A stretch of 64,000 nt of DNA from Corylus avellana (lineage: Eukaryota; Streptophyta; Magnoliopsida; Fagales; Betulaceae): contig NC_081542.1 of the NCBI RefSeq assembly GCF_901000735.1, positions 42,510,238 to 42,574,237 on the forward strand. The letters run 5' to 3'. Made by a program: the position numbers and the translations under genes. Positions 1-64,000 of this stretch are shown here, in pieces (position 1 is the first letter of the stretch; each line of letters begins with the position of its first letter). The notes beneath the pieces were generated by a model. The model was not told where the DNA came from and ran no database searches. It saw only the letters and a list, made by a program, of their open reading frames with translations.

Positions 1-549
1 GGGTGACTCACGGGTCGCGGCCACCCCATACCCTTCAATTTTTTTTTTTTTTTAAGATTTAATTTTTTAAATTAAATTATTAAAAAATTAATATTTTAAT
101 TAAGTAAAACGAGGAGTTTTGAGTGGCTTTAACAGCTGGTAAAAATTTTTGACGGTAGAAAGTTTATTGTAGTTTCGATTGACCTAAGGAGTCAATTTCT
201 GATAAAAAAAAACACCTATGGAGTTTTAAATAAAAGCGCGTTGACCTATGAATTTATATATAATTTCCGTATATATATATACACCTTGATATGGTCAGGT
301 GCCTTTCTCTACTTCCACTCTCTTTTTATTATTATATATTTCTATACATCATATAACCACTTAGAATTTTTGTTTTTTTGTTTTTAATTTTTATGGATGT
401 TAGATTTTCGAGTACTTATGATTAAGGGTGAAAGTGCGGGTAGATAATAATCGCTCGAACATGCAATCCGCATATACAAATGTGGATAGCGATTTTAAGG
501 TATGCAAATACAATTAATAATTGTATATGTATTCGCTTTATATATAATA
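1..549. other. AT-rich intergenic DNA
   Basis: No gene is seen. The stretch is low-complexity and AT-rich, and it matches about 15285-15790 closely. It is the start of a long block (to about 6700) that is repeated around LecRK-D. It begins inside a GGCCACCCC-rich motif that is fuller at 15150-15290. Confidence 0.7.
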
Positions 550-1013
550 GGGAAAAATATAAAAAAGCCCCCTAAACTACCAGCCATTTTCGATTTTGCC
601 CCATAATGTTTCAAAAGTGATAGTAGTTCCCAAACTATCAAACTATTGCATTTTCGCCACTCCGTTAGTCAAAACCGTCAGTTTGGACGGAAACTGTAAA
701 ACAACGTCGTTTTGTTATGAGTAAGTTACTGCAATGTCCTTTTATGAAAAAAAAAAAATTTGGGAAAAATATAAAATAAGCCCCCAAACTACCAGCCGTT
801 TTTATTTAGCCCGATAATGTTCAGAAAGTGATAAAGTAGCCCCCAATAAAACGATGTCGTTTTGTAGTTTCCGTCCAAACTGACGGTTTTGACTAACGGA
901 GTGGCCAGAATGCAATAATTTGGTAGTTTGGGGGCTACTTTATCACTTTTGAAACATTAGGGGGCTAAATCGAAAACGGCTGGTAGTTTGGGAGGCTTTT
1001 TTATATTTTTCCC
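550..1013. mobile_element. Palindromic Mutator-like MITE
   Basis: The two ends are long inverted repeats: the left begins GGGAAAAATATAAAAAAGCC and the right end is its near reverse complement. The element is flanked by a perfect 9-bp direct repeat, TATATAATA, at 541-549 and 1014-1022. A 9-bp target duplication is typical of Mutator-like transposons. The matching position near LecRK-D (about 15783-15795) is empty, which confirms the insertion. It has no coding capacity. Confidence 0.85.
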
Positions 1014-1530
1014 TATATAATATATATAATAGCTTTAAATTCAATTATTGAAGCATCTCTTTCTCTTGCTTAGAAGTTTGTTAGTAACGAAGCTTATTAG
1101 TTTGTCATATTTTACTTACAATACAATTTTCTTTACATTTTACATTTAATTGATTCATGATTTGTACGTGTAGGAGGGTTGATTTAGATTCATAGTGCGT
1201 TCTGTGTTGAATTTTTTTTTTTTGCTGCATTTGTAATTTATGGCAAAATAATTAATAAGTGTGATCTGAATAATAGTGTTCAACTAGAAGCACAAATTAC
1301 AACTTCAAGGCGCAAAACATTCATTAACGGATAATAACCACATTTAATGACTGTAATAATTGCGTGGATGCAAATGCTAATCGCACAATGCAAATGTAGA
1401 TGTAGATACCTAAACGTGATAACCGCATTATGCAGATACAAATGCAGACAGTGGCGGAGCCAAGATTTTTGTTAAGAGGTCAAGATTTTTTTTCCTAAAA
1501 AAAATTAAAGTCTAACAAAATTAATTTAAA

Positions 1531-1578
<48 letters not shown>

Positions 1579-2239
1579 ATTCAACAAAATTTAGTTATTG
1601 TTTAAAACATATAAATGCAACTTACAATTTAATTTATTCAATTGGCTCTAACAAATCTTCATATTTTGAAATCGTTGTAATTATTTTTTTATTCTTGATA
1701 ATCTTGAATATATCATTCTCAATATATGTGATCAGACAATCATTTATCCATTGATCCCTCATTTAGTTACGTAAACTATTTTTAACAACGTAAAAGTTTG
1801 AATTGTTGAAGGCTTAAAAAGGAAGAAATATTGTATAAAAAAATTGCAAATAGTTGAATTTTTAAATTGTTAAACGGCTTTTAATTCTTAGAAATTTTTT
1901 TTTGACATTTCTACAAAAGAGGGGATAGGATATTAGAACTAATAACCTTGGTGTGATTTCCAAGACTCTAATTCTCTGATTTTTTTTTATTTTTTTTATT
2001 TTTTGAAATGCTCTAAATCTCTAATTTACTAGTGTTGTTGGTTAGGATTTCGCAAATTACCAAAGATCTAGAATTTTAAATATATATACCTAGGCAATAG
2101 GTTTAAAGTCGTTGCTTCTTTTTCTTTTTTCCTTTTTTTTTTAAAAAAAAAAAGAAAAGAAAAGAAAAAAGTCCAACTTTAAAGTAAGAGCCTTTTAAAG
2201 GTGTAAGTTATGCTTAATAAAGCTTGATTAAAACAAAAT
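1014..2239. other. Intergenic DNA with a microsatellite and hAT-like end
   Basis: No gene is seen. It contains an AT dinucleotide run at about 1535-1573. At 1449 it contains an isolated transposon end beginning CAGTGGCGGAGCCA, the same terminus as the hAT-like MITE at 13327. I could not find a matching right end, so this looks like a remnant. The same remnant lies at 16228. Confidence 0.6.
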
Positions 2240-2805
2240 TTCTTGGGTAAAGTCATCTTAATTTCCTCAAACTATCACCCTAATTACAATTTTCTCCTAA
2301 ACTATCAATTGTGACAATTCACCACTCAAACTACCAAAGCAATGACAATGAACCCCCAATTTTAACAAAATGACGAAATTACCCATACTAAACCCTAAAA
2401 ACAAAAATACAGAAATTCATAAAAAAAATAAAAAAGAATAAAAAATTTAAAAATAAATAAAAGGCAAAAAGGGGTGCCGAACCACCCCTGGAATGGATGG
2501 TGGTCGGACCACCGCCATTAGGCCATGGGGTTGCTCGCCACTCCCATTCTGGCCAAATATTTTTAATATTTGTATTTTAAATTTTAAATATATTTAATTT
2601 TTTTTTTTTCAAATTTTAAGGGATATGTTTGTCTTATTGAAAATTTTACAGAGATAATTTCGTCATTTTGTTATCATTAGCGGGTATATTGTCATTATTT
2701 TAGTAGTTTGGAGGGGGGGAGGAAGAGGGAGATTGTCGCAATTGATAATTTGGGGGAGATTATAATTGAGGTAGTAGTTTGAAAGGGTTAAAGAGGATTT
2801 TTCCT
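2240..2805. mobile_element. Fold-back MITE-like repeat
   Basis: The first and last roughly 200 bases are imperfect reverse complements (CTCAAACTATCACCC on the left, its counterpart on the right near 2770). They surround a GC-richer core with GGTGGTCGGACCACC. There is no coding capacity. The borders are approximate and I could not fix a target duplication. A diverged copy is at about 17088-17655. Confidence 0.6.
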
Positions 2806-3320
2806 AAAATAATTTTACGCTAAAGGAGCTCTTCTCAGCATAAGTAAAACTATAAAACGGTTCGTTTTGGTAAACAGAACAAAACCCTAAACTATGCGTT
2901 TTGCTTAAAAAAAAAAAAAAAAAAAAACCACACCTTTGTCCTCGTGGTTTTTTTGCATTCGTATGAACTCTTGACCTAATTATTAAAATGCCTGAACTGA
3001 AAGAAAATCAGAATAATGAGTCGTGAACTCCGGTTCTCTTAAGAAAGATTTGGCCATTAATGAATGATTGAGAATGGGCAACCTAAGGCATCCGAACAAA
3101 ATCCTATTGAAGTAAGAAAATTTTTTGAGAGGTGAGGGGTCATTTGATTTTCAACTTGAAAGGAGAAGTTGAAAAGTAAAACTCCTTGTTTTGTTTTTTT
3201 CTTAGTGCCGTGCTGCAACTTGAAAAGTAAGAAAAAGCATGACGGTGCGACTGTACCTCTCCAGTCTCTCTCAGTTTTCACGCGCAAAAGTCTCTTTCTG
3301 TCGCTGTATTTATGAAAAAT

Positions 3321-3432
3321 CACGTGGACCAGCAAGTTGTAGATTCAATGGGAGAGAAGAACACAGCAAGGCGGCGGCTAATGGACGCTTGAGTTGAGTG
3401 GCCCCCCACGTGACTTGATGAAAAATCACGTG
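3321..3432. promoter_or_regulatory. Cluster of three CACGTG (G-box) motifs
   Basis: CACGTG occurs at 3321-3326, 3407-3412 and 3427-3432, about 450-570 bases beyond the LecRK-A stop codon. CACGTG is the core bound by plant bZIP and bHLH factors. The cluster is conserved near LecRK-D at 18172, 18258 and 18278. Two of the three sit in a short direct repeat, so they may be a by-product of that duplication. No gene start next to them is recognised. Confidence 0.35.
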
Positions 3433-3690
3433 GACCAACCTTTTTGTTCAAATGGAGATTGGAGGACCGGAGGTGACCTTTCAGATATGGCAACCCCCCT
3501 CCTGCCTTTGAAATTGAGGAAGGTCTCATTGATGTGTGTAAACGCTCTCCTATGACAAGACATTATAATTTAGAAACCCAACAAAAAAAATTGCTAGTCA
3601 ATTTCATTACCAAAAACTCATTTTTCTCCCTTTGCAATATGCAAACGGATTCGGTTGTATTGAGGCTTATTTTATTTGCTTAGAAAACAA

Positions 3691-3700
<10 letters not shown>

Positions 3701-3750
<50 letters not shown>
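3701..3750. repeat. AT dinucleotide microsatellite
   Basis: A pure (AT)n run of about 50 bases, preceded by a short CA run. The matching site beside LecRK-D (18548-18568) is only about 21 bases long, so the locus is length-variable between the two copies. Confidence 0.95.
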
Positions 3751-3752
<2 letters not shown>

Positions 3753-3885
3753 CCAAGCCAACACTCATAATACAATGTAATACATTTAGACCCTTTTTCA
3801 TTATGTATGTAATCTCCTTTCTTTCTTCTGTTGCTTTTGAGATGATACAACAAATTACACTCAATTGTCCATTCATGATGCAGAT

Positions 3886-5958
3886 TCACCTGCCCCCCAC
3901 CATAGTTTTGGACCAAGAGAAATGCATGGATGAAGAGTGGGACTTCCGAGTATCTCCAAGTGTTGGGTATGATGAAGACCCAAAATTTCGTGGAATGGAT
4001 TTCATTTTTCGGAGCAAATATGCATCCGTATCCTCGCTTTCAACCTCGTCCTCCACCTCTTTGTTCCCCTCCAACACTTTGACTACATGTCTCATGGTTG
4101 GCCGGGAACTTGGGTCAGGGTACGCACACAACAAGCCCAATTGAAGCACCCTGTCCACTTCTTCTTCATCAAACTCCCCTCTACCCTTCAATCTCTCATC
4201 AAAAGCATTCATTAATTGCCCTTGTACCATCAATAGCCATACCCAATCTACCAATGGTGGCTTCCCTTCTTCTATAGGCCTCCTCCCACACATTACTTCT
4301 AAAACCAAGATACCAAATCCAAACACATCAGTTTGAGCTGATGCCCGTCCGCTCCTAATCACTTCCGGCGCCATATATCCGACGGTCCCGACCACCCTAG
4401 TCGTGTTAGGCACTTGACTATGGTCGTGCATTCGGGCTAATCCGAAATCCCCTAGCCTCCCATTCATATCCTTGTCAAGTAACACATTGCTGGCCTTAAT
4501 GTCCCTATGTAGGACTTTTGCTTCCCACCCCTCATGTAAGTACAAGACTGCTGAAGCCACATCTTTCAAAATCCTTATTCTGTCTTCACAGCTCAACATC
4601 TTCCTGTCATCACATTCAAACACCCACTTGTCCAAACTCCCATTTTCCATATAGTTATAAACCAAAAAGAAGTTCCCCTTGTCTCTCTTGCACCACCCCC
4701 TCAACCCCACCAAACTTCTATGCTTCAATCTTCCAAGGCTTGAAATTTCAGCCAAAAATTCTCTCATCCCATCATTTTCATGCGAAATGCATTTCACTGC
4801 AATCTTTGCCCCTCCTGCTAAAACACCCTTATAGACCTTACGGTTCCCTCCAGTTCCAATCACATTTTCTTTTGAGAAATGTCTTGTGGCCACCTCAATT
4901 TCTACATAAGTCATTCTGTGTGGCCAATACTCCAATTCCCAATCTTCCATTTCCTCTCTCTCCCTAACATGTACTCCCCTTCGCTTCCTCTTGATCAAAA
5001 ACAGAGCAAACAGAGTACAAAGACAGACACCGGAGAAACCTCCCACTGTGATTCCTGCAATAAACCATTTGGATCGAAATATAGAACCCTTTGGAAGAAC
5101 GAACGATGGCAAACCGGTGGTAACCAACTCTTGGCTTAACGAAAAGTTGGAATTACTAAAGCTCCAAGCTAAAATATTGTTTCTTTGAATTAAAATTCCG
5201 GTACTACTAGAAAAGCCAACAAACATTTCATCCTCAAAAACCTCAGAAAGATCAATAGAAACATTCAACAAAGGCTTCAGAGGTCTTTTCATGCCTGCCG
5301 GAGCCATAGTAACATGAATCAAAGAATTTGAATAGTCAATCCAAACTTGGTAATTTTCACCACTGTTGAGCTTCAATTCCTTGAATGACTTGTCATCATC
5401 AGCATCGCTGCTGTTGTCGGGACAGTACCCGGCATCGTGTGATGCATTTGATTTGAGGGAGTTCACGTCGATTCCAACATGGTTGGCGCTTATGTCATCG
5501 AATTCTTCGTTCTTAAACACATCAAACTCGACACCAAAGACATGGTTATTGGGATTCCCATTGTTGTTGAAGTTGAGAAGGCCTAGATAATTAGCTGGGT
5601 CTGCGCCTTCGATGCCCTTGACGGGCACAAACATGAAAACTATGCCATGCCTACCAGAAGGATTATTCTTGTAAGGAACCAAAGAGAAGATGAAAGAAGT
5701 TGAGAAAGGATACACATAAGAAGAGTTTGGGTTTTTAGCGGGGATCTTTTCTGGGTAAATTGCCCGGCCGATTGAGTAATATGTTCTGTTAGTGAGCGTT
5801 AGAATACGAGATTCAACGTCGGCCAGGCCATAGAGTAACATATCGGAGGAGTTGAAGCCATTGAAGACGAAATCAACAGCCGATATGGATTGGAAGAAGA
5901 GGAAAACGGGCAGCAGAAAGCATAGTAGGAGAGGCTGTTGGTGTTTATGCTCATCCAT
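3886..5958 (-). CDS. L-type lectin receptor kinase LecRK-A
   Basis: A 690-residue plasma-membrane receptor kinase in one exon, as is usual for LecRKs. The signal peptide is about residues 1-27. A legume-lectin ectodomain (about 28-275) follows, with VEFDVF near 143 and several N-glycosylation sites. The transmembrane helix is about 298-322, followed by KRKRR. The Ser/Thr kinase domain spans about 360-630 with Lys389, HRD at 484-486, DFG at 504-506 and APE at 530-532. The C-terminal tail is serine-rich. The kinase resembles clade VII LecRKs from memory. Oddity: the glycine loop reads GTGGNR, so the third glycine (residue 373, codon 4840-4842) is Arg, while D and F keep Gly. This may weaken ATP binding. 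The ligand is unknown; relatives act in immunity and pollen development. The start is the first ATG before the signal peptide. Confidence 0.95.
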   Translation of the reverse strand: MDEHKHQQPLLLCFLLPVFLFFQSISAVDFVFNGFNSSDMLLYGLADVESRILTLTNRTYYSIGRAIYPEKIPAKNPNSSYVYPFSTSFIFSLVPYKNNPSGRHGIVFMFVPVKGIEGADPANYLGLLNFNNNGNPNNHVFGVEFDVFKNEEFDDISANHVGIDVNSLKSNASHDAGYCPDNSSDADDDKSFKELKLNSGENYQVWIDYSNSLIHVTMAPAGMKRPLKPLLNVSIDLSEVFEDEMFVGFSSSTGILIQRNNILAWSFSNSNFSLSQELVTTGLPSFVLPKGSIFRSKWFIAGITVGGFSGVCLCTLFALFLIKRKRRGVHVREREEMEDWELEYWPHRMTYVEIEVATRHFSKENVIGTGGNRKVYKGVLAGGAKIAVKCISHENDGMREFLAEISSLGRLKHRSLVGLRGWCKRDKGNFFLVYNYMENGSLDKWVFECDDRKMLSCEDRIRILKDVASAVLYLHEGWEAKVLHRDIKASNVLLDKDMNGRLGDFGLARMHDHSQVPNTTRVVGTVGYMAPEVIRSGRASAQTDVFGFGILVLEVMCGRRPIEEGKPPLVDWVWLLMVQGQLMNAFDERLKGRGEFDEEEVDRVLQLGLLCAYPDPSSRPTMRHVVKVLEGNKEVEDEVESEDTDAYLLRKMKSIPRNFGSSSYPTLGDTRKSHSSSMHFSWSKTMVGGR

Positions 5959-7931
5959 GGAGGATGGTAGCTAAAAAAACGGAAAGAGAGATGAGCAGAT
6001 GGTGTTGGATTGGATGAGGAGTTATTGAACTTTCTTGGTCACCTTGTAGATATTCATTGCATTTGATTTCTTTCGCCACAAGGCAGGTAGCCGGGTTGTT
6101 ATCTATCAACATTTTCATAGCAGAGTTTTCAACTGTAGTGAATGGAGAAAAAAATGGGATTGAAAAGAGAATGAGATCGAGTTTAGAAGAGTCAAAGAAG
6201 GGCTACAGAATTGCATGGTTTAATTTGTCTCCAAAATACAATCCAGAATCTCCTGATTGTTTTTAGCCAATCCAACTTGCATGCATTCTCCAAGATATGA
6301 CGGAATAATTTATGTCCGAAGAGGAATGGTCTTCAGAAGAAGAGTCACAGCATAATCTGAAAGAGAAGGCAAGGAAAAGGGTGGCCACAAGTAATCTTAA
6401 AAAGTCATCACTCATTAATAGCCCGATTGGGATGTGTTTAGATTATGAAGTTGAATGCAACTGGTAAACCCACGTGAAAGACTTGAAGCCTTGTACATCT
6501 AGAAAGACGCCTTGTGTGTTTGGAATGACGAAGGGAACAGACGCGACAGTCCACGAGTTCAGCGTTGTTTTAAGACTAATTGGAATTGAGTATTCCATTT
6601 AGAAAGAAAATTGATATTTATTTACTGAAAATAGAGGAGTTTGAAATAGAATAAAAATTTCATTAGGAAAATTCCTAGGCCAAGGAGTGGCCGCATGTCA
6701 CCCGCACTATTTTTTTTTTTAAATAAGTTATAAATTGGATAAACTTTATTTTGGCCTCATGAATTTTCATTCGATTTTACAAACCCCCTCATATCTCTAA
6801 CTTTGGATCTCTGAACTTTTTAATTTCTTTCGCTTTGGACCCCTCTGTTAGTTTTTAATGTTAAATTCAAACGGTTTGACTTTTTATATCTATTATACCC
6901 TTACTTAGTTCACTTGAAATTTTTTTTCCATCATTTAATGAGATTTAATGTCTAAAAAGAGAATATTTCATTTGACTTAACAAGATTCCCTAACGAAGGC
7001 CCCGCTGGGGTATTTGTTAGTAATTGGTAGTTCAAGAGTGTCGGATGGTGAGAGAGTCATTTCATGGGGCTATATTGACGGAGGGTGGTGGGTAATAATA
7101 ATGCTCATATATATATGATCCAAACTATATATATATATATATATACGAAATGGTTAATCAAAACGCACTTTATCTAGTTTAGCTAATGGGTTTTAAAAGA
7201 CGTCATACATCCGATTATCTATTTTATTTATTTTTATTTTTTATAATGATTATAGTTTTCCTAAAGATCCTATTTTTCAACATTTTGGAAAAAAGTGATG
7301 TAGAGAGAGAAATAGTAGGAGACAATTTTGGAAAAAGAGAGGTAGAAGATAAATAGTAGGAGAAAATAAAATGGCTCTCTTGAATAGTGCCGCTACATGT
7401 AGCATTTTTTTTTTGCTAATCCAATAAAATATCTATTTTGCAATTTTTTTTTGACTAATCCAATGTGGTGGGAGGTTTTTTACAAATATGATTAGCGATT
7501 TTAAATAAAAGTACCATTTGGCTCCTCCATTGTTAGTGCTTTTATGCGCTCTCTCTTAGCCGATTTTCGAAAGTAATAACATACAAAAATATATATTATA
7601 AAATATGGGGAGGGTGCCTAGATAAAAGTTAAGGGTTTGTTTGGGAAGACAATTCTTCCCAATTCTTCTTAACTTTTTTCTCTTTTTTTAGTTGATTTGA
7701 CACCACTAATACTCAACTCAACTCAACTCAAAATTTTTAACTGTATTCAAAATTTTATATTCTTGAAACAGCCCAAACATAATCCCAACTTTTTTTTTTT
7801 TCTCCTCAATATTCACAAATTTGAATTCAGTTCATTTAAATAGAAAAAAATCGCAAACCTGTCAATTCATTCATGCATGCATACGTCAATTCATTCATGC
7901 ATGCATACGTATGGATCAACACAAATATTAC
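5959..7931. other. LecRK-A promoter and B-A intergenic region
   Basis: 5959 to about 6720 is the LecRK-A promoter and leader. It matches 12178-12930 and 20776-21530 and has no solo LTR, so it shows the empty site for the LTR found upstream of F. Around 6735-6990 is a degenerate MITE-like arm. At 7000-7850 the sequence matches 33000-33730 and 56000-56580, so it belongs to the repeated LecRK unit. AT runs lie near 7100-7145. No gene is seen. Confidence 0.6.
7861..7908. repeat. 24-bp tandem duplication
   Basis: A 24-base unit rich in ATTCATTCATGCATGC occurs twice in succession (7861-7884, 7885-7908). The homologous site at about 33733-33753 has it once. It lies next to a deletion junction that removed DNA between here and the LTR remnant at 7932, so it may be a repair scar. 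Confidence 0.8.
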
Positions 7932-8238
7932 ATGCCTCTCACATACAGATTTGAAACAACTCAACGGTGGTGTTTTATTACAAGAACAAAACACATATGC
8001 CCATAATCTAAATGCTCTTTGATGGAGAATATATAAGAGAGAATTGAGAGAGATTTATAATTTCTTATTTTGAAATAAATGAATAAATCAGTAGTTTTAA
8101 CTTCAATCCCATGGGTTACTTATAAACAACTAAAAGAAACAACTCTTGGTTATGGAATTTACTAATTCCAAGAGATACAACTCTTGGTTTTATATGGACC
8201 AATTCCACTGTAGGTATATTGAGGTCCAATTACTAACA
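7932..8238 (-). mobile_element. Truncated copia LTR fused to LecRK-B
   Basis: This matches the 5' LTR at 51254-51665. It keeps the LTR start (TGTTAGTAATTGG on the minus strand, ending at 8238) but has lost its last roughly 100 bases. It adjoins TCTTC at 8239-8243, the same target sequence as at LecRK-F. The rest of the element and the original LecRK tail are deleted here. An AATAAA signal remains at 7974-7979 on the minus strand. Confidence 0.85.
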
Positions 8239-10259
8239 TCTTCAAATGTTGGGTGTGATGAAGGCCCAAAATCTCGTGGAGTCTCAGACCACCTACCCAT
8301 GGGTTTCATTTTTCGGAGCAAGTATACATCCATATCCTCACTTTCAACCTCATTGTTCCCCTCCAACACTTTCACTACTTGTCTCATTGTTGGCCGGGAA
8401 CTTGGGTCAGGGTAAGCACACAACAAGCCCAAGTGAAGCACCCTGCCCACTTCTTCCACATCAAACTCGCCTCTAGCCTTCAATCTCTCATCAAGAGCAT
8501 TCAATAATTGCCCTTGTACCATCAATTGCCATGCCCAATCTACCAAAGCTGGCTTCCCTACCTATATAGGCCTCCTCCCACACATGACTTCTAAAATCAA
8601 GACACCAAATCCAAACACATCGGTTTGAGCTGATGCCCGTCCGCTTCTAATCACTTCTGGCGCCAAATATCCAACAGTCCCGACCACCCTTGTCGTGTTA
8701 GGCACTTGTCCATGGTCGTGCATTCGGGCTAATTCGAAATCCCCTAGCCTTCCATTCATATCCTTGTCAAGTAACACATTGCTGGCCTTAATGTCCCTAT
8801 GAAGGACTTTGGCTTCCCACCCCTCATGTAAGTACAAGACTGCAAAAGCTACATCTTTCAAAATCCTTATCCTGTGTTCACAGCTCAACATCTTCCTGTC
8901 ATCACATTGAAACACCCATTTGTCCAAACTCCCATTTTCCATATACTCATAAACCAAAAAGAAGTTGCCCTTGACTCTCTTGCACCACCCTCTCAACCCC
9001 ACCAAACTTCTATGCTTCAATCTTCCAAGGCTTGAAATTTCAGCCAAAAACTCTCTCACCCCATCATTTTCATGCGAAATGCATTTCACTGCAATCTCTG
9101 CCCCTCCTGCTAAAACACCCTTATAGACCTTCCCATTCCCTCCGGTTCCGATCACATTTTCTTCTGAGAAATCTCTTGTGGCCGCCTCAATTTCTATATA
9201 AGTCATTCTGTGTGGCCAATACTCCAATTCCCATTCTTCCATTTCCTCTCTCTCCCTAACTCCGCTTCGCTTCCTCTTGATCAAAAACAGAGCAAACAGA
9301 GCACAAAGACCGACACCAAAGAAACCCCCCACTGTGATTCCTGCAATAAACCCTTTGGATCGAAATATTGAACTCTTTGGAAGAATAAACGACGGCAAAC
9401 CTGTGGTGACCAAGTTTTCGCTTAACGAAAAGTTAGAATTACTAAAGCTCCAAGCCAAAATCTTCAGGCTTTCAACTAACTCTCCGGTAGCACTAGTAAA
9501 GCCAACATACATTTCATCCTCAAAAACCTCAGAAAGGTCAATAGAAGCATTCAACAAAGGCTTCCGAGGTCTTTTCATGCCTGCCAGAGCCACAGTAACA
9601 TTAATCAAAGAATCTGAATAATCAATCCAAACTTGGTAATTTTCACCACTGTTGAGCTTCAATTCCTTGAATGACTTCTCATCATCAGTGTTGCTGCTGT
9701 TGTCGCTTCTTTGGTTGTCGGGCCAGTACCCGGCATCGTGTGATGCATTTGATATGAGGGAGTTCATGTCGATTCCAACATGGTTGGCGCTTATGTCATC
9801 GAATTCTACGTTCTTAAACACATCAAACTCGACACCGAAGACATGGTTATTGGGATTCCCATTGTTGGTGAAGTTGAGAAGGCCTAGATAATTAGCTGGG
9901 TCTGCGCCTTCGATGCCCTTAACGGGCACAAACATGAAAGCTATGCCATGCCTAGCAGGAGGATTATTCTTGTAAGAAACCATCGAGAAGATGAAAGAAG
10001 TTGAGAAAGGATACACATAAGAAGAGTTTGGGTTTTTAGCGGGGATTTTTTCTGGGTCAATTGCCCGGCCGATTGAGTAATATGTTCTGTTAGTGAGCGT
10101 TAGAATACGGGATTCAACGTCGGCCAGGCCATAGAGTAACATATCGGAGGAGTTGAAGCCATTGAAGACGAAATCAACAGCCGATATGGATTGGAAGAAG
10201 AGGAAAACGGGCAGCAGAAAGCATAGTAGGAGAGGCTGTTGGTGTTTATGCTCCTCCAT
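8190..10259 (-). pseudogene. LecRK-B, broken lectin receptor kinase
   Basis: The frame has the layout and length of LecRK-F (689 codons): signal peptide, lectin domain, transmembrane segment, kinase. Two changes disable it. Codon 566 (8562-8564) is TAG where F has GAG, ending the protein at CGRRPI, inside kinase subdomains IX-XI. The metal-binding DFG motif reads DFE (Glu509, codon 8733-8735). The reading frame is otherwise open to the LTR-derived stop at 8190-8192, so decay looks recent. The last 15 codons come from the copia LTR, as in F. The truncated product would keep the lectin domain and membrane anchor, so a decoy-like role is possible but unsupported. The gene start is duplicated at 29433-29812. 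Confidence 0.92.
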
Positions 10260-10413
10260 GGGGGATGATAGCTAGAAAAATGGAAAGAGAGATGAGCAGA
10301 TGGTGTTGGATTGGATGAGGAGTTATTGAACTTTCTTGGTCACCTTGTAGATATCCATTGCATTTGATTTCTTTTGTGATTTGTGTGACAAGATAGGTTG
10401 CCGGGTCGTTATC
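10260..10413. promoter_or_regulatory. LecRK-B proximal 5' region
   Basis: About 150 bases separate the LecRK-B start from the solo LTR that begins at 10414. Compared with LecRK-F, roughly 60 bases next to the LTR, including one copy of the target duplication, are missing. No TATA box can be assigned confidently. Confidence 0.5.
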
Positions 10414-11677
10414 TGTTATGTGTGACTTGCCATCCATCAATATGGTGGGCCCAACAACGTTATTCCTTCTCCAATTAGGAGAGGTTTCTTGCTTCAGTCG
10501 ACTTCTCCTACTCGCACTCAATATTGGATTCCTTGTGATTCTTGGACTTAATTGCCTTGAGAGGCTTATGACCGATTTAGTCACACTATAAGGCTTTGTT
10601 TGGCAACAGCCTTGACCCAGACACTGTTCAGTGTCTGGGTCAAGGCTCGGTTTTTGGGGTAAGAATTTACCCACTTTTTCCCATTTTACCCATACTTCTT
10701 CCTGATTGAAACATGCCCGTGTGTGGAATTTCCCACGCTGAATTCAGGAAAAAAGGCCAGCATCATTGGAACCCAGTGCCCCGAAACTCGCGTCTGAAGC
10801 TGCGAAGAAGGGAAAACCATTTCTGATTTCTCCCCCACCCCCTGCGCTTTGTGTACAAAATTTCTCCCTCCTCACACGCGTCTGACGCTGCCTAAGAGAA
10901 ACCATTGCTTGGTAACCGGGTTCACCCAAACATTGTTTGGGTGCTGACTATCGCCCAGCGCAAAGCAGCCCGAGGCATCGGCAAAAGGGACCATCGGAGG
11001 GGAGACAAAAGCGTTGGCGGTGGGTGGGCCCGAAACGCGGCGGCGGAGAGGAGAAGAGGAAGCGGGGGTGGTGGGGAGGGAGAGCTTGGAGAAGCCACGG
11101 AGGATGAGGTCGTCTGGCTCGAAGAAGAGCCTCTTGGGATTAGGTTCGGAGCGGGAGGGGTCAGGGTGTCATGGGTCTTGGAAAGAGGAAGACGACGAGG
11201 GAGAGCGCCGTTTCATGGGGTTGGAGCCAGAACAGCCGCAAGTGGTGCAGGGTTGGTGGTTGTTGGAGTTGAAGCTGTTGAGACGGAGCAAGGCGAAAGG
11301 CAGCTCCACCGAGTCTTGGAGGTCCTCTGGGTCTGCATTCTTCAGAGACTGATTTTGTATTTCTGGTCTGCAAATCTGAAACTTTATAGGTCTACCACAG
11401 GCCACAGCCTATACGCACACTCTCTCTCTTTTGAAAGAACAGTCTCACATGCTAGCCCGTTGAATCCCACGTAAGCAATTCAATGGAAAAAACACAACGA
11501 AAACATACAAAAACAAAATCAAAATACAAAAAGCAACCCTCTCTGTCTCTTCAAAAAGCAAAAGAAAAGCTTACGTTATTCTCTGCTTCCCAATGCTTGC
11601 AAACTCAACCCTCTCTGTCTCAAAAATGAGGAAAAATTGGAATTCTGATTTTGAAGGGGGCATCAAGCATGGCGTGG
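10414..11677. mobile_element. Solo LTR part with PIF/Harbinger insertion, cut by gap
   Basis: 10414-10591 is the start of a solo LTR (TGTTATGTGTGACTTGCC). From 10592 a PIF/Harbinger-like element interrupts it and runs into the gap. The same DNA, complete, is at 29967-32137, with about ten differences in the 1.8 kb I compared. A perfect 19-bp inverted repeat with a 2-base loop is at 10608-10647. The long plus-strand frames here are not treated as genes. Confidence 0.8.
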
Positions 11678-11777
11678 NNNNNNNNNNNNNNNNNNNNNNN
11701 NNNNNNNNNNNNNNNNNNNNNNNNNNNNNNNNNNNNNNNNNNNNNNNNNNNNNNNNNNNNNNNNNNNNNNNNNNNNN
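11678..11777. other. Assembly gap (100 N)
   Basis: Exactly 100 N, the conventional size for a gap of unknown length. The sequence on its left matches up to 31236 and the sequence on its right matches from 20376, so the join is not supported by continuity. Confidence 1.
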
Positions 11778-12177
11778 CATTGTTGTTGAAGTTGAGAAGG
11801 CCTAGATAATTAGCTGGGTCTGCGCCTTCGATGCCCTTAACGGGCACAAACATGAAAACTATGCCATTGCTAGCGGAAGGATTATTCTTGTAAGGAACCA
11901 AAGAGAAGATGAAAGAAGTTGAGAAAGGATACACATAAGAAGAGTTTGGGTTTTTAGCGGGGATCTTTTCTGGGTAAATTGCCCGGCCGATTGAGTAATA
12001 TGTTCTGTTAGTGAGCGTTAGAATACGAGATTCAACGTCGGCCAGGCCATAGAGTAACATATCGGAGGAGTTGAAGCCATTGAAGACGAAATCAACAGCC
12101 GATATGGATTGGAAGAAGAGGAAAACGGGCAGCAGAAAGCATAGTAGGAGAGGCTGTTGGTGTTTATGCTCATCCAT
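11778..12177 (-). CDS. LecRK-C, 5' fragment (probable duplicate of LecRK-D)
   Basis: This encodes the first 133 residues of a LecRK: signal peptide and the start of the lectin domain, ending at the gap. The residues match LecRK-D, including PSASNG near residue 100 where LecRK-A has PSGRHG. The whole contig 11778-13698 aligns to 20376-22296 with no net length change and no difference that I noticed. It is therefore best read as an unmerged copy of the LecRK-D contig end, not a separate gene. Confidence 0.85.
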
Positions 12178-13326
12178 GGAGGATGGTAGCTAAAAAAACG
12201 GAAAGAGAGATGAGCAGATGGTGTTGGATTGGATGAGGAGTTATTGAACTTTCTTGGTCACCTTGTAGATATTCATTGCATTTGATTTCTTTCGCCACAA
12301 GGCAGGTAGCCGGGTTGTTATCTATCAACATTTTCATAGCAGAGTTTTCAACTGTAGTGAATGGAGAAAAAAATGGGATTGAAAAGAGAATGAGATCGAG
12401 TTTAGAAGAGTCAAAGAAGGGCTACAGAATTGCATGGTTTAATTTGTCTCCAAAATACAATCCAGAATCTCCTGATTGTTTTTAGCCAATCCAACTTGCA
12501 TGCATTCTCCAAGATATGACAGAATAATTTATGTCCGAAGAGGAATGGTCTTCAGAAGAAGAGTCACAGCATAATCTGAAAGAGAAGGCAAGGAAAAGAG
12601 TGGCCACAATTAATCTTAAAAAGCCATCACTCATTAATAGCCCGATTGGGATGTGTTTAGATTATGAAGTTGAATGCAACTGGTAAACCCACGTGAAAGA
12701 CTTGAAGCCTTGCACATCTAGAAAGACGCCTTGTGTGTTTGGAATGACAAAGGGAACAGATGCGACAGTCCAGGAGTTCAGCGTGGTTTTAAGACTAATT
12801 GGAATTGAGTATTCCATTTAGAAAGATAATTAATATTTATTTACTGAAAATAGTGGAGTTTGAAATAGAATAAAAATTTCATTAGGAAAATTCCAAGGCC
12901 ATGGGGTGGCCGCGGGCCAACGTGTCACCCCCACTACTTTTTTTTTTTTTTTTTTTTTTTTAATTTATAAATTGGGGAAACTTCACTTTAGTCCCCTGAA
13001 CTTTCAGCCTATTTTGCAAACCCCCCTCAAATCTCTCACTTTGGACTCCTGAACTTTCAATTTCTTTCGCTTTGGTCCCCTATGTTAGTTTTCAACGTTA
13101 AATTCAAACGGTTTGACTTTTTATGCCCATTATACCCTCACCTAGTCCACTTGAAAATTTTTAAGGTTTTTTTTTCATCCTTTAATGAGATTTAATGTCT
13201 AAAAAGAGAATATTTCATCCGACTTAACAAGATTCCCTAACAGGGGGGAGGGATTTGTTAGTAATTGGTAGTTCAAGAGTGTCAGATGGTGAGAGAGTCA
13301 ATTCATGGGGCTATATTGACAGAGGG
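12178..13326. other. LecRK promoter region, copy of 20776-21924
   Basis: No gene is seen. It is the 5' flank of the LecRK-C fragment and is apparently identical to the flank of LecRK-D. It holds a poly-T run near 12940-12960 and a degenerate MITE-like arm at about 12970-13240. Confidence 0.6.
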
Positions 13327-13648
13327 CAGTGGCGGAGCCACGTTACCCCTTGGCACCCCCAAGGAATTCAATTTTTTTTTTTTTTTTTAACCCACGGCAC
13401 CATCAAAATAAATAAATAAATAAAATTCTTTTTACAATTTTATCTACCCATTACTCAAGACAACCCTTCTCCCGCACCCCATTTAACCCACGGCAACCCT
13501 TCTACCACACCAAAAAAAAAAAAAAAAAAAAAAAAAAATTACCAAATTTTAAGGGTGAAAATTTTTTTTAAGGTGAATTACCAAATTTTTAAGACGCCAA
13601 AAAAATTTTAGCAGCACCCCCAATATAAAATGGCTGGCTCCACCACTG
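13327..13648. mobile_element. hAT-like MITE
   Basis: It starts CAGTGGCGGAGCCA and ends with the inverted counterpart TGGCTCCACCACTG. The flanking 8-bp direct repeats are ACAGAGGG (13319-13326) and ACAGAGAG (13649-13656), one mismatch apart. CAGTG-type ends with an 8-bp duplication are typical of the hAT superfamily. The matching position near LecRK-A (about 7080) lacks it. There is no coding capacity. Confidence 0.85.
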
Positions 13649-14222
13649 ACAGAGAGTGCTCATATATATATATACCATACGCACATTTGGGTTTAAAAAT
13701 TAAGCTTTCTTTGTATCAAAATTAGACTTGACTCTTTATTTGTGCTTTGTCTCCCCTTGATAAAAATTATGGTTTTGTCGTTAGTGATAGATGAGCCAAA
13801 CAACCAAAAGAGAAATGACTAATATCTTATATAGTTTTGCTAAAGTAGGCCGTTGTTGACCTCGGTTGTGACGCATGATTATATATTATGATTTTAAGTA
13901 TTACACATGACTTAAATACGATCCAAACAATATATATATATATATTGACACACACGAAATGGTTAATCAAAACGCACTTTATCTAGTTTAGCTAATGAGT
14001 TTTAAATGACATCGTACATTCGATTATCCATCTTTTTTTTTTTTTTTAAATTTTTTTTTATCTATATCATTTAAATTTTATTTATTTTTATTTTTATTTT
14101 TTATAAGGATTATAGTTTTCCTAAAGATCCTATTTTTCAACATTTTGGGAAAAAGTGATGTGAAGAGAAAAATACTAGGAGAAAATTATGGAAAAAGAGA
14201 GATGTAGAAGATAAATAGTAGG
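13649..14222. other. Intergenic DNA, repeated unit flank
   Basis: No gene is seen. It is homologous to 32650-33200 and 55510-56110, the flank shared by the LecRK units, and ends at a gap. Confidence 0.55.
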
Positions 14223-14322
14223 NNNNNNNNNNNNNNNNNNNNNNNNNNNNNNNNNNNNNNNNNNNNNNNNNNNNNNNNNNNNNNNNNNNNNNNNNNNNNN
14301 NNNNNNNNNNNNNNNNNNNNNN
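14223..14322. other. Assembly gap (100 N)
   Basis: 100 N. The true size and order across it are unknown. Confidence 1.
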
Positions 14323-15938
14323 AAAAAATTTCAACATTATTGGATGAATATTAAATATAATGTAACTAGGATTTCTCCTTCTCTAACCTAATTGAAAATT
14401 TTTACATCTTAGAGCATTCACATTAGTCTACATTCGATTATCTATTAATTTTATTTCTTTTTATTTTTTTATAATCATTGTATTTTTCTTAAACATCTTA
14501 TTTTTTAATTTTAGGAAAAAAGAGATGTTGAAAGAGAAATAGTAAGAGAAAATTTTGGTAAAAGAGAGATGTGGAATAGAAAATCTTGGGAAAAGAGTGA
14601 CGTGGAGAGATAAATAGTATATTAATGAGATGGATGTGTAAATAGTGTCCGCTACATGTAGCGGTGAATTGTTCACAAATGTTAAAAAAATGTATTTTGC
14701 ATTTGAAATGCATAATATTTCAATGTAGAAGGTTTTTTTTATTGTTTTACTTATCTATTTTAGATAAAAATAAGAAATGACTAAGATATTGTGAGTGCTT
14801 TTATAATCAAATGCATTTTTCACGTCACCTTATAGAACAATCACTTTTAAGAAGTTGATTAAAGGATAAACTAATGTAACAGGGACACATAGGGCTCGAT
14901 TAAAATAAGTGAAAAATAATGATTTTTTGCAAGTAATTAATAATTCCTTCTACTTAATTTATATATCAACTACCCATTGGGAGATTTCAAGTTTCAATTG
15001 AATAACGTCACCGTTAGACTTTTGTGATCTTTTACACTAGCCATTATAATTTTGTAGAATTCTAATAGGGACATCACCTCTGATTTATCTAAGCACGAGA
15101 ATATAGAAATTAACAATAATATATATATAAACTCCTTAGGTTAACACGCCATCGCAGGCCACCCCATTGGGGGTTTGGAATGGCCCACAGGCCACCCCTC
15201 CACCCATGGGGTGGCTCGCGGCCACCCCAAACCACCCAAGGGGTGGCTCGAGCCACCCCATGGGTAGTTTGAGGTTGCTAGCAGGCCACCCCATACCCTT
15301 CAATTTTTTTTTTTTTTAAGATTTAATTTTTTTTAATATTTTAATTAGGTAAAACGGAGAGTTTTGAGTGGCTCTAACAGCTGTTAAAAAAATTTTACAG
15401 TAGAAAGTTTATTGTAGTTTCGATTGACCTAAGGAGTCAATTTCCGAAAAAAAAACACCTATGGAGTTTTAAATAAAGGCACGTTGACCTAATGAATTTA
15501 TATATAATTTTCCTATACATATATATATATGGTCAGGTGCCTTTCTCTACTTCCACTCTCTTTTTATTATTATATATTTCTATACATCATATAACCACTT
15601 AGAATTTTGATTTTTTGATTTTTTTTAATTTTTACGGATGTTAGATTTTCGAGTACTTATGATTAAGGGTGAAAGTGCGGGTAGATAATAATCGCTCGAA
15701 CATGGAATCCGCATATACAAATGCGAATAGCAATTTTAAGGTATGCAAATACAATTAATAATCGTATATGTATTCGCTTTATATATGATATATATAAAAG
15801 CTTTAAATTCAATTATTGAAGCATCTCTTTCTCTTGCTTAGAAGTTTGTTAGTAATGAAGCATATTAGTTTGTCATATTTTACTTACAATACAATTTTCT
15901 TTATATTTTACATTTAATTGATTCATGATTTGTACGTG
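14323..15938. other. AT-rich intergenic DNA with GGCCACCCC-rich block
   Basis: No gene is seen. 15148-15295 is a GC-rich block of degenerate GGCCACCCC/GGGGTGG motifs containing a perfect 20-bp palindrome at 15240-15259 centred on CTCGAG. From about 15285 the sequence follows 13-1180 upstream, without the 550-1013 MITE. Confidence 0.6.
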
Positions 15939-15958
15939 NNNNNNNNNNNNNNNNNNNN
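15939..15958. other. Short assembly gap (20 N)
   Basis: 20 N at the point matching about 1173-1195 in the LecRK-A block. The short length suggests a locally sized gap or a homopolymer problem. Confidence 1.
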
Positions 15959-16307
15959 AAAAAAAAATAGATTCATACTGTGTTGAATTTTTTTTTTTTT
16001 TGCTGCATTTGTAATTTATGGCAAAATGATTACTAAGTATGATCTGAATAATAGTGTTCAACTAGAAGTACAAATTACAACTTCAAGTCGCAAAACATTC
16101 ATTAACAGATAATAACCGCATTTAATTACTGTAATAATTGCGTAGATGCAAATGCTAATCGCACAATGCAAATGTAGATGTAGATACCTAAAAGTGATAA
16201 CCGCATTATGCAGATACAAATGCAAGACAGTGGCGGAGCCAAGATTTTTGTTAGGAGGTCAAGATTTTTTTTCCTAAAAAAAATTAAAGTCTAAAAAAAA
16301 TTAATTT

Positions 16308-16354
<47 letters not shown>

Positions 16355-17087
16355 AAATAAAAAAATGATTCAACAAAATTTAGTTATTGTTTAAAACATA
16401 TAAATGCAACTTACAATTTAATTTTTCACACTTGGCGTTAATTTATTCAATTGGCTCTAACAAATCTTCACATTTTGAAATGGTTGTAATTATTTTTTTA
16501 TTCTTGAAAATCTTGAATATATCATTCTCAATATATGTGATCAGATAATCATTTATCCATTGATCCCTCATTTAGTTACGTAAACGATTTTTAAGAAGGT
16601 AAAAGTTTGACTACATAGCTGAACATTTTTAAGACAAAGTAGGAAAAATTAATTTGAATTGTTGAAGGAGGAAGAAATATTGTATACAAAAATTGCAAAT
16701 AGTTGAATTTTTAAATTGTTAAACAGCTTCTAATTCTTAGAAATTTTTGTTTGACATGTCCACACAAGAGGGGATGGTATATTAGATCTAAAAACCTCGG
16801 TGTGATTTCCAAGACTCTAATTCTCTGATTTTTTTTTTTTTTTTTGAAATGCTCTAAATCTCTAATTTACTAGTGTTGTTGATTAGGATTTCGCAAATTA
16901 CCAAAGATCTAGAATTTTAAATATATATACCTAGGCAATAGGTTTAAAGTCGTTGCTTCTTTTTATTTATTTATTTTTTAAAAAAAGAAAAAAGAAAAAG
17001 AAAAAGGAAAAAAGAAAAAAGTCCAACTTTAAAGTAAGAGCCTTTTATAGTTGTCAGTTATGCTTAATTAAAGCTTGATTAAAACAA
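15959..17087. other. Intergenic DNA, copy of 1195-2239
   Basis: No gene is seen. It has the same hAT-like terminus (16228) and AT run (about 16311-16348) as the LecRK-A block, with scattered small differences and short indels. Confidence 0.6.
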
Positions 17088-17655
17088 TTTTTTTTTTTTT
17101 GGTAAAATTATCTTAACCCTCTCAAACTACCACCATAATTATAATTTTTTCCTAAACTATTAATTCAGACAATTTATCACTCAAACTACCAATGACAATG
17201 AACCCCCAATTTTAACAAAATGACAAAATTACTCATACTATACCCTAAAAACAAAAATACAAAAATTTATAAAAAAATAAAAAAGAATAAAAAATTTAAA
17301 AATAAATAAAAAGCAAAAAGGGGTACTAAACCACCCTTGGAATTGATGGTGGTCGGACCACCGCCATTAGGCCATGGGGGTGGCTCGCCACTCCCATTCT
17401 GGCCAAATATTTTTAATATTTGTATTTTAAATTTTAAATATATTTAATTGTTTTTTTTTTAAAAAAAAAAATTTAAGGGACATGTTTGTCTTGTTGAAAA
17501 TTTTATAAGGATAATTTCATCATTTTGTTATCATTAATGAGTACATTGTCATTGTTTTGGTAGTTTGGAGATGAAAGAGGGAGATTGTCGCAATTAATCA
17601 TTTGTGGTGAGATTATCATTGAGGTAATAGTTTGAAGGGAGTTAAAAAGATTTTT
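17088..17655. mobile_element. Fold-back MITE-like repeat, second copy
   Basis: Counterpart of 2240-2805 with the same inverted arms and GC-rich core, diverged by substitutions and small indels. Borders are approximate. Confidence 0.55.
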
Positions 17656-18702
17656 CCTTAAAATAAATTTTACGCTAAAGGAGCTCTTCTCAGCATAAGT
17701 AAAACTGTAAAATGGTTTGTTTTGATAAATAAAACAGAACACTAAACTATGCCTTTTGCAAAAAAAAAAAAAAAACCACACTTTGTCCTCAACCTTCTTT
17801 TTTCCAACATTCGTATGAACTCTTGACCTAATTATTAAAATGCCTGAACTGAAAGAAAATCAGAATAATGAGTCATGAACTCTGGTTCTCTTAAGAAAGA
17901 TTTACCCCTTAATGAATGATTGAGAGTGGGCAACCTAGGGCATCCGAAAAAATCCTATTGAAGTAAGAAAAATTTTTGAGAGGTGAGGGGTCATTTGATT
18001 TTCAACTTGAAAGGAGAAGTTGAAAAGTAAAACTCCTTGTTTTGTTTTTTTCTTAGTGCCGTGCTGCAACTTGAAAAGTAAGAAAAAGCATGACGGTGCG
18101 ACTGTACCTCTCCAGTCTCTCTCAGTTTTCACGCGCAAAAGTCTCTTTCTGTCGCTGTATTTATGAAAAATCACGTGGACCAGCAAGTTGTAGATTCAAT
18201 GGGAGAGAAGAACACAGCAAGGCGGCGGCTAATGGACGCTTGAGTTGAGTGGCCCCCCACGTGACTTGATGAAAAATCACGTGGACCAACCTTTTTGTTC
18301 AAATGGAGATTGGAGGACCGGAGGTGACCTTTCAGATATGGCAACCCCCCTCCTGCCTTTGAAATTGAGGAAGGTCTCATTGATGTGTGTAAACGCTCTC
18401 CTATGACAAGACATTATAATTTAGAAACCCAACAAAAAAAATTGCTAGTCAATTTCATTACCAAAAACTCATTTTTCTCCCTTTGCAATATGCAAACGGA
18501 TTCGGTTGTATTGAGGCTTATTTTATTTGCTTAGAAAACAAACACACATATATATATATATATATATAGCCAAGCCAACACTCATAATACAATGTAATAC
18601 ATTTAGACCCTTTTTCATTATGTATGTAATCTCCTTTCTTTCTTCTGTTGCTTTTGAGATGATACAACAAATTACACTCAATTGTCCATTCATGATGCAG
18701 AT
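17656..18702. other. 3' flank of LecRK-D
   Basis: No gene is seen. Near-identical to 2806-3885, including the three CACGTG motifs (18172, 18258, 18278) and a shortened AT microsatellite at 18548-18568. Confidence 0.6.
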
Positions 18703-20775
18703 TCACCTGCCCCCCACCATAGTTTTGGACCAAGAGAAATGCATGGATGAAGAGTGGGACTTCCGAGTATCTCCAAGTGTTGGGTATGATGAAGACCCAA
18801 AATTTCGTGGAATGGATTTCATTTTTCGGAGCAAATATGCATCCGTATCCTCGCTTTCAACCTCGTCCTCCACCTCTTTGTTCCCCTCCAACACTTTGAC
18901 TACATGTCTCATGGTTGGCCGGGAACTTGGGTCAGGGTACGCACACAACAAGCCCAATTGAAGCACCCTGTCCACTTCTTCTTCATCAAACTCCCCTCTA
19001 CCCTTCAATCTCTCATCAAAAGCATTCATTAATTGCCCTTGTACCATCAATAGCCATACCCAATCTACCAATGGTGGCTTCCCTTCTTCTATAGGCCTCC
19101 TCCCACACATTACTTCTAAAACCAAGATACCAAATCCAAACACATCAGTTTGAGCTGATGCCCGTCCGCTCCTAATCACTTCCGGCGCCATATATCCGAC
19201 GGTCCCGACCACCCTAGTCGTGTTAGGCACTTGACTATGGTCGTGCATTCGGGCTAATCCGAAATCCCCTAGCCTCCCATTCATATCCTTGTCAAGTAAC
19301 ACATTGCTGGCCTTAATGTCCCTATGTAGGACTTTTGCTTCCCACCCCTCATGTAAGTACAAGACTGCTGAAGCCACATCTTTCAAAATCCTTATTCTGT
19401 CTTCACAGCTCAACATCTTCCTGTCATCACATTCAAACACCCACTTGTCCAAACTCCCATTTTCCATATAGTTATAAACCAAAAAGAAGTTCCCCTTGTC
19501 TCTCTTGCACCACCCCCTCAACCCCACCAAACTTCTATGCTTCAATCTTCCAAGGCTTGAAATTTCAGCCAAAAATTCTCTCATCCCATCATTTTCATGC
19601 GAAATGCATTTCACTGCAATCTTTGCCCCTCCTGCTAAAACACCCTTATAGACCTTACCGTTCCCTCCAGTTCCAATCACATTTTCTTTTGAGAAATGTC
19701 TTGTGGCCACCTCAATTTCTACATAAGTCATTCTGTGTGGCCAATACTCCAATTCCCAATCTTCCATTTCCTCTCTCTCCCTAACATGTACTCCCCTTCG
19801 CTTCCTCTTGATCAAAAACAGAGCAAACAGAGTACAAAGACAGACACCGGAGAAACCTCCCACTGTGATTCCTGCAATAAACCATTTGGATCGAAATATA
19901 GAACCCTTTGGAAGAACAAACGACGGCAAACCGGTGGTAACCAACTCTTGGCTTAACGAAAAGTTGGAATTACTAAAGCTCCAAGCTAAAATATTGTTTC
20001 TTTGAATTAAAATTCCGGTACTACTAGAAAAGCCAACAAACATTTCATCCTCAAAAACCTCAGAAAGATCAATAGAAACATTCAACAAAGGCTTCAGAGG
20101 TCTTTTCATGCCTGCCGGAGCCATAGTAACATGAATCAAAGAATTTGAATAGTCAATCCAAACTTGGTAATTTTCACCACTGTTGAGCTTCAATTCCTTG
20201 AATGACTTGTCATCATCAGCATCGCTGCTGTTGTCGGGACAGTACCCGGCATCGTGTGATGCATTTGATTTGAGGGAGTTCACGTCGATTCCAACATGGT
20301 TGGCGCTTATGTCATCGAATTCTTCGTTCTTAAACACATCAAACTCGACACCAAAGACATGGTTATTGGGATTCCCATTGTTGTTGAAGTTGAGAAGGCC
20401 TAGATAATTAGCTGGGTCTGCGCCTTCGATGCCCTTAACGGGCACAAACATGAAAACTATGCCATTGCTAGCGGAAGGATTATTCTTGTAAGGAACCAAA
20501 GAGAAGATGAAAGAAGTTGAGAAAGGATACACATAAGAAGAGTTTGGGTTTTTAGCGGGGATCTTTTCTGGGTAAATTGCCCGGCCGATTGAGTAATATG
20601 TTCTGTTAGTGAGCGTTAGAATACGAGATTCAACGTCGGCCAGGCCATAGAGTAACATATCGGAGGAGTTGAAGCCATTGAAGACGAAATCAACAGCCGA
20701 TATGGATTGGAAGAAGAGGAAAACGGGCAGCAGAAAGCATAGTAGGAGAGGCTGTTGGTGTTTATGCTCATCCAT
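18703..20775 (-). CDS. L-type lectin receptor kinase LecRK-D
   Basis: An intact 690-residue receptor kinase, differing from LecRK-A by only a few residues. Order: signal peptide (about 1-27), legume-lectin domain (about 28-275), transmembrane helix (about 298-322), Ser/Thr kinase (about 360-630), serine-rich tail ending FSWSKTMVGGR. All kinase motifs are present, including Gly373 of the glycine loop (codon 19657-19659), Lys389, HRD and DFG, so it should be active. Residues 101-104 read SASN where A reads SGRH. The tail is not interrupted by a retrotransposon, so this gene and A show the ancestral C-terminus. Given the closeness of the whole 6-kb block it may be the other allele of A. The ligand and pathway are unknown. 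Confidence 0.96.
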   Translation of the reverse strand: MDEHKHQQPLLLCFLLPVFLFFQSISAVDFVFNGFNSSDMLLYGLADVESRILTLTNRTYYSIGRAIYPEKIPAKNPNSSYVYPFSTSFIFSLVPYKNNPSASNGIVFMFVPVKGIEGADPANYLGLLNFNNNGNPNNHVFGVEFDVFKNEEFDDISANHVGIDVNSLKSNASHDAGYCPDNSSDADDDKSFKELKLNSGENYQVWIDYSNSLIHVTMAPAGMKRPLKPLLNVSIDLSEVFEDEMFVGFSSSTGILIQRNNILAWSFSNSNFSLSQELVTTGLPSFVLPKGSIFRSKWFIAGITVGGFSGVCLCTLFALFLIKRKRRGVHVREREEMEDWELEYWPHRMTYVEIEVATRHFSKENVIGTGGNGKVYKGVLAGGAKIAVKCISHENDGMREFLAEISSLGRLKHRSLVGLRGWCKRDKGNFFLVYNYMENGSLDKWVFECDDRKMLSCEDRIRILKDVASAVLYLHEGWEAKVLHRDIKASNVLLDKDMNGRLGDFGLARMHDHSQVPNTTRVVGTVGYMAPEVIRSGRASAQTDVFGFGILVLEVMCGRRPIEEGKPPLVDWVWLLMVQGQLMNAFDERLKGRGEFDEEEVDRVLQLGLLCAYPDPSSRPTMRHVVKVLEGNKEVEDEVESEDTDAYLLRKMKSIPRNFGSSSYPTLGDTRKSHSSSMHFSWSKTMVGGR

Positions 20776-21924
20776 GGAGGATGGTAGCTAAAAAAACGGA
20801 AAGAGAGATGAGCAGATGGTGTTGGATTGGATGAGGAGTTATTGAACTTTCTTGGTCACCTTGTAGATATTCATTGCATTTGATTTCTTTCGCCACAAGG
20901 CAGGTAGCCGGGTTGTTATCTATCAACATTTTCATAGCAGAGTTTTCAACTGTAGTGAATGGAGAAAAAAATGGGATTGAAAAGAGAATGAGATCGAGTT
21001 TAGAAGAGTCAAAGAAGGGCTACAGAATTGCATGGTTTAATTTGTCTCCAAAATACAATCCAGAATCTCCTGATTGTTTTTAGCCAATCCAACTTGCATG
21101 CATTCTCCAAGATATGACAGAATAATTTATGTCCGAAGAGGAATGGTCTTCAGAAGAAGAGTCACAGCATAATCTGAAAGAGAAGGCAAGGAAAAGAGTG
21201 GCCACAATTAATCTTAAAAAGCCATCACTCATTAATAGCCCGATTGGGATGTGTTTAGATTATGAAGTTGAATGCAACTGGTAAACCCACGTGAAAGACT
21301 TGAAGCCTTGCACATCTAGAAAGACGCCTTGTGTGTTTGGAATGACAAAGGGAACAGATGCGACAGTCCAGGAGTTCAGCGTGGTTTTAAGACTAATTGG
21401 AATTGAGTATTCCATTTAGAAAGATAATTAATATTTATTTACTGAAAATAGTGGAGTTTGAAATAGAATAAAAATTTCATTAGGAAAATTCCAAGGCCAT
21501 GGGGTGGCCGCGGGCCAACGTGTCACCCCCACTACTTTTTTTTTTTTTTTTTTTTTTTTAATTTATAAATTGGGGAAACTTCACTTTAGTCCCCTGAACT
21601 TTCAGCCTATTTTGCAAACCCCCCTCAAATCTCTCACTTTGGACTCCTGAACTTTCAATTTCTTTCGCTTTGGTCCCCTATGTTAGTTTTCAACGTTAAA
21701 TTCAAACGGTTTGACTTTTTATGCCCATTATACCCTCACCTAGTCCACTTGAAAATTTTTAAGGTTTTTTTTTCATCCTTTAATGAGATTTAATGTCTAA
21801 AAAGAGAATATTTCATCCGACTTAACAAGATTCCCTAACAGGGGGGAGGGATTTGTTAGTAATTGGTAGTTCAAGAGTGTCAGATGGTGAGAGAGTCAAT
21901 TCATGGGGCTATATTGACAGAGGG
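20776..21924. other. LecRK-D promoter region
   Basis: No further gene. It continues the block shared with 5959 to about 7080, with a poly-T run near 21536-21559 and a MITE-like arm at about 21570-21840. The site occupied by a solo LTR upstream of LecRK-F is empty here (near 20965). Confidence 0.6.
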
Positions 21925-22246
21925 CAGTGGCGGAGCCACGTTACCCCTTGGCACCCCCAAGGAATTCAATTTTTTTTTTTTTTTTTAACCCACGGCACCA
22001 TCAAAATAAATAAATAAATAAAATTCTTTTTACAATTTTATCTACCCATTACTCAAGACAACCCTTCTCCCGCACCCCATTTAACCCACGGCAACCCTTC
22101 TACCACACCAAAAAAAAAAAAAAAAAAAAAAAAAAATTACCAAATTTTAAGGGTGAAAATTTTTTTTAAGGTGAATTACCAAATTTTTAAGACGCCAAAA
22201 AAATTTTAGCAGCACCCCCAATATAAAATGGCTGGCTCCACCACTG
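21925..22246. mobile_element. hAT-like MITE, copy
   Basis: Same element, ends and 8-bp flanking repeats as 13327-13648. The two copies are probably one locus assembled twice. Confidence 0.85.
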
Positions 22247-22296
22247 ACAGAGAGTGCTCATATATATATATACCATACGCACATTTGGGTTTAAAA

Positions 22297-22396
22297 NNNN
22301 NNNNNNNNNNNNNNNNNNNNNNNNNNNNNNNNNNNNNNNNNNNNNNNNNNNNNNNNNNNNNNNNNNNNNNNNNNNNNNNNNNNNNNNNNNNNNNNN
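22297..22396. other. Assembly gap (100 N)
   Basis: 100 N. The next contig (22397-29332) starts inside a solo LTR, so its placement and orientation here are uncertain. Confidence 1.
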
Positions 22397-23131
22397 TTGT
22401 CTTTCAATAACATGAGAGGCTAAACCTTCAACTAAGGTTCAAGATGAAGCCACACTTATGATTAGCAACTTTGTTTCATGTATGTAATATTTCTCAATTT
22501 AATGGTTTAATTGCTCTATTGTTTTACTTCTAATCAATTGGATTGAATAACTCTTGGATATCTTTTGTGATTCAAGGATACACTTGATGATTTAAGATTA
22601 TTCAATACAATTGATTGCTTGGTTTTCTATGTTAAAAATTGAATTTTCCCTGTGATTTATTCTCTGGATACAATTGATGTTTTGATAAAGATTGGATATT
22701 TTCTTGTGATTTACGGATACAGTTAATGATTTGATCAAATATTGGATTTCTTTTGTGATTTGGGTTATGAATGGATACATGAGATCTTTTGATTCATTCT
22801 TTGAAGCAATAGTAAAACAAACTTAAGATTTATATGTGAGAACTTTGAGGAATATTATAGATCATGAAATTATGTTATGAATTTGTGAGTGCGGATTCCG
22901 AAACCTTAGTGCTTCGTCATAAGATTTTAATCACTTTAAATTGCTCACGCTTTTGCTTTTTCATTCAAACAAAAAAAATCTCTCAAAAATTTGGAACTAG
23001 ATTAGGGTTTAATTAATTTAGATTTAAAATTGCTTTCAAGAATACAATTCCCTGTGGGTTCGACCTTGCACTTGCAATCTATTAACTACAATTGATTCGT
23101 GCACTTGCGAATTAAATAAATTTGCACAACA
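22397..23131 (+). mobile_element. End part of a gypsy-like solo LTR
   Basis: It ends TTTGCACAACA at 23131, followed by ACATT, the target duplication seen on both sides of the complete copy at 49689-51061. The start is lost at the gap. It contains about four degenerate repeats of 50-85 bases built on TTTTGTGATT and GGATACA (about 22555-22790). Confidence 0.8.
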
Positions 23132-23302
23132 ACATTCATATGAACATGCCCACAAAATTTGGTGATGATTGGACATGTATGTTGAGAGATATAACATTCT
23201 TAGTTGAAGAACATGAAACTTTGTTTCTATTGTTCTGATAATTGTTTATCATCAAATGCATTAATTTTTCATATGGTTAGATTATACTTGTCATAAGGTT
23301 TA

Positions 23303-23638
23303 GGAGAAAATCCACTTTACCCCCTTGAAGTTTCAGGAGTTTTTCAATTTGAACTCCAAAGTTTAAAAATTGGCAATGTACCACCCTAATGTTTCAAAAA
23401 TTTTCAATTTAAACATTCTGTTACTAATTTCCGTTAAATTAGACGGAAATTAAAAATAAAAAGCTTGAGGGTAATTACGTAATTTCATAGATTTATGTCC
23501 AATTTGACGGAAATTAGTAACGGAAGGTTTAAATTGAAAATCTTTAAAACATTAGGGGGATACATTGCCAATTTTTAAACTTTGAGGTTTAAATTGAAAA
23601 ACTCCTGAAACTTTAGGGGGGTAAAGTGAATTTTTCCC
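23303..23638. mobile_element. Mutator-like palindromic MITE in copia copy 1
   Basis: Long inverted ends (GGAGAAAATCCACTTTACCC on the left, the inverse on the right) are flanked by 9-bp repeats TAAGGTTTA and TAAGGTATA, one mismatch apart. The right end has the same GGGAAAAAT terminus as the MITE at 550. The counterpart is at 49182-49517. Confidence 0.8.
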
Positions 23639-23820
23639 TAAGGTATAATTTGACATCTGGAATGCGAAAAACGGACCTATAATGAGGGAGATATGAAGGA
23701 TTTAAGTTTCAAGGTGAATTTGAAAATAGGGCAACATTTGAGTTTTCAGAGGTTGAAGAAGGTCTGGTCAAATATGTAAATAACCGTTTATAGATTTGGA
23801 TCGTTGTACTCTTTCAAGAA

Positions 23821-23975
23821 GCGGCTCTAGCGTAATGGTTGAGTGATGCTCTTCACGAGTAAGGTGGCCCTGTTTCGATTCTCCACTCTCGCGGTTTTGG
23901 TAATATTCATGGGTTTGAACCCATGCCGTGTGGATAGAGTGGTAAACACCTTAACCGATAGGCTACTTGGATCCT
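23821..23975. mobile_element. Head-to-head pair of tRNA-like (SINE-like) sequences
   Basis: On the plus strand an A-box-like TAGCGTAATGG (23828-23838) is followed by a B-box-like GTTTCGATTCT (23872-23882). On the minus strand an A-box-like TAGCCTATCGG (23955-23965) is followed by a B-box GGTTCAAACCC (23911-23921). These are the internal promoter blocks of RNA polymerase III genes, arranged as two convergent tRNA-like units. Neither folds as a clean tRNA by eye, so a pair of SINE heads is the likely explanation. Counterpart at about 48850-49005. Confidence 0.5.
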
Positions 23976-24561
23976 TTAGAAATGAATTACCCTTTGTTAT
24001 TTATAATACAATAATATATGTATAAAATGAATGAAAATTCATTTGTTGAAGAGATTGCATGTTAAATTTTTTTTTTTGTACGGTATGTTTAAATATTGGC
24101 ATGCATGTAAAATTGTTTGGGGTAGTAGTAATTTTATTGAATTTTTTTTTATATAAGAATTGTATATCTAAATCCATAATTATTTCTTTGGAGAAATGAA
24201 ATGCATGCTTACTCTTTTAAAATTTGTTGAGATAATTTTTAGAGCATGTGTAGCACCTAATATGATGGCATTGAATTTATTCTTGGCATGATATTATTTA
24301 TGTTTGTTGCCTATAATTAGTTTAAATAGTGGGAGTTAGGTTGAGTTGAATTTATTTCTCATCCCTTACGTGTTTTTGCGCGAAAATCAAATTAAACATG
24401 ATAATGGGTACTTGTGGCGCGAGAGATGATTAAGAGCTTAGCGAATTTTCGATCTCGCAACTTGTGCATCAATTATTTTATTTAATTTGGATTAACGCAG
24501 CAAAATTTTGTAACTGTGTGTACATATTAATAATATTCCTCTCGTTTTAAATGTAGTGAAA

Positions 24562-27500
24562 ATGGCCTCTAAGAGTATTATTGCTGATTTAAATAAAGGA
24601 GAGAAATTGGATGGGGATAATTATGACATTTGGCATTGAAAGATCCGATATGTCTTGAATGAACAAGAGGTCTTGGAGACCATAACCCAATCCATGACTG
24701 CTCCTCAACGAGGGGACACTCCTCAACATCAACGCGATCTTGATGCCTATGAGAGTTGGCTCAAGAAAGATCGCTCTGCGTGCTTCACATTGTTAAGCAG
24801 CATGACCAATAATCTTATAGGTGAATTTGAAGAGTGTTAGACTGCCCATGACATGTGGGAAGCCCTCAAGTTGAGATATGGAGGCACTTTGGCTACTAGG
24901 CTACGCGAATTAACAATGAAGTTTGACTCATACTCAATGCGCTATAACCATACAATGAAGCAGCATTTGAGAGTCATGTCTTCTATGATTCGCGAGCTTA
25001 AAGTCGCTGGAAACAATCTCACTGATGAATAGCAGGTCCAAGCTATCATTCGTTCTCTTCAAAAATCATGGGAAAATGTGAGCCAAAACATGACGCACAA
25101 CGAAAATGTTAAAACATTTGAGGATGTAGCACGTCATCTTGAGCTAGAGGTTGAGCGCCTAGAGGTTGCTAAACCTGAAGCATTTGTTAATATGGCTGAA
25201 TCTAGTTCGCGTAGGGCATTTAGGCCCAAGCGCTGGAACCAGAGAAAAGATCTCATGCAAGGAATGACTAGAAGGCCTGAGCCTAAGAAGGCTAAATCCA
25301 CCAAACACAAGAGAGGTAAGCGTGGTGGGAAGAAAGACAAATCTAAGTTGAACTGCTTCAATTGTGGCAAGGAAGGACACTTCGCTCGTGAATGCACTAA
25401 GCCGAAGAAGGTACTCCCTAATTTCATGTCTCGTGGTATTTATGTTACTGGTCATGTTATGGTTGTTGATTCTTCTTCTGAATGGACTATAGATTCAGCA
25501 ACAACCAAACATGTAGCGAGAGAACGTACAGGGTACTTGGAGTATCGTCGCCTACTAGTTAGGAGTCGAAGATTATACATGGGGAACAGATCTAGTGTGG
25601 ATGTACTAGGCATTGGTACTTACAAACTGGATTTGCGACAAGGGCGCACTTTGTCACTCCATGATGTCTTGTATGCTCCTAAAGTTCGACAAAACCTGCT
25701 ATCAGTTAATCAGTTGCTTAGATTAGGGTTTGAGATTGATTTCAAAAAGATTATACATGGGGAACAGATCTGTGGATGTACCAGGCATTGGTACTTACAA
25801 ACTGGATTTGCTACGAGGGCGCATTTTGTCACTCCATGATGTCTTGTATGCTCCTAAAGTTCGGCGAAACCTGCTATCAGATATTTTTAGATACACATTA
25901 CTATGGTTATGGCTTTGTTTCTAATGGTTTTATGGTTTTGAACATCAATAATTTATATTATGATAATACAATTGCTTTGTTGACTTCTAGTGATAATGTT
26001 TATAATGATTCTATATTATGGCATGCTAGATTAGGCCATATAGGGCAAGATAGAATGAAAAGATTGGCTAGAGAAGATCTTATAGACCCACTCGCTAAAA
26101 CGTCATTGCCCACATGTGAGCATTGTCTTATGGGAAAGTCAAAAAAGAAAACCATTTGGAAAAGCCACTAGGGCATCTTTCCCATTGCAATTAATTCACT
26201 CAGACATTTGTGGCCCAATGAATATGAGGGCAAGGCATGGTGGTTCCTACTTCATCACATTTATTGATGATTACACGCGATATGGTCATGTCTACTTAAT
26301 CTCCCATAAGTTTGAAGCTTTCAATTGCTTTAGGTGTTATATGATTTTGGTTGAGAACCAGTTAGACAAGAGTATCAAAGCTCTAGAACTGACCGTGGAC
26401 GCGAGTATCTATCTGAGCAATTTAAAGTTCTATGTGAAGGAAAATGAATCAAAAGGCAGCTAACGAAGCTAGAAATGATTAGGTCAATGATAGGGCAAGC
26501 AAACCTACCAATATCCTATTGGGGAGATGCACTTATGACTTTAGCCTACATTCTTAATTGAGTGCCCTCAAAATCAGTACCTTCCACACCGTACAAGTTA
26601 TGAACAGATGAAAGCCCAATTTGGATAATCTACGACCATGGGGTTCGACGGGTTTTGTTCATGATACTTCCCATAAGTATGGGATGTTAGGCCCTAGAGA
26701 AAAGAAGTGCATTTTTATACGATACTCAGAACATTTTAAGGGCTACGTGTTGATAGGCGAACAACCCGATGAAAGAGTGACTGAAATAGAGTCACGAGAT
26801 GTCGATTCATTGAGAATGAATACCCTAGCAGGGATGAGGTTAATAAGGATTTGGAACTCTATGAATTAGTGGATCAGGAGGGAAATGTTCCAAATAGCCT
26901 AGTAGAGAATGAGGAAGAAATTTCCCAATCTCCTAGGGGCTGTGGGAGTGACTTGCCGCCTAGTGGGAGCACACCACTAGAAGAAGATTCACAAGAACCT
27001 CAATTGCGTAGAAGTGAACGTGGAAAAATCCGTCGATGACACTTTGAGATTGAAGGTGATGTTTTCATGGTTGCTCTGCAAGATGATGATGAGCCTAGGT
27101 CATACCATGAGACTATCTCATCTCCAGCTAGTAATGAGTGGATAAAAGCAATGAATGAAGAAATAGAGTCAATGAGGACTAACCAGGTCTGGGATTTGGT
27201 AAACCTTCTGCCAGGACGCAATGCCATGAGAAACAAATGGGTCTTAAAGATCAAGCGTAAGGCGGATGGTTCAATTGAAAGGTATAAGGCACGCCTTGTA
27301 GCGAAGGGGTACACCCAAAAGGAGGGTGTTGACCACAGGGAAACCTTCTCTCCAGTAGTAAGGTTTGCCTCCATTCGCACGATCCTTGCCATTGTTGCAC
27401 ATTTGGATTTAGAATTATTCCAAATGGATGTTAAAACTGCTTTTCTCAACGGAGAACTAGACGAGGAAATATATATGGATCAACCTATTGGTTTTGTAGC

Positions 27501-28646
27501 TAAAGGAAAAGAGCGCACAGTTTGCAAGCTTAAACGATCCATTTATGGTTTAAAACAATCATCTAGGCAATGGTATCAAAGATTTCATCAAGCCATTATT
27601 TCTAATGGATTTAAGATGATTGAAGAAGATAATTGCGTGTATGTGAAACGATCCAAATGAATTTTTGTAATTCTTTCTTTGTATGTTGATGACATTTTAT
27701 TGGCAGGAAATGACAAAAACATGATTGTCGCCACTAAAAGATGGTTGTCCTCTACTTTCGAAATAAAGGACATGGGTGAAGCAGATTATATTCTTGGAGT
27801 TAAAATTTGTAGGGATCGTTCAAAGAAATTTTTGAGTTTGTCTCAACAAACTTACATCAAAATGATTCTTGAACGCTTCCAAATGCATTACTGCAAACCC
27901 CTGTTTTTATGGGCGAACCCTTAAATCTAGAAATGAGTCCTAAAACTCAGGAAGAAAAGGAAAAAATGTCTTGAGTTCTATATTCTAGTGCTGTGGGTAG
28001 TCTGATGTACGCTATGATGTGTACTCGACCAAATATATGTTATGTTGTTGGGTTAGTTAGCAGATTCCAATCGAAGCTAGGACTAGCTCACTGGAAAGTA
28101 ATGAAGAGAATACTCAGATACCTCAAGGAAACGATGGATTATGCACTTTGCTATCAAGGCGAAGATTTGCGTTTAGTTGGTTACAGTGATGCTGATTGGG
28201 GTAGTGACCTAGACGAGCGCAAATCCACGACAGGATATGCATTTTTGCTCAGTAATGGAGTGATTACTTGGAGTAGCAAAAAGCAATCTTGTATAGCTTT
28301 ATCTACTATGGAGGCCGAATATATAGCATGCTCACCAACAGTATAAGAGGCAGTTTGGTTGAGGCGATTCTTACAGCATTTGAATGTAGTCACAACAATT
28401 AATGATCCTGTGACAATTCATTGTGATAGTATGGCAGCACTTGCCTATGCTAAGGATCCCAAATATCATGGAAGAACCAAATACATAGACATCAGATATC
28501 ACTATATACGAGATATGGTCGCTAAGAAAGAAGTGGTGCTTAAACATATTTCTACGAGTAAAATGATAGTTGATCCGCTCACAAAGCCTATAGTTCGAGA
28601 TGCTCATATGGCTCATGTTAGGAGTTTAGCACTGCGTAGATTATGA
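24562..28646 (+). pseudogene. Broken copia gag-pol, copy 1
   Basis: Starts MASKSII. The gag part carries a CCHC zinc knuckle (25354-25395). After it come a protease-like stretch (DSATTKH, about 25490), the gag-pre-integrase motif WHARLGHIG (about 26020), integrase HSDICGP (about 26195), reverse transcriptase (27067-27720, with YVDD) and RNase H (about 28180-28340). This order (integrase before reverse transcriptase) is Ty1/copia. In-frame stops at 24637-24639, 24838-24840, 25030-25032 and 27658-27660, further frame breaks and a tandem duplication at 25569-25900 make it non-functional. The protease site lacks the usual DSGA form; copy 3 reads DSAATEH, so this is a family trait. Confidence 0.92.
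25569..25900 (+). repeat. 181-bp tandem duplication in gag-pol
   Basis: The segment starting AGATTATACATGGGG at 25569 recurs at 25750, and both copies run through the same protease-region coding sequence. Copies 2 and 3 have it once. The duplication disrupts the frame and is private to copy 1. Confidence 0.85.
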
Positions 28647-29332
28647 TTATTTTTTTCTGACCATGTACATTAGATGTATTTTACTTGGAATGTTATTTTT
28701 ATATATGTGATGATTTTTCATTTTTTGTGTGACATTAAATGGATCATATTGTTTTTACTAGTACACACATATAAGCCATGTTTAGTATTGGCGAAGAAAG
28801 TATGTCAACTGGTTTAGATCGGCTTTCTCACACGAGCGATCGCCTCTAATGATGTGGTAGCAAGGTAGAGATGGGACATTGTGTCCTTTGGCGCTTTGAC
28901 AGCGAGCAAGTTAAGATAAGGTTGCCTTAGTTGGTGCTAAGGTGAGACACATTAATAGATATGTCGCCTTAGTTGGTGCTAAGATGAGGTCTATGACAAG
29001 TATTGTTTTTAGGACCGTGCATGGATATCCAACAATCCATTTAGCCTGTGATAAGCCAGATGTGAGACCTTAATTTGGCGCCTGAGGTGGCGAGCAAATA
29101 AAGGACTCATGTTAGACGCTTGGGTAGCGACTAGACTAAGATCTGTACGGTGTTTTTGAGCTTAGACATACACTCTTTTGGAAAGAGAACTCCACCGTAG
29201 CATGTATTTCATATTACATGTGCTCGTTCGACCAACAATAGAGGTGAGTGAATCGATCCCTTCTTCCTCATCGTGTGAGTCTTATGGGTCATTATTAAGA
29301 CCCCAATTATGCCCTATGTGACCTTTGACTAT
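28647..29332 (+). other. Copia 3' non-coding region, copy 1
   Basis: Lies between pol and the missing 3' LTR. It contains a twice-repeated motif around CCTTAGTTGGTGCTAAG (28924, 28969) and two GGCG...GAGCAA motifs. The same region is at 43034-44227 and 58408-59559. No open frame is supported. Confidence 0.7.
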
Positions 29333-29432
29333 NNNNNNNNNNNNNNNNNNNNNNNNNNNNNNNNNNNNNNNNNNNNNNNNNNNNNNNNNNNNNNNNNNNN
29401 NNNNNNNNNNNNNNNNNNNNNNNNNNNNNNNN
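29333..29432. other. Assembly gap (100 N)
   Basis: 100 N. The contig to the right begins inside a LecRK identical to LecRK-B from 9880 on, so it probably continues or replaces the contig that ended at 11677. Confidence 1.
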
Positions 29433-29812
29433 AGGCCTAGATAATTAGCTGGGTCTGCGCCTTCGATGCCCTTAACGGGCACAAACATGAAAGCTATGCC
29501 ATGCCTAGCAGGAGGATTATTCTTGTAAGAAACCATCGAGAAGATGAAAGAAGTTGAGAAAGGATACACATAAGAAGAGTTTGGGTTTTTAGCGGGGATT
29601 TTTTCTGGGTCAATTGCCCGGCCGATTGAGTAATATGTTCTGTTAGTGAGCGTTAGAATACGGGATTCAACGTCGGCCAGGCCATAGAGTAACATATCGG
29701 AGGAGTTGAAGCCATTGAAGACGAAATCAACAGCCGATATGGATTGGAAGAAGAGGAAAACGGGCAGCAGAAAGCATAGTAGGAGAGGCTGTTGGTGTTT
29801 ATGCTCCTCCAT
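29433..29812 (-). CDS. LecRK-E, 5' fragment (duplicate of LecRK-B start)
   Basis: This encodes the first 126 residues of a LecRK (signal peptide and early lectin domain) and matches 9880-10259 without a difference that I noticed. The flank continues the match to 31236 with about ten differences. It is best read as the same locus as LecRK-B from an overlapping or allelic contig. The rest of the gene is missing at the gap. Confidence 0.85.
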
Positions 29813-30144
29813 GGGGGATGATAGCTAGAAAAATGGAAAGAGAGATGAGCAGATGGTGTTGGATTGGATGAGGAGTTATTGAACTTTCTTGGTCACCTTG
29901 TAGATATCCATTGCATTTGATTTCTTTTGTGATTTGTGTGACAAGATAGGTTGCCGGGTCGTTATCTGTTATGTGTGACTTGCCATCCATCAATATGGTG
30001 GGCCCAACAACGTTATTCCTTCTCCAATTAGGAGAGGTTTCTTGCTTCAGTCGACTTCTCCTACTCGCACTCAATATTGGATTCCTTGTGATTCTTGGAC
30101 TTAATTGCCTTGAGAGGCTTATGACCGATTTAGTCACACTATAA

Positions 30145-31584
30145 GGCTTTGTTTGGCAACAGCCTTGACCCAGACACTGTTCAGTGTCTGGGTCAAGGCT
30201 CGGTTTTTGGGGTAAGAATTTACCCACTTTTTCCCATTTTACCCATACTTCTTCCTGATTGAAACATGCCCGTGTGTGGAATTTCCCACGCTGAATTCAG
30301 GAAAAAAGGCCAGCATCATTGGGAACCCAGTGCCCCGAAACACGCGTCTGAAGCTGCGAAGAAGGGAAAACCATTTCTGATTTCTCCCCCCCCCCACCCC
30401 TTGCGCTTTGTGTACAAAATTTCTCCCCCCTCACACGCTTTTGAAGCTGCCTAAGGGAAACCATTGCTTGGTAACCGGGTTCACCCAAACACTGTTTGGG
30501 TGCTGACTATCGCCCAGCGCAAAGCAGCCCGAGGCATCGGCAAAAGGGACCATCGGAGGGGAGACAAAAGCGTTGGCGGTGGGTGGGCCCGAAACGCGGC
30601 GGCGGAGAGGAGAAGAGGAAGCGGGGGTGGTGGGGAGGGAGAGCTTGGAGAAGCCACGGAGGATGAGGTCGTCTGGCTCGAAGAAGAGCCTCTTGGGATT
30701 AGGTTCGGAGCGGGAGGGGTCAGGGTGTCATGGGTCTTGGAAAGAGGAAGACGACGAGGGAGAGCACCATTTCATGGGGTTGGAGCCAGAACAGCCGCAA
30801 GTGGTGCAGGGTTGGTGGTTGTTGGAGTTGAAGCTGTTGAGACGGAGCAAGGCGAAGGGCAGCTCCACCGAGTCTTGGAGGTCCTCTGGGTCTGCATTCT
30901 TCAGAGACTGATTTTGTATTTCTGGTCTGCAAATCTGAAACTTTATAGGTCTACCACAGGCCACAGCCTATACGCACACTCTCTCTCTTTTGAAAGAACA
31001 GTCTCACATGCTAGCCCGTTGAATCCCACGTAAGCAATTCAATGGAAAAAACACAACGAAAACATACAAAAACAAAATCAAAATACAAAAAGCAACCCTC
31101 TCTGTCTCTTCAAAAAGCAAAAGAAAAGCTTACGTTATTCTCTGCTTCCCAATGCTTGCAAACTCAACCCTCTCTGTCTCAAAAATGAGGAAAAATTGGA
31201 ATTCTGATTTTGAAGGGGGCATCAAGCATGGCGTGGTTTTTATGGCCGTGAAATCAACACCTGAAAATCAGAGCAGACCATGAAATGCAGGGATAAAAAT
31301 TCGATCAGACCATCTCTCATCTCTTGGCGTCATGGGTTGGAGAAATGGGCTACAAAACCAAGCCCTCATCTCTCTTGAATTCCATTTCCACACTGAACGT
31401 CCTAGCCATGGCTTGGTGGAAGTGCTTCTTCTACGGAGAGAGCGGTGGAAATGGAGAAGAGGAAAAGAGAAGCTGCGCCACTGTTTTTGGGTGAAACATA
31501 TGAAGGGCAAAAGTGTTATTTCACATTAGGAAAAGGACAAAAACAGTGTTTAGGCCTAGGTCAAGGCTGTTGCCAAACACCCCC
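30145..31584. mobile_element. PIF/Harbinger-like element carrying foreign sequence
   Basis: The ends are inverted repeats of about 25 bases sharing GTTTGGCAACAGCCTTGACC. The left starts GGCTTTG and the inverted right end starts GGGGTG. Both sides are flanked by TAA (30142-30144 and 31585-31587), the target of PIF/Harbinger elements. Inside the left end is a perfect 19-bp hairpin (about 30161-30200). The middle is GC-rich and coding-like but encodes no transposase, so it is non-autonomous and may have captured a gene piece. It sits inside a solo LTR upstream of a LecRK. Confidence 0.75.
30590..30964 (-). pseudogene. Possible captured host exon in the transposon
   Basis: On the minus strand a frame runs from 30964 with one stop at 30728-30730 and continues beyond. 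It shows protein-like stretches such as ADPEDLQDSVELPFALLRL, CTTCGCSGSNP and, after the stop, EPDDLILRGFSKLSLP followed by Ser/Pro-rich sequence. Composition is GC-rich, unlike the surroundings. I do not recognise the family. Non-autonomous transposons often carry such gene fragments; this is an inference from composition and frame. Counterpart at 11031-11405. Confidence 0.4.
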
Positions 31585-32137
31585 TAAAAGAGTGTCTTGT
31601 TTATTGAGGAGGGGCAAGCCGAATAGCTTCATAAGAGTGTGCCAAACCTAAATATATGTGAGCACCAAAGGGAGGAGAAAAAGAGAGAATTTGAGAGATG
31701 GAGGTACAAGGGCTGTAAGGTGTTTTCTTCTTGGTAGTTTTTGGAGGAGCCAAAAACAAGTGATTAAAAGAAAATGTGCTATAGAGTAAGAGAAGAAAAT
31801 AGAGATCCGTCGTCATCTGTTCTAGCAAAAAAAGAATTTGTACGTCTATCTTCTGTATTCTATTTTGAGAATATTCTCTCTTGTGTGATAGTAAGATTTA
31901 GGTGTATTGAAGCTTTGGGATCCGAGTGATTTTTTTTCTACTATTTTTGTACTCCATCTTTTGATAGTGGATTTTTTTCGAGTCGTCTCTGCCAGTGGAT
32001 GTAGGCTTGTTAAGTTGAACCACTTAAATCTTTGTGTCGTGTGTGATTACTTATCTTTGTTATTTCACATTTTTTTTTTTTTTTTTTAATTTTTTCGCAT
32101 CTCACAGGTCTTGAAAAATATGATTAATTTCCTAACA

Positions 32138-32917
32138 AAAATGGCATTGAGAAGAGAATGTGCTCGAGTTTAGAAGAGTCAAAGAAGGGCTACAGAATTG
32201 CATGGCATGCTAATGTCATCATTTTATTGGTGCTAACATGGCACGCTAATGGAGTTTGTCAAGTGTTTGACGGAATTTGACTGCATGAACTAAATTGTTA
32301 TTTTGGCCTACCCGATAACCTTTGAATTACTATTAATTTTTTTATACGACATGAAGAGATTTGTAATTTAGGCCAATCATATGGACTGATTTTGCATTTA
32401 TTCATTTTTTTTAGTTTAATTTTTTATTTGTTTTTTAGTTTTTAATATTGATATTTTTTATTTGAGGTTTTTCTTTCTTCATTTAATGAGATTTAATGTC
32501 TAAAAAAAAAATATTTTATCTGATTTAACAAGATTCCCTAATGACGGGGGTTGGGGGGTTGGTTAGTAATTGGTAGATCGAGAGTGTCGGATAGTGAGAG
32601 ATTCAATTCATGGGGCTATATTGACAGAAGGTGATGGGTAAAAGGTATATATATATACCACACACATATTTGGGTTTAAAAATTAAGCTTTCTTTTTATC
32701 AAAATTAGACTTGACTCTTTATTTGTGCTTTGCCTCCCCTCGATAAAAATTATGGTTTTGTTCTTAGTGATAGATGAGTCGAACAACCAAAAGAGAAATG
32801 ACTACTATCATGTATAGTTTCGCTAAAGTAGGCCGTTGTTGACCTCGGTTGCGAAGCATGATTATATATTATGATTTTAAGTATCACACATGACTTAAAT
32901 ACAATACAAACTATATC

Positions 32918-32962
<45 letters not shown>

Positions 32963-34870
32963 GAAATGGTTTATCAAAACGTACTTTATCTAGTTTAGCT
33001 AATGAGTTTTAAAAGACGTTATACATCCGATTATGTTTTTTTATTTTTTATTTTTTATTTTTATTTTTTTTATCTAGATCATTTAAATTTATTTATTTTT
33101 ATTTTTTATAAGGATTATTGTTTTCCTAAAGATCCTATTTTTCAACATTTTGGAAAAAAAGTGATGTGGAGAGAGAAATAGTAGGAAATTTTTTTGAAAA
33201 AAGAGATGTGGAAAATAAATAGTAGGAGAAAATAAAATGACTCTTCTGAATAGTGCTGCTACATGTAGCATTTTTTTTTTTTTGGCTAATCCAATAAAAT
33301 ATCCATTTCGCATTTTTTTTACTAATGCAATGTGGTGGGAGGTTTTTTACAAATATGATTAGCGATTTTAGATAAGAGTACAATTTGACTCATTTATTGT
33401 GAGTGCTCTTAAGCGCTCTCTCTTAGCCGATTTTCAAAAGTAATAACATAAAAAAATATATATTATCAAATATGGGGAGGGTGCCTAGATAAAAGTTAAG
33501 GGTTTGTTTGGGAAGACAATTCTTCTCAATTCTTCTCAATTTTTTTCTCTTTTTTTTAATTGATTTGACACCACTAATACTTAACTCAACACAACTCAAA
33601 ATTTTCAACTTTATTCAAAATTTTATATTCTTCAAACAACCCAAACATAATCTCAACTTTTTTTTTTTTCTCCTCAATATTCACAATTTTGAATTCAGTT
33701 CAGTAAAATAGAAAAAAATCGCAAACCCATCGATTCATTCATGCATGCATACGTATGGATCAATACAAATACTACCTGTACATACAAACACACAGAAGAA
33801 ACAGCCAAAATGAAGCCACTTTCCTCACTCTATGTATTCTTTTTGTTATGGTTAATTGTCCATATTCAAATATCATCCACAACATCAAGGATTGAAAAAT
33901 CCACATCACTCATTTCCTCTGTTTTCTCAGCCTTCTTGTAACTTGTGCTAGAAACAACGTACCCAAGTACCATCTTCTTATGAATTTGGAACAATGACGA
34001 TGTTGAGTAACTCTTTTATCTTTCCTTCCCTTAAAATAACAAATGTATAGTAGCTTAAGAACCCAACTAAAAAAAAAATAATAGAGAAGCTCAACTGTCA
34101 AAGCAGAAGGCAACATATTGCAGTTTACATGTTATAATGGGGAAGAAAGGGTTTTATATGCTAATTTCATTCTAGACTAATTAGAACATATGCAAGATAT
34201 ACATAGAGGACCAAACCTGCTCCAAGGTAACTATATCAAGCATGTACCAAAAAAATTCTTATTTGCTCAAAAAAGACTCATTTGCAGCCATGAAGAACAT
34301 GTTGTTCATTAGATGGGGACACTATTACATCAATCAAATTGTATGGGAGTGAGACTAAAGTTAAGTATTTAGCGTTACTATGTTCATCAAATCTGTCAGG
34401 TCTGGAACATGTTCTTCTTATTTTACTTGTAATTGGTAGTTTTATCCTTTTGAGCAAGGAGGCTCAAAGTTAAGCCATTTATGAAGAAATCAATGAGAAT
34501 AATTTATAATTTTCCATTGTTTGTCAATGAAATACAAAAACAAATTTGGGTCTCCATCCATAAATCATCACAATGAAAAAGGAAACTTTTGCAGCGAAAT
34601 TGCAATGGTGCTAGAATATCTACTACTAACCTGTGTTAATGTGTATTAGCTTCCTCATATAGAGTTCATAGCATGCTTTGAAGCGACTTCATAGGCAAAA
34701 TGGTTTAAGAATTTTATCAAGAAGCGTCAAGTTGTGGATTCAGTATCAAAGAAATTGCGAATTTACTGTGATAATTTGGCAACAATTTTCTTGGGTCCAC
34801 CTTAAATATATTTACTACTTTTTTGTACTTTATCAATTATGGGATACAACACTCATAATAGTATATATAT
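32138..34870. other. Repeated LecRK-unit flank
   Basis: No confident gene. It is homologous to 54672-57620 and in part to 6140-7930. It holds an AT/AC microsatellite at about 32915-32962. It is the DNA between the LecRK-B promoter and the orphan tail of the next unit, and the gypsy-type element at 34871 interrupts it. Confidence 0.6.
33810..33941 (+). CDS. Tiny ORF with a signal-peptide-like start (doubtful)
   Basis: 43 residues starting MKPLSSLYVFFLLWLIVH, which looks like a secretion signal, followed by a short Ser-rich end. A GTAACT right at the stop could be a splice donor, so it might be a first exon. The homologous site at about 56600 has lost the start codon and signal region. I know of no family match, and chance hydrophobic frames are common in AT-rich DNA. 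Confidence 0.15.
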   Translation: MKPLSSLYVFFLLWLIVHIQISSTTSRIEKSTSLISSVFSAFL

Positions 34871-35840
34871 TGATAAGCGCCGAATGTTGCACATTCAAGC
34901 CCCTTAATTTACATATGTTAATTCCTTAGCATTATTATTTGTTTGATTTTGTTTTGTTTTTGTGTTTTCAGGATATAAATCAAGATGCAATTAATTCCAT
35001 TGATTTTGGGCTTAAAAGCACACTTTGAGAAGACCTAGAAGATATGGTTAAACTTAACCAATCATGGTTAAGTTTAAATCAAATAAAGAAAATGATTAAT
35101 TCGGAATTTCTCAAATTGGAGTCAAAATCGGATTGGATTCAATTTTGGATTCTGCATATGTCTCGGTATTTTGGCCATAACTTTCAGCTCAAATATCCGA
35201 TTGAGGTGATTCAAGCGGCACTCGAAAACTAACTCAAATTTATACAAATCATTGTGAAATAGCATTTTCCTAATTCGGAGCACCGCATTGCCAAAATTGC
35301 CCCGCAAGATAGGAACGCAATTCTGAGCGAATCCTATTCCGATTTGGACTTAGGTTTTCTTTATCATAATTGGACTTGGACTTAAATCTCCGAAATTTAT
35401 AGGATTCCTAGGGCTTCTAGGACTCTCCTAAGCCCTATAAATAGGCCTCTAAGCATTGAGAAAAAACACACCGCCTCTTAGAGCAAAAATTCAGTAAAAT
35501 AGTCTGTGGAGCTTAGGAGATCATGAGCGGCTAAACCCCTTCGTGGGGTGTTGATGTAACCCTATCCAAGCACAATGATTTGATTGTATTTAATTTCTAG
35601 ATTTTCAATTTATGCATGTTGATTGTATAACTATGAGGATTGCTACAATTGATTTATGTTCTTAATTATTAAATGCAATTGTTCTTAAATTCCAATATCA
35701 ATATTTGTGAAATTCTTCTCTTGTCTTAGAAAGTATTTTACTTTTATTGAAATCAAATCATTCTTATTTTCTGTGATTATAAGGATGATGGTTATACAAT
35801 GGGTTTAATTGACATATGATCAATAGGATTTGATAGGCCA

Positions 35841-37111
35841 TGTAGCACCCCAGATTTTTAAAGTCTTATTTTAGAGATATTAAATTGATGCTATGATTAT
35901 ATTAATATTCATATTAGGTAATGGCATTTACTTTGAGGTTGAGATATTTATTGATGATATTAGGTAATAATATTTATTCTTGAGGAACTTATTAGATCTT
36001 ATGAATATTATTGGAATTAATATTGATTTGAGGTTATTATATCATGATGATGATTTTATATTGATTATTTTATTGGGAGATTTAAGAGATATGATAATTG
36101 ATGATTGATTGGTATAATTTGGAGTATGATTGTAATAATTGGTGATATAATAGGATAGTAAATGGTAGGTATAAGGATGGTAGAATAAGAAGGTAGAATA
36201 GTATAGGGTTGGTGAAATAGTATAGGGTTGGTAGAATAGTATAGGGTTGGTGGAATAGTATAGGGTTGGTGGAATAGTATAGGGTTGGTGAAATAGTATA
36301 GGGTTGGTGGAATAGTATAGGGTTGGTGGAATAGTATAGGGTTGGTGAAATAGTATTTGATTTTCTCCTATAAATAGAGCTCTTCTCCTTCAGTATTTTC
36401 ACCACTCATCTCCTCTCCCATCTCTTGCATATATTCTTCCTTCTTCCGCTTTTTACTCGGTCTTTCTTCTTTCTAAGAGTGTTTACTCAGAACAGAGAGA
36501 GAAAGGGCGAGACCAAGCGCTACAAGAAAGAAAGAACACAAGAGAAACCGAGAGTGAGATGAAATTTAAGACAGAGAGCTGAAGAGGAAGAAAGAGAGTT
36601 TAGGCGAGAGAGAGAGAGAGAGAGAGAGAAAGTCAGTGAAGGGATTGTTATGGGTATGGACCAACTGCAGCAGAACGGGTTTCAAGTAATTACCTTTGAT
36701 GATCCATTCATGTAATCCACTGTAAGTATTCTTACTTACTGAGTATGATATTGATATCCAATAATACGGATTTTTGTGGTTTTATAACTTGTCTAGCATT
36801 TTGCTATATATGATTCAACAATGATTTATATTGTCGGAAATCAATTGACTCACTACTTCACAGTTTTTTGTAGTGCTTGCAGGAATGGAAAATCAAGGTA
36901 ATTATGCAGTTGTGATTAGAGATTCATATTGAGATGTACAGAGATTCCAAGTTGGTTAAGTTTTGTCTAGAGTTTAGACTGTCGGATAGATTTGTATAAA
37001 TGCTTTGTACGACATAGCTTTGGGTATTTTTGTATAAAGAAAAGTATTTTAACAGTATATTTTTGTATTGATAATTACAGTTTTTCCGCTATATGAGATT
37101 AGATCGTTACA
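35841..37111 (+). mobile_element. Solo LTR nested in the 5' LTR
   Basis: Begins TGTAGCACCCCAG and ends GATCGTTACA, flanked by a perfect GGCCA duplication (35836-35840, 37112-37116). The 3' LTR has an uninterrupted GGCCA at the same point. TGTAGCACCCC-type ends are common in gypsy LTRs. It has its own TATAAATA at 36369-36376 just after a minisatellite, and a GA microsatellite near 36606-36629. No internal coding sequence is present. Confidence 0.88.
36195..36358. repeat. 19-bp minisatellite upstream of an LTR TATA box
   Basis: About eight full copies plus a partial copy of a 19-base unit, GAATAGTATAGGGTTGGTG with A/G variants, end about ten bases before TATAAATA (36369). This position is in the U3 region, where repeated units often act as enhancers. 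Open frames through it are repeat artefacts. Confidence 0.9.
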
Positions 37112-37663
37112 GGCCATGCCTAGGGAAGACGGATTGTACTACACCCTAGTTTAGTGTAATTTAGGTAGACAGTCCGTGCCAACCGAAGATGGGTTACACT
37201 TATTCATTGATTGTATGTATCCTGTTATAGAATTTGATAATTTATACCTAGGGAAGACGGGTCGTACCGCGTCTTAGTGGTTAGGTGGACGATCCGTGCC
37301 AACCGAAGATAGATTATGCTTATTCTTTAATAAGATAGTTTCTTGTTTATTTATAACATGCATAGAATGAATTTATGGGATTAATTATGATTAACCATTG
37401 TTGTGCGGATAGAGGTGAAGTCAATACCCTACTCTCTCTCTCTTATTTTAAATCTCTTTTATTTTCATGCACTTTAGTTTTAAAGCAAATCAAATCAAAA
37501 CCCCTTTTAATTAAGTTAACTTTGATCTTTTAATTTTGATAATTAAACCCTTGCAGTCCTTGAGGTTCGACACCCTCTCTATAGCCGTATCCTACAAAGA
37601 TTCGTCCTATTGCGAGTGGTTATTTTTATAATTGATATTTTTGGTCACAAAAATACCACATCA

Positions 37664-37690
37664 ATTTTTGGCGCCGTTGCCGGGGACTGC
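37664..37690 (+). promoter_or_regulatory. Primer-binding site of the gypsy-type element
   Basis: Directly after the 5' LTR is TTTTTGGCGCCGTTGCCGGG, the typical primer-binding site used by many plant gypsy elements for tRNA-primed minus-strand synthesis. This fixes the element's orientation as plus. Confidence 0.85.
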
Positions 37691-38070
37691 TTAACGGTTT
37701 TATTGTCACAATTTAAGGATTGATTTTAGCTTAATAATTCATTTTTCTGCTAATTTTAATTCTGTTTGTGTTTTGTTTTTGTTTTATTTTAGAATTTGCA
37801 AACAGGTCCGTAGCTGCCTTCACTGTGACTGCGATCGAGCGCAAGTCGCGTGCGATCGAGCGCACGTACGCACTCCACCTTTTGCGCTCGATCCCTCCAC
37901 TCCTGTGCTCACACCTATCTGCGGCAGTAGGCTCGAGCGTACTCTGCCATGCGATCGAGCGCATTAGCAGTAGTCGGCTTCCAAATTTCCAGGGCACCTA
38001 AAGGCCGTTTGTGAGTTTTTATTTTTATTTTTATTGTTGTTATTTTATGTTAATTATATTAGTTTAGTTC

Positions 38071-39339
38071 ATGTGGGGAGGCATTCCAACACCCCATGGA
38101 CCATGTTCATATTGCTATAGTCCTTATCATCATATTAGAGATTGTCCTACAGCGGGACAATTTTCTAATTATTCTTATGAGCATATGAACAGACCGTTCT
38201 CTAGACCGGGGAATGGCCATTATTCTGATTCCTATAGCCCGGCGTGGAGCAACCAGTCTAATCTTTCGTGGCAAACTCAAGCTCCTGGGAATTATGCTCC
38301 ACAACGTCATGAACTGTACCATCAGGCATATCCTCAATTCAATGGTCAATCCTATTCTCCTCCATATCAAGCAACTCCACAACAGATATACCAAACCGAA
38401 CCACCTCCTCCGATGGGTTCTGACTTTCAAGAATATCAAGAAGAGCCATCTCCCATCTACTGGCCTTCACAACAACAATACCAGGCCGCACCACCTCCCT
38501 CAGATTCTAATTTTGAGGCTCGGATACTAAAAATGATAAGTGAGCTAACGGGTGAGATAAAGCAGACGGTGAAATCTCAACAGGAACTTTATACTCCTCA
38601 ATTCTTCGCCGAGATAGACGCCAGGATGGAAGCTCATGTTGAACAAATCATCAACCACCTCAATAGGATGGAAGAAGAAGAGCTTCAAAGTCACCTGGTG
38701 GCCATTCCTGATGAAAACTACATGGAGGAAGAGAGTACTTTGTGTCATGAGCAAGCTATCACCACATTGAGGAGTGGAGAGGTGGTCGGAAACCACGTGG
38801 AAGAAAGGAAGGAGGAGCCAAAGGAGGAGCAAATTGAGGTCCCACAGGATCTACATCGGGAAAAAAGCAAGGAAGCGAGCACTGAGGCTTCTTCACCATC
38901 ACCTCCTATTCCTGAGATGCCATATGAGCCTCGAGCCCCTATTCAAGGTAATCTGAAATCTTCATTTTTAGGGACAGATGACACTATCCCGGTCATTATT
39001 TCTTATGACTTACCAAGAGGCCAGGTGGGTAGTCTGTTAGGGCAGTTAGACGAGGAAAAAGAGACCATCGAGGTAGAAAAACTCCCCAAGTATTCTCCCC
39101 ATTTTATTCCAATTCATGATTCCTTTTCGGATGAGAAATTGTTTGGAAATACTCAGAAGGATCTACCTCGATATGCTGACGTTTGGAATTACCCATTTGT
39201 GGGTAAAATTTATTCTCTTTGGTCCAAGAGAAGAAAAGATTGGTGCTTCAAATTTAAACTTAAGGGTCCGAGAATACTGTGCGAATCAAGGATGTGGATT
39301 CCGTTGACTTGGCGGATTCCATATATTTTGACTAGATGA
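38071..39339 (+). CDS. GAG-like protein with CCHC knuckle
   Basis: 422 residues. A zinc knuckle C-x2-C-x4-H-x4-C is at residues 12-25, unusually at the N-terminus. A Gln/Pro/Tyr-rich stretch (about 40-150), a helical part, an acidic Glu/Lys-rich stretch (about 215-275) and a C-terminal part ending in aromatic/basic sequence follow. It is the only long frame of the element. It probably packages the element's RNA, with enzymes supplied by an autonomous relative. The frame is intact, which suggests recent activity. Upstream at about 37826-37970 are repeats of GATCGAGCGCA. The exact start is uncertain; the knuckle so close to Met1 suggests the true N-terminus may lie upstream or be lost. Confidence 0.7.
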   Translation: MWGGIPTPHGPCSYCYSPYHHIRDCPTAGQFSNYSYEHMNRPFSRPGNGHYSDSYSPAWSNQSNLSWQTQAPGNYAPQRHELYHQAYPQFNGQSYSPPYQATPQQIYQTEPPPPMGSDFQEYQEEPSPIYWPSQQQYQAAPPPSDSNFEARILKMISELTGEIKQTVKSQQELYTPQFFAEIDARMEAHVEQIINHLNRMEEEELQSHLVAIPDENYMEEESTLCHEQAITTLRSGEVVGNHVEERKEEPKEEQIEVPQDLHREKSKEASTEASSPSPPIPEMPYEPRAPIQGNLKSSFLGTDDTIPVIISYDLPRGQVGSLLGQLDEEKETIEVEKLPKYSPHFIPIHDSFSDEKLFGNTQKDLPRYADVWNYPFVGKIYSLWSKRRKDWCFKFKLKGPRILCESRMWIPLTWRIPYILTR

Positions 39340-40733
39340 GTCAGTTTCATAAGATCGAGCGCAGGCCCTGTGCGCTCGACTCCTCATTCCACTAGGGCAT
39401 ATGATCTCCATCCAGGTTTATTTTATCCATTGTTGCTTCATTCTTTGTTTATCTTTTTACAACAATGTGTGCACTTGATTGGTATTTGGTTGGAGTATCA
39501 CTTTGTCTTTCAGGACATGTGTTTTTGCATACAAGTTTGGGGGTATGATATGCCCACATCTGCTCATTCAGGTATTTCTGTACTCTTGATCTTATTCTTT
39601 AGTTCTATACATACATTGGGGACAATGTATGATTCAAGTTTGGGGTATGGAAAAACAAAACACGGTCCATTTTTGTTGTTATGTCATTCTTAAGCATATG
39701 GTTGAGCTTTGATTTTGGTTTAAATTTGATTGATAGGCTTAAAGTTATGAACACATGATCATATGACTTAGGGATTTTAAGTCTTGTTACTTACTTTTGG
39801 CAACATGAGATGCTTCTTGTTTCAATTTAAATCTATCTTGAGCACACTAGCACATGTCTGTGAGGTATGAATTTTGAGACCAATTATGTTTGTTTTTAAT
39901 GTCTTGAATTTTGTTGGGTGACATATTGGATGAATAACTTTGGCATGATATATATGTATAAAATAAAAGAAAAAAAAAAATCAAGTTTGAATTTTTCGCT
40001 GAGTAACCGGACCTCTTGCCTCATTAAGCAGTGAGTGTTCGCGTCAAAAAGTGAAATTTTTGGGTTGATTAATAAAATGGCTAGCTTAGCTTCGTAGCCT
40101 TTTTGACTCGAGTTAGTAAGTCCTTAGAGGTGTCTTTACACCTAATGCCCTAAAGCTATTTGGTTTGGGAGATATTGGCCTAACACTCGATACATGAGTC
40201 AACTAGAAAGCTTAAGGGAGCTACGTATTACAAAGCCTTAAAAAAAAATAAAAAAAATAAAAAAAGTATGCCTTGGTTGTTTCATTTGATATGAAGTCCA
40301 ATAAATTCTGAGATGTTGATTCATACATATTGGAATTATTTTGAAGCCTCATGATTATGTGTTAGTTCACTTTGCACTAATTGAAATTTGTGTATCTCAA
40401 TCTGTCATTTGTAAGTGATTTGACTTGTAAATTCCTGGGAATTTTGAAAATGAAGTTTATAATTTTAATCCTGCTAATGAATGAGAACCATTATTTTTGT
40501 GATGCTTTATCCTTTTGAATAACATAATGATGACAATGTTTGTGGGTATCATTCCTGGAAAACCCTCACGAGACTTCACTCGTCCTCTAGGGAATGCCTA
40601 GAGGTTTAAAAGGCTTGTTGCATATGCTAAATGCAATCGTACATCCCACGAAAGATGGACTTATTTTTTTATTTTTCTGTTTATTTTCTGTTTTGTATTG
40701 CTAAGGGACTAGCAATATGTAAGTTTGGGGGTG
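39340..40733 (+). other. Non-coding 3' part of the gypsy-type element
   Basis: No supported gene. It has two TTTGGGGGTATG/TTTGGGGTATG motifs (39535, 39641) and a purine tract AAGTTTGGGGGTG at 40721-40733 directly before the 3' LTR, which serves as the plus-strand primer. Confidence 0.7.
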
Positions 40734-42249
40734 TGATAAGCGCCGAATGTTGCACATTCAAGCCCCTTAATTTACATATGTTAATTCCTTAGCATTGTTA
40801 TTTGTTTGATTTTGTTTTGTTTTTGTGTTTTCAGGATATAAATCAAGATGCAATTAATTCCATTGATTTTGGGCTTAAAAGCACACTTTGAGAAGACCTA
40901 GAAGATATGGTTAAACTTAACCAATCATGGTTAAGTTTAAATCAAATAAAGAAAATGATTAATTCGGAATTTCTCAAATTGGAGTCAAAATCGGATTGGA
41001 TTCAATTTTGGATTCTGCATATGTCTCGGTATTTTGGCCATAACTTTCAGCTCAAATATCCGATTGAGGTGATTCAAGCGGCACTGGAAAACTAACTCAA
41101 ATTTCTACAAATCATTGTGAAATAGCATTTTCCTAATTCGGAGCGCCACATTGCCAAAATTGCCCCGCAAGATAGGAACGCAATTTTGGGCGAATCCTAT
41201 TCCGATTTGGACTTAGGTTTTCTTTATCATAATTGGACTTGGACTTAAATCTCCGAAATTTATAGGATTCCTAGGGCTTCTAGGACTCTCCTAAGCCCTA
41301 TAAATAGGCCTCTAATCATTGAGAAAAAATACACCGCTTCTAGAGCAAAAATTCAGTAAAATAGTCTGTGGAGCTTAGGAGATCATGAGCGGCTAAACCC
41401 CTTCGTGGGGTGTTGATGTAACCCTATCCAAGCACAATGGTTTGATTGTATTTAATTTCTAGATTTTCAATTTATGCATGTTGATTGTATAACTATGAGG
41501 ATTGCTACAATTGATTTATGTTCTTAATTATTAAATGCAATTGTTCTTAAATTCCAATATCAATATTTGTGAAATTCTTCTCTTGTCTTAGAAAGTATTT
41601 TACTTTTATTGAAATCAAATCATTCTTGTTTTCTGTGATTATGAGGATGATGGTTATACAATGGGTTTAATTGACATATGATCAATAGGATTTGATAGGC
41701 CATGCCTAGGGAAGACGGATTGTACTACACCCTAGTTTAGTGTAATTTAGGTAGACAGTCCGTGCCAACCGAAGATGGGTTACACTTATTCATTGATTGT
41801 ATGTATCCTGTTATAGAATTTGATAATTTATACCTAGGGAAGACGGGTCGTACCGCGTCTTAGTGGTTAGGTGGACGATCCGTGCCAACCGAAGATAGAT
41901 TATGCTTATTCTTTAATAAGATAGTTTCTTGTTTATTTATAACATGCATAGAATGAATTTATGGGATTAATTATGATTAACCATTGTTGTGCGGATAGAG
42001 GTGAAGTCAATACCCTACTCTCTCTCTCTTATTTTAAATCTCTTTTATTTTCATGCACTTTAGTTTTTAAGCAAATCAAATCAAAACCCCTTTTAATTAA
42101 GTTAACTTTGATCTTTTAATTTTGATAATTAAACCCTTGCAGCCCTTGAGGTTCGACACCCTCTCTATAGCCGTATCCTACAAAGATTCGTCCTATTGCG
42201 AGTGGTTATTTTTATAATTGATATTTTTGGTCACAAAAATACCACATCA
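40734..42249 (+). repeat. 3' LTR of the gypsy-type element
   Basis: 1516 bases, TGATAAG...CACATCA, without the nested solo LTR. A TATAAATA box is at 41299-41306. A GGCCATGCC at the matching point is the intact target site of the nested insertion. Confidence 0.9.
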
Positions 42250-42539
42250 TATTTTCTTATAAGTAAATTCAAACTGTACAATTAACATTACAAAGTATAA
42301 AACAAACTCCTCTATATAAATGAATGGAAAGGTTTTGACTATTTAGGTAAGCTAACCAAAACTATTCTCACAATATTTACCAACTGAATATTTTTCTTCG
42401 CCTGAGTACAGTAAATCCAAAAGGTTTTAGACTATTTGCCAACGTTTGGAAGACAATCCTCAAGTATGTTTGAGCAAATCTCCTTTGCTTCTGAGCTGAT
42501 AGAAAAAATGACCCTCAATTCTCCATTCATGATCCAACT
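42250..42539. other. 3' flank of the interrupted LecRK-F gene
   Basis: Homologous to 57622-57911 and to the sequence beyond the LecRK-A stop codon. It is the original 3' untranslated and downstream DNA of the LecRK whose body is now at 51617-53686. No gene is seen. Confidence 0.6.
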
Positions 42540-42611
42540 TCACCTCCCCTTTGCCATAGTATTGGACCAAGAGAAAGACATGGATGAAGAGTGGGACTGC
42601 CGAATATCTTC
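42540..42611 (-). pseudogene. Orphan C-terminal tail of LecRK-F
   Basis: Reads EDIRQSHSSSMSFSWSNTM and on to a stop at 42540-42542, aligning with the LecRK-A/D tail GDTRKSHSSSMHFSWSKTM. It begins with the target duplication GAAGA (42607-42611), which is also present at 51666-51670 where the gene body stops. The copia element between them has therefore split the gene. The tail has no start codon and would be expressed only by read-through or splicing across the element. Confidence 0.93.
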
Positions 42612-43022
42612 TGTTGACTAAAACACAAACATAAGAAATATAGAGTTCTATATGTGTACCTTTCTTCTAGAACTCACAAATAAGGATCTTTGGTAAGTGT
42701 TCTACAATGTATAATGATGCCTCTCACGTACAAATTTGAAAGAACTCAACGGTAGTGTTTTATTACAAGAACAAAACACATATGCCCACAGCCTAAATGC
42801 TCTTTGATGGATAATATATAAGAGAGAATTGAGAGAGATTTAGAATCTCTGATTCTGAAATGAATGAATAAATATGTAGTTTTAACTTCCATCCCGTGGG
42901 TTATTTATAAACAACCAAAGGACACAATTCTTGGTGATGGAAGTTACTAATTCCAAGAGATACAACTCTTGGTTGTATATGACCAACTCCACTGTGTGTA
43001 TATTGAGGTCCAATTACTAACA
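42612..43022 (-). repeat. 3' LTR of copia copy 2
   Basis: 411 bases, matching 51254-51665. On the element strand it runs TGTTAGTAATTGG to AGTCAACA. It is preceded by the purine tract AAGTGGGAGA (within 43023-43034). Confidence 0.9.
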
Positions 43023-44227
43023 TCTCCCACTTACACACAGTGAGCATGGGTTAACCATACATCTTTCATATTGATACGTCTCTCTTATCAATCTCTGACA
43101 TCATTCATACTTGCAAATAGGTCGTGCAACCATCGAGCACACCTGTAGAAAGATCTGGAGCACTACACTAAGTTTTGTTAGAGACTAGCATAACAACATC
43201 CCTAAAAACAAAAACAAGGTCTCGTTATGCCTTAGACTCATTCGGTCACATTGGATTAAACATCTCGGATCCCTCATGAATTTAATTTTTCATAAGTATG
43301 TTAAACCCCCACTGATTGTAATGTATTCACGATTATGGCGCAACATTCAGAAGCGACATAACCCGTCGACTGTAAATACAAAACATGAATGTGTTACCAA
43401 ATAATCTTCCCTCGTCCTTATGTCACTTGGCTTAGGTTCAACCGCTTTTCCAGTCATGTCTCTTTAGACCGCATCATTCGTGGCCATAGACAACATGCTA
43501 AAGTAGCAAATGTTGAATCCTTTGCTTCACAACATAGTCAAAGGTCACATAGGGCACAATTGGGGTCTTAATAATGACCCATAAGACTTACACGATGAGG
43601 AAGAAGGGATCGATTCACTCACCTCTATTGTTGGTCGAACGAGCACATGTAGTATGAAATACATGTTACGATAGAGTTCTCTTTCCAAAAAAGTGTATGT
43701 CTAAGCTCAAAAACACCGTACAGATCTTAGTCTAGTCGTTACCCAAGCGTCTAACCTGAGTCCTTTATTTGCTCCCCACCTCAGGTGCCAAATTAAGGTC
43801 CCACATCTGGCTTGTCACATGCTAAATGGATTGTGGGATATCCATGCACGGTCCTAAAAACAATACTCGTCATAGACCTCATCTTAGCACCAACTAAGGC
43901 GACATATCTATAAATGTGTCTCACCTTAGCACCAGCTAAGGCAACCTTATCTTAACTTGTTCGCTATCAAAGTGCCAAATGACACAATGTCTCATCTCTA
44001 CCTTGCTTCCACAGCATTAGAGGCGATTGCTCATGTGAGAAAGCCGATCTAAACCTGTTGACATACTGACATACTTTCTTCGCCAATACTAAACATGGCT
44101 TATATGTGTGTACTAGTAAAAACAATATGATCCTTTAATGTCACACAAAAAATGAAAATTCATCACATATATAAAAATAATATTGCAAGTAAAATACATC
44201 CAATGTACATGGTTAGAAAAAAAATAA
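43023..44227 (-). other. Copia 3' non-coding region, copy 2
   Basis: Purine tract at 43023-43034, then about 1.2 kb without an open frame between pol and the 3' LTR. It has the same CCTTAGTTGGTGCTAAG-type repeated motifs as copy 1. Confidence 0.7.
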
Positions 44228-47200
44228 TCATAACCTACACAGTCCTAAACTCTTAACATGAGCCATATGAGCATCTCGAACTATAGGCTTTGTTAGCGGA
44301 TCAACTATCATTTGACTCGTAGAAATATGTTTAAGCACCATTTTTTTCTTGGTGATCATATCTCGTATGTAGTGATATCTGGTGTCTATGTGTTTGGTTC
44401 GTGCATGATATTTGGGATCCTTAGCATAGGCAAGTGCTGCCATACTATCACAATGTATTGTCACAGGATCATAATTGTTGTGACCACATTCAAATGATGT
44501 AAGAATCGCCTCAACCAAACTGCCTCTTGTATTGCTGCTGAGCATGCTATATACTCTGCCTCCATAGTAGATAAAGCTATACAAGGTTGCTTTTTGCTAC
44601 TCCAAGTAATCGCTCCATTATTGAGCAAAAATGCATATCTTGTCGTGCATTTGCACTCGTCTGGGTCACTACCCCAATCAGCATCACTGTAACCAACTAA
44701 ACGCAAATCTTCGCCTTGATAGCAAAGTGCATAATCCATCGCTCCCATGAGGTATCTGAGTATTCTCTTCACTATTTTCCAGTGAGCTAGTTCTGGATTT
44801 GATTGGAATATGCTAACTAACCCAACAGCATAACATATATCTGGTCGAGTACACATCATAGCGTACATTAGACTCCCCACAGCACTAGAATAAGGAACTC
44901 GAGACATCTTTTCCTTTTCTTCTTGAGTTTTAGGACTCATTTCTAGATTTAAGGGTTCGCCCCTAAAAGCAGGAGTGTTAATGGGTTTGTAGTTATGCAT
45001 TTGCAAGCGTTCAAGAATCCTTTTGATGTAAGTTTGTTGAGACAAACTCAAAAATTTCTTTGAACGATCCCTACAAAATTTAACTCCAAGAATATAGTCT
45101 GCTTCACCCATGTCCTTTATTTCGAGAGTAGAGGACAACCATCTTTTAGTGGCGACAATCATGTTTTTATCATTTCCTGCCAATAAAATGTCATCAACAT
45201 ACAACGAAAGGATTACAAAAATTCCTTTGGATCGTTTCACATACACACAATGATCTTCTTCAATCATCTTAAATCCATTAGAAATAATGGTTTGATGAAA
45301 TCTCAGATACCATTGCTTAGATGATTGTTTAAAACAATAAATGGATCGTTTGAGCTTGCAAACTTTGCGCTCTTTTCCTTTAGCTACAAAACCAAAGGTT
45401 GATCCAAATATATTTCCTCATCTAGTTCTCCATTGAGAAAAGCAGTTTTAACATCCATTTGGAATAATTCTAAATCCAAATGTGCGACAATGGCAAGGAT
45501 CATGCGAATGGAGGCAAACCATACTACTGGAGAGAAGGTTTCCTCGTAGTCAACACCCTCTTTTTGGGTGTAACCCTTCGCTACAAGGCGTGCCTTATAC
45601 CTTTTAATTGAACCATCCGCCTTACGCTTGATCTTTAAGACCCATTTGTTTCCGATGGCATTGCGTCCTGGCGGAAGGTTTACCAAATCCCAGACCTGGT
45701 TAGTCCTCTTTGACTCTATTTCTTCATTCATTGCTTTTATCCACTCATTACAAGCTGGAGATGAGATAGTCTCATGGTATGACCTAGGCTCATCATCATC
45801 TTGCGGAGCAACCATGAAAACATCACCTTCAATCTCAAAGTGTCGTCAAGGGATTTTTCCACGTTCACTTCTATGCAATTGAGGTTCTTGTGAATCCTCT
45901 TCTAGTGGTGTGCTCCCACTAGGCGGCAAGTCACTTCCCCTGCTCCTAGGAGATTGGGAAATTTCTTCCTCATTCTTTACTAGGCTACTTGGAGCATCTC
46001 CCTCCTGATCCACTAATTCATAAAGTTCCAAATATTTATTAACCTTACCCTTGCTAGGGTATTCATTCTCAATGAAATAGACATTTCGTGACCCTATTTC
46101 AGTCACTCTTCCATCTGGTTGTTCCCCTATCAACACGTAGCCCTTAGAATGTTCTGAGTATCTTATAAAAATACACTTCTTTTCTCTAGGGCCTAACTTC
46201 CCATGTTTATGGGAAGTATCATGAACAAAACCCGTCAAACCCCATGGTCGTAGATTATCCAAATTGGGCTTTTCACCGGTCCATAACTCGTACGGTGTGG
46301 AAGGTACTGATTTTGAGGGCACTCAATTAAGAATGTAGGCTGCAGTCATAAGTACATCTCCCCAATAGGATATTGGTTGGTTTGCTTGTGCCATCATTGA
46401 CCTAATCATTTCTAGTAGAGTTTGATTTCTCCTTTCCGCCACACCATTTTGTTGTGGCGTACAAGGCATCGTTAGCTGCCTTTTGATTCCTTTTCCTTCA
46501 CATAGCACTTTAAATTGCTTAGATAGATACTCGCGTCCACGGTCAATTCTAGAACTTTGATGCTCTTGTCTAACTGGTTCTCAACCAAAATCATATAACG
46601 CCTAAAGCAATTCAAAGCTTCAAACTTATGGGAGATTAAGTAGACATGACCATATTGCGTGTAATCATCAATAAATGTGATAAAGTAGGAACCACCATGC
46701 CTTGCCCTCATATTCATTGGGCCACAAATGTCTGAGTGAATTAATTGCAATGGGAAAGATGCCCTAGTGGCTTTTCCAAATGGTTTTCTTTTTTGACTTT
46801 CCCATAAGATAATGTTCACATGTGGGCAATGACGTTTTAGCGAGTGGGTCTATAAGACCTTCTCTAGCCAATCTTTTCATTCTATCTTGCCCTATATGGC
46901 CTAATCTAGCATGCCATAATATAGAATCATTATAAACATTATCACTAGAAGTCAACAAAGCAATTGTATTATCATAATATAAATTATTGATGTCCAAAAC
47001 CATAAAACCATTAGAAACAAAGCCACAACCATAGTAATGTGTATCTAAAATTATCTTTTTCACCCATATTCTTGAAATCAATCTCAAACCCTAATCTAAG
47101 CAACCGATTAACTGATAGCAGGTTTTGCCGAACTTCAGGAGCATACAAATCATCATGGAGTAACAAAGTGCGCCCTCATCGTAAATCCAGTGTGTAAGTA

Positions 47201-48257
47201 CCAATGCCTATTACATCCACACTAGATCCGTTCCCCATGTATAATATTCGGCTCCCAACTGGTATGCGACGATACTCTAAGTACCCTGTATGTTCTCTCG
47301 CTACATGTTCGGTTGCTACTGAATCTACAATCCATTCAGAAGAAGAATCAACAACCATAACATGACTAGTAACATAAATACCACGAGACATGAAATTAGG
47401 GAGTACCTTCTTCGGCTCAGTGCATTCACTAGCGAAGTGTCCTTCCTTGCCACAATTGAAGCAGTTCAACTTAGATTTGTCTTTCTTCCCACCACACTTA
47501 CCTCTCCTATGTTTGGTGGATTTAGCCTCTTCTTAAGCGCTGGTCTTCGAGTCAATCCTTGCATGAGATCTTTTCTTTGGTTCCAGCGCTTGGGCCTAAA
47601 TGCCCTACGCGAACTTGATTTAGCTATATTAACAAATGCTTCAGGTTTAGCAGCCTCTAGGCGCTCAGCCTCTAGCTTAAGATGACGCGCTACATCCTCA
47701 AATGTTTTAATATTTTCGTTGTGCGTCATGTTTTGGCTCATAATTTCTCAAGATTTTGGAAGAGAACGAATGATAGCTTGGACCTGCTATTCATCAGTGA
47801 GATTGTTTCCAGCGACTTTAAGCTTGCGAATCATAGAAGACATCACTCTTAAATGCTGCTTCATTGTATGGTTATAGCGCATTGAGTATGAGTCAAACTT
47901 CATTGTTAATTCGTGCAGCCTAGTAGCCGAAGTGCCTCCATATCTCAACTTGAGGGCTTTCGACATGTCATGGGCAGTCTGACACTCTTCAAATTCGCCT
48001 ATAAGATCATTGCTCATGCTGCTTAACAATGTGAAGTGCGCAGAGCGATCTTTCTTGATCCAACTCTCATAGGCATCAAGATCGCGTTGATGTTGAGGAG
48101 TGTCCCCTTGTTGAGAAGCAGTCATGGATTGGGTTATGGTCTCCAAGACCTCTTGTTCGTTCAAGATATATTGGATATTTTGATGCCAAATGTCGTAATT
48201 ATCCCCATCCAATTTCTCTCCTTTATTTAAATTAGCAATAATACTCTTAGAGGCCAT
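44228..48257 (-). pseudogene. Broken copia gag-pol, copy 2
   Basis: Starts MASKSII at 48257. Gag extends to a CCHC knuckle (CFNCGKEGHFASEC, about 47430-47470). Gag-pre-integrase (about 46900), integrase (HSDICGP, about 46730), reverse transcriptase (45815-45100 with YVDD) and RNase H (about 44660-44500) follow. The frame is broken by stops and shifts; one stop (TAG in gag, about 47790) is shared with copy 1 but absent from copy 3, so copies 1 and 2 share descent after it arose. The last segment (45267-44461) is a long open stretch. Confidence 0.92.
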
Positions 48258-48849
48258 TTTCACTACATTTAAAACGAGAGAAATATTATTAATATGCACA
48301 CACATTTACAAAATTTTGCCGCGTTAATCCAAATTAAATAAAATAATTTATGCACAAGTCGCGAGATTGAAAATTCCCTAAGCTCTTAATCATCTCTCGC
48401 GCCACAAGTACCCTTTATCATGTTTAATTTGATTTTTGCGCAAAAATACATAAGGGAGGAGAAATAAATTCAACTCAACCTAACTCCCACTATTTAAACT
48501 AATTCTAGGCAACAAACATAAATAATATCATGCCAAGAATAAATTCAATGCCATCATATTAGGTGCTACACATGCTCTAAAAATTATCTCAACAAATTTT
48601 AAAAGAGTAAGCATGCATTTCATTTCTCCAAAGAAATAATTATGGATTTAGATATACAATTCTTATATAAAAATAAATCCATAAAAATTACTACTACCCC
48701 AAACAATTTTACATGCATGCCAATATTTAAACATACTGTACAAAAAAAAAATATTTAACATGCAATCTCTTCAACAAATGAATTTTCATTCATTTTATAC
48801 ATATATTATTGTATTACAAATAACAAAGGGTAATTCATTTCTAAAGGAT

Positions 48850-49005
48850 CCTAGTAGCCTATCGGTTAAGGTGTTTACCACTCTATCCACACGGCATGGG
48901 TTCAAACCCATGAATATTACCAAAACCGCGAGAGTGGAGAATCGAAACAGGGCCAACTTACTCGTGAAGAGCATCACTCAACCATTAAGCTAGAGCTACT
49001 TCTTG
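48850..49005. mobile_element. Head-to-head tRNA-like pair, copy 2
   Basis: Reverse-complement counterpart of 23821-23975 with the same A- and B-box-like motifs in convergent arrangement. Confidence 0.5.
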
Positions 49006-49181
49006 AAAAAGTACGACGATCCAAATCTATAAACGGTTATTTACATATTTGACCAGACCTTCTTCAACCTCTGAAAACTCAAATGTTGCCCTATTTTCAA
49101 ATTCGTCTTGAAACTTAAATCCTTCCTATCTCCCTCATTATAGGTCCATTTTTCGCATTCCATATGTCAAATTATACCTTA

Positions 49182-49517
49182 GGGAAAAATCTACTTTACC
49201 CCCCTAAAGTTTCAGGAGTTTTTCAATTTAAACCTCAAAGTTTAAAAATTGGCAATGTATCCCCCTAATGTTTTAAAGATTTTCAATTTAAACCTTCCGT
49301 TACTAATTTCCGTCAAATTGGACATAAATCTATGAAATTACGTAATTACCCTCAAGCTTTTTATTTTTAATTTCCGTCTAATTTAACGGAAATTAGTAAC
49401 AGAATGTTTAAATTGAAAATTTTTGAAACATTAGGGTGGTACATTGCCAATTTTTAAACTTTGGAGTTCAAATTGAAAAACTCCTGAAACTTCAAGGGGG
49501 TAAAGTGGATTTTCTCC
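49182..49517. mobile_element. Mutator-like MITE in copia copy 2
   Basis: Counterpart of 23303-23638. Flanked by TATACCTTA (49173-49181) and TAAACCTTA (49518-49526), one mismatch apart. Starts GGGAAAAAT. Confidence 0.8.
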
Positions 49518-49688
49518 TAAACCTTATGACAAGTATAATCTAACCATATGAAAAATTAATGCATTTGATGATAAACAATTATCAGAACAATAGAAACAAA
49601 GTTTCATGTTCTTCAACTAAGAATGTTATATCTCTCAACATACATGTCCAATCATCACCAAATTTTGTGGGCATGTTCATATGAATGT

Positions 49689-51061
49689 TGTTGTGCAAAT
49701 TTATTTAATTCGCAAGTGCACGAATCAATTGTAGTTAATAGATTGCAAGTGCAAGGTCGAACCCACAGGGAATTGTATTCTTGAAAGCAATTTTAAATCT
49801 AAATTAATTAAACCCTAATCTAGTTCCAAATTTTTGAGAGATTTTTTTTGTTTGAATGAAAAAGCAAAAGCGTGAGCAATTTAAAGTGATTAAAATCTTA
49901 TGACGAAGCACTAAGGTTTCGGAATCCGCACTCACAAATTCATAACATAATTTCATGATCTATAATATTCCTCAAAGTTCTCACATATAAATCTTAAGTT
50001 TGTTTTACTATTGCTTCAAAGAATGAATCAAAAGATCTCATGTATCCATTCATAACCCAAATCACAAAAGAAATCCAATATTTGATCAAATCATTAACTG
50101 TATCCGTAAATCACAAGAAAATATCCAATCTTTATCAAAACATCAATTGTATCCAGAGAATAAATCACAGGGAAAATTCAATTTTTAACATAGAAAACCA
50201 AGCAATCAATTGTATTGAATAATCTTAAATCATCAAGTGTATCCTTGAATCACAAAAGATATCCAAGAGTTATTCAATCCAATTGATTAGAAGTAAAACA
50301 ATAGAGCAATTAAACCATTAAATTGAGAAATATTACATACATGAAACAAAGTTGCTAATCATAAGTGTGGCTTCATCTTGAACCTTAGTTGAAGGTTTAG
50401 CCTCTCATGTTATTGAAAGACAAAACTAAATTGATTGAATTCATAATGTAAAATTGAGTACTTATAAATAATAATCACAAAGTTGAGATTCAAAAGCTAG
50501 GAAAACCTTAAACTCTCTTCTTTCTCCTCTGCAATCTTGAAATTCGTAGTCTCCCTCAACTAATTTGATAATTCCCTATTTATAGACCTAAAACTTAGGG
50601 TTTTACAAGTTGAAATCGGATCAAATTCGTCCACGTTTGTACCCTTTTATTGCGGGACAATTTTTGAATAGTAAAAGTCCGAATTAGGAAACTCCTATTT
50701 GACAAGGAATTGTAGTATTTTGAGTTAGCTTTCCAATGTCGCTTGAATCACCTCAATCGAATATGTGAACGAAAAGTTATGGTCAAAATATTGAGACGTG
50801 CAGAATCTGAATTTGAATCCAATTCGAAATTTTATCCAATCTTATCCTTAATCCTATGTAACCATTTCTTGGATTTGGTTAAATTTAACCACATCATCTA
50901 GGTCTTCTCAAAGTAAGTTTTCTTCCAAAAAGTAGTTTTTCTTCAACACCTACAAAATACTAAAAACACAAAACTAACACAGAACATCAGATAATAACAC
51001 AGCTAAAGGATTAACACAAGTAAATTAAGGGGTCCAAATATGCAATATTTGGCACATATCA
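49689..51061 (-). mobile_element. Gypsy-like solo LTR nested in the copia leader
   Basis: On the minus strand it runs TGATATGTGCC to TTTGCACAACA and is flanked by a perfect AATGT (plus strand) at 49684-49688 and 51062-51066. Its first 60 bases resemble the LTR start of the gypsy-type element at 34871 (TGATAAGCGCC), so it is a distant relative. No internal sequence is present. Confidence 0.85.
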
Positions 51062-51240
51062 AATGTTCTCTACAACATGTATAAATTTGGTGGTCTAATT
51101 CATTCATTTTCAAAATTTGCCAATAAAGGCCATATATTAACGAAAATGGTATATGAATCAAAAACTTGATTTCATTGCAATTTCTCATGTATAGAAAAAC
51201 ATTTACACATGCATACATACAATGAGAAACACTCAACTTG

Positions 51241-51252
51241 GCTTTGATACCA
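51241..51252 (-). promoter_or_regulatory. Copia primer-binding site
   Basis: TGGTATCAAAGC on the element strand, one base from the 5' LTR end. It resembles the TGGTATCAGAGC initiator-methionine tRNA site used by most plant copia elements. The same site is at 63541-63552 in copy 3. Confidence 0.85.
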
Positions 51253-51253
51253 A

Positions 51254-51665
51254 TGTTGAGTAAAACATAAACATAAAAAATATAGAGTTCTATGTGTGTA
51301 CCTTTCTTCTAGAACTAACAAATTAGGATCTTTGGTAAGTGGTCTACAATGTATAGTGATGCCTCTCACGTACAGATTTGAAAGAACTCAACGGTGGTGT
51401 TTTATTACAAGAACAAAACACATATGCCCACAACCTAAATGCTCTTTGATGGAGAATATATAAGAGAGAATTGAGAGAGATTCATAAATTTTAATTTTGA
51501 AATGAATGAATAAATCTGTAGTTTTAACTTACATCCCAAGGGTAATTTATAAACAACCAAAAGACACAACTCTTGGTTATGGAAGCTACTAATTCCAAGA
51601 GAAACAATTCTTGGTTTTATATGGACCAACTCCACTGTGGGTATATTGAGGTCCAATTACTAACA
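51254..51665 (-). repeat. 5' LTR of copia copy 2, overlapping the LecRK-F end
   Basis: 412 bases. Its first base is the third base of LecRK-F codon 674, and its next 48 bases encode the last 15 residues and the stop. A TTTATAAAT box lies near 51545-51553 and an AATAAA signal at 51401-51406, all on the minus strand. Confidence 0.92.
51401..51406 (-). terminator. Likely poly(A) signal for LecRK-F in the LTR
   Basis: AATAAA on the minus strand, about 210 bases after the LecRK-F stop codon and inside the LTR. The same hexamer is kept in the LTR remnant after LecRK-B (7974-7979). Its use for LecRK transcripts is inferred. Confidence 0.5.
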
Positions 51666-53686
51666 TCTTCAAATGTTGGGTGTGATGAAGGCCCAAAATC
51701 TCGTGGAATCTCAGACCACCTACCCATGGGTTTCATTTTTCGGAGCAAGTATACATCGATATCCTCACTTTCAACCTCATTGTTCCCCTCCAACACTTTC
51801 ACTACTTGTCTCATTGTTGGCCGGGAACTTGGGTCAGGGTAAGCACACAACAAGCCCAAGTGAAGCACCCTGCCCACTTCTTCCTCATCAAACTCGCCTC
51901 TAGCCTTCAATCTCTCATCAAGAGCATTCAATAATTGCCCTTGTACCATCAATTGCCATGCCCAATCTACCAAAGCTGGCTTCCCTACCTCTATAGGCCT
52001 CCTCCCACACATGACTTCTAAAATCAAGACACCAAATCCAAACACATCGGTTTGAGCCGATGCCCGTCCGCTTCTAATCACTTCTGGCGCCAAATATCCA
52101 ACGGTCCCAATCACCCTTGTCGTGTTAGGCATTTGTCCATGGTCGTGCATTCGGGCTAATCCGAAATCCCCTAGCCTTCCATTCATATCCTTGTCAAGTA
52201 ACACATTGCTAGCCTTAATGTCCCTATGAAGGACTTTGGCTTCCCACCCCTCGTGTAAGTACAAGACTGCAAAAGCTACATCTTTCAAAATCCTTATCCT
52301 GTCTTCACAGCTCAACATCATCCTGTCATCACATTCAAACACCCACTTGTCCAAACTCCCATTTTCCATATAGTCATAAACTAACAAGAAGTTGCCCTTC
52401 TCTCTCTTGCACCACCCTCTCAACCCCACCAAACTTCTATGCTTCAATCTTCCAAGGCTTGAAATTTCAGCCAAAAATTCTCTCATCCCATCATTTTCAT
52501 GCGAAATGCATTTCACTGCAATCTCTGCCCCTCCTGCTAAAACACCCTTATAGACCTTCCCATTCCCTCCGGTTCCAATCACATTTTCTTCCGAGAAATC
52601 TCTTGTGGCCGCCTCAATTTCTATGTAAGTCATTCTGTGTGGCCAATACTCCAATTCCCATTCCTCCATTTCCTCTCTCTCCCTAGCTCTCCTTCGCTGC
52701 CTCTTGATCCAAAACAGAGCAAACAGAGCAGAAAGACAGACAACGAAGAAAACTCCCACTGTGATTCCTGCAATAAACCCTTTTGATCGAAATATTGACT
52801 CCTTTGGAAGAACAAAAGATGGCAAACCTGTGGTAACCAACTCTTGGCTTAACGAAAAGTTGGAATTACTAAAGCTCCAAGCCAAAATCCTGTGGCTTTC
52901 AACTAACTGTCCGGTAGCACTAGTAAAGCCAACATACATTTCATCCTCAAACACCTCAGAAAGGTCAATAGAAGCATTCAACAAAGGCTTCAGAGGTCTT
53001 TTCATGCCTGCCAGAGCCACAGTAACATTAATCAAAGAATCTGAATAATCAATCCAAACTTGGTAATTTTCACCACTGTTGAGCTTCAATTCCTTGAATG
53101 ACTTCTCATCATCAGCGTTGCTGCTGTTGTCGCTTCTTTGGTTGTCGGGCCAGTACCCGGCATCGTGTGATGCGTTTGATTTGAGGGAGTTTATGTCGAT
53201 TCCAACATGGTTGGCGCTTATGTCATCGAATTCTACGTTCTTAAACACATCTAACTCGACACCGAAGACATGGTTATTGGGATTCCCATTGTTGGTGAAG
53301 TTGAGAAGGCCTAGATAATTAGCTGGGTGCGCGCCTTCGATGCCCTTAACGGGCACAAACATGAAAGCTATGCCATGCCTAGCGGGAGGATTATTCTTGT
53401 AAGAAACCATAGAGAAGATGAAAGAAGTTGAGAAAGGATACACATAAGAAGAGTTTGGGTTTTTAGCGGGGATCTTTTCTGGGTAAATTGCCCGGCCGAT
53501 TGAGTAATAAGTTCTGTTAGTGAGCATTAGAATACGAGATTCAACGTCGGCCAGGCCATAGAGTAACATATCGAAGGAGTTGAAACCATTGAAGACGAAA
53601 TCAACAGCCGATATGGATTGGAAGAAGAGGAAAAAGGGCAGCAGAAAGCATAGTAGGAGAGGCTGTTGGTGTTTACGCTCCTCCAT
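51617..53686 (-). CDS. L-type lectin receptor kinase LecRK-F with LTR-derived C-terminus
   Basis: An intact 689-residue receptor kinase. Signal peptide about 1-27, legume-lectin domain about 28-280, transmembrane helix about 303-327, Ser/Thr kinase about 363-633 with complete glycine loop (GTGGNGKVYKG), catalytic Lys, HRD, DFG and APE. It is the likely functional member of the B/F/G lineage, which has five extra residues in the lectin domain relative to A/D (QRSD insertion region near 183). Residues 675-689 (VSNWTSIYPQWSWSI) and the stop are encoded by a copia LTR; the original tail is at 42540-42611. One lectin residue differs from relatives (VELDVF instead of VEFDVF). A solo LTR lies 197 bases upstream of the ATG. 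Clade VII-like from memory; ligand unknown. Confidence 0.95.
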   Translation of the reverse strand: MEERKHQQPLLLCFLLPFFLFFQSISAVDFVFNGFNSFDMLLYGLADVESRILMLTNRTYYSIGRAIYPEKIPAKNPNSSYVYPFSTSFIFSMVSYKNNPPARHGIAFMFVPVKGIEGAHPANYLGLLNFTNNGNPNNHVFGVELDVFKNVEFDDISANHVGIDINSLKSNASHDAGYWPDNQRSDNSSNADDEKSFKELKLNSGENYQVWIDYSDSLINVTVALAGMKRPLKPLLNASIDLSEVFEDEMYVGFTSATGQLVESHRILAWSFSNSNFSLSQELVTTGLPSFVLPKESIFRSKGFIAGITVGVFFVVCLSALFALFWIKRQRRRAREREEMEEWELEYWPHRMTYIEIEAATRDFSEENVIGTGGNGKVYKGVLAGGAEIAVKCISHENDGMREFLAEISSLGRLKHRSLVGLRGWCKREKGNFLLVYDYMENGSLDKWVFECDDRMMLSCEDRIRILKDVAFAVLYLHEGWEAKVLHRDIKASNVLLDKDMNGRLGDFGLARMHDHGQMPNTTRVIGTVGYLAPEVIRSGRASAQTDVFGFGVLILEVMCGRRPIEVGKPALVDWAWQLMVQGQLLNALDERLKARGEFDEEEVGRVLHLGLLCAYPDPSSRPTMRQVVKVLEGNNEVESEDIDVYLLRKMKPMGRWSEIPRDFGPSSHPTFEDVSNWTSIYPQWSWSI

Positions 53687-53882
53687 GGGGGATGATAACT
53701 AGAAAAATGGAAAGAGAGACGAGCAGATGGTGTTGGATTGAATGAGGAGTTGTTGAACTTTCTTGGTCACCTTGTAGATATTCCTTGCACTTGATTTCTT
53801 TTGTCAGAAGACAGGTTGCCGGGTCGTTATCTATCAACATTTTCATAGCAGATTTATCAACTGCAGTGAATGGAGAAAAAAT
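53687..53882. promoter_or_regulatory. LecRK-F proximal promoter and leader
   Basis: 196 bases between the ATG and a solo LTR. It is conserved with the A and D upstream regions. No TATA box is confidently placed, so the core promoter may lie here or inside the LTR. Confidence 0.45.
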
Positions 53883-54671
53883 TGTTAGGTGTGACTTGCC
53901 ACCCATCAATATGGTGGGCCCAGTGTGTACCTTTACTTTTCCCTATGTTGGAGGCTCTTCTACGACTACAACTTGGGTTTGTATTCCTGTGTTGACTTGT
54001 ATTGGACTTTGTCGTCCAAATTGGATTCCTTAGGGACCGTACCTATAGCAACCGACCTATATGCTTATAAAAGCATGCTTTGGTTCTCTTGTTTTGTGTG
54101 CTTAAAAGCAGTGTGGTGGTAGCAAGCCGCACACAAGTGCAAAACTCAAGCACCAGTGAAACATAAAAGAGAGGGTGTGCCGAAACGTGAATATATGTGA
54201 GCACTTAAAGGGCGGAGAAAAAGAGAGAATCTGAGAAAATGTGTGCAAGGACAGTAAGGGTATGTTTTCTTTTTGGTGGTTTTTGGGAGCAAAAAATAAG
54301 TAATTAGAAGAAAATATACTGTAGAGTGAGCGAAAAAAATAGAGATCAGCCGCCATCTCTTCTAGCAAAAGAAGAGTTTGTATATCTGTCTTTTGTATTT
54401 TATTTTGAAAATAATTTCTCTTGTGTGATAGTGAAATTTGAGTGTATTGGAACTTTGAGATCTGAGTGATTTTCTCTATACTATTTTTGTATTCCATCTT
54501 TTGAAAGTGAATTTTTTTTCGGGTCGTCTCTGCCAGTAGATCTTGGCTTGTTAAACCGAACCATTTAAATTTTTGTGTTATGTGTGATTATTTATCTTTA
54601 TTATTCCGTATTCATCTTATTTTTCACACCTCACCTCATGAGTCTTGCGAAATAGGATTAATTTCCTAACA
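53883..54671 (+). mobile_element. Solo LTR in the LecRK-F promoter
   Basis: 789 bases from TGTTAGGTGTGACTTGCC to AATTTCCTAACA, flanked by AAAAT on both sides (53878-53882, 54672-54676). The LecRK-A and D promoters have the uninterrupted site. A TATAAAA at 54066-54072 points rightward, away from the gene. The LTR could act as a divergent promoter or displace upstream elements; neither is shown. Confidence 0.88.
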
Positions 54672-57600
54672 AAAATGGCATTGAGAAGAGAATGAGACCG
54701 AGTTTAGAAGAGTCAAAGAGGGGCTACAGAATTGAACGGTTTAATTTGTCTCCAAAATACAATCCAGAATCTCCTGATTGTTTTTAGCCAATCCAACTTG
54801 CATGCATTCTCCACGATATGACAGAATAATTTATGTCATAAAATTATTCTGACATTTTTTAAAAATAAAATTAATTTATAAGTTTGTTTCTTTTATTTTT
54901 TATTTTTTATTTTTTTATATATTTATATTTTTTGTTTTAATTTTTTATTTGGTTTTCAAATTTTGAGTTCTGATTTTTTTTTTATTGGCCACCACCCCTC
55001 TTTTTTTTTTTTAAATAGTTTTTAAGTTTTATATATTTATCTTTTTAATATATATATATATTTTTATTAGGAGTAACACGTGTCATCATTTTATTAGTGT
55101 TGACATGGCACACTAATGGAGTTTGTCAAGTGTTTGACGGAATTTGACTGCATGAACTAAATTGTTATTTTGGCCTACCCGATAACCTTTGAATTACTAT
55201 TAATTTTTTTTATACTGCATAGAGAGATTTGTAATTTAGGCCACCCACATGGACTAATTTTGCATTTATTTATTTATTTTAGTTTAATTTATTTATTTGT
55301 TTTTTAGTTTTTAATATTGATATTTTTTATTTGAGGTTTTTCTTTCTTCATTTAATGAGATTTAATGTCTAAAAAAAGAATATTTCATATGATTTAATAA
55401 GATTCCCTAACGACGGGGGTTGGGGGCTTGGTTAGTAATTGGCAGTTCAAGAGTGTCGGATGGTGAGAGAATCAATTCATGGGGCTATATTGACAATGGG
55501 TGGTGGGTAAAAGGTATATATATATATATGCCACATACATATTTGGGTTTAAAAATTAAGCTTTCTTTCTATCAAAATTAGACTTAGACTCTTTATTCGT
55601 GCTTTGTCTCCCATCGATAAAAATTATGGTTTTGTCCTTAGTGATAAATGAGTCAAACAAACCAAAAGAAAAATGACTACTATCATGTATAGTTTCGCTA
55701 AAGTAGGCCGCTGTTGACCTCAGTTGTGAAGCATGATTATATACTATGATTTTAAGTATCACACATGACTTAAATATGATCTAAACTATATATATATAAG
55801 CTCTATAAGCTCTTAAGAGCATTTACAGTGGTTGATATATATTTTTATACTCACTCAAAAACAAAAAAAAAAAATGTATATTTTTATACAAAATGGCTAA
55901 TCAAAACCCAGTTTATCTAGTTTAGCTAATGAGTTTTAAAAGAAGCCATACATCGGATCATCTATTTTTTTTTAACTATATTATTTAAATTTTATTTATT
56001 TTTATTTTTTATAAGGATTATAGTTTTCATAAAGATCCTATTTTTCAACATTTTGGAAAAAAAGATGTGGAGAGAGAAATAGTAGGTGAAAATTTTGTGA
56101 AAAGAGAGATGTAGAAGGTAAATAGTATGTAGCATTTTTTTGTTTTTTGGCTAATGCAATAAAATATCCATTTTGCATTTTTTTTGACTAATCCAATGTG
56201 GTGGGAGGATTTTTACAAATATGATTAGCAATTTTAGATAAAAGTACAATTTGACTCTTCCATTGCAAGTGCTCTTAAGCGCTCTCTCTTAGCCAATTTT
56301 CAAAAGTAATAACGTACAAAAATATATATTATCAAATATGGGGAGGGTGCCTAGATAAAAGTTAAGGGTTTGTATGGAAGACAATTCTTCCCAATTCTTC
56401 TAAACTTTTTTCTCTTTGTTTTTAGTTGATTTGACACCACTATCACTCAGCTCAAAATTTTCAACTTTATTCAAAATTTTATATTCTTCAAACAACCCAA
56501 ACATAATCTCAACTTTTTTTTTCTCCTCAATATTCGCAATTTTAAATTCAGTTCAGTAGAATAGAAAAGAGTCGGAAAACTATCAATTCATTCATGCAGG
56601 CATGGTTAATTGTCCATAGTCAAATATCATCCACAACATCAAGGATTGAAAAATTCACATCCACTCATTTCCTCTGTTTTCTCAGCCTTCTTGTAACTTG
56701 TGCTAGAAACAATGTACCCAGGTACCATCTTCTTATGAATTTGGAACAATGAAGATGTTCAGTAACTCTTTTATCTTTCCTCCCCTTAAAATAGCAAATG
56801 TACAGTATCTTAAGAACCCAACTAAGAAAATAAAAACAGAGAAGCTCAACGGTCAAAGCAGAAGGCAACATACTGCAGTTTACATGTTATAATGGGGAAG
56901 ACAAAGGTTTTATATGCTAACTTCATTCTAGACTAATTAGAACATATGCAAAATATACATAGAGGACCAAACCAGCACCAAGGTTACAATATCAAGCATG
57001 TACCAAAAAATTTCTTATTTGCTCAAAACAGACTCATTTGCAGCCCTGAAGAACATGTTGTTCATTAGATGGGGACACTATTACATCAATCCAATTGTAT
57101 GGGAGTGAGACGAGAGTTAAGTATTTAACGTTACTCTGTTCATCAAATCCGTCAAGTTCGAAACATGTTCTTCTTATTTTACTTGTAATTGGTAGTTTTA
57201 TCCTTTTGAGCAAGGAGGCTCAAAGTTAAGCCATTTATGAAGAAATGAATGACAATAATTTATAATTTTCCATTGTTTGTCAATGAAATACAAAAACAAA
57301 TTTTGGTCTTCATCCATAAATCATCACAATGAAAAAGGAAACTTTTGCAACGAAATTGCAATGGTGCTAGAATATCTACTACTAAACTGTGTTAATGTGT
57401 ATTAGCTTTCTCATATAAAGTTCATATCATGCTTTGAAGTGACTTCATAGGCGAAATGGTTAAAGAATTCTATCAAAGAGCGTCAAGTTGTGGATTCAAT
57501 ATCAAAGAAATTGCGAATTTACTGTGATAATTTGGCAACAATTTTCTTGGGTCCACCTTAAATATATTTACTGCTTTTTTGTACTTTATCAATTATGGGA

Positions 57601-57911
57601 TACAACACTCATAATAGTATATATATTCTTATAAGTAAATTCAAATTGTAGAATTAACATTACAAAGTATAAAACAAACTCCTCTATATAAATGAATGGA
57701 AAGGTTTTGACTATTTAGGTAAGCTAACCAAAACCATTCTCTCAATATTTACCAAATGAATATTTTTCTTTGCCTGAGTACAGTAAATCCAAAAGGTTTT
57801 AGACTATTTGCCAACGTTTGGAAGACAATCCTCAAGTATGTTTGAGCAAATCTCCTTTGCTTCTGAGCTGATAGAAAAAATGACCCTCAGTTCTCCATTT
57901 ATGATCCAGCT
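54672..57911. other. Intergenic DNA between LecRK-F and the LecRK-G tail
   Basis: No gene is seen. Homologous to 32138-34870 plus 42250-42539, with the empty site of the gypsy-type element at 57617-57631. It has a short inverted repeat near 54824-54858 and an AT run near 55514-55530. A short frame at 56665-56871 (minus) recurs at 33910-34116 only because the DNA is duplicated. Confidence 0.6.
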
Positions 57912-57983
57912 TCACCTCCCCTTCGCCATAGTATTGGACCAAGAGAAAGATATGGATGAAGAGTGGGACTGCCGAATATCTTC
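57912..57983 (-). pseudogene. Orphan C-terminal tail of LecRK-G
   Basis: Nearly identical to 42540-42611: EDIRQSHSSSISFSWSNTM and on to a stop at 57912-57914. It begins with GAAGA (57979-57983), the copy of the target duplication also found at 63968-63972. The copia element between separates it from the gene body. Confidence 0.92.
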
Positions 57984-58395
57984 TGTTGAGTAAAACATAA
58001 ACATAAAAAATATAGAGTTCTATGTGTGTACCTTTCTTCTATAACTCACAAACAAAGATCTTTGGTAAGTTTTCTACAATGTATAGTGATGCCTCTCACG
58101 TACAGATTTGAAAGAACTCAACGGTGGTGTTTTATTACAAGAACAAAATACATATGCCCACAACCTAAATGCTCTTTGATGGAGAATATATAAGAGAGAA
58201 TTGAGAGAGATTTAGAATTTCTGATTCTGAAATGAATGAATAAATCTGTAGTTTTAACTTCCATTCCATGGGTTATTTATAAACAACCAAAAGACACAAC
58301 TCTTAGTTATGGAAGTTACTAATTCCAAGAGATACAACACTTGGTTTTATATGGACCAACTCCACTGTGGGTATATTGAGGTCCAATTACTAATA
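57984..58395 (-). repeat. 3' LTR of copia copy 3
   Basis: 412 bases, matching 63554-63967, with the first dinucleotide mutated from TG to TA on the element strand. Confidence 0.88.
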
Positions 58396-59559
58396 TCTCC
58401 CACTTACACACAGTGAGCGTGGGTTAACCATACATCTCTCATATTGATACGTCTCTCTGATCAATCTCTAACATCATTCATACTTGCAAATAGGTCGTGC
58501 GACCATCGAACACACCTGTAGAAAGATCAGGAGCACTACACTAAGTCTTGTTAGAGACTAGCATAACAACATCCCTAAAAACAAAAATAAGGTCTCGTTA
58601 TGTCTCAAACTCATTCGGTCACATCGGATTAAACATCTCGGATCCTTCATGAATTTAATTTTTCATAAGTATGTTAAACCCCCACTGATTGTAATGTATT
58701 CACGATTATGTCGCAACATTCAGAAGCGACATAACATGTCGTCTGTAAAAGAAAACGTGAATGTGTTACCAAATAATCTTCCCTCGCCCTCATGTCACTT
58801 AGCTTAGGTTCAACCACTTTCCCAGTCATGTCTCTTTAGACTGCATCATTCATGGCCATAGACAACATGCTAAAGTAGCAAACACTGAATCCTTTGCCTC
58901 ACAACATAGTCAAAGGTCACATAGGGCATAATTGGGTCTAAATATTGACCCATAAGACTCACACGATGAGGAAGAAGGGATCGATTCACTCACCTCTATT
59001 GTTGGTCGAACGAGAATATGTTAAAATACATGCTACGGTGGAGTTCTCTTTTCAAAAGAGTGTATGTCTAAGCTCAAAAACACCGTACAGATCTTAGTCT
59101 AGTCGCTACTTAAGCGTCTAACCTGAGTCGTTTATTTGCTCGCCACCTCAGGCGCCAAATTAAGGTCTCACATCTGGCTTATCACAGGCTAAATGGATTG
59201 TGGGATATCCATGCACAGTCCTACAAACAATACTCGTCATAGACCTCATTTTAGCACCAACTAAGGCAACATATCTATAAATGTGTCTCACCTTAGCACC
59301 AACTAAGGCAACCTTATCTTAACTTGCTCGCTATCAAAGCCCTTGCTACCACAGCATTAGAGGCGATCACTCGTGTGAGGAAGTCGATCTAAACCTGTTG
59401 ACATACTTTCTTCGCCAATACTAAACATGGCTTATATGTGTGTACTAGTAAAAACAATATGATCCATTTAATGTCACCCAAAAAATGAAAATTCATCACA
59501 TATATAAAAATAATATTCCAAGTAAAATACATCCATTGTACATGGTTAGAAAAAAATAA
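58396..59559 (-). other. Copia 3' non-coding region, copy 3
   Basis: Purine tract followed by the same non-coding region as in copies 1 and 2, with a small deletion near 59340. No open frame. Confidence 0.7.
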
Positions 59560-62500
59560 TCATAATCTACGCAGTCCTAAACTCCTAACATGAGCCATAT
59601 GAGCATCTTGAACTATAGGCTTTGTTAGCGGATCAACTATCATTTGACTCGTAGAAATATGTTTAAGCACCACTTCTTTCTTAGCGACCATATCTCGTAT
59701 GTAGTGATATCTGATGTCTATGTGTTTGGTTCTTCCATGATATTTGGGATCCTTAGCATAGGCAAGTGCTGCCATACTATCACAATGAATTGTCACATGA
59801 TCGTTAATTGTTGTGACCACATTCAAATGCTGTAAGAATCGCCTCAACCAAACTGCCTCTTGTACTGCTACTGAGCATGCTATATACTCTGCCTCCATAG
59901 TAAATAAAGCTATACAAGGTTGCTTTTTGCTACTCCAAGTAATCGCTCCATTACTGAGCAAAAATGCATATCCTGTCGTGGATTTGCGCTCGTCTAGGTC
60001 ACTACCCCAATCAGCATCACTGTAACCAACTAAACGCAAATCTTCGCCTTGATAGCAAAGTGCATAATCCATCGTTCCCTTTGGGTATCTCAGTATTCTC
60101 TTCACTACTTTCTAGTGAGCTAGTCCTGGATTCGATTGGAATCTGCTAACTAACCCAACAGCATAACATATATCTGGTCGAGTACACATCATAGAGTACA
60201 TCAGACTACCCACAACACTAGAATATAGAACTCGAGACATCTTTTCCTTTTCTTCTTGAGTTTTAGGACTCATTTCTAGATTTAAGGGTTCGCCCCTAAA
60301 AATAGGAGTGTCAATGGGTTTGCAGTTATGCATTTGGAAGCGTTCAAAAATCCTTTTGATGTAAGTTTGTTGAGACAAACTCAAAAATTTCTTAGAACAA
60401 TCCCTACAAATTTTAACTCCAAGAATATAATCTGCTTCACCCATGTCCTTTATTTCGAAAGTAGAGGACAACCATCTTTTAGTGGCGACAATCATGTGTT
60501 TTATCATTTCCTGCCAATAAAATGTCATCAACATACAAAGAAAGGATTACAAAAATTCCTTTGGATCGTTTCACATACACGCAATGATCTTCTTCAATCA
60601 TCTTAAATCCATTAGAAATAATGGCTTGATGAAATCTTAGATACCATTGGCTAGATGATTGTTTTAAACCATAAATGGATCGTTTGAGCTTGCAAACTTT
60701 GCGCTCTTTTCCTTTAGCTACAAAACCAATAGGTTGATCCATATATATTTCCTCATCTAGTTCTTCGTTGAGAAAAGTAGTTTTAACATCCATTTGGAAT
60801 AATTCTAAATCCAAATGTGCGACAATGGCAAGGATCGTGCGAATGGAGGCAAACCTGACTACTGGAGAGAAGGTTTCCTCGTAGTCAACACCCTTCTTTT
60901 GTGTGTAACCCTTCGCTACAAGGCGTGCCTTATACCTTTCAATTGAACCATCTGCCTTACGCTTGATCTTTAAGACCCATTTGTTTCCGATGGCATTGCG
61001 TCCTAGCGGAAGGTTTACCAAATCCCAGACTTGGTTAATCCCCATTGACTCTATTTCTTCATTCATTGCTTTTATCCACTCATTACTAGTTGGAGATGAG
61101 ATAGTCTCATGGTATGACCTAGGCTCATCATCATCTTGTGGAGCAACCATGAAAACATCACCTTCAATCTCAAAGTGTCGTCAAGGGATTTTTCCACGTT
61201 CGCTTCTACGCAATTGAGGTTCTTGTGAATCCTCTTCTAGTGGTGTGCTCCCACTAGGTGGCAAGTCACTCCCACTGCCCCAAGGAGATTGGGAAATTTC
61301 TTCCTCATTCTCTACTAGGCTACTTGGAGCGTCTCCCTCCCGATCCACTAATTCATAGAGTTCCAAATCTTTAGTAACCTCACCCCTGCTAGGGTATTCA
61401 TTCTCAATGAAATCGACATCTCGTGACTCTATTTCAATCACTCTTCCATCGGGTTGTTCGCCTATTAACACGTAGCCCTTAGAATGTTCTGAGTATCGTA
61501 TAAAAATACACACTTCTTTCCTCTAGGGCCTAACTTCTCATACTTATGGGAAGTATCATGAACAAAACCCATCGAACCCCATGGTTGTAGATTATCCAAA
61601 TTGGGCTTTTCACCGGTCCATAACTCGTACGGTGTGGAAGGTACTGATTTTGAGGGCACTCGATTAAGAATGTAGGCTGCAGTCATAAGTGCATCTCCCC
61701 AATAGGATATTGGTAGGTTTGCTTGCACCATCATTGACCTAATCATTTCTAGCAGAGTTCAATTTCTCCTTTCCGCCACACCATTTTGTTATGGCGTACG
61801 AGGCATCTTTAGTTGCCTTTTGATTCCTTTTTCTTCACATAACACTTTAAATTGCTCAGATAGATACTCGCGTCCACGGTCAGTTCTAAGAGCTTTGATG
61901 CTCTTGTCTAACTAGTTCTCAACCAAAATCATATAACGTCTAAAGCAATTCAAGGCTTCAAACTTATGGGAGATTAAGTAGACATGACCATATCGCGTGT
62001 AATCATCAATAAATGTGATGAAGTAGGAACCACCATGCCTTGCCCTCATATTCATTGGGCCACAAATGTCTGAGTGAATTAATTGCAACGGGAAAGATGC
62101 CCTAGTGGCTTTTCCAAATGGTTTTCTTTTTTGACTTTTCATTCTATCTTGCCCTATATGACCTAATCTAGCATGCCATAATATAGAATCATTATAAACA
62201 TTATCACTAGAAGTCAACAAAGCAATTGTATTATCATAATATAAATTATTGATCTCCAAAACCATAAAACCATTAGAAACAAAGCCACAACCATAGTAAT
62301 GTGTATCTAAAAATATCTTTACACCCATATTCTTGAAATCAATCTCAAACCCTAATCTAAGCAACTGATTAACTAATAGCAGGTTTCGCCGAACTTCAGG
62401 AGCATACAAGACATCATGGAGTAACAAAGTGCTCCTCACAAATCCAGTTTGTAAGTACCAATGCCTAGTACATCCACACTAGATCCGTTCCCCATGTATA

Positions 62501-63407
62501 ATCTTTGGCTCCCAACTGGTAGGCGACGATACTCCACGTACCCCGTACGTTCTCTCGCTACATGTTCGGTTGCTGCTGAATCTTCAGTCCATTCAGAAGA
62601 AGAATCAACAACCATAACATGACTAGTAACATAAATACCACGAGACATGAAATTAGAGAGTACCTTCTTCGGCTCACTGCATTCACGAGCGAAGTGTCCT
62701 TTCTTGCCACAATTGAAGCAGTTCAACTTAGATTTGTCTTTCTTCCCACCACGCTTACCTCTCCTGTGTTGGGTGGATTTAGCCTTCTTAGGCACAGGTC
62801 TTCTAGTCATTCCTTGCATGAGATCTTTTCTCTGGTTGTAGCGCTTGGGCCTAAATGCCCTATGCGAACTAGATTCAGCCATATTAACAAATGCTTCAGG
62901 TTTAACAGCCTCTAGGTGTTCAGCCTCTAGCTCAGGATGACGCGCTACATCCTTAAATGTTTTAATATTTTCATTGTGCGTTATGTTTTGGCTCATATTT
63001 TCCCAAGATTTTGGAAGAGAACGAATGACAGCTTGGACCTGTTGTTCATTAGTGAGATTGTTTCCAGCGACTTTAAGCTTGCGAATCATAGAAGACTTCA
63101 CTCTCAAATGCTGCTTCATTGTATGGTTATAACGCATTGAGTATGAGTCAAACTTCATTGTTAATCCGCGCAGCCTAGTAGCCGAAGTGCCTACATATCT
63201 TAACTTGAGGGCTTCCCACATGTCATGGGCAGTCTGACACTCTTCAAATTCGCTTATAAGATCATTGCTCATGCTGCTTAACAATGTGAAGCACGCAGAG
63301 CAATCTTTCTTAAGCCAACTCTCATAGGTATCAAGATCGCGTTGATGTTGAGGAGTGTCCCCTCGTTCTCTACAACATGTATAAATTTGGTGGTCTAATT
63401 CATTCAT
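59560..63407 (-). pseudogene. Copia gag-pol, copy 3, N-terminally rebuilt and frame-broken
   Basis: The best-preserved copy. A 323-residue gag frame (63407-62436) runs through the CCHC knuckle (CFNCGKKGHFAREC) and the protease-like DSAATEH. Its first codons come from the element leader (MNELDHQIYTC) because a deletion removed the true gag start. A frame with gag-pre-integrase and integrase (62439-61912) follows; part of the pre-integrase region is deleted. Next come an integrase remainder, reverse transcriptase (61150-60479, YVDD) and RNase H (60105-59560). Several frame breaks remain, so it cannot move by itself. Confidence 0.9.
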
Positions 63408-63553
63408 TTTCGAAATTTGCCATTAAAGGCCATATATTTACGAAAATGGTATATGAATAAGAAACTTGATTTCATTGCAATTTCTCATGTATAGAAAAAC
63501 ATTTACACATGCATACATACAATGAGAAACACTCAACCTGGCTTTGATACCAA

Positions 63554-63967
63554 TGTTGAGTAAAACATAAACATAAAAAATATAGAGCTCTATGTGTGTA
63601 CCTTCCTTCTAGAACTTACAAATAAGGATATTTGGTAAGTGTTCTTCAATGTATAGTGATGCCTCTCACGTACAAATTTGAAAGAGCTCAACGGTGGTGT
63701 TTTATTACAAGAACAAAACACATATGCCCACAACCTAAATGCTCTTTGATGGAGAAGATAGAAGAGAGAGAATTGAGAGAGATTCAGAATTTCTGATTTT
63801 GAAATGAATGAATAAATCTATAGTTTTAACTTCCATCCCATGGGTAATTTATAAACAACCAAAAGACACAACTCTTAGTTATGGAAGTTACTAATTCCAA
63901 GAGATACAATTCTTGGTTTTATATGGACCAATTCCACCGTGGGTATATTGAGGTCCAATTACTAACA
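63554..63967 (-). repeat. 5' LTR of copia copy 3, overlapping the LecRK-G end
   Basis: About 414 bases. Its first base is the third base of a LecRK-G Asp codon, exactly as in LecRK-F. Confidence 0.9.
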
Positions 63968-64000
63968 TCTTCAAATGTTGGTTGTGATGATGGCCCAAAA
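63919..64000 (-). CDS. LecRK-G, C-terminal end (cut by window edge)
   Basis: The last 27 codons of another LecRK. Reading toward the stop at 63919-63921 gives FGPSSQPTFED, then VSNWTSIYPRWNWSI, where the last 15 residues lie in the copia LTR. This matches LecRK-F and LecRK-B. The gene body lies beyond the right edge, so whether it is intact cannot be judged. Confidence 0.88.
   Translation of the reverse strand, partial: FGPSSQPTFEDVSNWTSIYPRWNWSI

Follow-up and report, generated by a model that had tools for sequence, protein, structure and literature searches.

Long terminal repeats of a copia retrotransposon form the coding end of lectin receptor kinase genes in hazelnut

What becomes of a receptor kinase when a retrotransposon lands in the last codons of its gene? 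The question is raised by LecRK-F, a lectin receptor kinase gene of hazelnut (Corylus avellana) whose reading frame runs directly into the long terminal repeat (LTR) of a copia element. In the window, that is, the whole stretch of 64,000 nucleotides that was analysed, LecRK-F is a single open reading frame (ORF) of 689 residues on the minus strand (51617-53686). It holds the lectin and kinase domain pair of the VII.1-like L-type lectin receptor kinases (Pfam PF00139, legume lectin, 1.2e-65; PF00069, kinase, 2.2e-44; and PF07714), is 84-92% identical to named Betulaceae homologues, and retains the HRD and DFG motifs and the invariant lysine. An alignment of 33 hand-picked homologues has 190 invariant positions, and LecRK-F departs at only three of them, F145 and the two residues of a terminal GR. 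On the minus strand the junction reads ...CCA ACA TTT GAA GA|T GTT AGT AAT TGG ACC TCA ATA TAC CCA CAG TGG AGT TGG TCC ATA TAA, the bar marking the LTR start. The last host bases are GAAGA and the adjoining T opens the copia LTR (TGTTAG); codon 673 is the last host-only codon and codon 674 (Asp) is made up of host GA and LTR T. From the third base of codon 674 onwards the LTR encodes the end of the gene (51617-51665, minus strand), with 15 residues, VSNWTSIYPQWSWSI, and a TAA stop. A preliminary description had proposed that an intact kinase runs in frame into a copia LTR that supplies its C-terminus and stop, that the junction is exact, with the first LTR base as third base of codon 674, and that the target site is GAAGA. 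All of this is borne out by the minus-strand reading, by the two copies of GAAGA, and by the 689-residue ORF with its Pfam domains and conserved positions. That an in-frame fusion would be improbable in itself was considered and rejected: any insertion in coding sequence continues to the first stop, and the LecRK-F LTR would wholly encode 1, 15 or 24 residues depending on its reading frame.

The inserted element has an LTR pair with TG...CA ends, a 5-bp target-site duplication and copia ORFs in between, and is thus recognizable as a copia LTR retrotransposon. Its 5' LTR (51254-51665, minus strand, TGTTAG...TCAACA) pairs with a 3' LTR (42612-43022, minus strand, TG...CA) at 92.0% identity (BLAST; the alignment of 415 columns has 32 mismatches and takes in 3 bases beyond the LTR), and GAAGA flanks both, at 51666-51670 on the 5' LTR side and at 42607-42611 on the 3' LTR side (both minus strand). 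The coding region (44461-48305, minus strand) is broken into separate ORFs, with gag at 47787-48305, the SH3-like domain that follows integrase at 45846-46322 and reverse transcriptase at 44461-45267; PF14223 (copia gag, 3.8e-16), PF25597 (2.9e-18) and PF07727 (5.1e-14) score above the cut-off. Beyond the 3' LTR lies the displaced original LecRK tail, EDIRQSHSSSMSFSWSNTMAKGR followed by a stop (42540-42611, minus strand), in a 127-bp relic stretch that matches paralogue ends at 81-96%. Because the 5' LTR contains TATATA (51457-51462) and AATAAA (51401-51406) motifs, it could furnish the 3' untranslated region and poly(A) site of LecRK-F. About 3 kb of this element (48113-51065) is missing from the duplicated element at LecRK-G described below, and is probably a nested insertion. 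Elsewhere in the window, 22397-29332 repeats part of the element (43534-50423) in inverted orientation at 93-97% identity and has a 100-N gap on each side; it is possibly a misplaced contig.

The fusion stands at LecRK-F, but not as the event of a single gene for which it had been taken: self-comparison of the window and a genome search place the identical junction in three genes, LecRK-F, LecRK-B and LecRK-G. LecRK-G, which has its 3' end at 63919-64000 (minus strand) and continues past the window (L002, G000:C2:42574159-42576225 plus stop), ends in the tail VSNWTSIYPRWNWSI; it is a complete 689-residue frame with an intact kinase, mostly outside the window, and departs at L505 and the terminal GR among the 190 positions invariant in the hand-picked homologues. 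The duplicated element there has a 5' LTR at 63554-63967 and a 3' LTR at 57984-58395 (both minus strand), with GAAGA and the relic tail next to the latter (57912-57983). Element, both LTRs, GAAGA on both sides and relic tail are all present at LecRK-F and at LecRK-G. LecRK-B (8190-10259, minus strand) carries the LTR-encoded tail VSNWTSIYLQWNWSI, has a nonsense codon at position 566 and reads DFE in place of DFG; it ends in a truncated LTR of 307 bp (7932-8238, minus strand), which adjoins neither the rest of the element nor the original tail. AATAAA is kept in all five LTRs at the three genes, and S666P beside the junction is common to F, G and B and unseen in eight other aligned paralogues (one of them gapped there). 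The stretch 29433-31236, which adjoins an N gap, is 99.1% identical to 9880-11677 (the LecRK-B start and upstream sequence) and has the appearance of an allelic contig.

The three genes belong to a tandem array. A genome search with LecRK returned at least 70 matches (65 of 2812 candidates scored), and further LecRK fragments exist besides these, making all gene counts lower bounds. At least 16 matches, at 79-100% identity, lie on contig C2 between 42.47 and 42.72 Mb; three of the 16 are fused, ten have an original-type tail (L004-L011, L013 and L015, the last with an inner stop), L012 has an altered end, and L014 and L017 are partial. The altered end of L012 (G000:C2:42639619-42641607), ..SSSMDLSWSKTMVGAGESAS, is without the terminal GR. 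LecRK-A and LecRK-D differ at 8 of 2073 bases and may be alleles.

What the fused receptors have lost can be judged from their relatives. The preliminary description had taken the original tail for a conserved family feature, which is correct: 106 of the 120 best homologues end in GR, the remaining 14 being shortened or extended by further residues, and a review of lectin receptor-like kinases, in its passage on the C-terminal tail, describes 'a GR doublet end' and states that the tail matters for catalysis and partner binding (PMC7758398). The 33 aligned homologues were picked by hand from the best 120, and GR is invariant in 33 of 33 partly by choice because none of the 14 GR-less homologues was among them; 106/120 is the fair figure. 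LecRK-F, G and B share the Lectin_legB and kinase domains of the VII.1-like genes and carry the LTR tail where GR would stand, GR being common in the family rather than strictly defining. A protein search with LecRK-F residues 650-689 gave two candidates for other LTR-tailed proteins, both rejected: P0001 (Corylus avellana) carries the original tail, and P0121 (Carpinus fangiana), a prediction that is rearranged and in which Pfam matches no kinase domain, ends in an original-type tail, ..KDIRQFKSSSMSISWSNTMAKGR. This tail-only search found no LTR-tailed protein among the representatives of 90% clusters, behind which cluster members could be hidden. From the 106/120 GR ends and the relic-like tail of the Carpinus protein we take the original tail to be the ancestral state. 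The suggestion that a phosphorylatable tail was swapped for a Trp-rich one does not hold in this form, the LTR tail retaining four Ser, one Thr and one Tyr, as compared with seven Ser and one Thr in the relic tail; the clear loss is the terminal GR. AlphaFold2 models of P0001 and LecRK-F were too poor to show whether the original tail docks on the kinase (mean pLDDT 46.4 and 47.1).

We propose the following history, and put the probability of the account as a whole (single insertion, LTR-ended receptor, duplication, retention of F and G) at about 0.7. In the hazelnut lineage, a copia retrotransposon would have entered a VII.1-like L-type lectin receptor kinase once, at codon 674 and in sense orientation. 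The 5' LTR would then have provided the last 15 residues, the stop codon, the 3' untranslated region and probably the poly(A) site, leaving the original GR tail stranded some 9 kb downstream, behind the element; the receptor would have stayed largely intact because the insertion point lies beyond the kinase domain. Duplication of the locus would have given F, G and B, of which F and G kept open frames, with a body apparently under purifying selection, and B died. One insertion is argued because insertion site and target duplication are common to the copies, from which we infer a single origin of the junction, and insertion followed by duplication in the Corylus avellana tandem array is the simplest history. 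The junction could also have spread among copies by gene conversion. The unfused L004 shares some derived sites with G and others with both G and B, and its dS to G (0.054) is lower than that between F and G (0.080); such patterns are signs of gene conversion in the array, where paralogue relations are not clean.

The LTRs also bear on when this took place. With 5 and 3 denoting the 5' and 3' LTRs, K2P distances are 0.082 for F5-F3, 0.061 for G5-G3, 0.058 for F5-G5, 0.066 for F3-G3, 0.078 for F5-B5 and 0.082 for G5-B5, a near-star pattern in which three sites are exclusive to F5 and G5 and one to F3 and G3. These distances agree with an insertion and a duplication soon afterwards. With literature substitution rates of 2.5e-9 to 1.3e-8 per site per year, the age comes to roughly 2 to 16 million years.

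Were the LTR-ended receptors kept as genes? Between F and G the pairwise dN/dS is 0.35 over the body (34 synonymous and 43 non-synonymous differences) and 0.20 over the kinase. Because tandem genes convert, bases private to one gene were counted, in an alignment of 11 of the 16 array matches (L009, L013, L014, L015 and L017 left out). Pooled, the changes private to F or G number 17 synonymous and 19 non-synonymous (omega 0.32-0.45, p 0.0008-0.013 for kappa 1-4). LecRK-G carries this signal (10 synonymous, 8 non-synonymous, p 0.006), the private changes of LecRK-F (7 and 11, p 0.15) not being significant alone; LecRK-B has 5 synonymous and 12 non-synonymous private changes, one stop and an omega of 0.82. 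When neutral drift was simulated at the LTR rate, without indels, F and G both stayed open in 3.2% of cases, and in fewer at higher rates. Taken together, these patterns suggest that the bodies of F and G are kept under purifying selection, part of which could stem from the unfused copies via gene conversion. The altered gene, in three copies of which two are intact, seems to have been kept. F and G transcripts would then be expected to end in the LTR, and their proteins to be made and to work with the foreign tail. Going further, F and G may form a small class of working receptor kinases that have had an LTR-derived C-terminus, stop and 3' end since before the duplication and that selection keeps without the GR tail, a view that we hold tentatively and at somewhat less than even odds.

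The same data can be read less favourably: F and G would be recently silenced copies on their way to becoming pseudogenes like B, the LTR tail a mere consequence of decay and no protein produced. B is already dead, LTRs are often methylated, and the private changes of F do not differ significantly from neutral. A solo-LTR-like insert of 789 bp found in F only (53883-54671; TG...CA ends, AAAAT on either side) also splits the upstream region of LecRK-F, 196 bp ahead of the start codon, where G, A and L012 are uninterrupted; this is a further reason to doubt that LecRK-F is expressed. Against such silencing, F and G are each open over 689 codons, the private changes, when pooled, suggest constraint, as does the kinase dN/dS of 0.20, and G is free of the upstream insert. 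We regard silencing of both genes as unlikely, though a reading to be taken seriously; because G lacks the insert, it is the better gene for an expression test.

A transcript of F might also restore the original end, if the element were removed as a 9-kb intron. A candidate donor, GAT^GTTAGT, is found at the LTR start and a candidate acceptor, TTTTAG^TCAACA, where the 3' LTR ends; the spliced transcript would link GAT to TCAACAGAAGAT, bringing the original tail back in frame with four extra residues (..EDSTEDIRQ..GR; joined product EDSTEDIRQSHSSSMSFSWSNTMAKGR followed by a stop). There is a parallel in Arabidopsis, where one exonic insertion of the copia element ONSEN was found wholly spliced out, from which its authors concluded that splice sites may be present in ONSEN LTRs (PMC12112155). 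The in-frame AG is however confined to the 3' LTR of F, the other complete LTRs here (F5, G5 and G3) reading TTTTAC; at G3 the other AG examined leads to a frameshift, and B has no adjoining relic tail. Even in F, the donor is off the consensus at -1 and +3, and the transcript would need to run past an AATAAA motif. Restoration of the tail by splicing thus appears quite improbable, and we retain the reading in which the LTR encodes the end of the receptor.

Given an LTR-encoded end, the tail itself could be what selection favours, in a receptor with altered signalling or stability, a change that the preliminary description had suggested. The LTR family is moderately abundant, with at least 46 genome matches to the LecRK-F LTR (contigs C1-C6, C8, C9 and C11), and 19 comparison copies were drawn from the 41 matches outside the array. 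The 15-residue tail frame is kept in 6 of these 19 as against all three fused genes, a difference (Fisher p 0.055) that overstates the case because the 19 copies are related by descent; the other 13 close early, and in each the stop is a TAG that has replaced a Trp or Gln codon. Neither 3' LTR of the locus entered the test; G3 keeps the tail frame and F3 does not. Moreover, the tails of F, G and B differ at three places (P/L, Q/R and S/N), and all three differences are non-synonymous. We see no sign in these sequences of selection on the tail itself and consider a selected tail very doubtful; the LTR tail is most likely tolerated rather than useful. Lastly, a misjoin of haplotypes or contigs at the LTR might be feared given the N gaps and near-duplicate contigs of the array, but it is extremely improbable: the junction is found at three places with LTRs 6-8% apart (K2P), two of them preserve both the relic tail and a perfect target site, and no N gap of the window comes closer than the one ending at 29432.

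At this locus a mobile element has given an immune-type receptor a new end and spared its kinase. The case is polarised, can be roughly dated, and still has the displaced tail together with unfused sister genes nearby. If F or G is expressed, tail swaps could reveal the role of the conserved GR tail in lectin receptor kinases; if both work without it, they would be a natural experiment on tail function. No LTR-ended lectin receptor kinase was found in titles or abstracts of the open-access papers searched, among the matches listed. Resistance receptors that end in retrotransposon sequence are already known: in rice Xa21D the copia element Retrofit sits in the coding sequence, creating a chimeric 3' end, and partial resistance is reported (PMC3036077, in a passage citing Wang et al. 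1998). As at LecRK-F, a retrotransposon has entered the coding part of a single gene from a receptor kinase family, but Xa21D keeps only its extracellular LRR domain, whereas LecRK-F keeps the whole kinase, has the terminal tail alone replaced, and exists as a fused gene in three copies. The L10 TIR-retroelement chimera and RPP4-AtCOPIA4, also described in PMC3036077, likewise join a resistance gene domain to retroelement sequence; in contrast to LecRK-F, there is truncation to the TIR domain, and RPP4-AtCOPIA4 joins neighbouring genes at the RNA level. In Arabidopsis, ONSEN insertions in RAV2 and ANL2 are predicted to yield chimeric proteins, with transcription terminating inside the LTRs, and at RAV2 a translated LTR forms the predicted C-terminus as in LecRK-F (PMC12112155); unlike LecRK-F, these insertions are new, their products truncated, and long-term retention is not part of their history. 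What is distinct in hazelnut is that the entire kinase is retained and the conserved tail alone exchanged, in a fused form that is present three times and open in two.
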